Shown here: positions 1-33,808 of the stretch, piece by piece | Layout of the letters: each line of letters opens with the position of its first letter | How positions within the stretch are numbered: position 1 is the stretch's first letter | Assembly: GCA_012522765.1 (NCBI GenBank) | Contig: JAAYJW010000080.1 | Location: 1 to 33,808, forward strand | Reading direction: 5' to 3' | Origin: a candidate division WS1 bacterium | Lineage (GTDB): Bacteria; Armatimonadota; Zipacnadia; Zipacnadales; UBA5352 | Length of the DNA: 33,808 nucleotides | Made by a program: the position numbers and the translations under genes | Notes under the pieces: model-generated | The model's input: only the letters and a program-made list of their open reading frames with translations | What the model was told of the DNA's origin: nothing | Databases searched by the model: none

Positions 1-1076
1 CCGTAGCAGGCGGATTCGGCGATCGAGAGCTTGACCTCCTGCGCATTCTCTGGCGCTCGGTACCCGCCCTCATAGATGATCCACGAGGTGACGAAGGTCG
101 GTACGCCCATCGCCGAACATTGCTTGATGTGTCGCACGGAGCCGATGAGCCGCCCGTCCTCCTCCACGCGCGGCATCTCGTGGGTCTCGGAGGTCGCCAG
201 GTCCATGTAGTCGGCGACGGGCGGCATGGTGCGATCGCGATCCGGCCGCCCGAACTGCGGCGTGTGCGGGTAGGTCGCGAAGATCGCGTCCTCCTTGACG
301 GATTTCGCGTGCGCGTTCAGTTCGCGCAGGCGCTTGTGCATCATGTCCACGCGGTAGTGCAGCCACGCCTGGTACATGGGGTCACTGCCCGCGATCTGCG
401 GCGGCGTGAGGGCGTGCTTGAAGTGCTGCAGGCCGAAGAGTTCATGCGCGCGACCGGCGTAGTTCTCATCCAGCCACCCGCGGAAGGTCTCTCGGCAGCG
501 CTCGCAGTGGCAGTTGTAGACGGTGCCATCCCACTCCACGCCGTCGAGGCCGATCTCGGTGAGGCCGTGGGTGATGACGCGCTTGAGGTAGCCGATGAAG
601 ACATCGCTCGACTGGTCGCCCTGCCAGCGGTAGTAGCCGCCGCCCCCGTAGTAGCGGAGGTTGCCGAGGGGATCGTACTGCACATGATCGCGCAGCTCCG
701 GGATCTCGTCGAGCAGCGTCTCCGGGTAGACGGAGGTCTGCTGGCAATAGCCGAGGACGTGAATGCCGTGGGCGTGGCATATCTCAACAAGCTCTCGCGT
801 CCGCTGCATCTCCTCGGCCTCAGCCTCGAGGCCGAAGCCCTTGTAGTAGTGCGTGGTGATGAGGTTGATGCCCATCGAGGCCATCTCGCGGACATGTTCC
901 TCCGAGTGGAGGTAGTCCCACCACTTCGGGGCCCAGAGCGCGCGGCCGTTCACGCCGCCGGAGAGGCTTCCGGCGCGCACATACATCTCCGGCGGCTCCC
1001 ATCCACCCCATGCCCAGCGGATGCGGCCACGCTCGAACCATTCCGGCAGAGTACCCGGCTTGTCCTGCGCCTGCAT
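1..1076 (-). CDS. TIM-barrel glycoside-hydrolase-like protein, C-terminus cut by window edge
   Basis: An open frame runs without a stop from ATG at 1076 off the left edge (358 codons seen). GGAGGG lies 8 bases before the ATG. There is no signal peptide, so it is probably cytoplasmic. The product opens with a Trp-rich segment (WAWGGWEPPEMYVRAG), then shows alternating beta/alpha signals: MGINLITTHYYKGFG near residue 70, HAHGIHVLGYCQQ near 105, and GLDGVEWDGTVYNCHCERC near 175-195. The last has Asp residues at a likely barrel-strand end followed by a Cys-x-Cys-x2-Cys knuckle. This layout resembles the hypothetical glycosyl hydrolase 6 (GHL6) group of the alpha-amylase/beta-galactosidase-like superfamily. 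It is transcribed divergently from the 1303 gene across 226 bp. Substrate is unknown; the family assignment is from motif memory only. Confidence 0.75.
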   Translation of the reverse strand, partial: MQAQDKPGTLPEWFERGRIRWAWGGWEPPEMYVRAGSLSGGVNGRALWAPKWWDYLHSEEHVREMASMGINLITTHYYKGFGLEAEAEEMQRTRELVEICHAHGIHVLGYCQQTSVYPETLLDEIPELRDHVQYDPLGNLRYYGGGGYYRWQGDQSSDVFIGYLKRVITHGLTEIGLDGVEWDGTVYNCHCERCRETFRGWLDENYAGRAHELFGLQHFKHALTPPQIAGSDPMYQAWLHYRVDMMHKRLRELNAHAKSVKEDAIFATYPHTPQFGRPDRDRTMPPVADYMDLATSETHEMPRVEEDGRLIGSVRHIKQCSAMGVPTFVTSWIIYEGGYRAPENAQEVKLSIAESACY

Positions 1077-1302
1077 CAGATACGCCCTCCCTGCTCCTCT
1101 TTTCAGTCAACAGAGCGCTGAAGTTCGCCAGAGATGTCTGGTGGGCCTCCGTCGAGGCCAGCGGCGGCGCGATTTGCCCTTGGGACTTCCCTTGAAGGGC
1201 CTATTGCATTATGATGGTGTCGCCACCGCCGGCCGCGCCCGTCGGAATGACCCAACGAGCCGCACGGGCGTCGAGTCTACCAACCAGGTCGTGTGCCCAC
1301 GG

Positions 1303-3153
1303 ATGTCGCGGCTCATCGTGACGAACTCATCACTGTACTATCCCCAGCCTCCGTCCTCCGTTCGCGCTGTGGATGACCTTTTGCTGCCTCTCCCGCAGTA
1401 CTTCGAGGACGCGATGTTCCTCCAGTCGCGCTTCTACGAGGGCTTTCAGCAGAACATGGCCGAGCGCTACTGGGAGGTCGAGCGAGTGGCTCGCCAGGTG
1501 GGCGCTTTGCTGCCTGATCTGCTCACTCAGCCGGCCGGCGAGTCGGCGTGGGATTGCTTCCTCGGCAGTTTCATCAAGTTCACGATGGGCCCGCTGCTTG
1601 CCGCGGCCGAGGCGGTCGAGACGGCGTGCGAGGAGGCGCGGCCGGAGCAGATCATCGCGTGGGATGAGCCCCGGTCCGTCTCGTGGTGGGGAGGGCGCCA
1701 ACTGGTGGACGATGTCGCGCTACGGGCGTCAGAGATCACCGGAGCGCCTGTATCATACCGGAGCGGCTCATTCGCCCGTGCGGTGCGGAGCGCCTCGCAC
1801 GGACCGCTGACGAGGGCTCGGGCCGCTCGATACTACCTCCGGCAGCTTCGCCCGGCCTCCGGCCAGCTCCCGGGGCAGTACGATGTTATCATCCCCGCCT
1901 TCGGCCGCACGATTCGCGGCATGTTGCGAGAGATCGGCGGCAGGCTCGTCGCGGAGGGTCTCCGCGTCCTGATGGTCGAGATGCCGCGCGACCCACTGCG
2001 CCCGGGCCCGGCTGACACCGGATTGCCTCACTTCAACCTGTATGACCTCAGGGATGAGGATCTGCTCAGGCAGTCGTTCTTCGAAGTGGATGCTTCGTTT
2101 GACTGGCATCGGCACTTCGCCGAGGCAGTGTCGCGATGCCCCGCTCTGCCGCTACAGGGCAGGCTGCGCGAGGCACTTGTCCGGCGCATGCACAATATCA
2201 CCGCGTACGAAATGCCATTCCAGCTCTATCACAGGCGCCTCTGGCGACGCCTGCTCGATGAGGTGCGTCCGCGCGCGCTGCTGGCCTTCAACCACTACGG
2301 CACGGCACTAGCCTCGGGAGTGCTTCAGGCGAATCAGCGGGGGATGGCGACGGTACTGTGCCAGCACGGGATGGGCAGTGCCCACTGGAGTTCCACGACG
2401 CTGCTGCCGTTTGACCTCGCGCTCACATTCGGCGACTATGCCAGCGAACTACTGAGCTCGGTCGCCTATCCCTCCACCGAGTTCGCAGTGACCGGGCACA
2501 GCGCCTGGGACAACGTCCGCGCGGCAGCGGATCTACAGCGACCCGACCTACAGCAGCGCCCTGTCGTGCTGGCCACGATGCAGACCTCAGAGCAGCACCT
2601 GGGCGCCGCGGAGGCACGCTGGTGGCTGCGATGTCTCGCCGCGGCGTGTCGCGAGCTTGGCGCACAGCTTGTCATCAAACCGCATCCGAACGAGACATGT
2701 ACACTCGCCTACGAGCAACTCGCGAGGGAGATGCCGGAGACAGTCAGCTTCGTCCCGCATGGTGAACGCCCACTCGCGGAGCTGATTGATGAGTGCACGG
2801 TGCTTGCCACCCGCTACTCTACCACAGCGGTGGAGGCGATCATTGCCGGAAAGCTCGTGATGACCGTCTATCCCTCCGGCGACCGCGAGCGCTATCCACT
2901 CGCCGGAGAGGGTGCGGCGGTAAAGGTAGACTCGTGTGAGGAACTACTGCCGGCGCTGCGCGCGCTTCTTACCGACACAGACCTGCAGGAGCGCCTCGCA
3001 TCCAACCGCGACAGCTTCCTCCGCAGACATGTCGGGCCTCTCGATGGCGGCGCGACCGACCGCATCGTGGAGCACCTGCTGCGAGTGACTGCCGAAGCGT
3101 CGCCGGCGCACGGGAGCACCGAGGCGGCGAGGGAGCTGTCGGACCGGCCATGA
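1303..3153 (+). CDS. GT-B-like capsule/surface polysaccharide transferase
   Basis: The protein is 616 residues from ATG 1303; the frame is open further upstream, but that part is low-complexity and Arg-rich. No strong ribosome site is visible, and GTG 1291 is an alternative. The first 170 residues match nothing I recognise. Then VIIPAFGRTIRG and LRVLMVEMP suggest a Rossmann-like half. LCQHGMG (His about 355) and VIKPHPNE (Lys about 459, His 461) followed by TRYSTTAVEAIIAGKLVMTVYP are typical of GT-B-fold capsule-synthesis and CDP-glycerol glycerophosphotransferase-like enzymes, where KPHP and the ST-x2-EA loop bind the nucleotide donor. No membrane segment is evident. It overlaps the next gene by ATGA, so the two are translationally coupled. 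Likely role: transfer of a sugar or polyol phosphate in surface glycan assembly. Donor and acceptor are unknown. Confidence 0.75.
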   Translation: MSRLIVTNSSLYYPQPPSSVRAVDDLLLPLPQYFEDAMFLQSRFYEGFQQNMAERYWEVERVARQVGALLPDLLTQPAGESAWDCFLGSFIKFTMGPLLAAAEAVETACEEARPEQIIAWDEPRSVSWWGGRQLVDDVALRASEITGAPVSYRSGSFARAVRSASHGPLTRARAARYYLRQLRPASGQLPGQYDVIIPAFGRTIRGMLREIGGRLVAEGLRVLMVEMPRDPLRPGPADTGLPHFNLYDLRDEDLLRQSFFEVDASFDWHRHFAEAVSRCPALPLQGRLREALVRRMHNITAYEMPFQLYHRRLWRRLLDEVRPRALLAFNHYGTALASGVLQANQRGMATVLCQHGMGSAHWSSTTLLPFDLALTFGDYASELLSSVAYPSTEFAVTGHSAWDNVRAAADLQRPDLQQRPVVLATMQTSEQHLGAAEARWWLRCLAAACRELGAQLVIKPHPNETCTLAYEQLAREMPETVSFVPHGERPLAELIDECTVLATRYSTTAVEAIIAGKLVMTVYPSGDRERYPLAGEGAAVKVDSCEELLPALRALLTDTDLQERLASNRDSFLRRHVGPLDGGATDRIVEHLLRVTAEASPAHGSTEAARELSDRP

Positions 3154-4169
3154 GTAATCTGAACGATCGCATCCGACAACTCATAGCGAGCGCCTGCGAG
3201 CACATGCCGCTTGAGCAGGTCCCGCAGGACGCCTCTCTCGATGACATGCCTGAGTGGGATTCACTGGCTCATATCGCGCTGATCGAGCTTATTGAGCGCG
3301 AGTACGGGCGCACGATTCCGCCCGATCGCGTTGCGGAGTTACGATCGGTTGAGACGATCGCAAAGTGGTTGAGCGAGGACGCCGCGGAGGAGTCGGCCAA
3401 CGAACCAGCGGCGGCCGATGCCGATCTCGCGGGTGCATTGCGCGAGGCCGGGCTGACCGCCGGCGACATGGTGATGGTGCACAGCTTCACCGCCGCCCTC
3501 AGAGGCGTCGAGCGTCCCGATCGCGCGCTGATTGACGCCCTCCTCGGGGTCCTCGGCCCGGAAGGCACACTCGTGTTGCCAGCATTCACCTACTCCTTCT
3601 GCCGGACGCGTCTTTATCGGCCTGATGAGGATCGTTCGGAAGTAGGCGTCGCCGCGGATACTCTGCGGCTGGAGTATCAAGGGCGGCGCACCCTCGCGCC
3701 GATATTCTCCGTGGTGGCGAAAGGAGCGCGTGCTGAGGAGATCGCTGCCCTCAGCAGCCCCACCACCTTCGGGCCGGGCAGCATCTTCGACTACTTGCTG
3801 CAGAGCCGCGGTAAACTCTGCGGCGTCGGCGTCGGCTTTGAGAAGATCACCTTCAATCACTATCCTGAAGAGGAACTGCAGGTGCCCTATCGCTACTGGA
3901 AGCAATTTGACGGCGAGATGGAGCGGCGCGGAGATCGGGAGGCCGTCTCGGTGCGGTATTTCGTCAGAAGCCTGGAGCCTGAGGCGGTGCGAGACCAGTC
4001 GAAGATCGCCGCGCTGATGGAGAAGGCACCGTTCGCAAGGAGTGCAGCAGTGGCAGGGGCGGAGGTCGTCTGCGCGCCGGTGCAGCAGTACTACCGGCGT
4101 CTGCGCGATGCCATGATAGCCGATCCGCTCTTTCAGTTGAGCGATGCATCGCGTGGCCACTGGCACTGA
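3150..4169 (+). CDS. Acyl carrier protein fused to AAC(3)-family N-acyltransferase
   Basis: The protein is 339 residues with its start overlapping the previous stop (ATGA). Residues 1-77 are an acyl-carrier-like domain: MPEWDSLAHIALI holds Ser38 in the Asp-Ser-Leu motif that receives phosphopantetheine. An Ala/Glu-rich linker (78-95) leads to an AAC(3)/FrbF-type acyltransferase (about 96-339): GDMVMVHSF (His111), LGPEGTLVLPAFTYSF, VGVGFEKITFNHYPEE (His237) and VPYRYWKQFDGE. Family members usually take acetyl-CoA; in polysaccharide loci they are presumed to N-acylate amino sugars. The in-cis carrier suggests an acyl-thioester on the protein itself as donor, which is inference. The usual HP in the R-S/T-x-HP-x-FS segment reads LAPIFS here, so that His is absent. 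Neighbours imply surface glycan decoration rather than antibiotic resistance. Confidence 0.85.
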   Translation: MSNLNDRIRQLIASACEHMPLEQVPQDASLDDMPEWDSLAHIALIELIEREYGRTIPPDRVAELRSVETIAKWLSEDAAEESANEPAAADADLAGALREAGLTAGDMVMVHSFTAALRGVERPDRALIDALLGVLGPEGTLVLPAFTYSFCRTRLYRPDEDRSEVGVAADTLRLEYQGRRTLAPIFSVVAKGARAEEIAALSSPTTFGPGSIFDYLLQSRGKLCGVGVGFEKITFNHYPEEELQVPYRYWKQFDGEMERRGDREAVSVRYFVRSLEPEAVRDQSKIAALMEKAPFARSAAVAGAEVVCAPVQQYYRRLRDAMIADPLFQLSDASRGHWH

Positions 4170-4199
4170 AGCGTTCGAATGAAGAGAGGCAACCGCGGC

Positions 4200-5468
4200 A
4201 TGAAGCAGATCATTGAGGACCTCTACCCGCTCAACCGCTCGCTGGTGTCCGACGACTATGACCGCGCGCTTTCCTACATAGCCGGTGTTGTGGATATGCA
4301 GATCCACGAGTATCCATCGGGCACGCAGTGCTGGACGTGGCGGATTCCGCAGAAGTGGACGGTCAATGAGGCGTGGGTGGAGGCCGATGGCAAGCGCATC
4401 ATCGACTTCAGTGACCATCCGCTCCATCTCTGGACCGGATCGCTGCCGGTGGACAGGGTTGTGTCGCGTGAAGAACTCATCGAGCACCTCGCGTGGAACG
4501 AGGACTACCCCAGCGCGATCCCCTACCGCTTCAACTTCTATGAACTCAAGTGGGGCTTCTCGATCTCATACGAGCAAATGCAGACCCTCGACGCCGATGA
4601 ATATCATGTCCACATTGATACCGAGTACAGCGACGGGACGCTCAAGGTAGGCGACGCAACAGCCGAGGGCAGTTCGGACGAAGTCGTGATACTGATGGCC
4701 CACCTCGACCACCCGGGGCAGGCGAATGATGGCCTGTCCGGCGTCGCGGTGGGCACGGAGATCATCAAGTGGCTGCGCGGCCGTGACAATCACTACACAT
4801 ATAAGCTGCTCGTGCTCCCCGAAACGATCGGTTCGATTACCTACTTCAGCCACAACATGGACCTGATCCCGCGGTGCCGCTGCGGCATATTCCTCGAGAT
4901 GATGGGCAATGACAACCAGTTCGCATTCCAGCACTCGCGCCAGCATGACGACTTCATTGACCGTGCCGGGCGGCAGGTGCTCGTTGATCGCTATGGCGAT
5001 GGCAATTTCACCGAGGGCGCGTTCCGCAAGGTCGTCGGGAATGACGAGATGGTGCTCAACGGGCCGGGCGTGAACGTCCCTACGATCTCAATCTCACGCT
5101 GGCCCTACTGGCAGTATCACACGCAGTTTGACAACATGGATATGATCTCCGACGAGGCGCTCCAGGAATCGCGCGATGTCATCGCCGGAATCATTGACAT
5201 CCTCGAGCGTGACTTCGTCCCCCGCCGCAAGTTCACGGGGCCGATCTTCCTCTCCGGCTACGGGCTGTGGGTGGATTACCGGGAAAACTTCGCGCTAAAT
5301 CGCGCTATCGAGCAGGTGATGCTCTCTCTCGAGGGCAATCAGAGCATACTTGACATCGCGTCTGATACAAGCGTCAGCTATGACGACATCTACAACTTCG
5401 TCCGCAGGGTCATCGAGCTTGACCTTGCGGAGGATGTAGGTAGAGGGGCCGATCTCGACCGCACATAG
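4200..5468 (+). CDS. DUF2172/DUF4910 aminopeptidase-like protein with C-terminal winged helix
   Basis: The protein is 422 residues from ATG 4200. ATG 4179 is in frame but has no ribosome site and adds 7 residues; MKQIIEDLYPLNRSLVSDDYDRAL matches the family's usual opening. Metal-site motifs of the M28-like fold are intact: AHLDHPGQANDGLSG (His168, Asp170, Asp177), LPETIGS (Glu208) and YHTQFDNMDMIS (His307). Residues 78-160 interrupt the peptidase fold as in other DUF2172 proteins. The end (about 370-415) fits the winged-helix domain seen in this family. Homologues occur in capsule and lipopolysaccharide loci and are thought to act on amidated or peptidyl sugars; the true substrate is unknown. 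It lies 30 bp after the ACP-acyltransferase, so these two genes and the transferase form a cassette in which one enzyme could add and the other remove an amide-linked group. Confidence 0.85.
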   Translation: MKQIIEDLYPLNRSLVSDDYDRALSYIAGVVDMQIHEYPSGTQCWTWRIPQKWTVNEAWVEADGKRIIDFSDHPLHLWTGSLPVDRVVSREELIEHLAWNEDYPSAIPYRFNFYELKWGFSISYEQMQTLDADEYHVHIDTEYSDGTLKVGDATAEGSSDEVVILMAHLDHPGQANDGLSGVAVGTEIIKWLRGRDNHYTYKLLVLPETIGSITYFSHNMDLIPRCRCGIFLEMMGNDNQFAFQHSRQHDDFIDRAGRQVLVDRYGDGNFTEGAFRKVVGNDEMVLNGPGVNVPTISISRWPYWQYHTQFDNMDMISDEALQESRDVIAGIIDILERDFVPRRKFTGPIFLSGYGLWVDYRENFALNRAIEQVMLSLEGNQSILDIASDTSVSYDDIYNFVRRVIELDLAEDVGRGADLDRT

Positions 5469-5496
5469 ATAAATGTGATAGAGGGGCTGTGAGATC

Positions 5497-7839
5497 ATGC
5501 GACTGGCTGTCGCCGCACTCACTCTCTTTGCGTTCACCACCAGCGCGCAGGCACTTACGATCGCACGCGACGGGGCACCCGTGGCCGCAATCGTGGTCTC
5601 GCCCGAGGCCACCGTAGCCGAGCAGCATGCAGCCGCCGAGTTGGCCGACTACTTCGGGCAGATGGCGGGCTGCGCCTTCACCGTCGGCGATACCGCCGAT
5701 GGCCCGACTGTCTACGTGGGCCCCAGTGCTGCTGCCACAGCCGCCGGCATTGACGCAGACGCCCTTGGCGATGAGGAGTGGATCGTTCGAACCGTCGGCG
5801 ATGACCTGATCGTCATCGGCGGCCGGCCGCGAGGCAGCCTCTATGCGGCGTACCACCTGCTGGAGGATGTCCTCGGCGTACACTGGTGGAACCCATGGGC
5901 CGAGACGGTCCCCGAGAGGCCCACCATTGAACTTGCGGACCTCGACCTGCATGGCGAACCGGTGCTGCAGTACCGCGACATCTACCGCATTTACGGCTAC
6001 GACGAGGGGCGCTTTGCGGCGCGCAATCGTCTGAATCGCATGGGCGATCCGCCGATCGCGGCCCGCTACGGCGGCGGGATGAACTACGGCCCGCCGTACC
6101 ACGTACACACTTTCTACTTGTACTTCCGTCCCGCTGAGTACTTCGCCGACCACCCGGAGTGGTATTCGCTCATTGAGGGCGAACGCCGCGCGGAGCACCA
6201 TCAGCTATGCCTGACGAATGAGGAACTTCGGCAGGAGTATCTGCGCAAGCTGCGGGAGTTTATCGCGCAAACAAAGGCTGAGGCGGAGCAGACCGGCGCT
6301 CCGGCGCCGAGGGTCTACAGCATCTCGCAGAACGACTGGGGCGGGCAGTGCCAGTGCGAAAACTGCCAGGCGATTGCGCAGCGCGAGGGCTCTGAGGCCG
6401 GGCCGCTGCTTGACTTCGTCAACTACATGGCCGACGGGATCGCTGAGGACCATCCCGAGATCTACATCAGCACGCTCGCGTACCAGTACACCCAGGCGCC
6501 GCCTCAGCACATCAAGCCGCGCGACAACGTCATCATCCGCCTCTGCGACACCACGAGCAATTTCACTGAGCCGATCACCGCAGAGATGAACAAGCCATTC
6601 CACGACTTCCTGCTCTCGTGGGCGCAGATCGCGAAGAACCTGCGCATCTGGGACTACGCCGTCACCTACGCCGACCCACGCGGCCTCCCGAAGCCGACGG
6701 TCCACACCTATGCGGCCGACTACCAGTTCTACGCTGAGAACAACGTAGAGGGTGTCTTCACCGAGCTTGAGTACCCGCTGAAGGCCGACGTGCGTGACTT
6801 CAAGGTCTGGATGATGTGCAAGCTGCTGGAGGACCCGTACGCGGACCAAGATGCCCTGGTCACGACCTTCACCGACGGCTTCTACGGTGCCGCGGGCCCG
6901 ATGTTCCGCGAATACATCGCGCTGCGCGACGCGGCCGTCAAGGCGCGCCCGAGCCATATCAGCATGAGCGCCTCGCTGCAGGCAGTCGCGACCTACATGA
7001 CGCTCGATGTGATCACACAGGCGCAGGCTATCTTCGACCGCGCGGAAGCGGCAGTGGCGGATGATGCCGAGATGCTGCAGCGTGTGCGCCATGCGCGACT
7101 CTCGCTTGACCGCGCAACGGTGATGCTCTGGCGCCAACTCACGAAGGAGTGGGTGGCTCGCGGCAACACGCCCGACACCATCCCCCTCGACCGCGACGCC
7201 GTGGCGGCGCGCTATGCGGACACCTGGCGCGCGGAGATCGCGCGGCGGCTGCCTGAGGCCCAGCACGCGCAGTCCGCCGCCGAGCTTGAGTCCGAGCAGG
7301 TTCGCTACACCTCGCTTCCGGCCTACATCGCGCCCGCCGAGAAGTTCGCTGACCTGCCGCCCGAGCGCGTGCATGATTTCACCGCCGACATGATGCGCAA
7401 CTGGAAGAACATCGTGCAGGTGGTGCGCGATGAGGAGGCAGAGAGCGGGATAGCGGGCAGGCTTCAGTTCCCGACGGAGATTGACACGGAGAAGCAGCCA
7501 CTGGATCGCTACGTGCTGCCGATGCCGTGGGGGCTTTACGATGTGCGCAATAAGACCGGACGCGCCAGTGCCACGATCAAGCCGGAGGATGTGCCGGGGC
7601 CGGGCTACCACTGGTATAACATGGGGAGCTTCGAAATCGGGCCCAGCTACTATCTCTACTTCTTCTGGTCGTGGATCATCCAGCTAGACATTGACGCCGC
7701 CTGGGATGACGAGAACCCGGACCAGAAGTTCGACATCTGGGCGCGGATCAAGTTTGAGGGCCCGGCATTCCCGCATGGCGATGAGGCCGACGCGAACGCG
7801 ATCTCGGTCGAGCGAGTGGTGCTGGTAGAGGCGGAGTAG
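5497..7839 (+). CDS. Secreted DUF4838 glycosidase-like protein
   Basis: The protein is 780 residues from ATG 5497, preceded by GAGGGG. Residues 1-19 form a signal peptide ending in SAQA. Residues 20-150 resemble the N-terminal alpha/beta domain of GH20 and GH67 enzymes (AEQHAAAELADYFGQ, VGPSAAA, GGRPRGSLYAAYHLLEDVLGVHWW). The DUF4838 region follows at about 150-480: HVHTFYLYF, HPEWYSLIEGER, SISQNDWGGQCQCENC (Cys285, 287, 290) and a strand ending ISTLAYQYT. The C-terminal 300 residues are helical, then beta-rich (about 640-780). DUF4838 proteins are considered glycosidase-like by fold and context, but no activity is firmly known. The gene begins 28 bp after the DUF4910 gene and may share its transcript, though the export signal suggests a different job. 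Confidence 0.85.
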   Translation: MRLAVAALTLFAFTTSAQALTIARDGAPVAAIVVSPEATVAEQHAAAELADYFGQMAGCAFTVGDTADGPTVYVGPSAAATAAGIDADALGDEEWIVRTVGDDLIVIGGRPRGSLYAAYHLLEDVLGVHWWNPWAETVPERPTIELADLDLHGEPVLQYRDIYRIYGYDEGRFAARNRLNRMGDPPIAARYGGGMNYGPPYHVHTFYLYFRPAEYFADHPEWYSLIEGERRAEHHQLCLTNEELRQEYLRKLREFIAQTKAEAEQTGAPAPRVYSISQNDWGGQCQCENCQAIAQREGSEAGPLLDFVNYMADGIAEDHPEIYISTLAYQYTQAPPQHIKPRDNVIIRLCDTTSNFTEPITAEMNKPFHDFLLSWAQIAKNLRIWDYAVTYADPRGLPKPTVHTYAADYQFYAENNVEGVFTELEYPLKADVRDFKVWMMCKLLEDPYADQDALVTTFTDGFYGAAGPMFREYIALRDAAVKARPSHISMSASLQAVATYMTLDVITQAQAIFDRAEAAVADDAEMLQRVRHARLSLDRATVMLWRQLTKEWVARGNTPDTIPLDRDAVAARYADTWRAEIARRLPEAQHAQSAAELESEQVRYTSLPAYIAPAEKFADLPPERVHDFTADMMRNWKNIVQVVRDEEAESGIAGRLQFPTEIDTEKQPLDRYVLPMPWGLYDVRNKTGRASATIKPEDVPGPGYHWYNMGSFEIGPSYYLYFFWSWIIQLDIDAAWDDENPDQKFDIWARIKFEGPAFPHGDEADANAISVERVVLVEAE

Positions 7840-7890
7840 GGGCCCCGGAACGGGGAGGAACGGCGGCGCGCCGTCAGTCGTAGCTGTTTG

Positions 7891-7932
7891 CCGTTGGAGA
7901 GGTCGGCCCCCGCGCCGACCTGTGCCGTTGCC
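7891..7932 (+). repeat. Palindromic interspersed repeat, copy A
   Basis: Core hairpin AGGTCGGC-CCCC-GCGCCGACCT flanked by CCGTTGGAG on the left and GTGCCGTTG on the right. The same arrangement, arms and flanks included, recurs inverted at 8356-8392 and 29287-29324, with a few substitutions that largely keep the stem. Confidence 0.7.
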
Positions 7933-7946
7933 GTAGTCGTTTGGAG

Positions 7947-7974
7947 CGACGCATCCCGTCGTATGGATGCGTCG
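7947..7974. repeat. 10-bp-stem hairpin
   Basis: CGACGCATCC (7947-7956) pairs perfectly with GGATGCGTCG (7965-7974) across an 8-base loop. There is no U-tract on either side, so it is more likely a repeat unit than a terminator, though it could help stop transcription of the DUF4838 gene. Confidence 0.6.
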
Positions 7975-8355
7975 GCCGTTTGTCGTTCTGCGACTACCTC
8001 TCCCCCCGGCCCCCTCTGGCGCCGTTTGTGTCCAGGCGAGGGCGCCTGGACTCCGGGCTTGTTCTTGTTACTGAAAATACCGTCCGGGCGAGGCGCCGTT
8101 AGTCGTTGTGGCCCCTGCGCCCTCGCAGGGGGCGGCGCGAAGCGACGCTGTCGTTATGCGGCTGCCCCACTTCGCTGCGCGAAGTGGAGCGGGAGAGGGG
8201 GAGGACCCGACTTTTTGCGACCGACAAAACTATCCTCTTTCACGATACCGTCCGCTAGCCCCCTCCGGAACGGAAAGGGTGCCCGATCCCGCGAAGCGGG
8301 TGAGGGCGGGGGAGGCGCCGTTTGCAGTCGAACGACTGCCCCTCCCCCTCGGCTT

Positions 8356-8392
8356 ACGGCACAGGTCGGCACGCGGGCCGACCTCTCCAGCG
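8356..8392 (-). repeat. Palindromic interspersed repeat, copy B (inverted)
   Basis: Reverse-complement match to copy A: ACGGCACAGGTCGGC, then GCGGGCCGACCTCTCCA. Stem arms AGGTCGGC/GCCGACCT are unchanged and only the loop differs. It lies about 430 bp from copy A in opposite orientation. Confidence 0.7.
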
Positions 8393-8477
8393 ACAGACGG
8401 CGCCGACAACCTCTCCCCCGGCCCCCTCTCCAGACGCAGCACGCTGCGGTCGGCGAGGGGTAGCACTTTTGCAGCGC

Positions 8478-10058
8478 CTACAAGTACTCCTCCGCATACC
8501 GCTTCGCCACCTCGATCACCTGCTCGACGCGCTCGGGAGCGTTAGCGATCGTGCCATCCACAAAGGTCACTGTCGGCCAGAGGTCCTGCCGCAGTTCGGG
8601 CAGCGCCCACGGGTTCGTGCCCATTTCATGGACGCCCGTTGATCCGCGTGACGGATCGCCGGTGTTCAGGTGCGCCCAGCGGCGGTTGTACTTCGCGAAC
8701 ACCTCGGGGAAGCGGTCCGGGCACCAGTGGTGGCTGACCGGGAAGATCGCGCCAAGCGGTGAATACCAGTGCTCGCAGGTAACCAGCAGTTCGGGGAAGC
8801 GCTCTTTGAGCCGGTCGCGCAGGCGCATCATCCCGTCGTAGACCGGGTGATTCGGATCGTTAGTCCATGAGCCGGCCGTATCGTAGAACGTCGCGTCCAC
8901 GCCGAACTGCTCGATGATGCGCGCGGATTCCTCGAAGAGCCGGTTGCCCCAACCCGGCGCCCCGGGATTGAGCCACGCCTGCCATGCCGTGTCATGCGCC
9001 CGCGCCACATCCCAGTCGGGCTTGTTCCCCTGCAGTTCCGCGCCGCCCGCCGAGCGAAGGCGGGAGTTCGCGCCCCACTGCTCAAAGCTCTCCAGTCCCG
9101 TGTTAGCGCAGTTGCAGCCGTACATCGGACAGATGCGCGCGCCGAGTTCATGCGCACCCTCGACGAGCCGCCGAAAACCCTCCTCGCCGCCAAGGCGCGG
9201 GTGTGGGCGGTAGTGGCCGTACTGCCAGTAGTAGCGGCCCTCCCAGCCGGGTAGGAAGGCGAAGACGCGCTTCCCCTCGATCCGCTCGCAGACCCACTTC
9301 AGCGCGTCGAGCGCATCCGCATAGGTGTTGAAGACGTAGCCGCTCCAGTGCATCATGTGTATCGCTGCGACGAAGCTGATCTCCCGCGCCCAGCCGGGAA
9401 CATCGGGCCGCGTCTCCCATGGCTGCAGCCCGAAGGCCGCTTCGGCATGCACCATCTGCGCGTCCGCGATCGTTTGCGGGTCTTCGCAGCGGCCGATCTC
9501 CCACACCGGCGCCTCCGTCTGGTTGGTCATCTCATGCCCGGCGTCCTCGTGGATAAGCTCAACCGTCACGCTGCCGTCGGCTGCACGGTAGACGGCGATG
9601 CGCTTCTCGCGCACGCGGTCATCCAGAGAGCGGAAGTAGCGCCATCGCCCGTCGGGGTCGCGCAGGAAGAGCAGCGGCACCGGCAGGCCTCCGCGCGGCC
9701 AGCCGAGGATCGTACCGCCATCGGGGATGTCGTGCTCCTGCAGCCGCGAGCCGATCAGCGTTCCGTCCGGCAGGCCGCTCACGATCAGCTTTGTGCAGCG
9801 AATCTTCTTCTCATGGCGGGCGCGGATCGTGAGGTGCAGGGCATCCGACTCGCCCTCCGAGGCAATCGTGACCTCCCCGCCGCATTGTTCCTGCCCGCCG
9901 GCCGAGCGCAGCCCGCAGGTGCTGATGCCGACTTCGTCACTCACAACCTGTTCGGGATCGAGCCCGTAGGTGTTCTCGAAGGTGATCACCTGCGCGCCGA
10001 TTTTCCACCCGGCAAGCTCATAGACCGGATCGCCGAAGTCGAAGCTGAACTGCTGCAT
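8478..10058 (-). CDS. Cytoplasmic TIM-barrel-like protein, unknown function
   Basis: The protein is 526 residues from ATG 10058 with GAGGAGG 7 bases upstream. There is no signal peptide. Residues 1-200 are beta-rich (FSFDFGDPVYELAGWKIGAQVITFEN), as in the galactose-mutarotase-like N-domains of several glycosidase families. Residues 230-500 look like a barrel: AREISFVAAIHMMHWSGYVF, KRVFAFLPGWEGRYYWQYG, LGARICPMYGCNCANTG, FGVDATFYDTAGSW and PELLVTCEHWYSPLG. FYDTAG and CEHWY are where a catalytic Asp and Glu would sit in such families. I do not recognise a named family; it recalls DUF6259-type glycosidase-like proteins. It follows the DUF4091 gene by 110 bp on the same strand, so an intracellular role on imported oligosaccharides is plausible but unproven. 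Confidence 0.7.
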   Translation of the reverse strand: MQQFSFDFGDPVYELAGWKIGAQVITFENTYGLDPEQVVSDEVGISTCGLRSAGGQEQCGGEVTIASEGESDALHLTIRARHEKKIRCTKLIVSGLPDGTLIGSRLQEHDIPDGGTILGWPRGGLPVPLLFLRDPDGRWRYFRSLDDRVREKRIAVYRAADGSVTVELIHEDAGHEMTNQTEAPVWEIGRCEDPQTIADAQMVHAEAAFGLQPWETRPDVPGWAREISFVAAIHMMHWSGYVFNTYADALDALKWVCERIEGKRVFAFLPGWEGRYYWQYGHYRPHPRLGGEEGFRRLVEGAHELGARICPMYGCNCANTGLESFEQWGANSRLRSAGGAELQGNKPDWDVARAHDTAWQAWLNPGAPGWGNRLFEESARIIEQFGVDATFYDTAGSWTNDPNHPVYDGMMRLRDRLKERFPELLVTCEHWYSPLGAIFPVSHHWCPDRFPEVFAKYNRRWAHLNTGDPSRGSTGVHEMGTNPWALPELRQDLWPTVTFVDGTIANAPERVEQVIEVAKRYAEEYL

Positions 10059-10119
10059 GGTGATGCCTCCTCATGGGACCACGTGGGCGCTGCCGATGCC
10101 GTTTCTCCCCCTGCGTTTC

Positions 10120-10141
10120 GCACGGACAGGAGTGTCCGTGC
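10120..10141. terminator. 9-bp-stem hairpin after the DUF4091 gene
   Basis: GCACGGACA and TGTCCGTGC form a perfect 9-bp stem around GGAG. It lies 28 bp downstream of the DUF4091 stop (minus strand) and before the next ribosome site. No U-run follows, so it may be a repeat or RNA-end stabiliser rather than a true terminator. Confidence 0.45.
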
Positions 10142-10168
10142 CACGGAACGGCTTCGCCCCGAGGGCGC

Positions 10169-12421
10169 TTACTCCGCCCCCTGCATGCTCACGATCGCCG
10201 CCGCGAGTTGTTCGCGGGCAGCATCTATCGCCTCCACGTCAAGCGTGTAGGGCTGATCATTCGCCGCGCGCACGGATGGCCATCGCTCCACCAGCGACAG
10301 CGCCGCCTCAAGCGCATCGCGGCCAACCTTCGCTGCCTCGGCGTTCCCGGCCGCCTCAAGCCGCTCCGCAAGCTGCTCGGCCATCACCATGTACTCAAAG
10401 TCCTCCAGTCCCTCGCGGAAAAGCTCCCAGCGGATTGAGTCGATCGGCCCCTGCTCGTCGGGCGTCCGCGGCGGGTAGAGCATCACGCCCGACGATCCCA
10501 CGCCTGCCGTCCACGGGTCCTCCCACTGGCCGCGCCAGCAGACCGTCCCCCACCACGAGTAGGTGCCATCTACCCCGTACTTGCGCAACAGCCACGGCCA
10601 CAGGCGCGTGCGAATCGGCTCGTGATCCACGATGTTCACCGCGTTGTTGTACACGAGCACCGTGTCTCCCTCGGCCCGTGCGGCCATGATCTGCGGGAGT
10701 GCCGCCTCCCAGGCATCGGTGTGCAGGATCCACGAGTGCGTGATGTCCATCAGGTCCGGATGAGGTGCGCTCACGGTGTGCAGGATTCGCAGTTCGGGCT
10801 CGATGTCGAGCAGCAGTTCGCTGATGGCGCGGATGCCGTTGCGCGTCCGCTCATCGGCCAACCGCGGTTCATCAATGAAGCGCACCATAGGGCTCAGGAA
10901 GACGCCCGCATCGCGATACGCCGCCACCAGCTTCGTCACATAGTCGCTGAACGGGCGCGTGAAATCCGCCGAAAGCTCCGTCAGGTCCTCATTCGCGAAG
11001 ATCGGAATGCCCTGCCAGGAGGCATCCGGCGGCATCATGTGGTCGCTCTTGTGCGAGATCCACAGCACCGGAAGGTCGAAGCGGTCCACGCCGTAGCTGT
11101 CCCGCATCATCACGAGGTGCTCGATGTATTGCGCGATGTTGAGTTCCACCGTGTCGCCCTGCACCTCGACGCCCACACTGACCGCGGGCGCACAGCGACT
11201 GCGATGGCCGTAGATGTTGTCATAGTAGCGCCGGATGACATCCTGCGGCTCTCCCGCCTCGCGCGGCAGCACGAGATTGTAGCGGAAGGCGGAGCGCACA
11301 TCCATGCTCGGCCTGGGCGGGATTGCGAAGTCATGCACGCGCAGGCGCAGCGGTACACTCGCAATCACGTCCTCACCGGAGAGGAGGCTGAGTTCGCCGC
11401 TGTAGTCACCGGGCGCCTGATCGGCGGGCACCTGTAGCGTGAACCAGAAGCCCTGGTTGAAGCTTGCGGGAATATCCACCGGCAGGCGCTCGGTCAGCGG
11501 GTCGGGGTTGAGGCCCTGGTGGCCGAAGGGGCCGGTGGTCTGCTGAATATCAACATGCTCAATGCGGCGGCAGCGGAGCGCATCGGTGGTGATCGTCGCC
11601 GGGCCGGTGAGGTCGCTCCAGGCGAAGCTCACGGTGCTCATATCCGTCTCCGGGGTCACCGCAAGCTGGAACGATTCGTATTCGCCACGCGCCGCTGTGA
11701 GTTCCACCGCGTCGGTGGTGGCATCCGGCAGATCCCGCTCCGGCAGGATCTTCCGGTTCTCGTCATCGGTCCAGAGTGCGCCGCCATTGAAACGCGCGAG
11801 CACTCGTGCGGTGTCTGTGACTTCAGCCTGCGCGCGCTCGGTGACAACGATGTCGTCGAGCCAGAGGCGCGCCTCCGGATTCTCGCTCGCCAGCTTGATC
11901 AGCAGCGACACCTGCTCCTCGGTCTCCGGGACTTTGAAGTCGCCCGCATCCGCATGCACCCAGCCACGCTCATCGGCACCCTCAACCCACACGCCCTCGA
12001 CGAACGCACCCTGCTGATCGTGGGGAAGCGTCACAATCGGCAGGTAAAGCCCCACCGTCTGCTCGCGCGCACCCACCGGATAGCGCACGTAGATGACCAC
12101 CTTCGAGGGGCCGTCCTCAGCGCGATAGTGAAGACTGAGGTTGCAGATGGACCCGGGCGTGACCGGGATCGTGGTGCTCCAGCCGCTGTTGAGGCCCTGC
12201 ATGCCAACGCTGCGAGCGCCAGTGTGCGCGATCTCATCATCCCACCAGCCGCGCGAGGCCTCCTTATCCCAGGCGTAGTAACTCCAGCCCACTGGAGCCT
12301 CGCCCTCGCCCTCCTCAAAGCCGGCGTTCGGAACAGCAGCAAGCCCATCCTGCGCTGAAGCGATACAACACGTTGCGGACAGCAGAACGATGATTGCCAT
12401 TGCCGAAGATTGCAGACGCAT
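10169..12421 (-). CDS. Secreted DUF4091 protein with N-terminal carbohydrate-binding-like domain
   Basis: The protein is 750 residues from ATG 12421, which has GGGAG 8-10 bases upstream; ATG 12436 adds MGVSE and lacks a ribosome site. A signal peptide ends near ATCCIASAQ. Residues 25-190 look like a jelly-roll binding module (NAGFEEGEGEAPVGWSYY, then WLDDIVVTE). Next come beta-sandwich segments (ARGEYESFQLAVTP, VPADQAPGDYSGELSLLSG), a barrel-like middle (MVRFIDEPRLADERTRNG, HTVSAPHPDLMDITHSWILH), and the C-terminal DUF4091 signature GVMLYPPRTPDEQGPIDSIR with EGLEDFEYMVM. DUF4091 proteins are glycosidase-like by architecture, and FIDEP is the likely active-site strand; activity is not established. 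It starts 24 bp after the membrane-anchored protein gene, so they share an operon. Confidence 0.85.
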   Translation of the reverse strand: MRLQSSAMAIIVLLSATCCIASAQDGLAAVPNAGFEEGEGEAPVGWSYYAWDKEASRGWWDDEIAHTGARSVGMQGLNSGWSTTIPVTPGSICNLSLHYRAEDGPSKVVIYVRYPVGAREQTVGLYLPIVTLPHDQQGAFVEGVWVEGADERGWVHADAGDFKVPETEEQVSLLIKLASENPEARLWLDDIVVTERAQAEVTDTARVLARFNGGALWTDDENRKILPERDLPDATTDAVELTAARGEYESFQLAVTPETDMSTVSFAWSDLTGPATITTDALRCRRIEHVDIQQTTGPFGHQGLNPDPLTERLPVDIPASFNQGFWFTLQVPADQAPGDYSGELSLLSGEDVIASVPLRLRVHDFAIPPRPSMDVRSAFRYNLVLPREAGEPQDVIRRYYDNIYGHRSRCAPAVSVGVEVQGDTVELNIAQYIEHLVMMRDSYGVDRFDLPVLWISHKSDHMMPPDASWQGIPIFANEDLTELSADFTRPFSDYVTKLVAAYRDAGVFLSPMVRFIDEPRLADERTRNGIRAISELLLDIEPELRILHTVSAPHPDLMDITHSWILHTDAWEAALPQIMAARAEGDTVLVYNNAVNIVDHEPIRTRLWPWLLRKYGVDGTYSWWGTVCWRGQWEDPWTAGVGSSGVMLYPPRTPDEQGPIDSIRWELFREGLEDFEYMVMAEQLAERLEAAGNAEAAKVGRDALEAALSLVERWPSVRAANDQPYTLDVEAIDAAREQLAAAIVSMQGAE

Positions 12422-12445
12422 CTCACTCACTCCCATGAAGTTCGG

Positions 12446-13465
12446 CTACTTGCGATCTACATCACGGCGCTGCCACAGGGCCGCTGTCCCCTCGTGTGGA
12501 CCGGGGAGGCAGCCCGAGCAGCTTGCCCGGCTGATGCTCGGGCGCACCTCGAACTCAAGCTCGGCCTCCAGCACCCATGCCCAGAAGCCGCCACCCTCCA
12601 GCGCGCGGTTCTCTCCGAGGTTCGCGTGGAAGGTCTCCTCCGTCAGATTCAGGCCGACATGATAGCGTCCGGGCGGCATCCGCAACTGCCCGGGCAACGG
12701 GCGATCGGGCTCCCACTCGCCGAAGAGGCCCACCTGCTGCTTCGCGCCGGCGGCGGACGCGGGATATGCACCGTGCGGACGCTCGACGGTATACCATCGC
12801 GGCGGCGTGTCGTTCGGCCCCCGCTCGCGCTGCCCCACTCGCCACAGCACATGCAGGCTGCTGTTGAGATCGAACTCGTGCTGCGTGTCACCCTCTGCAT
12901 CCGTCACGAGCCAGTCGAAGAGCAGGTAGCCCCGCACCTCATGTCCCTCGTCCACATGCTGCGCAAGCTCCGCATCGGTCACATTCCACTGGCAGTCCTC
13001 ACACCACCAGCGCCCGATGCGGCCAAGCTGCCAGCTTGACCACGCGCGCGGATCCGCCGCGTTGTCTTCCTCAGTGACGCCACGGACCGGTTCGAGGCCG
13101 ACAAGCTTCAGTTGATAGGCGAACGATGGCTTGAGGCCGACGGCTGTGAGAGTGCCGCGCAGCGACGGCGCCTGAGCTTCATAGCGGACCTCCGCACGAT
13201 GGCTATCGGTGTCGGAATAGCTGAAGGCGTCGCGAAAGCTCTGCGAGTAGGCGACTGCGGCAATGTCGCGCCAGCGTGGCTGCTGCGGTTCGGTGACCTC
13301 AAGCGGCTGGAGTAGCTCTTCACTGCGCTGAACCACGATTCCCGTCACCTCGTCAGGCGATGGCCGGTCTTGATAGATGAGGAGGTAGGCGATGCGCACA
13401 ATGATCCAGATAAGGAACACGATGAGCCACGGCGTCATGTTGCGCGCGGTCGGCCTCAATCCCAT
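12446..13465 (-). CDS. Membrane-anchored conserved protein with CxxC/HxxxxH knuckle
   Basis: The protein is 339 residues from ATG 13465 (AAAGGA upstream); GTG 13486 adds 7 residues and is also possible. One membrane segment lies at about residues 12-30 (MTPWLIVFLIWIIVRIAYLL), with the rest probably outside. The soluble part has GTLTAVGLKPSFAYQLKLVGLEP, then WWCEDCQWN-x9-HVDEGH, where Cys155, Cys158, His170 and His175 could bind zinc, then RGYLLFDWLVTDAEGD and LNSSLHVLW. I recall similar YQLKL...GRWWC...GYLLFDF...SSYHVLW patterns in uncharacterised archaeal and bacterial exported proteins, but cannot name the family. It heads a minus-strand set with the DUF4091 gene. Function unknown. Confidence 0.75.
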   Translation of the reverse strand: MGLRPTARNMTPWLIVFLIWIIVRIAYLLIYQDRPSPDEVTGIVVQRSEELLQPLEVTEPQQPRWRDIAAVAYSQSFRDAFSYSDTDSHRAEVRYEAQAPSLRGTLTAVGLKPSFAYQLKLVGLEPVRGVTEEDNAADPRAWSSWQLGRIGRWWCEDCQWNVTDAELAQHVDEGHEVRGYLLFDWLVTDAEGDTQHEFDLNSSLHVLWRVGQRERGPNDTPPRWYTVERPHGAYPASAAGAKQQVGLFGEWEPDRPLPGQLRMPPGRYHVGLNLTEETFHANLGENRALEGGGFWAWVLEAELEFEVRPSISRASCSGCLPGPHEGTAALWQRRDVDRK

Positions 13466-13527
13466 TGCTGCGGTCCTTTCGCTCACACGCTGCGACTTAC
13501 CTCGTTACCTGACGCATGTACAGTGAA

Positions 13528-13555
13528 ACGCGCGGACCTGATTGGGCCCGCGCGT
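13528..13555 (-). terminator. Terminator-like hairpin after the prepilin gene
   Basis: ACGCGCGG (13528-13535) pairs with CCGCGCGT (13548-13555) with two further G-C pairs inside. Read on the minus strand, the stem is followed by TTTCACTG, a short U-run. It lies 24 bp beyond the prepilin-like gene stop and upstream of the membrane-anchored protein gene. Confidence 0.55.
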
Positions 13556-13578
13556 CTGGTGGTAGTCGCATCGGAGGC

Positions 13579-14220
13579 TTATTCGCTCGGCTGCATGGGG
13601 TCCCAGTAGACCCGCTGGTTGACCTGGCTCTCGCGCGCCCACTTCACGTGGCCGTCCACGAAGCCATAGACGGTACCCTCGTTGTGCCGCTGCGGCCAGT
13701 TGTTCCCGGTAAAGCTGTTGTCGTCCGGAGCACCACAGACGGCGTTGTTCATGTCGTTGATGTACCAATCGCCGTCGGCGCCGGTATGCCATGGCGCGGC
13801 GGCGCCGATGGCCTCAGGGCGAACATCGCCGACGATGATCTTAGTCGACGGGTCCCAGAAAGACCCAAGCGACATGCCGCTGGCCATGTAGTTCATCGCG
13901 TAGCCCGGAGCCTTATCCTTGCGGTCGGGGCAGAACATGATCTGCCGGTTCCGGGTGTAGGGGAAGATGGCATTGTACCACTGGCTCTCGGGATCTCCGG
14001 CAGCAGCCTGGCCGCGTGGCAGAACCTCGTCGTAGTCCTGAGCGTACATGATCAGCGCCAGCGCGATCTGCTTGGCGTTGGAGATACATGCAGCCTGGCG
14101 GCCCTTCCCCTGAGCGCGGGAGAAGACCGGGAAGAGGATGGAAGCCAGAATTGAGATGATGGCAATTACTACCAGTAGCTCGATCAGGGTGAACCCTTTG
14201 CGTCCGCCGGGTAGGAACAT
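13579..14220 (-). CDS. Prepilin-type N-terminal methylation protein, DUF1559-like
   Basis: The protein is 213 residues from ATG 14220 with AGGAGGG 8 bases upstream. Leader LPGGRKG is followed by the type IV prepilin cleavage site G/FTLIELLVVIAI; cleavage before Phe10 and N-methylation by a PilD-type peptidase is expected. The hydrophobic helix runs to about residue 30, then SRAQGKGRQAACISNAKQIA and MYAQDYDEVLP, a pattern very common in Armatimonadota and Planctomycetota where dozens of such paralogues occur per genome. The globular part has FCPDRKD, YAMNYMASG and the C-terminal NEGTVYGFVDGHVKW, the H/G-x9-DG-like ending of this family. It probably acts in a surface or secretion pseudopilus. 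No other pilus gene is nearby, so it is an orphan copy. Confidence 0.92.
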   Translation of the reverse strand: MFLPGGRKGFTLIELLVVIAIISILASILFPVFSRAQGKGRQAACISNAKQIALALIMYAQDYDEVLPRGQAAAGDPESQWYNAIFPYTRNRQIMFCPDRKDKAPGYAMNYMASGMSLGSFWDPSTKIIVGDVRPEAIGAAAPWHTGADGDWYINDMNNAVCGAPDDNSFTGNNWPQRHNEGTVYGFVDGHVKWARESQVNQRVYWDPMQPSE

Positions 14221-14249
14221 GCGTAACGCCCTCCTTTGAGGGACGCGTC

Positions 14250-14279
14250 ATGATACAGATCACGATGATTCCATGTCTA
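14250..14279 (-). promoter_or_regulatory. Sigma70-type promoter of the prepilin gene
   Basis: On the minus strand, TAGACA (14279-14274) and TATCAT (14255-14250) are separated by 18 bases. The start would fall near 14243, giving a short leader that contains the AGGAGGG ribosome site. Judged by consensus match only. Confidence 0.5.
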
Positions 14280-14330
14280 TAGGTATTAACACCGACAAGC
14301 GCCCACATGTTTCCTGACACCTGCGGCGAT

Positions 14331-14364
14331 GGCCTTCATTTGACACAGATCGCAGATGAAGGCC
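14331..14364 (-). terminator. Hairpin after the GH2 gene
   Basis: GGCCTTCAT (14331-14339) and ATGAAGGCC (14356-14364) form a 9-bp stem with a 16-base loop, 9 bp beyond the GH2 stop on the minus strand. There is no U-tract, so this is a candidate terminator or 3'-end stabiliser only. Confidence 0.45.
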
Positions 14365-14372
14365 GCTCCACC

Positions 14373-17084
14373 TCAGCGGGAACCATCCATTCCGATCAGA
14401 AGCGTCACGCCGCAGGGATAGCGGCCTGCGCGCGAGCCGTAGATCGTGAGGCCCCCGCGGTCCCTCCCCGAATCAACTGACGCTATGCGCAGGCACAAGA
14501 TTCCGGTCTCCACCGCAGTTTTCACCATGGCCGCGGGGACCTGCAAGCGCACCAGGCGCCCATATCGCCCGAGGAAGCCGTGCATGTGCGACAGCGCCCC
14601 ACGAGAGTCCGCGGGCTGGTCATGAAGCTCAAGTGTGGTGATAGGCTCGTCCCCGACCGAGATCACTACCGTCGCAGGCCACGGGATCGAGCCGGTTTGC
14701 GGTGCTCCGGGTCGAGCGCTTGATAGTTCGGCAAGCAGCGTCACCGGCCCGATCTGCTCCGGATCGAGATCGTCCGGGAGGGCGAACTGATACTCAACCT
14801 GTCCGTCACCGGTGCCTGCAAGCAGGTGTGTCTCGCCCGCCACTTCGCCTCTCTCCACGCCCTCCGGGAAAGCAGCAACGCCATCGCCTGCGTCCACCGT
14901 GAGAACATTGTGCGACTTTTCCCCGCACACGCCCTCACTATCACCGACGACCTCGAAGAAGCTGAAGTTCAGCGCCGCCGGGTGGCCGCGATCATCTTCG
15001 AGAAGCGCCGCGATGCGGGCGAGACCGGCCTCTCGGGGCAGCGCCAGAGAGATCGCGCAGGCACCCTCTCCGTCTGCATTCAGGCCGCCGTCACGCGCGA
15101 TCAGCCTCTCGTACCCGAACCGGTCGGTGAAGGTTGCGCGCCACGTTACCCGCTGCGCCAGTTCGGCCTCCAGCTCTGAGGGGCGCAGGAACACCGGGAT
15201 GCTCACCTGCGACCCCGGAGCTACTGTCTGCGCCGGAGGCAGGTCGAAGCCCACGAAGAACTCGCCAAGCAGCAGCGCCGGATCGTAGCCGAACTGCTTG
15301 GGCGAGCGGTCGTAGTCGTAGAGGCCGTTATGCTCCCACTCGATGTCGGTGAGTTCCGTGTAGACATAGCCGCAGATCTTCTCGTGCCTACGCAGTTCGT
15401 TGGTCAGAAAGCGCAGGCACCATGAGACGTCGAGATCGCCCATCCGCGCGCCGATGCCCCCGTACTCGCTGTTGAGCAGCGGCTGATTGCCCTGCCGGTT
15501 GCCGCCCACGAAGTTGAACTGCGAGCCCTCAGCGGTCTGGGCGACGATATGCTCGACGTGCTCGCGCGCTTGCTCGTAGTCATTGATGTAGAAGTGCCAT
15601 GAGTTGATGTCGGTGATGACGTGATCGTAGAGGCAGGGCGAGTTGTCTTCGACCAGTCGCGTCGGATCAAGCTGCTTCGCCATCTCATAGCAGTTGCGCA
15701 CCCACGCCCGCCGGTCCTCGGCGGTGGCATACTCGCGCGAGCCAAGCCCCCACGTCTCGTTGAAGAGGCACCACGAGAAGATGCTCGGGTGGTTGAAGTC
15801 CCGCTTGATCTGCCCCCACGCGTTGCGCTCCCAGCGCTCCCGCGCAATCTCCGAGTAGCCCTCGTTGTCGAAGCCGGGCATGTCGCACATCAGCAGCACG
15901 CCGCAGCGGTCGGCCCAGTAGCAGTAACGGGGATCGGGTGTCTTAATATGCAGCCGCAGGAAGTTCAGTCCCGCCTGCTTCGCCAGTACGAAGTCTCGCT
16001 TGATCTCGGCGTCCGTCGGGTGGGTGTAGACGCCCGCCGGGTGGAAGCTTTGATCCAGCGCACCCCGGAGGTAGATCGGCTCGCCATTGAGGCGAATATA
16101 CATTGGGCCACCCTCATGCAGAGGGCCCGTGTCAATGTCGCGCATGCCAAACTGCGTTTGGATCGTATCGATGACCTCGCCAGCGCGAAGAAGCTGGAGG
16201 GTGGCGCGGTACATGTGCGGGCTGTCGGGCGTCCACGCTATCGGCCGCTCGATCTGCATCGGAACCTGCGCCCGACCGTCTTCGCCCACTGCTGCCGTGG
16301 CACTCCCGGCCTTCGCTCCCGTCGAAGCGCGCAGCTCAACGGCAACCGCCAGAGGCCCGTTCTCATGGCGGGAGTGTACCTGAACGGCAAACGCGGCCTG
16401 CGCGGAGGCGAGCGACGGTTGCACCAGCACCTCCGCTATGTGCGAGGCGGCGCGCGGCTCCAGCCAGACCGTCTGCCAGATGCCGCTGGTGCGCGTGTAC
16501 CAGCGCCGCGTCTGCTTGCCTATCGGCTGCGCGCTGTGATCCTCAGGATCCTGCACGCGGATGACCAGCCGGTTCTCTCCCGGCTGGAGAGCGCCGGTGA
16601 TATCGAAGGATAGCGGCAGGTATCCGCTCTCGCCGCCGCCCACCGTCTCCCCGTTCACCCAGACGCGCAGGTCCCAATCGGCCGCCCCGATATTGAGGTA
16701 GACGCGCCGCCCATCCCACCGCTGTGGCACGGTGAACTCGCGCCGGTACCAGCCGATGCTGTGCCGGGGCGCCTCGCGATAGTTATCCTGCGTGACCGCC
16801 TCGGGATGGAGCCACGCCTCGGCGGAGAACCAGTCCTCGTTGCCGGCGAGAGCCTCCGTGCCCCATGCCAGGTGGCTCTCCCACGGGAACGGAACGCGGA
16901 TGGTTCGACTAAAGCGATCCTCTGCGGCATTCTGCCAGCCCTCGTCAGCCCCCCGGTCATTGGGGTCGAACTCGAACTGCCAGTCACCGTTGAGGTTCAG
17001 CCAGTCGATGCCGTCTCTCAGGCCTCGGTGGAAGTCCGGCCGCGGGTGTTCGGGACGAGGGACGCTAATGTTCAGTTCGTCCAT
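14373..17084 (-). CDS. GH2 family beta-glycosidase (beta-galactosidase/beta-glucuronidase type)
   Basis: The protein is 903 residues from ATG 17084; the upstream in-frame 55 residues look non-coding. There is no signal peptide, so it is probably cytoplasmic. Domain order is classical: jelly-roll sugar-binding domain (about 28-210: WLNLNGDWQFEFDP, VPFPWESHL, GWYRREFTVP, GAADWDLRVWVNGE, RTSGIWQTVWLEP), an Ig-like domain (215-315) and a TIM barrel (about 320-610). The catalytic acid/base is Glu443 in FNETWG and the nucleophile Glu540 in NSEYGG; GYVYTELTDIEWEHNGLYDY is the standard barrel end. The C-terminal 290 residues are beta-rich accessory domains. It hydrolyses a terminal beta-linked sugar; galactose versus glucuronic acid cannot be decided by eye. 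It is divergent from the winged-helix/KaiC pair across about 225 bp. Confidence 0.93.
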   Translation of the reverse strand: MDELNISVPRPEHPRPDFHRGLRDGIDWLNLNGDWQFEFDPNDRGADEGWQNAAEDRFSRTIRVPFPWESHLAWGTEALAGNEDWFSAEAWLHPEAVTQDNYREAPRHSIGWYRREFTVPQRWDGRRVYLNIGAADWDLRVWVNGETVGGGESGYLPLSFDITGALQPGENRLVIRVQDPEDHSAQPIGKQTRRWYTRTSGIWQTVWLEPRAASHIAEVLVQPSLASAQAAFAVQVHSRHENGPLAVAVELRASTGAKAGSATAAVGEDGRAQVPMQIERPIAWTPDSPHMYRATLQLLRAGEVIDTIQTQFGMRDIDTGPLHEGGPMYIRLNGEPIYLRGALDQSFHPAGVYTHPTDAEIKRDFVLAKQAGLNFLRLHIKTPDPRYCYWADRCGVLLMCDMPGFDNEGYSEIARERWERNAWGQIKRDFNHPSIFSWCLFNETWGLGSREYATAEDRRAWVRNCYEMAKQLDPTRLVEDNSPCLYDHVITDINSWHFYINDYEQAREHVEHIVAQTAEGSQFNFVGGNRQGNQPLLNSEYGGIGARMGDLDVSWCLRFLTNELRRHEKICGYVYTELTDIEWEHNGLYDYDRSPKQFGYDPALLLGEFFVGFDLPPAQTVAPGSQVSIPVFLRPSELEAELAQRVTWRATFTDRFGYERLIARDGGLNADGEGACAISLALPREAGLARIAALLEDDRGHPAALNFSFFEVVGDSEGVCGEKSHNVLTVDAGDGVAAFPEGVERGEVAGETHLLAGTGDGQVEYQFALPDDLDPEQIGPVTLLAELSSARPGAPQTGSIPWPATVVISVGDEPITTLELHDQPADSRGALSHMHGFLGRYGRLVRLQVPAAMVKTAVETGILCLRIASVDSGRDRGGLTIYGSRAGRYPCGVTLLIGMDGSR

Positions 17085-17310
17085 CTTTTGATCCCCAGCA
17101 CAACTGTGATAGAACTCGCGGGCGTGCAGCGGTGTTCTGTATCGTACGGAGGGCAGGCGGAGTGTTTCGCTGGCCGGACCAATGCACCTTCCGTAGAGAA
17201 GCGGGGCGTTTCCCGCGATCGAGGGAGGATTCACCTGCCGCCGGGGCAAACCTTAGTATGCACCACCGGGCGGGGATGTGGGTTCCGTGAGCTACCACGG
17301 GCGCTGGCGG

Positions 17311-17709
17311 ATGATGCAGATGGATGAGCGCGTGCTCAAGTTCATTGAGGAGACTGCCCAGGACCTGGTTGGCCTCGACGTTGCTCTCTTCTTCCAGGCC
17401 AACCCCCGAGCCTTCGATACCGCCTCAGGTATCGCCCTGCGGACGCATCGTGCCGTGGAGGACGTCGAACCCGCTCTCGACCGGATGGCCGGGGATGGCT
17501 TCCTCGAGGTCTTCTCACGCGGCGATGGCCGCTATGAAGTCTTCGCGCTCTCCCCCGTGCCCGAGGTCTGGCGCACCCTCTGCCGCCTCAGCGAGGCATA
17601 TCACGAGGATCCCGATTCTCGCAAGGAGATCATTCTGCTACTGGTGCAGCGCCGGTTGCAGGAGCGCAGCATAGGCGGCCGCACTCCCGGAGGCAGGGCT
17701 GATGACTGA
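17311..17709 (+). CDS. Small winged-helix-like protein coupled to the KaiC fusion
   Basis: About 132 residues from ATG 17311; the frame is open upstream (GTG 17278, 17287) and no ribosome site clearly decides the start. VLKFIEETAQDLVGLDVALFFQANPRAF, IALRTHRAVEDVEPALDRMAGDGFLEVFSRGDGRYEVFALS fits helix-helix-recognition helix-beta wing, as in MarR- or ArsR-like and archaeal HTH proteins. The C-terminal third is helical (LCRLSEAYHEDPDSRKEIILLLVQRRL) and may dimerise. Its stop lies inside the next gene: ATG 17702 comes before TGA 17707-17709, an 8-base overlap, so the pair is translationally coupled and likely stoichiometric partners. A DNA-binding role is inferred from fold only. Confidence 0.7.
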   Translation: MMQMDERVLKFIEETAQDLVGLDVALFFQANPRAFDTASGIALRTHRAVEDVEPALDRMAGDGFLEVFSRGDGRYEVFALSPVPEVWRTLCRLSEAYHEDPDSRKEIILLLVQRRLQERSIGGRTPGGRADD

Positions 17710-20338
17710 CGCCGTGAGCACCGGCATTCCCGGACTCGACACACTTCTCGACGGTGGCCTGCGCCGCGGGTCGTGCACTCTGCTGGAGGGCATACCCGGC
17801 ACCGGAAAGACTACCATCGGCCTGCGGTTTCTCCACCATGGGGCGCTGGAGGGCGGTGATCCGGGCATCGCGATCACTTTCGAGCAGTTCCCCGAGCAGA
17901 TGATTGAGGACGTGGCGCAGTACGGCTGGGACCTCGCGGCGCTGGAGGATGAGGGGCTGCTCCGAATCATCTGCACCTCCCCGGACGTTTTTCTCGACCA
18001 ACTCAGCGAGATTGGCGGAATGATGGACCGGCTCGTCGGCGAGATGGGTGCGAGACGCATCGTCATTGACAGCGCCTCCCATCTCGCGCAGGTGAGCGAA
18101 GACCAGCGCGATCTGCGTTCCCTCTTCTACAGCATGATTAACGGCCTCAAGCGCGCGGGCCTCACGACGATCATCACCAAGGAGCTTGAGGCCGCCGAAA
18201 TCTCGCGCATCCCCTTTGAGGAATACCTCTGCGACACGGTCATCAGGCTCGACAACCGCCTGGTGAGCGGCTTTCGCCGCTGTCGCTACGTGGAGGTGGT
18301 CAAGTCGCGAGGGAAGGGCCACCGATCCGGCCGCCACGGCTTCGAACTCGGAGACGGGGGGCCGGTGGTCTATCCGCGCTACCGGCCACATGAGAGGCGG
18401 ACAGAGAGCACATGCGCGTCCGGTGTGCGCGCCTCCACCGGCATAGCCGGTCTCGACGGTATGCTCCACGGTGGCCTGCTGGTGGGCAACGCGACACTGG
18501 TGGCCGGCAGCGCCGGCGTCGGCAAGACGACGCTCGGCCTGCAGTTTCTCTGCGCGGGTGCCGAGGCGGGCGAACCCGGCCTCTATGTCACCTTCGAGGA
18601 GTCGCCCGCCAAGCTCGCCTGCCAGGCGCATGGCTACGGACTGGACATTGAGGGCGCGCAGAATGAGGGCCTGCTGACGATCATCCACGAGTTCCCCACC
18701 ACGGTCCGCTTTGAGAAGTTGCTGCTCGACATCGCGGAGCTCATCGAAACCCGCGGCATCAGGCGGCTCGTCTTTGACAGCCTCACCGACCTCGAGCTTG
18801 CCTTCGGCGGCGAGGATACCGTTCGCGAGGCGGTCTACGACCTCGCGAGCCTGCTCGACGCTCAGGGTGTGACCAGCATCGTGATCACGGAGGTGCCGGA
18901 GCTATTCGGCCAGACCTACGTTTCGGACGAGCATCTCTCGATCATCGTTGACGGCATCATCCTGATGAAGTACCTCGAACTGGAGAGCGAGATCCAGCGG
19001 GCCATGTCAGTGCTGAAGATGCGCGGCTCGGGTCACGACACCGGGATCTGGCGCTACGTCATCGGCGGATCGGGGATCGAGGTACAGGGACGCTTTGAGG
19101 GCGCCGAGGGCGTCATGGCGGGGGCCACGCGCACAACGAGCATCGCGCTCTCGGTGCGCAGCTTCAACGAGTTCGACGAGCAGTTCAACGCCGAGGTGCT
19201 CCAGCGATTCTCGCAGATACACCCGAACGTTCAGCCCGTATCGCTGAACCTCCCGTACAACCCCGACGAGGCGCTTGAGACGGTGCAGTCCGCGCTCAGG
19301 GCGCGCTCCACGCACCTTTCCGTCGCGCCGATGTGCCTCTACTGGACGCCCGATGTGGTCGCCGGGGGGCGGTTGCGTGAGGTAGGTAACCTGCTCTCGC
19401 CCGCCGAATGGCGCACGCACATACCGGAACTGGTGGAGCCGGCTCAAGTCGGCGAGATGATCTACGGCGTGCCCGCCATCGGCGTCTGCGGCACACTGCT
19501 CTTCCGCCGCGACCTGCTGGAGAAGCACGGCTTCCAGGCCGCCCCTTCGACGTGGGACGAGCTTGTCGAACAAGCGAAGAAGGTGCTGGCGGACGAGGGC
19601 AATGACCAACTGATTGGCTATCAGTTCCCCGGCTATCACTACGAGGGCCTCAGCAGCTCATTCCTCACGAACCTCTGGAGCAACGGCGGGCAGGTGGTGG
19701 ACGATGAGGGGCGCTGTGTCCTCGAGAGCGACGAAGCGCGGGAGACGATCCGCTTCATGCACGACGCGATCCACGTGCATCAGATCACACCGCGAAGCGT
19801 CACCTCCTACAGCGGTGGGCTTGAGCCGCAGGACGATCTGATTGAGGGACGCGCGCTCTTCCTATACATGCTCCCGAGCGTGCTGCAGGAGGTCAACCGG
19901 CCCAACTCACCGACCAGGGGGCGCGTGGGCGTCGCCGGTCCCCCTCACGGCCCCAGCGGCCAGCGCGGTTACAGCTACCTCGGCGGCTGGCACTTCGGCA
20001 TTCCGGTCAATGCACGCGCACCGGTGGCGGCAGGGCAGTTCATTCAGTACATGGCGAGCGCCGAGGTGCAGAAGGAGCGCGCCATGCGAGGCGGGCCGCT
20101 GCCAACGATCGCCTCGCTCTACCGCGACCCGGAGATCATCGCCTTCAACCCGCACTATCCGACGGTCTACGAACTGCTGCGCAGCGCCCGCAAGCGCAAT
20201 GACATCCCGCGCTACATGGAGGTCTCGCGTCTGATGCAGGACCACCTCCACCCGGTGCTGACAGGGCAGATCGCCCCCGATGCCGCTTTCGACGAACTCG
20301 TTGCTGCCGTGCGGGAGCTGATCCACCAAGACAACTAA
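17702..20338 (+). CDS. KaiC-KaiC ATPase fused to a family 1 solute-binding protein
   Basis: The protein is 878 residues with no signal peptide or membrane segment. Domain 1 (1-232): Walker A EGIPGTGKTT (Lys36), ITFEQFPEQ (Glu61-Gln62) and Walker B RRIVIDS (Asp123). Domain 2 (240-465): Walker A AGSAGVGKTT (Lys275), VTFEESP (Glu299-Glu300), Walker B RRLVFDS (Asp359) and the KaiC-type end VLKMRGSGHD. Residues about 480-878 are a MalE-like solute-binding protein: FNEFDEQFNAEVLQRFSQ, YGVPAIGVCGTLLFRRDLLEKHGF, STWDELVEQAKKV, LWSNGGQVVDDEGRCVLES and GGWHFGIPVNARAPVAAGQF. KaiC-like ATPases form hexamers that switch with ATP state; family 1 binding proteins normally work outside the membrane with ABC permeases. 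Here the binding fold is cytoplasmic and no permease is nearby, so a ligand-sensing ATPase is inferred. The frame is continuous, with no sign of a misassembled junction. Confidence 0.9.
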   Translation: MTDAVSTGIPGLDTLLDGGLRRGSCTLLEGIPGTGKTTIGLRFLHHGALEGGDPGIAITFEQFPEQMIEDVAQYGWDLAALEDEGLLRIICTSPDVFLDQLSEIGGMMDRLVGEMGARRIVIDSASHLAQVSEDQRDLRSLFYSMINGLKRAGLTTIITKELEAAEISRIPFEEYLCDTVIRLDNRLVSGFRRCRYVEVVKSRGKGHRSGRHGFELGDGGPVVYPRYRPHERRTESTCASGVRASTGIAGLDGMLHGGLLVGNATLVAGSAGVGKTTLGLQFLCAGAEAGEPGLYVTFEESPAKLACQAHGYGLDIEGAQNEGLLTIIHEFPTTVRFEKLLLDIAELIETRGIRRLVFDSLTDLELAFGGEDTVREAVYDLASLLDAQGVTSIVITEVPELFGQTYVSDEHLSIIVDGIILMKYLELESEIQRAMSVLKMRGSGHDTGIWRYVIGGSGIEVQGRFEGAEGVMAGATRTTSIALSVRSFNEFDEQFNAEVLQRFSQIHPNVQPVSLNLPYNPDEALETVQSALRARSTHLSVAPMCLYWTPDVVAGGRLREVGNLLSPAEWRTHIPELVEPAQVGEMIYGVPAIGVCGTLLFRRDLLEKHGFQAAPSTWDELVEQAKKVLADEGNDQLIGYQFPGYHYEGLSSSFLTNLWSNGGQVVDDEGRCVLESDEARETIRFMHDAIHVHQITPRSVTSYSGGLEPQDDLIEGRALFLYMLPSVLQEVNRPNSPTRGRVGVAGPPHGPSGQRGYSYLGGWHFGIPVNARAPVAAGQFIQYMASAEVQKERAMRGGPLPTIASLYRDPEIIAFNPHYPTVYELLRSARKRNDIPRYMEVSRLMQDHLHPVLTGQIAPDAAFDELVAAVRELIHQDN

Positions 20339-20446
20339 GTCTAGCCTCACTGTACGCTCTGGATGGATTCGGTTTCCGCGTAGCTCCTGGTGGCGCATCA
20401 TAAGGGCGACACTAACTCGCTTTAGTTACATGAGGAGTGACCTTCG

Positions 20447-20809
20447 ATGCGTGCACTGGTTCCGACCGCCGTCCTGCTGCTTCTGCTCGTTACCTCCGCC
20501 TATGCAGTCGCGCCGGTCGTCACTGTCCCGATCCAGGTTTCGCCGGCCACCATCATCCTCAAGGCCCCCTGTCAGTGGATCACAATCCACGCGGATATTG
20601 ACTACGCGGCTGTGAACGCGTCAACAGTCGCTATCAACGGACTTGACGCCGAGGCTGTTTTCCCGGACAACCGCGGCGACCTCGTAGCGAAGATCAGCTT
20701 CGAGAGCATCATCAGTGGACTCGAGCCCGGAGAGACGACGATCACGCTCACCGGTGTCACCACGGAGGGCACAGCCTTCAGTGGCTCTTCGACGGTTCCG
20801 GTGAAGTAG
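20447..20809 (+). CDS. Small secreted Ig-like beta-sandwich protein
   Basis: The protein is 120 residues from ATG 20447 with GAGGAGTGA 6-7 bases upstream. The signal peptide is MRALVPTAVLLLLLVTSAYA. The rest is a single beta-rich domain: VSPATIILKAPCQWITIHADI, NASTVAINGLDAEAVFPDNRGDLVAKISFE, LEPGETTITLTGVTTEGTAFSGSSTVPV. This resembles the Ig-like repeats appended to cell-surface proteins, where DLVAKISF and GETTITLTG are typical strands. There is one Cys, so no disulfide. Such proteins may bind minerals, pili or glycans, but nothing here fixes a role. It lies 108 bp after the KaiC fusion and is followed by a strong hairpin. Confidence 0.8.
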   Translation: MRALVPTAVLLLLLVTSAYAVAPVVTVPIQVSPATIILKAPCQWITIHADIDYAAVNASTVAINGLDAEAVFPDNRGDLVAKISFESIISGLEPGETTITLTGVTTEGTAFSGSSTVPVK

Positions 20810-20831
20810 CGCCCCCTCACATGTACGCGCT

Positions 20832-20858
20832 GAGGGCGGGCCATGATGGCCCGCCCTC
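20832..20858. terminator. Bidirectional terminator-like hairpin
   Basis: GAGGGCGGGCCA (20832-20843) and TGGCCCGCCCTC (20847-20858) form a perfect 12-bp stem with a 3-base loop, placed between convergent genes ending at 20809 (plus) and 20887 (minus). No U-run follows on either strand. Confidence 0.7.
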
Positions 20859-20886
20859 GGTGATTCCGCAGTATACCAGGCGCTCT

Positions 20887-21969
20887 CTACTTGATCGCAA
20901 CGGCCTTCCCCGTCTCGGCCGACCTGTACATGGCGTCAAGGATCTTCATGATCCGCAAACCGTCGGTCCCCGGGGAGATCGGCTGCTTGCCGCTGATGAG
21001 GCTGTCCACGAAGTGCATGACCGCTGAGTGCCTGCCCATCGCGGCCTCAGGCTCAAGCTTCACCACGCGGTCAATCGGCTGGCCCTGCTCCTGAGTGAAG
21101 ATCTCCAGCGAGTCGATCGCGCTGTCATCCACGCCGTCGATGGCGAAGACACGCTCAAGACTCGCGCCTGCCTGCGTACCCATCAGCGTCGAGTAGACCC
21201 ACTCGCGCTTGATGCGCGATGCCCACGACGCTTCAAGCAGGACAGTCTTCCCGCCCTCGAACTTGATCATGCCGACGGCCATGTCCTCGACGTCGAAGGT
21301 GCCCTTCTTGTTGGGCGTGCCCCACGGCCCGAGCGCTTCCATCTTCGGCCCGAAGACTGACCACGTGGAGGCCATGCAGATCTCCGGCACCGGGTTCCCC
21401 ATCAGCCACATGGTGAGGTCGAGCATGTGCACCGCGAGGTCGATCAGCGGCCCGCCACCGGCCACCTCTTTGCTGGTGAACCATCCGCCCCAGCCGGGGA
21501 TCCCGTTGCGCCGGATCCAGCCGCAGCGGGCGAAGTAGATGTCGCCGAAGGTGCCGTCGTCGGCGTAGCCCTTGAGGACCTGCGCCTCCGGGCGGAAGCG
21601 GTTGTTGAACTGGATCATCAGCGTCTTGCCCGCCGCCTCGGCGGCGTCCACCATCTTCTGCCCTTCCTTCGCGGTCCGCGCCAGCGGCTTCTCACAGAGC
21701 ACGTGCTTGCCGGCCGTCAGGCAGTCGATGGTGATCGGGGGGTGGAACTTGTTCGGCACACAGACGCTCACGCAGTCAATGTCGGCCTCAAGCATCTCCT
21801 TGTAGTCGGTGTAGAGCTTACTGACACCGTACGCCGTGCCGACCTGCGCCAGCACATCCTCATTGAGATCGCACAGCGCGACGACCTCAGCGTTCTTGTG
21901 CGCCATGTAGCCCTCGATGTGATACTTGCCGATGCCCGCGCCGATGATTCCGGCCTTGATCTTAGCCAC
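20887..21969 (-). CDS. Gfo/Idh/MocA-family NAD(P)-dependent sugar dehydrogenase
   Basis: The protein is 360 residues from GTG 21969, chosen because GGGAGGG lies 7 bases upstream and the next residues give the standard Rossmann start KIKAGIIGAGIGKYHIEGY; longer in-frame starts exceed the family length. Further motifs: VSVCVPNKFHPPITIDCLTAGKHVLCEKPLA with the Glu93-Lys94-Pro95 triad, and GGGPLIDLAVHMLDLTMWLMG with Asp177 and His181 as likely catalytic acid/base. The family oxidises or reduces a sugar or inositol hydroxyl with NAD(P); which one is not visible. It is transcribed away from the OYE-type reductase across 187 bp, and the two may share regulation. Confidence 0.93.
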   Translation of the reverse strand: MAKIKAGIIGAGIGKYHIEGYMAHKNAEVVALCDLNEDVLAQVGTAYGVSKLYTDYKEMLEADIDCVSVCVPNKFHPPITIDCLTAGKHVLCEKPLARTAKEGQKMVDAAEAAGKTLMIQFNNRFRPEAQVLKGYADDGTFGDIYFARCGWIRRNGIPGWGGWFTSKEVAGGGPLIDLAVHMLDLTMWLMGNPVPEICMASTWSVFGPKMEALGPWGTPNKKGTFDVEDMAVGMIKFEGGKTVLLEASWASRIKREWVYSTLMGTQAGASLERVFAIDGVDDSAIDSLEIFTQEQGQPIDRVVKLEPEAAMGRHSAVMHFVDSLISGKQPISPGTDGLRIMKILDAMYRSAETGKAVAIK

Positions 21970-22156
21970 TTTCCGACCCTCCCTGCCAGCATCCCACTGC
22001 GTCGGGTAATCTTCGCGCATGGTTTCGCCACCGATGCAGTGGCACCTCCACGGGCTTCGGCAACAGGAGGCGGCCACTTCAGCAGGTGTGCGCGGCCGCG
22101 AGGGCGAATGATTCGCCGGAGCATTCCGCACCAACTCAGCAAGGAGTGAGTAAACG

Positions 22157-24109
22157 GTGCCCACCTTCGATGCCCTCTTCTCCCCCGGTTCGATCGGCAC
22201 ACTGCAGATGCCCAACCGCATCATCATGGCCCCGATGGGCACGAACTATGCCGACCCGGCCCATCATGTGACCGATCGCCTGATCGCCTACCACGTCGCC
22301 CGCGCGCGTGGTGGCGTCGGCCTGCAGATCGTCGAGCATACCGCGGTGCATCCCTTCGGCCTCACCGGCGCGAAGATGCTGGCGATCTATGACGATGAGA
22401 TGATCCCCGGCCTGCGCCGCCTGACGGATGCCGTGCATCAAGCCGGCGGGCGCATCGCGCTTCAGCTTCAGCATGGCGGCCGGCAGGCGAATGCGGCGGT
22501 CATCGGCAGGCGCCCTCTGTCGCCGTCGGCGGTCAGCCTGAGCGATGGGAACCGCCCGGAGAAGATGACAGAGGAGGAGATCCGGGAGGCGGTGGAGGCT
22601 TTCGGCGAGGGTGCGAGGCGTGCCATGGAGGCGGGCTTCGATGGCGTCGAGGTGCACATGGCACACGGCTACCTCGGCTGCTCGTTCCTCTCGCCGCTGC
22701 TGAACCGGCGCGATGACGACTGGGGCGGCGACACCGAGCGCCGCACTCGCTTCGCGCGGGAGGTGCGGGCGGCGATCGTCGAGCGCTGCGGCGAGGACTT
22801 CCCCTGCTGGTGTCGCATCTCGGCGAATGAGTTCGTCGAGGGCGGGACGGACCTCGATGAGGCGAAGCGTTTTGCGCCGATGCTGGCGGAGACGGGCTAC
22901 CAGGCGATCCACGTGTCGGCGGCCATCGGTGAGACAGCGCGCTACGCCTCCGCGCCCTACTACATCGAGCATGGTCACCTGATCGAGTATGCCGAGGGCA
23001 TACGCGAAGTGGTGGATGTGCCGGTCATCGGCGTCGGGCGAATTCTACGGCCCGAGATGGCGGATGGACTGATCCGCGAAGGGCGCTGCGACTTCGTGGC
23101 GCTGGGGAGAGCCTTGCTGGCCGATCCGGACTGGCCGCGCAAAAGTGCTGAGGGACGAGTTAATGAGATCATCCCATGCATCGGCTGCAACCTCGGCTGC
23201 CTCGACCGCCGGTACTCCGAACAGGCTCACTGCCAGTGCACGGTCAACCCATGGACCGGGCGCGAGGTTGATTGGCCGGGCTATCCCGATAGAGCGGTCC
23301 CGGATGAGCGTGAGCCTGCCCGGGGCGTACTGGTGATCGGCGCCGGGCCTGGCGGCATGCAGGCCGCCATCGTCGCCGCCCACCGCGGGCATGAAGTGAC
23401 CATCTGGGAGCGCTCTGATCACGTCGGCGGCACCTTCGCACTGGCGGCGATGGCGCCGGGCAAGGCCGAACTCGCGGGCCTGATCGAGTGGCAGAAGGGC
23501 GAACTGGAGCGACTTGGCGTGGAGATACAGCTTAACACCCATGCCACCGTCGACTCGGTCCTGCAATTTGACCCCGACAACCTGATCGTCGCCACCGGGT
23601 CAACTGCCCTGGGCGCCGAGTCGCTGCCCTTCGGCGGCGGCGCGCGCTACCTCTCCGGCGACCGCATCCTGCGCGGCGAGGCACAGGTGCGCGATCCGGT
23701 CTACGTCATCAGCAGCCGGGGGAACGGGAGTGAGATCGCGCACCTGCTCGCCGAGCAGGGACATGCGGTGACGCTGCTGGAGTCGGGGGAAGATCTCGCG
23801 CCGCTCCTGCCGTCAGGGCCGCGAACGTTCCTTTTGCAGCGACTTGAGGAGCTTGGCGTGAAGATTCTTACAGGCCACCGTGCGCTGGGGCTCGATGCCG
23901 AGGGGATCATGGCCGACGTGGGCGGATCGGAGAGGCGCTTCAATGACCCCGGCACGGTGGTGCTGGCAATAGGGCGCAGGTCGAATGATGATCTGGCCGG
24001 GGACCTGGAGGTCCTGCCGATCACGATGACGGTCATCGGCGACGCGGAGCGTCCGAGGCACGCGCAAGCGGCCGTCCATGAGGGCGCGCTGGCCGGGAGA
24101 GAGATCTGA
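22157..24109 (+). CDS. Old Yellow Enzyme-type NADH:flavin oxidoreductase with FAD/NAD domain
   Basis: The protein is 650 residues from GTG 22157 after AAGGAG. It has the layout of 2,4-dienoyl-CoA reductase and enoate reductases. An FMN barrel spans 1-330: MPNRIIMAPMGTNYAD, LQLQHGGRQA, FDGVEVHMAHGYLGCSFLSP (His167, His170), GVGRILRPEMADGLI and CDFVALGRALLADPDWP. A 4Fe-4S segment follows, CIGCNLGCLDRRYS (Cys341, 344, 348) and Cys361 in CTVNP. Then FAD and NAD domains: GVLVIGAGPGGMQAAIVAAHRGHEVTIWERS (start about 391), VATGSTA and VLAIGRRSND. Members reduce activated C=C bonds of enones, bile acids, trimethylamine or unsaturated acids; the substrate is not predictable. An 18-bp gap leads to the UPF0173 gene. 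Confidence 0.93.
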   Translation: MPTFDALFSPGSIGTLQMPNRIIMAPMGTNYADPAHHVTDRLIAYHVARARGGVGLQIVEHTAVHPFGLTGAKMLAIYDDEMIPGLRRLTDAVHQAGGRIALQLQHGGRQANAAVIGRRPLSPSAVSLSDGNRPEKMTEEEIREAVEAFGEGARRAMEAGFDGVEVHMAHGYLGCSFLSPLLNRRDDDWGGDTERRTRFAREVRAAIVERCGEDFPCWCRISANEFVEGGTDLDEAKRFAPMLAETGYQAIHVSAAIGETARYASAPYYIEHGHLIEYAEGIREVVDVPVIGVGRILRPEMADGLIREGRCDFVALGRALLADPDWPRKSAEGRVNEIIPCIGCNLGCLDRRYSEQAHCQCTVNPWTGREVDWPGYPDRAVPDEREPARGVLVIGAGPGGMQAAIVAAHRGHEVTIWERSDHVGGTFALAAMAPGKAELAGLIEWQKGELERLGVEIQLNTHATVDSVLQFDPDNLIVATGSTALGAESLPFGGGARYLSGDRILRGEAQVRDPVYVISSRGNGSEIAHLLAEQGHAVTLLESGEDLAPLLPSGPRTFLLQRLEELGVKILTGHRALGLDAEGIMADVGGSERRFNDPGTVVLAIGRRSNDDLAGDLEVLPITMTVIGDAERPRHAQAAVHEGALAGREI

Positions 24110-24127
24110 CGCGAACGGAGGGAACCG

Positions 24128-24832
24128 ATGGCGGCGAGACTGACCTTCCACGGACATTCGTGCTTCGCGATGGAGGCCGATGGCAGGCGCATCATCATAG
24201 ACCCGTTCCTCAGCGGCAACAGCAAGGCCTCGGGGAGTGCGGATGAGATCGAGGTTGACGCGGTACTGCTGACACACGCTCATGGCGATCACCTCGGCGA
24301 CGGGATTGAGATCGCTCGTCGCAACAATGCGCTGGTGGTGGCCGTGAACGAACTGGCGATTCACTGCAGGCGGGAGGGTGTGCAGAAGGTGCTGCCGATG
24401 AACATCGGCGGCGCGAGCGACCTCGGCTTCGCGCGCGTAAAACTCACCGTGGCCCATCATAGTTCGGCCATCGTCAGCGAGGATGGTATCACGATGCTCG
24501 GCACCGCGTGCGGCTTCCTCGTCACGATGGGCGGAGTGACGCTCTATCACACCGGAGATACCGGCCTGACCGCGGAGATGGAGTTGGTGGGGCGGTATAA
24601 CGAAGTAGACGTCGCGACCATCTGTTGCGGCGACGTCTTCACGATGGGCGTAGATGATGGTATAATCGCGGCCGAGCTAATCGGCGCAAAGTTGAACATA
24701 CCTATGCACTTCGGCACGTTTCCGGCCATCGAAACCGATCCGCAGGAGTTCGTCGGACGCCTGGAGGAGAAGGGGATCTCCGCCCGGGTGATGAAACCCG
24801 GCGATGAGATAGAACTTTCCGGTCCGCGGTGA
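24128..24832 (+). CDS. UPF0173 metal-dependent hydrolase (metallo-beta-lactamase fold)
   Basis: The protein is 234 residues from ATG 24128 with GGAGGG before it. Metal-site motifs are LTHAHGDHLGD (His50, His52, Asp54, His55), AHHSS, YHTGDTGL and MHFGTFPAIETDP. Length and motifs match the UPF0173/YtkL group of cytoplasmic single-domain hydrolases, whose substrate is unknown in most species. It is cotranscribed with the OYE-type reductase, so it may act on a product of that pathway; this is inference. Confidence 0.9.
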   Translation: MAARLTFHGHSCFAMEADGRRIIIDPFLSGNSKASGSADEIEVDAVLLTHAHGDHLGDGIEIARRNNALVVAVNELAIHCRREGVQKVLPMNIGGASDLGFARVKLTVAHHSSAIVSEDGITMLGTACGFLVTMGGVTLYHTGDTGLTAEMELVGRYNEVDVATICCGDVFTMGVDDGIIAAELIGAKLNIPMHFGTFPAIETDPQEFVGRLEEKGISARVMKPGDEIELSGPR

Positions 24833-24936
24833 CGTCAATTCGCTCGACGCACACAGTGGATACAACTTGCTTTTTTCGTACCGGGGCCGACACCGCCCCG
24901 CACCCAGAGCGGCAAATCACGTAGGAGGTGATGCAG

Positions 24937-25008
24937 TTGGGCGATAGAACAGACTGCATGGTCAAGGTGACGGAGATCAGGACGTATGGGTGTGGTGTCG
25001 GCAGCTAG
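24937..25008 (+). CDS. Possible 23-residue peptide
   Basis: TTG 24937 lies 8 bases after GGAGG in AGGAGGTGAT, a near-perfect match to the 16S anti-Shine-Dalgarno. The product would be MGDRTDCMVKVTEIRTYGCG followed by VGS, then TAG. ATG 24931 is in frame and would add two residues, but is only 2 bases from the site. The peptide has two Cys and a Gly-rich tail. It could be a leader peptide for the following hairpins, a tiny protein, or chance. I recognise no family, and no peptide-modifying enzyme is nearby. Confidence 0.35.
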   Translation: MGDRTDCMVKVTEIRTYGCGVGS

Positions 25009-25023
25009 AATCACGCTGTCGAT

Positions 25024-25082
25024 GACCGCATCCGGCTGAGGCGAAAGAATCTCAGTGATTTCCTCAGCTTGGCTTTGCGGTC
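25024..25082 (+). ncRNA. Candidate structured RNA element (three-tier hairpin)
   Basis: Nested pairings: GACCGCA (25024-25030) with TGCGGTC (25076-25082), GCTGAGG (25035-25041) with CCTCAGC (25062-25068), and AATC with GATT (25048-25051/25057-25060). AGCTT (25066-25070) can instead pair with AAGCT (25086-25090), which would open the inner stem. It does not match any riboswitch I know by eye. Confidence 0.4.
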
Positions 25083-25092
25083 TTCAAGCTAA

Positions 25093-25132
25093 GGCCCCGC
25101 CGCCAGACAGCCCTGTCTGATACGGCGGGGCC
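25093..25132 (+). terminator. Intrinsic terminator or attenuator hairpin
   Basis: GGCCCCGCCG (25093-25102) pairs with CGGCGGGGCC (25123-25132), and inside CAGACA pairs with TGTCTG around GCCC. The sequence CTTTACGTTCT follows, a modest U-rich tail. It lies about 80 bp upstream of the esterase start, so it could end the preceding unit or attenuate the esterase. Confidence 0.65.
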
Positions 25133-25212
25133 CTTTACGTTCTGCAGGTTTGCCTATTCCGCCCGCCGAACCTACCTCCCGCTGCCAGCATGTTCGCCCG
25201 GAGGGGATCCGC

Positions 25213-27144
25213 GTGAAGCTGCCGCTCGTCTTCGTGACACTGATCCTCACTTACCCTGTCCTCTCCCCTGCATTCGCGCAGGAGGCGCCCACCACTGCCG
25301 ATCTCGAAGCGGCAATCGCCCGGGCGGAACAGGCGGTGAGCGCGGATCACAATGCTGCGGTGCGCGCTGCGAACTTGCCGCTCGCGCGGCTCAAGCTGAA
25401 GAAGGCGCGGCTGGTCGAGGCCGGTGGCTGGTATGCCGGCGGTGATGCCTCCCGCGACATCAGCGAGGGCCTGCGGCTGGTGGAGCTTGCCGAACAGGGA
25501 GAGCGCTACGAGCCGCCGAAGGGCGTCCTCACGGAGCTTGCGTACATCGCGGAGAACGATGGCAGCGTTCAACCCTACTACGTGCACATCCCCGAAGCGT
25601 ATGATCCCGCTCGCCCATGGCCGCTCTTCGTCTTCCTGCATGGCTACGTGCCGAACATCAGCGTGCTCGACCCGTGGGTGCTGAGCGAAGAGGTCTGCGA
25701 CATCGCCGAGCGCAACGGCGCGATCCTCGTCCTCCCCTACGCCCGCCGCAACACGGACTTTCAGGGCGTCGGCGAGGTGGACGTCTATCGCGTGATAGAG
25801 GAGATGTCGCGCGGCTTCAACATTGACCCGATGCGCATCCATCTCTCCGGCGTCTCCATGGGCGGCATGGGCACGTGGACGATCGGCCTGCGGCAGCCGG
25901 GCTTCTTCGCGTCCGTTACGCCCATCTCCGGCCAGACCGACATGTTCCGCTGGTGGGGCTGGAATCGGGAGGCCATGACGACCTTCAAGCAGTTCCTCGT
26001 GGAGTGGGACAACGCGGAGGAGATGGCGCCGAACGCGCGCGGGCAGAGCTTCTTCGTCCAGCACGGTGAGCTTGACCACCTGATCCCGGTGATCGAATCG
26101 CGCTCGATGGTGGAGAAGGTGAGGGCGCTGGGGATCCCGATCGACTACTACGAGTTCCCCGGCGAGAGCCACTACATCTACTGGGACACACCGTGCTACG
26201 AGAACGCGTGGAGTTGGAGCCGCGACCGCGTGCTGGACCCGTGCCCGCGCCACGTCACCTTCCGCTGCTTCTCCCTTAACTACAACCGTGCGCACTGGCT
26301 CACGATCGATCGCCTCAAGCGCTGGGGCACTCCGGCAATGGTGGATGCCACCGTCGCCGAAGACGGCGGCCGCCTCGACATAAGGTGCGAGAACGTGGCG
26401 GCGCTGACGATTGATCTCGCCACCTGCCCGCTACGCCCGGACGAGCAGTTCGGTGTCACTGTGAACGGCACTCAGCACCAGGTGCAGCCCGAAGACGGCA
26501 GACTTATCATCGAGATCGCGCCCGCTCCGGCGCAGCAGTGGCCGCCGCTGAAGGGTCGTGGCCTCTGCGGCCCGGCCGAGGATGTCTTCAACACGCCCTT
26601 CATCGTCGTGCAGGGGACTGCCGGCGATGATGCGCAGGACCTCGACCTGGCGCAGAAGGTCGGCGCCTGGGCGGACGAGTGGGATCGTTTCGCGGATGGC
26701 CAGCCGCGTGTCTGCACCGACGAGGAGCTTGAACCCTGGCAGATCGAACAGATGAACCTGGTGCTCTTCGGTACGCCCGAAACGAACTCGGTGCTGGCGC
26801 GGCTCGCCGACCGTCTGCCGGTCGAGATCGACGACGGGCGCTTCAGCATCCTCGGCCGCAGCTTCGAGGGCGACCACCTCGGCCTCGTACTCTGCTATCC
26901 GAACCCCGAGCAGCAGGATCGCTACGTGCTGGTCTACTCAGGGCCGCTATACGGGCGGAGGCTGTCGATCAATCATAAGCACGACATGCTGCCGGACTTC
27001 CTGATCTTCGACAGCACCCGCTTTACCACCGGCGACACCGAGGCGAACGTCTTCGGCGGCTGGTTCGATGTTGACTGGCAGCCGAAGAGCGACCTCGCGT
27101 GGGAGGGCGATGAGACGCGGGCGCCGCTCATGCCTGAGGGGTAG
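25213..27144 (+). CDS. Secreted alpha/beta-hydrolase (CE1/prolyl-oligopeptidase-like esterase)
   Basis: The protein is 643 residues from GTG 25213, chosen for the GGAGGGG site 6 bases upstream and the signal peptide that follows directly (PLVFVTLILTYPVLSPAFA). Residues 25-100 form a helical N-region. Residues 120-330 are the hydrolase: PLFVFLHGYV (oxyanion region), nucleophile Ser215 in GVSMGGMG, Asp288 in HGELDHLIP and His320 in GESHYIYW. This matches feruloyl esterase/PHB-depolymerase-like enzymes. Residues 335-640 are a second, beta-rich part with an alternating fold (NLVLFGTPETNSVLARLADRLP, LGLVLCYPNPEQQDRYVLVYSG), as found in large uncharacterised secreted hydrolases of Planctomycetes-like bacteria. 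It likely deacylates plant or microbial glycans outside the cell. Confidence 0.88.
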   Translation: MKLPLVFVTLILTYPVLSPAFAQEAPTTADLEAAIARAEQAVSADHNAAVRAANLPLARLKLKKARLVEAGGWYAGGDASRDISEGLRLVELAEQGERYEPPKGVLTELAYIAENDGSVQPYYVHIPEAYDPARPWPLFVFLHGYVPNISVLDPWVLSEEVCDIAERNGAILVLPYARRNTDFQGVGEVDVYRVIEEMSRGFNIDPMRIHLSGVSMGGMGTWTIGLRQPGFFASVTPISGQTDMFRWWGWNREAMTTFKQFLVEWDNAEEMAPNARGQSFFVQHGELDHLIPVIESRSMVEKVRALGIPIDYYEFPGESHYIYWDTPCYENAWSWSRDRVLDPCPRHVTFRCFSLNYNRAHWLTIDRLKRWGTPAMVDATVAEDGGRLDIRCENVAALTIDLATCPLRPDEQFGVTVNGTQHQVQPEDGRLIIEIAPAPAQQWPPLKGRGLCGPAEDVFNTPFIVVQGTAGDDAQDLDLAQKVGAWADEWDRFADGQPRVCTDEELEPWQIEQMNLVLFGTPETNSVLARLADRLPVEIDDGRFSILGRSFEGDHLGLVLCYPNPEQQDRYVLVYSGPLYGRRLSINHKHDMLPDFLIFDSTRFTTGDTEANVFGGWFDVDWQPKSDLAWEGDETRAPLMPEG

Positions 27145-27245
27145 GCGCCTACAGGAGCGCCACCATTTGCCGGAGTGAGGCGTGAGTGGTGCCAGTCTGG
27201 CCTGGCAGAGGATTCCGGCGTGCCCGGAGTGAATAGCTCGCCATC

Positions 27246-28658
27246 ATGACAGTGAACAGAACGATCCTTGAGCCGCAACGCGAACTGCCGGTAGCCGGAG
27301 CTTACGACGTAGTCGTGGCGGGAGGCGGGCCCGGTGGTATCGCCGCAGCCGTGGCGGCCGCCCGAGCCGGTGCGAAGACACTCCTGCTGGAGCGATACGG
27401 CTTCCTCGGTGGGATCGCCACCGCCGGGTGGGTGGACCTGCTGCTAGGCATCTCCCCTGCGGCGACCGGAGAGATGGTCGTCGGCGGGGTCTTCCGCGAA
27501 TTGGTGGATGGCATGGCGGACCTCGGCTGCGCGCGCCCCTTCGATGAGGGCGTAAAGAGCGGGCGAATCCCCTTCGAACCGGAGGCCTTCAAGCTGGTGG
27601 CCGATGCCCTCGTGCTCGGAAGCGGCGCCGATCTGCTGCTGCACTCGAACGTCGGCGAAGTGATCGTTGAGGGCGACCGCTTACGCGCGATCGTGCTGGA
27701 GGGCAAGTCCGGTGCGCGAGCGGTCGAGGCGAAGGTCTTCGTGGATGCTACCGGCGACGCCGATCTCGTGGCGCGAGCAGGCGCTCGGTGGGAGATGGGC
27801 CGCCCCGGTGACGGTCGCGTGCAGGCGATGAGCCTCATAATGCAGATGGGCGGCCTCGATGTCGAGCGGGTTCCCACGCGCGGTGGCGCCGATGACGCCG
27901 AGGCGAAGGCCCTGATGCGCGAAGCGATGCTCCGTGGCCTGCGAGCGTACCGGTGGGCGACTCCCGAACTCAGTCCCGACCTGCGCCAGGACTCGCTTGC
28001 GTTCAACGTGACGCACCTGAGCGGCAATCCGATTGACGCCGGCGATCTCACACGCGCGGAAGTCCAGGGGCGCCGGGATGCGTGGGAGATCGGGCGTTGG
28101 ATGCAGGAGACCGTGCCGGGGATGGAGCGTGCGCACCTGCAGCTTACCGCGCACATGGTTGGCGTGCGTGAGAGCCGCTGCATGGTGGGCATTGAGACCG
28201 TCACGGGTGAGGACGTCGTGACGGGCCGCAAGCGCGAGGATGCCATCGCGCGCTGCACCTTCGGCCTCGACGTCCACTGCCCGATGGCCCACACCGGCCC
28301 GGAGGCAGTTCAGGTGGGCGGTGTCGCCTGCCGTGCCACCTGCAGGAAGAAGGACTGCGTGATGTTCACGCGCTACCCGGAGTATCTTCCGCGGCAGGGA
28401 CACACGGGCGAGCGTTCGTGGTATGACATCCCCTACGGGGCGCTGGTGTGTGCGGATCTGCGCAACCTGCTCGCCTGCGGGCGCTGCCTGTCGGCGGACC
28501 ATCTCGCGATGGCGTCGCTGCGGGTGATGGGTCCGGCGATGGCGACCGGACAGGCAGCCGGTGAAGCGGCGGCGATGGCGGCGCCCGACGGTGATGCCGG
28601 GGCCGTCAACGTCGCGGAACTTCAGCGGCGGCTGCGGGACTGTGGAGCCGCCATCTAA
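27246..28658 (+). CDS. FAD-dependent oxidoreductase (FAD_oxidored/GlcD-unrelated type)
   Basis: The protein is 470 residues from ATG 27246; GGAGTGA lies somewhat far upstream. The FAD-binding start is YDVVVAGGGPGGIAAAVAAA then TLLLERYGFLGGIATAG, the opening of the PF12831-type family, with VFVDATGDADLVARAGA about residue 165 and a C-terminal FAD loop LLACGRCLSADHLAMASLRV. Residues about 365-380 carry a Cys cluster (ACRATCRKKDC) in a variable insert. There is no signal peptide. Members are common beside sugar-degradation genes, presumably oxidising sugar or polyol derivatives, but the substrate is unknown. It follows the esterase by about 100 bp and may be a separate unit. Confidence 0.88.
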   Translation: MTVNRTILEPQRELPVAGAYDVVVAGGGPGGIAAAVAAARAGAKTLLLERYGFLGGIATAGWVDLLLGISPAATGEMVVGGVFRELVDGMADLGCARPFDEGVKSGRIPFEPEAFKLVADALVLGSGADLLLHSNVGEVIVEGDRLRAIVLEGKSGARAVEAKVFVDATGDADLVARAGARWEMGRPGDGRVQAMSLIMQMGGLDVERVPTRGGADDAEAKALMREAMLRGLRAYRWATPELSPDLRQDSLAFNVTHLSGNPIDAGDLTRAEVQGRRDAWEIGRWMQETVPGMERAHLQLTAHMVGVRESRCMVGIETVTGEDVVTGRKREDAIARCTFGLDVHCPMAHTGPEAVQVGGVACRATCRKKDCVMFTRYPEYLPRQGHTGERSWYDIPYGALVCADLRNLLACGRCLSADHLAMASLRVMGPAMATGQAAGEAAAMAAPDGDAGAVNVAELQRRLRDCGAAI

Positions 28659-28735
28659 CGCGCGCCTGCACCTGCAGATGAACGCCTCTGGTGGCCTCTG
28701 CGGGGTATTCTCGCGCTTTTCCGCGCTGCAGCGGC

Positions 28736-28764
28736 TTGCATTTCCCGGCGATTTCGGGTAGAGT
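28736..28764 (+). promoter_or_regulatory. Sigma70-type promoter of the GyrA-CTD-like gene
   Basis: TTGCAT (28736-28741) and TAGAGT (28759-28764) have a 17-base spacer. The start would fall near 28771, about 40 bp before ATG 28812, with AAAGGAG in between. Consensus match only. Confidence 0.55.
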
Positions 28765-28811
28765 CGCGCATGAGGAGCAACCGACTACATACGAGTAAAG
28801 GAGACGATACC

Positions 28812-29117
28812 ATGGCTGTTATGGCACTGGTCATCACGAAGAACGGTTACGGCAAGCTGGTCTCAATCGACGAGTTCAGGGAGCAGAAGCGCGGCGGCGG
28901 CGGCGTCACGGGCTTCAAGGTCACTGAGGACACCGGCACTGTCGAGGCCGTTGTGCGCGTCGAGACCGGCAAGGGCGAGCGGGTGCTCATCTACACGGCG
29001 CAGGGCAAGGCCATCCTGACCCCCGTCGATGACATCTCCGAGCGCAGCCGGTCGGCGGGCGGCGTCAAGCTCATCAACCTCGCAGAGGGCGACGAAGTAG
29101 CTGGCGCGGCCTTCTAG
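28812..29117 (+). CDS. Stand-alone two-blade GyrA C-terminal-domain protein
   Basis: The protein is 101 residues from ATG 28812 with AAAGGAG 8 bases upstream. It aligns by eye with the beta-pinwheel repeats of the DNA gyrase A C-terminal domain: VITKNGYGKLVSIDEFREQ, then GyrA box QKRGGGG (Gln25-Gly31; consensus Q-R/K-R-G-G-x-G), VEAVVRVETGKGERVLIYT, GKAILTPVDDISERSRSAGG and VKLINLAEGDEVAGAAF. Full GyrA has about six blades after an 500-residue breakage-reunion domain; here only about two blades exist, with their own promoter and ribosome site. The box is the DNA-wrapping element in gyrase, so DNA binding or modulation of gyrase is possible. It is followed by two hairpins. It is not a fragment of a neighbouring gyrA; no other gyrase sequence is in the window. 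Confidence 0.85.
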   Translation: MAVMALVITKNGYGKLVSIDEFREQKRGGGGVTGFKVTEDTGTVEAVVRVETGKGERVLIYTAQGKAILTPVDDISERSRSAGGVKLINLAEGDEVAGAAF

Positions 29118-29143
29118 GTCGATTGTTCCAACGCCTGTCAGAG

Positions 29144-29169
29144 GCCGGCGGCGATCCATCGTCGCCGGC
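29144..29169 (+). terminator. Hairpin after the GyrA-CTD-like gene
   Basis: GCCGGCGGCGA (29144-29154) and TCGTCGCCGGC (29159-29169) form an 11-bp stem with one G-U pair and a 4-base loop, 27 bp after the stop. The tail TTCGCCATG is not U-rich. A candidate terminator. Confidence 0.55.
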
Positions 29170-29205
29170 TTCGCCATGTACGACCACCCGGCGCTTCATG
29201 GCAAA

Positions 29206-29259
29206 CGCCCCCCGGCATTGTGATGGTGTCTCAGATGATAGGACACCTGCCGGGGGGCG
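29206..29259. repeat. Long bulged hairpin between convergent genes
   Basis: CGCCCCCCGGCA (29206-29217) pairs perfectly with TGCCGGGGGGCG (29248-29259); inside, after a 7-base bulge, GGTGTC (29225-29230) pairs with GACACC (29242-29247). The outer arm alone is 12 bp. It could be a terminator serving both strands or a palindromic mobile unit. Confidence 0.6.
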
Positions 29260-29286
29260 GTTAGTTCCCGCGTACGGCAAACGGAG

Positions 29287-29324
29287 ACGGCACAGGCCGG
29301 CGCGGGGGTCGGCCTCCTCAACGG
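29287..29324 (-). repeat. Palindromic interspersed repeat, copy C
   Basis: Reverse-complement match to copy A at 7891-7932: ACGGCACAGGCCGGC, GCGGGGGTCGGCCT, CCTCAACGG. Some changes (T to C in one arm) swap an A-T for a G-C partner or leave a G-T pair. It sits directly after the stop of the DUF4091 gene at 29327. Confidence 0.65.
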
Positions 29325-29326
29325 CA

Positions 29327-31009
29327 CTACCGGCCCTCGATCATCTCCGCGAGGCGCTCGCGAGCTTTCGCGTAATCGGACTGGTCCTTGCTCCAGTCCT
29401 GGAATGAGGTGGTGATATCCGCGACGATCTCGTCCACCTGCGCTTCCGAGTTCGGCACTCGCACGACCTCCATCCGCTCAGCTCCCATCACCGTCTGGAT
29501 GCCACCGGTGCCCCCGGAAGCGGCCGCCATCACCATGTACTCGTAGTCCTCCATCGCCTCGCGCACGAGCTTCAGGCGGATTGACGAGACCGGCCCGTCG
29601 AGCCCCGCCGGCTGCCCGGGGTAGAGCAGCATCCCCTCGCCCCAGTAGCGCTCGCGGAACAGTGGCGCCTCCCAGACGCCCTCCATCGTCTCGGGCACCC
29701 AGTAGACGCTCGACCAGTAGAGGAAGCCGGTGATGTCGTAGTGCCAGCTTGTCCAGAACGGCGCCCGGAAGTGCAGCGGGTCCATGTCTATCTGCCACCA
29801 TGGAGTGCCCTCAGGTCCCTGGCAGAGGGCGGTGTAGCTCCACAGCCTCTCCCCCAGCGCCAGCCGCTCCTCAGCCGTCGGCTCGTCAAACAGCCCCCAC
29901 AGCGGGCACCAGATGTCCACCGCGCCGTAGAGGTCGCCCCACTCCGGCTTGCTGGGCTTCGTCTGCTCGGTGCACATGCGCGCGATCTCCGGATCGGCCT
30001 CGTGGATCAGCGCGCCCTCCTGGCGGACGATCTCATACTCCTCGGCGTCGTTCGGCTCGTCCTTCATGTAGATGTAGCCGAGGTCCAGGTAGCCCATGCC
30101 ACGCAGCCACTCGGCGTTTGCGGCGAGGAACGCCTTCGCCTTCTCGGGATCGTCCCGATACGAGAACGGCATCCGCAGAGCGTTGACGTGCTTCTCTTCG
30201 ACCAGCTGGCGCATCCACTCGTCCTCGCCGTCCACCTGCAGGCCATCCTCCGGCGTCCATGCGGGCCAGAGTTTCCCGAACGAGCTTGGCATAGCACGAT
30301 GCGCCAGGAACTCGTCGATGTAGAGGCGCTCGATGGCCGCGAACTCCTCGCTTGAGGCGTCCATCCCGATGGCTTTCGCTACGCGGCTGCCGAGGCCACC
30401 GAAGTTCGACCGCATGGAGGTCTCGGCGGGAAGTTCGAAGTCCCACACGCGAAGCTCCACCGGCACCTGCGCGAGTTCAATGTCGCCCGCAGCGACGGTG
30501 ATGCTGCCGACGTACTTGCCCGCTTCGGTGCCCGGTGGCACGAACAGGTCCACCCACACTTCGGCGTTCTCGCCCGGCTCCACGTCGAATGGAGCTGCAT
30601 CGTAGGTGGCGCCGGAAAGCTCCTCGCCCGTCTGCGGGTGGCGGAACGGGATCAGTGCGTCGGGATAGTAGCCGACCGGGTTCTCCGTCCGGTAGCTGGG
30701 CTCCGTCACATTGACGTAGTGGGCCCGGTAGAGCGTGAGGTTGAAGGCGGAGATCGCTCCACCCGGGCCGTTGAGGCTGCTTGTCACCACATGGACGTTG
30801 CGAAGTGGCCGATCGCCGGCGTGCACGATCAGCCGGAAGGGCTCGTATTCATTCGCCGCCGCGCGCAACTGTGCCGACGGCTGTTCGCGCGGCGGTGTGT
30901 CCCTGAGCACGCGCTCCCATGGCGAAGCGACCCAGACCGTTGCATCCTGCTGGGCGAACGCCGCCAGCGGCAGCAGCGCCAGCATGACAATCAGTAGCGG
31001 TACCTGCAT
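29327..31009 (-). CDS. Secreted DUF4091 protein
   Basis: The protein is 560 residues from ATG 31009 with GGGAGG 8 bases upstream. The signal peptide MQVPLLIVMLALLPLAAFAQ is followed by a beta-sandwich region (AAANEYEPFRLIVHAG, VPPGTEAGKYVGSITVAAG), then a barrel-like part with LGYIYMKDEPNDAEEYEIV, where Asp-Glu in MKDEP sits at the likely active site, and AVDIWCPLWG. The DUF4091 end is GEGMLLYPGQPAGLDGPVSS then IRLKLVREAMEDYEYMVMAA. It lacks the binding module found in the other DUF4091 protein here (10169-12421). Glycan hydrolysis is presumed from fold; no substrate is known. It lies 36 bp downstream of the 31046-33328 gene, so the pair is an operon. Confidence 0.85.
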   Translation of the reverse strand: MQVPLLIVMLALLPLAAFAQQDATVWVASPWERVLRDTPPREQPSAQLRAAANEYEPFRLIVHAGDRPLRNVHVVTSSLNGPGGAISAFNLTLYRAHYVNVTEPSYRTENPVGYYPDALIPFRHPQTGEELSGATYDAAPFDVEPGENAEVWVDLFVPPGTEAGKYVGSITVAAGDIELAQVPVELRVWDFELPAETSMRSNFGGLGSRVAKAIGMDASSEEFAAIERLYIDEFLAHRAMPSSFGKLWPAWTPEDGLQVDGEDEWMRQLVEEKHVNALRMPFSYRDDPEKAKAFLAANAEWLRGMGYLDLGYIYMKDEPNDAEEYEIVRQEGALIHEADPEIARMCTEQTKPSKPEWGDLYGAVDIWCPLWGLFDEPTAEERLALGERLWSYTALCQGPEGTPWWQIDMDPLHFRAPFWTSWHYDITGFLYWSSVYWVPETMEGVWEAPLFRERYWGEGMLLYPGQPAGLDGPVSSIRLKLVREAMEDYEYMVMAAASGGTGGIQTVMGAERMEVVRVPNSEAQVDEIVADITTSFQDWSKDQSDYAKARERLAEMIEGR

Positions 31010-31045
31010 GATACTGCCTCCCTGTCTCCTTCGGCTATTCTAGAG

Positions 31046-33328
31046 CTACTTTACATGCAGCAAACGTGCCGCTTCGTCTCCCAGCGGCACGGTCAAGGTG
31101 CCATTCGCAGCGACCTGAAGCGTCTTCCCGGTGTCGAGATCCGTGGCGGTCATCGCCGCGTTGACCGGTAGCCGCACACTGACGCTACCGCCGCTCTCGC
31201 CGAGGTAGTCCGCGACGAGGATGACCATCTCGCCGCCTGAGGCCACGCCGCTGATGCGCCCCGGACCCTGCACCTGCGCACCCTCAAGCAACTCGCCAGA
31301 CGCCAGCAGGTCCTCCACCGGCGCGAGGTTGCGGATCACGCGCGAATACCCGGCCAGAAGTTCGGCATCCCACAGCCTTCCCGACCAGAAGTTCATCCCG
31401 GTCGAGCCATTGGCGAAGCACTCCAGGAGCGCGTAGCGGAAGCGCTCGCCGGAGTAGGTGCCGGCATCGCCGGGGCTGATCCAGGGCAGCACGTCCGGCT
31501 CCGGCAGCAGTTCGCGACACTCTCGCGCCTCATTGCCGACATGCATGATGTGATGCGCGTAAAGAGGCGTGTAGGTCGAGGGCTGCGCGCTCTGCAGATA
31601 CTCCGGGTAGAGGAGGTTGAAGGGCCAGGTGAATTGATAGTCCCGGCGCGGGTCCCAGTCGTAGACGCCGAACTCCATCTCCGGCCCACCGGCCTCCGCC
31701 ACGGCCGCGCGCATTGCCTCTACCGCGCTCGACCACATCTCATAGCCCTTCTGAAGCTGCCACTCCTCCCACGTCTCGCAGCCACTGGCGGCGAAGTCGG
31801 CTTTGCAGCGCGTGCATTTCTGTGCATCTACCGGCCCTCGCCAACTCCACAGCTCAATGTCCGCGAAGACGTAGTCCGGGAGCGCCATTGCGCACTGGTC
31901 GGCGACACGCTCAAGCTCCGCCTGATAGTACTGCCCGCGGTAGCTCGGGCAGAGGCGAGTGCCCTGGGTGCCGTCCTCGAACTGGCAGAAGACCTCGTCC
32001 GCCTTCTCCACGCGATGGAAAGTCGAGTCGATGTTGAGCAGCTTGAAGCCATCCTCGCGCGCCTGATCCCACACCGCCCACTGATCGTCGCCCTCCGCAT
32101 CGCCGCGCAGGGGCATCCAGTGGACGTGCGTCGAGATGGTGTTGAGGCCCAGGTGCTTGAATGCCTCCAGTGCCTCCGGCCATGTCACCAGCGAGCCGAC
32201 GCTGTACCAGCTAAGCCCGACGATGAGTTGCTCGGGGCGCGGGGTCTCCGGCACCTCGATCGCCCGCAGCGGCACTGCTACAGTCGGCCCCGAGGCGCCA
32301 TCTGCGTATGTCAGCGCATAGCGCAGTTCGCCCTCGCTGCCGTCCTCCCAGTCGCCGCGGAGGAAGATGCGCCCCCACGTCTTGGTCGATTCGGTGGCGT
32401 TCGCCGACCACTCGTAGCGAGTCCAGCCATCGGCGATGGCGGCGCCCTCCACGGTGGAGAGCGGTTCGGCGGGTTCCGCCTCGCTGCCACGCCCGAAGCC
32501 GCCTCCATCAACAAGCTCCACGCCGGGTGGCAACTCCAGCGCGACGGTGACCTCTTCGCCCGCGAACTCAGGTGGGACGGTCATGCCCACCGGATTCGGG
32601 GTGTTGATGTTCGTGGTGAAGCAAAGATAGGGCTTGTGCATGTGCATCTGCGGGCGGGTGAGCGAGAAGTCCGTCACCGGCAGCGCCGCAAGATCCACCG
32701 CGGCCGCATCGTGCCCGCCGCGGAAGACGTACATCTCATCGGAGACCGTGAGGCCGGTGCCGTAGAGGCGCAGACCCACGAAGCGCCCGCGGGTGCTCAG
32801 GTCCTCGAAGCGGAAGCGATGCACCCACGACTGCCCATCGTGCGGAGGCACTCCGAAGCGCTCATTATCCTCCGGATCGAAGGTGGAGTACATGGCGACG
32901 CGCCGGTAGACCTCTCCATCGTCGCTGACAAGCGCCTCAAGCCACACCGGCGTGCAGATTCCCGGCTGAGGTGAGCCGCCCTGGATGCGGATCGCGATCT
33001 CGCGGATCGGCTCCACCTGCCCGAGGTCGAGACCGAGGTTCGCCAGGCCGCCGTAGCCCCAGCCGACGCACTTGCTCTGGAACCACAGGCTCCCCTGCGG
33101 GTGATCCGAAAGCTGCCCGTCCGTCAGATCGACCGGGTCGGTATCCTCAGCCTTCGTCAGGCGGTAGTCCGGGAGGGGCGCATAGGAGACCACCTTGCCC
33201 AGCGCGATGTTCTGCGCCGGATCGAGGTCACCCGGCTCGGGCTCCCATCCAGGGTGCGTCTCCTCCTGCGCATTGCAGATCACGCATATCATCGCGAACA
33301 AGAGCAGCGCCAGAAGCGTTGGACGCAT
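31046..33328 (-). CDS. Secreted protein with discoidin-like N-domain and TIM-barrel-like core
   Basis: The protein is 760 residues from ATG 33328, chosen because the signal peptide RPTLLALLLFAMICVICNAQ starts there; 69 in-frame residues upstream look non-coding. The ribosome site (AAAGGGA) is a little distant. Residues 35-215 resemble an F5/8 type C (discoidin) domain: NIALGKVVSYAP, LTDGQLSDHPQG and GLDLGQVEPIREIAIRIQGG. Residues about 400-700 look like a barrel: EQLIVGLSWYSVGSLVTWPE, LGLNTISTHVHWMPLRGD, YVFADIELWSWRG followed by QKCTRCKADF, and EFGVYDWDPRRDYQF. The Asp-x-Glu in FADIELW and the Cys-x2-Cys after it parallel other proteins of this window. The C-terminal 90 residues are beta-rich. 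It is probably a glycan-binding hydrolase of unknown family, divergent from the next gene across 97 bp. Confidence 0.78.
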   Translation of the reverse strand: MRPTLLALLLFAMICVICNAQEETHPGWEPEPGDLDPAQNIALGKVVSYAPLPDYRLTKAEDTDPVDLTDGQLSDHPQGSLWFQSKCVGWGYGGLANLGLDLGQVEPIREIAIRIQGGSPQPGICTPVWLEALVSDDGEVYRRVAMYSTFDPEDNERFGVPPHDGQSWVHRFRFEDLSTRGRFVGLRLYGTGLTVSDEMYVFRGGHDAAAVDLAALPVTDFSLTRPQMHMHKPYLCFTTNINTPNPVGMTVPPEFAGEEVTVALELPPGVELVDGGGFGRGSEAEPAEPLSTVEGAAIADGWTRYEWSANATESTKTWGRIFLRGDWEDGSEGELRYALTYADGASGPTVAVPLRAIEVPETPRPEQLIVGLSWYSVGSLVTWPEALEAFKHLGLNTISTHVHWMPLRGDAEGDDQWAVWDQAREDGFKLLNIDSTFHRVEKADEVFCQFEDGTQGTRLCPSYRGQYYQAELERVADQCAMALPDYVFADIELWSWRGPVDAQKCTRCKADFAASGCETWEEWQLQKGYEMWSSAVEAMRAAVAEAGGPEMEFGVYDWDPRRDYQFTWPFNLLYPEYLQSAQPSTYTPLYAHHIMHVGNEARECRELLPEPDVLPWISPGDAGTYSGERFRYALLECFANGSTGMNFWSGRLWDAELLAGYSRVIRNLAPVEDLLASGELLEGAQVQGPGRISGVASGGEMVILVADYLGESGGSVSVRLPVNAAMTATDLDTGKTLQVAANGTLTVPLGDEAARLLHVK

Positions 33329-33425
33329 CGCTATCACTTTCCCTTTGCGCCCGCCCGGCAGGTTCACCAGACCGGCGGCGCGAATAAGATGCTGCCCACC
33401 ATACGCAACAACCGAGGTGAGGATA

Positions 33426-33808
33426 GTGCGTGTCCTGTGTATTGGCCTTTTCATCGTGACACTCCTCCTTCCCGCGCTCGCAACGGCGCAGGAGGAGGAC
33501 CCGTTGGCATGGATCGAACGCGACAGGCTGCGCACCGCGTACTTCTACGCGCGCCCACCCGCGCCGGAGAAGACGCAGCAGCTCGTGGATGTCGGCATCA
33601 ACTCAATGATCCTCAAAGCCACGCCCGAGGCCGCCATGCCCTACCTGCGCGAGGCGAAGAAGCATGAGAATATGCACGTCTTCCTCGCGCTGAACTTCAG
33701 CGTGGATGCCGAGAAGGAGGGCCTGCGGCAGGCGGTGCTGGCGGATGGCCGCGTGGAACGGTATGCCTGCCCGTTGGAGGAGCGATTCTGGCGCGACCAC
33801 CTGCAGGC
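33426..33808 (+). CDS. Secreted protein, start only (cut by right edge)
   Basis: 127 codons run from GTG 33426 to the edge; GAGGTG lies 6 bases upstream. The signal peptide VRVLCIGLFIVTLLLPALATA is followed by the mature start QEEDPLAWIERDRLRTAYFY. The next part, LVDVGINSMILKA then PYLREAKKHENMHVFLALNF, alternates strand and helix as in a TIM barrel's first two repeats. This suggests another secreted glycosidase-like protein, but too little is visible to name it. Confidence 0.7.
   Translation, partial: MRVLCIGLFIVTLLLPALATAQEEDPLAWIERDRLRTAYFYARPPAPEKTQQLVDVGINSMILKATPEAAMPYLREAKKHENMHVFLALNFSVDAEKEGLRQAVLADGRVERYACPLEERFWRDHLQ

What the first reader, a model, noticed from the sequence alone, without database searches (positions are those of the whole stretch)
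17311..20338. KaiC-KaiC-solute-binding-protein fusion coupled to a winged-helix protein
One continuous 878-residue frame joins two KaiC-type ATPase domains to a complete family 1 (MalE-like) solute-binding domain without a signal peptide. Its start overlaps the stop of a small winged-helix-like gene by 8 bases. Family 1 binding proteins normally work outside the membrane with permeases, yet none is in the window. Inference: an intracellular ligand sensor in which binding-fold closure sets the ATPase or oligomer state, with output through the coupled DNA-binding-like partner. I know of no described system with this architecture.
Basis: partly seen in the sequence, partly recalled or inferred. 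Interest (0 to 1): 0.85.

Follow-up and report, generated by a model that had tools for sequence, protein, structure and literature searches.

The report
KaiC ATPase fused to sugar-binding-type sensor
A family of uncultured sediment bacteria carries a protein that joins a circadian-clock-type ATPase (KaiC) directly to a domain normally used outside the cell to catch sugars, always encoded together with a small winged-helix protein, so it is probably an intracellular metabolite sensor of a kind I found no description of.

Summary
Window 17702-20338(+) encodes 878 residues: two KaiC domains, then a complete MalE-type binding domain, with no export signal. Its start overlaps by 8 nt the stop of a winged-helix gene (conserved start 17320). 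It is not an assembly accident: the fusion is in 23 of 291 genomes of the phylum (Armatimonadota): all 10 genomes of its family, most others in its order outside one streamlined family, and one genome of another order. This binding-domain type was never seen unfused. The winged-helix gene sits immediately upstream in all 23 loci where that stretch is held.

The junction falls just after the KaiC A-loop, the switch that KaiA or a C-terminal coil works in known KaiCs. The pocket is conserved but remodelled: Trp763, Tyr647-Glu648 and Arg832 are invariant, while a sugar-contacting Asp and a probable second one are conserved Cys. Best explanation: a cytosolic ligand-gated KaiC hexamer working with the winged-helix partner. 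In one genome the pair precedes CheY-MCP-CheA genes. Ligand and output are unknown. New variant of KaiC signalling proteins.

The parts
17320..17709 (+). Winged-helix partner gene (129 aa from the conserved start; 132 aa from 17311)
   Evidence: Upstream of the fusion in 23/23 loci with upstream sequence, overlap -8/-4/-1 nt in most; AlphaFold2 pLDDT 91.8, winged-helix secondary structure; Foldseek hits MarR-type regulators
17702..20338 (+). KaiC-KaiC-solute-binding-domain fusion, 878 aa
   Evidence: conserved in 23 genomes
17714..18379 (+). KaiC domain 1 (CI-like), Walker A GTGKTT from residue 33, K36, E61, D123, K201/R203 invariant
18428..19087 (+). KaiC domain 2 (CII-like), Walker A from residue 272, E300, D359, K439/R441 and S413 (position of KaiC Ser431) invariant
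19091..19132 (+). Junction RFEGAEGVMAGATR (residues 464-477), which aligns with the KaiC A-loop region (FERIISGSPTR); binding domain starts directly after it
   Evidence: PDB KaiC sequences align to query residue 475-480; R464, F465, E466, G467, G470, G474 invariant in 19 sequences
19133..20335 (+). MalE/trehalose-maltose-binding-type solute-binding domain with remodelled cleft (C545, C596, Y647-E648, W763, R832)

Best explanation
The locus encodes a two-protein intracellular signalling module. The KaiC half forms a two-ring ATPase hexamer (inferred from homology). Six solute-binding domains sit on the CII ring, each attached right after the A-loop, the element that sets KaiC kinase/phosphatase balance in known systems. 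A small molecule in the cytosol closes the binding domain (inferred). This shifts the A-loop, and with it nucleotide turnover and/or phosphorylation at the invariant Ser413 (the Ser431 position) (inferred). The co-translated winged-helix protein reads or modulates that state and passes it on, either by protein contact into a phosphorelay or by DNA binding (output undetermined). Shown here: the fusion and its conservation, its constant translational coupling to the winged-helix gene, the junction at the A-loop, intact ATPase motifs, an invariant binding cleft, and no export signal. Inferred: oligomer, ligand, allostery, output.
For: Fusion in 23 of 291 phylum genomes, full length or cut only by contig ends. 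Close relatives of this binding domain (E <= 1e-45) never occur unfused. All three domains diverge at about the same rate, so the whole is under selection. Winged-helix gene adjacent in 23/23 loci, mostly overlapping by 8, 4 or 1 nt. The winged-helix/KaiC-KaiC pairing is older than the fusion: it occurs without the binding domain upstream of seven further KaiC-KaiC genes in other Armatimonadota (L135-L139, L156, L157), a weaker case is L047, and one relative (L070) keeps the pair without the binding domain. Junction aligned to the A-loop in KaiC structures; the A-loop is a known switch (PMC6378743), and C-terminal extensions near it are a known KaiC regulatory device (PMC10076222). Signalling context: wHTH-fusion-CheY-MCP-CheA-REC-KaiC in one run in L067; a KaiC-KaiC-cupin protein (L087) shows another small-molecule-type domain at the same C-terminal position.
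Against: No ligand, oligomer state or ATPase data. The aspartate mutated in the Thermus relative (D118) is Cys596 here, a probable second one (D70) is Cys545, and R49 is not conserved, so the domain may not bind a sugar, or possibly any ligand. The winged-helix gene also survives without any neighbouring KaiC in f3 genomes (L118-L126), so it has a role of its own. The chemosensory linkage is seen in one genome only, and the window's own genome has no MCP. No conserved operator was found upstream.
Confidence: 0.55

Rival explanations
1. One reading: the fusion is a sugar sensor whose winged-helix partner is a transcription factor, for example controlling the divergent family 2 glycoside hydrolase gene.
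For: Winged-helix fold; a GH2 gene lies divergently upstream in nine of ten loci of the family and, at 46-55% identity, next to or near the pair in four loci of family f4, so the pairing outlasts family divergence; nearest solved relatives of the binding domain bind maltose, trehalose or sulfoquinovose.
Against: Acidic recognition helix and protein; no conserved operator; GH2 is not the neighbour in L049 or in families f2, f6, f7; sugar-contacting Asp replaced by Cys.
Confidence: 0.2
2. The binding domain no longer binds ligand; it is a structural cap or interaction surface on the KaiC ring, and the module signals through KaiC alone.
For: Two acidic cleft residues lost; one relative keeps the pair without the domain (L070), as do the distant KaiC-KaiC operons.
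Against: Cleft residues W763, R832, Y647, E648, Y547, W548 are invariant at about 50% overall identity; the domain evolves about as slowly as the ATPase; the model fits closed, ligand-bound structures best (TM 0.83-0.85), though its confidence is modest.
Confidence: 0.12
3. A timekeeping device: a KaiC hourglass or clock with a built-in metabolic input.
For: Double-domain KaiC with intact ATPase motifs and the Ser431 position kept.
Against: Thr432 position is Ile/Val; KaiB is clearly present in only 2 of 41 related genomes and lies beside a different KaiC (G000:C243, G003:C24); far below the circadian KaiC model cut-off (261.9 vs 546.25 bits).
Confidence: 0.05
4. A transport component, the binding domain serving an ABC permease.
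For: Homology to transport binding proteins.
Against: No signal peptide, fused behind a cytosolic ATPase, no permease on the contig, and the genome's C190 permease pair has its own binding protein.
Confidence: 0.02

Closest known systems
Cyanobacterial and other double-domain KaiC (PF06745; PDB 8zn5, 1tf7, 8dba)
   Same: Two RecA-like domains, Walker motifs, trans-acting K/R, A-loop segment, Ser431 position
   Different: Thr432 position is Ile/Val; about 400-residue binding domain after the A-loop; KaiB only beside another KaiC
Rhodobacter KaiC with C-terminal coiled-coil extension (PMC10076222)
   Same: Regulatory extension grafted next to the A-loop
   Different: Extension there is about 50 residues of coil; here it is a whole ligand-binding domain
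MalE3 of Thermotoga (6dtq), Thermococcus trehalose/maltose-binding protein (1eu8), Thermus alpha-glycoside-binding protein (6j9w), SmoF (7ofy)
   Same: Same fold and family (E down to 7.5e-75 with the profile); Trp and Arg of the cleft kept
   Different: Cytosolic and fused; Asp118 (and probably Asp70) replaced by Cys; Arg49 not conserved
Archaeal KaiC-like signalling hubs (Makarova et al. 2017, cited in PMC5847659)
   Same: KaiC ATPases with lineage-specific fused signalling domains
   Different: KaiC-REC and HalOD1 fusions are mentioned in the paper read; no solute-binding fusion
KaiC-KaiC-cupin protein of another Armatimonadota genome (L087)
   Same: Small-molecule-type domain C-terminal to two KaiC domains
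   Different: Cupin instead of binding protein; no winged-helix gene adjacent

Membership tests
KaiC, double-domain (PF06745) | Two KaiC RecA-like ATPase domains | tested here: met
KaiC, double-domain (PF06745) | Walker A, catalytic Glu and trans K/R in both rings | tested here: met
   K36, E61, D123, K201, R203, K275, E300, D359, K439, R441 invariant; the other Glu of the pair is Q in 12/19 in CI and E in 17/19 in CII
Circadian clock KaiC | Adjacent Ser/Thr (or Ser/Ser) phosphorylation pair in CII | tested here: not met
   Ser413 invariant but next residue Ile/Val
Circadian clock KaiC | KaiB (and KaiA) partner; score above TIGR02655 cut-off | tested here: not met
   KaiB over cut-off in 2 of 41 relatives, beside another KaiC; 261.9 vs 546.25 bits; KaiA not searched
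Family 1 solute-binding protein (PF01547) | Complete fold above the curated cut-off | tested here: met
   80.3 vs 26 bits; Foldseek TM 0.83-0.88 to MalE3
Family 1 solute-binding protein (PF01547) | Export signal and cognate ABC permease | tested here: not met
Family 1 solute-binding protein (PF01547) | Sugar-contacting cleft residues | tested here: inconclusive
   W287 and R356 equivalents invariant; D118 and probable D70 equivalents Cys; R49 not conserved
MarR-like winged-helix regulator (partner) | Winged-helix fold | tested here: met
   weak Pfam MarR_2 hits in 4 of 23
MarR-like winged-helix regulator (partner) | Basic recognition helix for DNA binding | tested here: not met
   net charge of recognition helix -1 to -3 in 22 of 23, 0 in one; invariant Arg41 and Arg44 nearby leave some doubt
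KaiC-based signalling protein | Demonstrated ligand- or signal-dependent ATPase or kinase output | not testable with these tools
   needs biochemistry

The most novel reading that the evidence does not exclude
A metabolite-gated KaiC: ligand closure of a binding domain grafted onto the A-loop directly switches KaiC ATPase/autokinase activity, replacing KaiA. Two conserved cysteines in the cleft (C545, C596) make the ligand a thiol-reactive, redox or metal signal rather than a plain sugar.
Probability: 0.2. Interest if true: 0.85.

Novelty: new variant of a known kind. Interest (0 to 1): 0.66.

Why it matters
KaiC is the core of the only well-understood protein clock, yet what the many KaiC homologues outside cyanobacteria sense is mostly unknown. 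Here evolution has placed a recognisable ligand-binding domain on the very switch that KaiA works in the clock, in a conserved two-gene module. If the ligand is found, it would show directly how a KaiC ring reads metabolism, and it offers a natural single-chain system for testing A-loop control. It would also be a case of an exported nutrient-binding fold reused as a cytosolic sensor.

Tried and rejected
Assembly chimera: rejected, 23 genomes. Horizontal one-off: rejected, the KaiC tree broadly follows the organisms' families, though the base of the fusion clade is unresolved and unfused paralogues (L071-L075) fall near it. Upstream operator: no conserved palindrome; a GCAGGAA-like element upstream in several loci is not convincingly enriched. 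PDB lectin hits of the partner: repeat-driven chance matches. A free-standing parent of the binding domain in the phylum: none at E <= 1e-45, and the weaker ones lack most of the key cleft residues. Other long frames with binding-domain matches (L079, L080, L083, L084): L080, L083 and L084 are binding-domain-plus-permease frames and L079 an unassigned N-terminus plus binding domain; none is a KaiC fusion. Plasmids: no record covers 80% of the fusion. Literature: no paper found on a KaiC/solute-binding fusion; the Zipacnadia paper does not mention KaiC. Makarova et al. 2017 is not held, so that comparison is second-hand. Fusion outside the phylum was tested only by a pattern scan that finds close relatives, so it is not excluded.

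Full report
What is there. The frame 17702-20338 (+) gives 878 residues. Pfam finds KaiC twice and a full SBP_bac_1 domain. KaiC starts at the very N-terminus, so there is no room for a signal peptide, and no 19-residue stretch looks membrane-spanning. The gene before it ends 8 nt inside the fusion gene. No permease domain is on the contig; the genome has two permease pairs elsewhere, one (C190) with its own binding protein.

Is it real and conserved? Yes. The genome is a draft of class Zipacnadia (Armatimonadota), judged from its near relatives. Full-length homologues at 63-74% identity are in the other nine genomes of its family, at 49-55% in families f2, f4 and f6 of the order, and at 51% in G286 of another order. 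With a profile of the binding domain, 23 of 291 phylum genomes match at E <= 1e-45, every time in the fused frame or, in two draft genomes, in frames cut by contig ends. The rest of the phylum has only KaiC-KaiC proteins at the threshold used. Losses are concentrated in family f3, with mostly small genomes, and f5. Identity to the window is similar in KaiC-I, KaiC-II and the binding domain within each homologue, so the three parts have evolved as one protein.

The partner. A gene of about 129 residues lies directly upstream in all 23 loci where upstream sequence is held; the overlap is 8, 4 or 1 nt in 19 of them, 41 nt in two (with a longer fusion N-terminus), and there is a gap of 8-9 nt in two. 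One of the 23 is L070, which lacks the binding domain. AlphaFold2 gives a confident winged helix (pLDDT 91.8) and Foldseek returns MarR-type regulators. Pfam has no family for it. It is acidic (pI 4.7-6.1) and its recognition helix carries net charge -1 to -3 in 22 of 23 members, unlike a typical DNA-binding winged helix. Relatives are N-terminal domains of cytosolic histidine kinases with or without PAS, and of a GAF-PAS-cyclase. This points to a signalling adaptor at least as much as to a transcription factor.

Origin. Winged-helix/KaiC-KaiC pairs without the binding domain occur in other classes and families: L135, L136, L137, L138, L139, L157 and, more weakly matched, L156. In the KaiC tree the fusion proteins cluster by organism family. 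So the likely order of events is an old winged-helix/KaiC pair, then addition of the binding domain before the order diversified. L070 (G016) has the pair with KaiC ending at the junction and no binding domain. Some f3 genomes keep the winged-helix gene with no KaiC nearby.

The junction. Solved KaiC sequences align with the query up to residues 475-480; the last aligned segment, FERIISGSPTR in KaiC and RFEGAEGVMAGATR here, covers the A-loop (residues 488-497, PMC6378743). The binding domain therefore starts where the KaiA-binding tail would be. The Nature 2023 study of Rhodobacter KaiC calls the C-terminal tail a primitive regulatory moiety and shows a coiled-coil extension near the A-loop (PMC10076222). 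A binding domain here would be a second, independent way of working that switch. This step is inference from position.

The ATPase. Walker lysines, one catalytic-position glutamate in each ring (E61 in CI; E300 in CII), Walker B aspartates and the K/R pairs are invariant; the second glutamate position of CI is Gln in 12 of 19. The Ser431 position is invariant serine (S413), the Thr432 position is Ile/Val. KaiB scores over its cut-off in only two of 41 related genomes, beside a different KaiC. A standard KaiABC clock is unlikely.

The binding cleft. Nearest solved relatives are MalE3, trehalose/maltose-binding protein, the Thermus alpha-glycoside-binding protein and SmoF, by sequence and fold (TM 0.83-0.85; the model itself has mean pLDDT 68). 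Depositors mutated R49, D118, W287 and R356 in the Thermus protein (titles). Here the W287 and R356 equivalents (W763, R832) are invariant, D118 aligns with C596 (Cys in 18, Ser in 1), and R49 aligns with a non-arginine position. A second aspartate in the motif LDVIW, D70 from my own knowledge of these proteins, aligns with invariant C545. Y647-E648 and Y547-W548 are invariant too. The cleft is thus under strong selection but remodelled; the ligand need not be a common disaccharide. Whether the two cysteines are close enough to form a disulfide or bind a metal could not be measured here.

Neighbours. A GH2 gene lies divergently upstream in nine of ten loci of the family and next to or near the pair in four f4 loci (46-55% identity to the window's), an interesting but not universal link. 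In f6 the neighbour is an S24-peptidase-type protein, in L067 a heparinase-type protein. In L067 (G286) the fusion is followed 30 nt later by CheY-like, MCP, CheA, CheY-like and a further KaiC-KaiC gene on the same strand, the best hint that the module belongs to signal transduction. It is one locus, and the window's own genome has no MCP.

Verdict. I file it as a new variant of KaiC-based signalling proteins, not as a clock and not as a transport protein. I found no published description in the open-access library searched; subscription papers and full architecture databases were not available.

Noticed in passing
L067:10662-16658 (G286:C216): CheY-like, MCP, CheA, CheY-like and a second KaiC-KaiC gene (582 aa, weak HisKA match at its C-terminus) follow the fusion in one same-strand run.
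   Followed up: partly
L087:6554-8413 (G270): KaiC-KaiC protein with a C-terminal cupin domain: another small-molecule-type domain at the same C-terminal position.
   Followed up: partly
L140, L141, L143, L145, L146, L150 and others: The partner's winged-helix type is the N-terminal domain of cytosolic histidine kinases (with or without PAS) and of a GAF-PAS-guanylate/adenylate cyclase.
   Followed up: partly
G000:C243:1022-2833: The window's genome has a separate KaiC-KaiC (499 aa) followed by a KaiB gene; the same pair is in G003, and KaiB over the cut-off was found in none of the other 39 relatives searched.
   Followed up: no
L118-L126: Close relatives of the winged-helix gene with no KaiC nearby; in the g8 and g19 loci a conserved gene of about 233 aa lies beside it, convergently, so the protein has a KaiC-independent role.
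   Followed up: no
window 3150-4169 (+): Phosphopantetheine carrier domain fused to an aminoglycoside 3-N-acetyltransferase-type domain (PF02522), an unusual pairing.
   Followed up: no
window 8478-17249 (-) and 29327-31009 (-): Carbohydrate-enzyme-rich surroundings: GH2 (14373-17249) and two GH123-like genes (10169-12436, 29327-31009), with a pilin-like gene (N_methyl/DUF1559, 13579-14220) between.
   Followed up: partly
window 20447-20809 (+): Small gene with a signal-peptide-like start (MRALVPTAVLLLLLVTSAYA) right after the fusion; similar gene at that place in L052, not conserved beyond.
   Followed up: no
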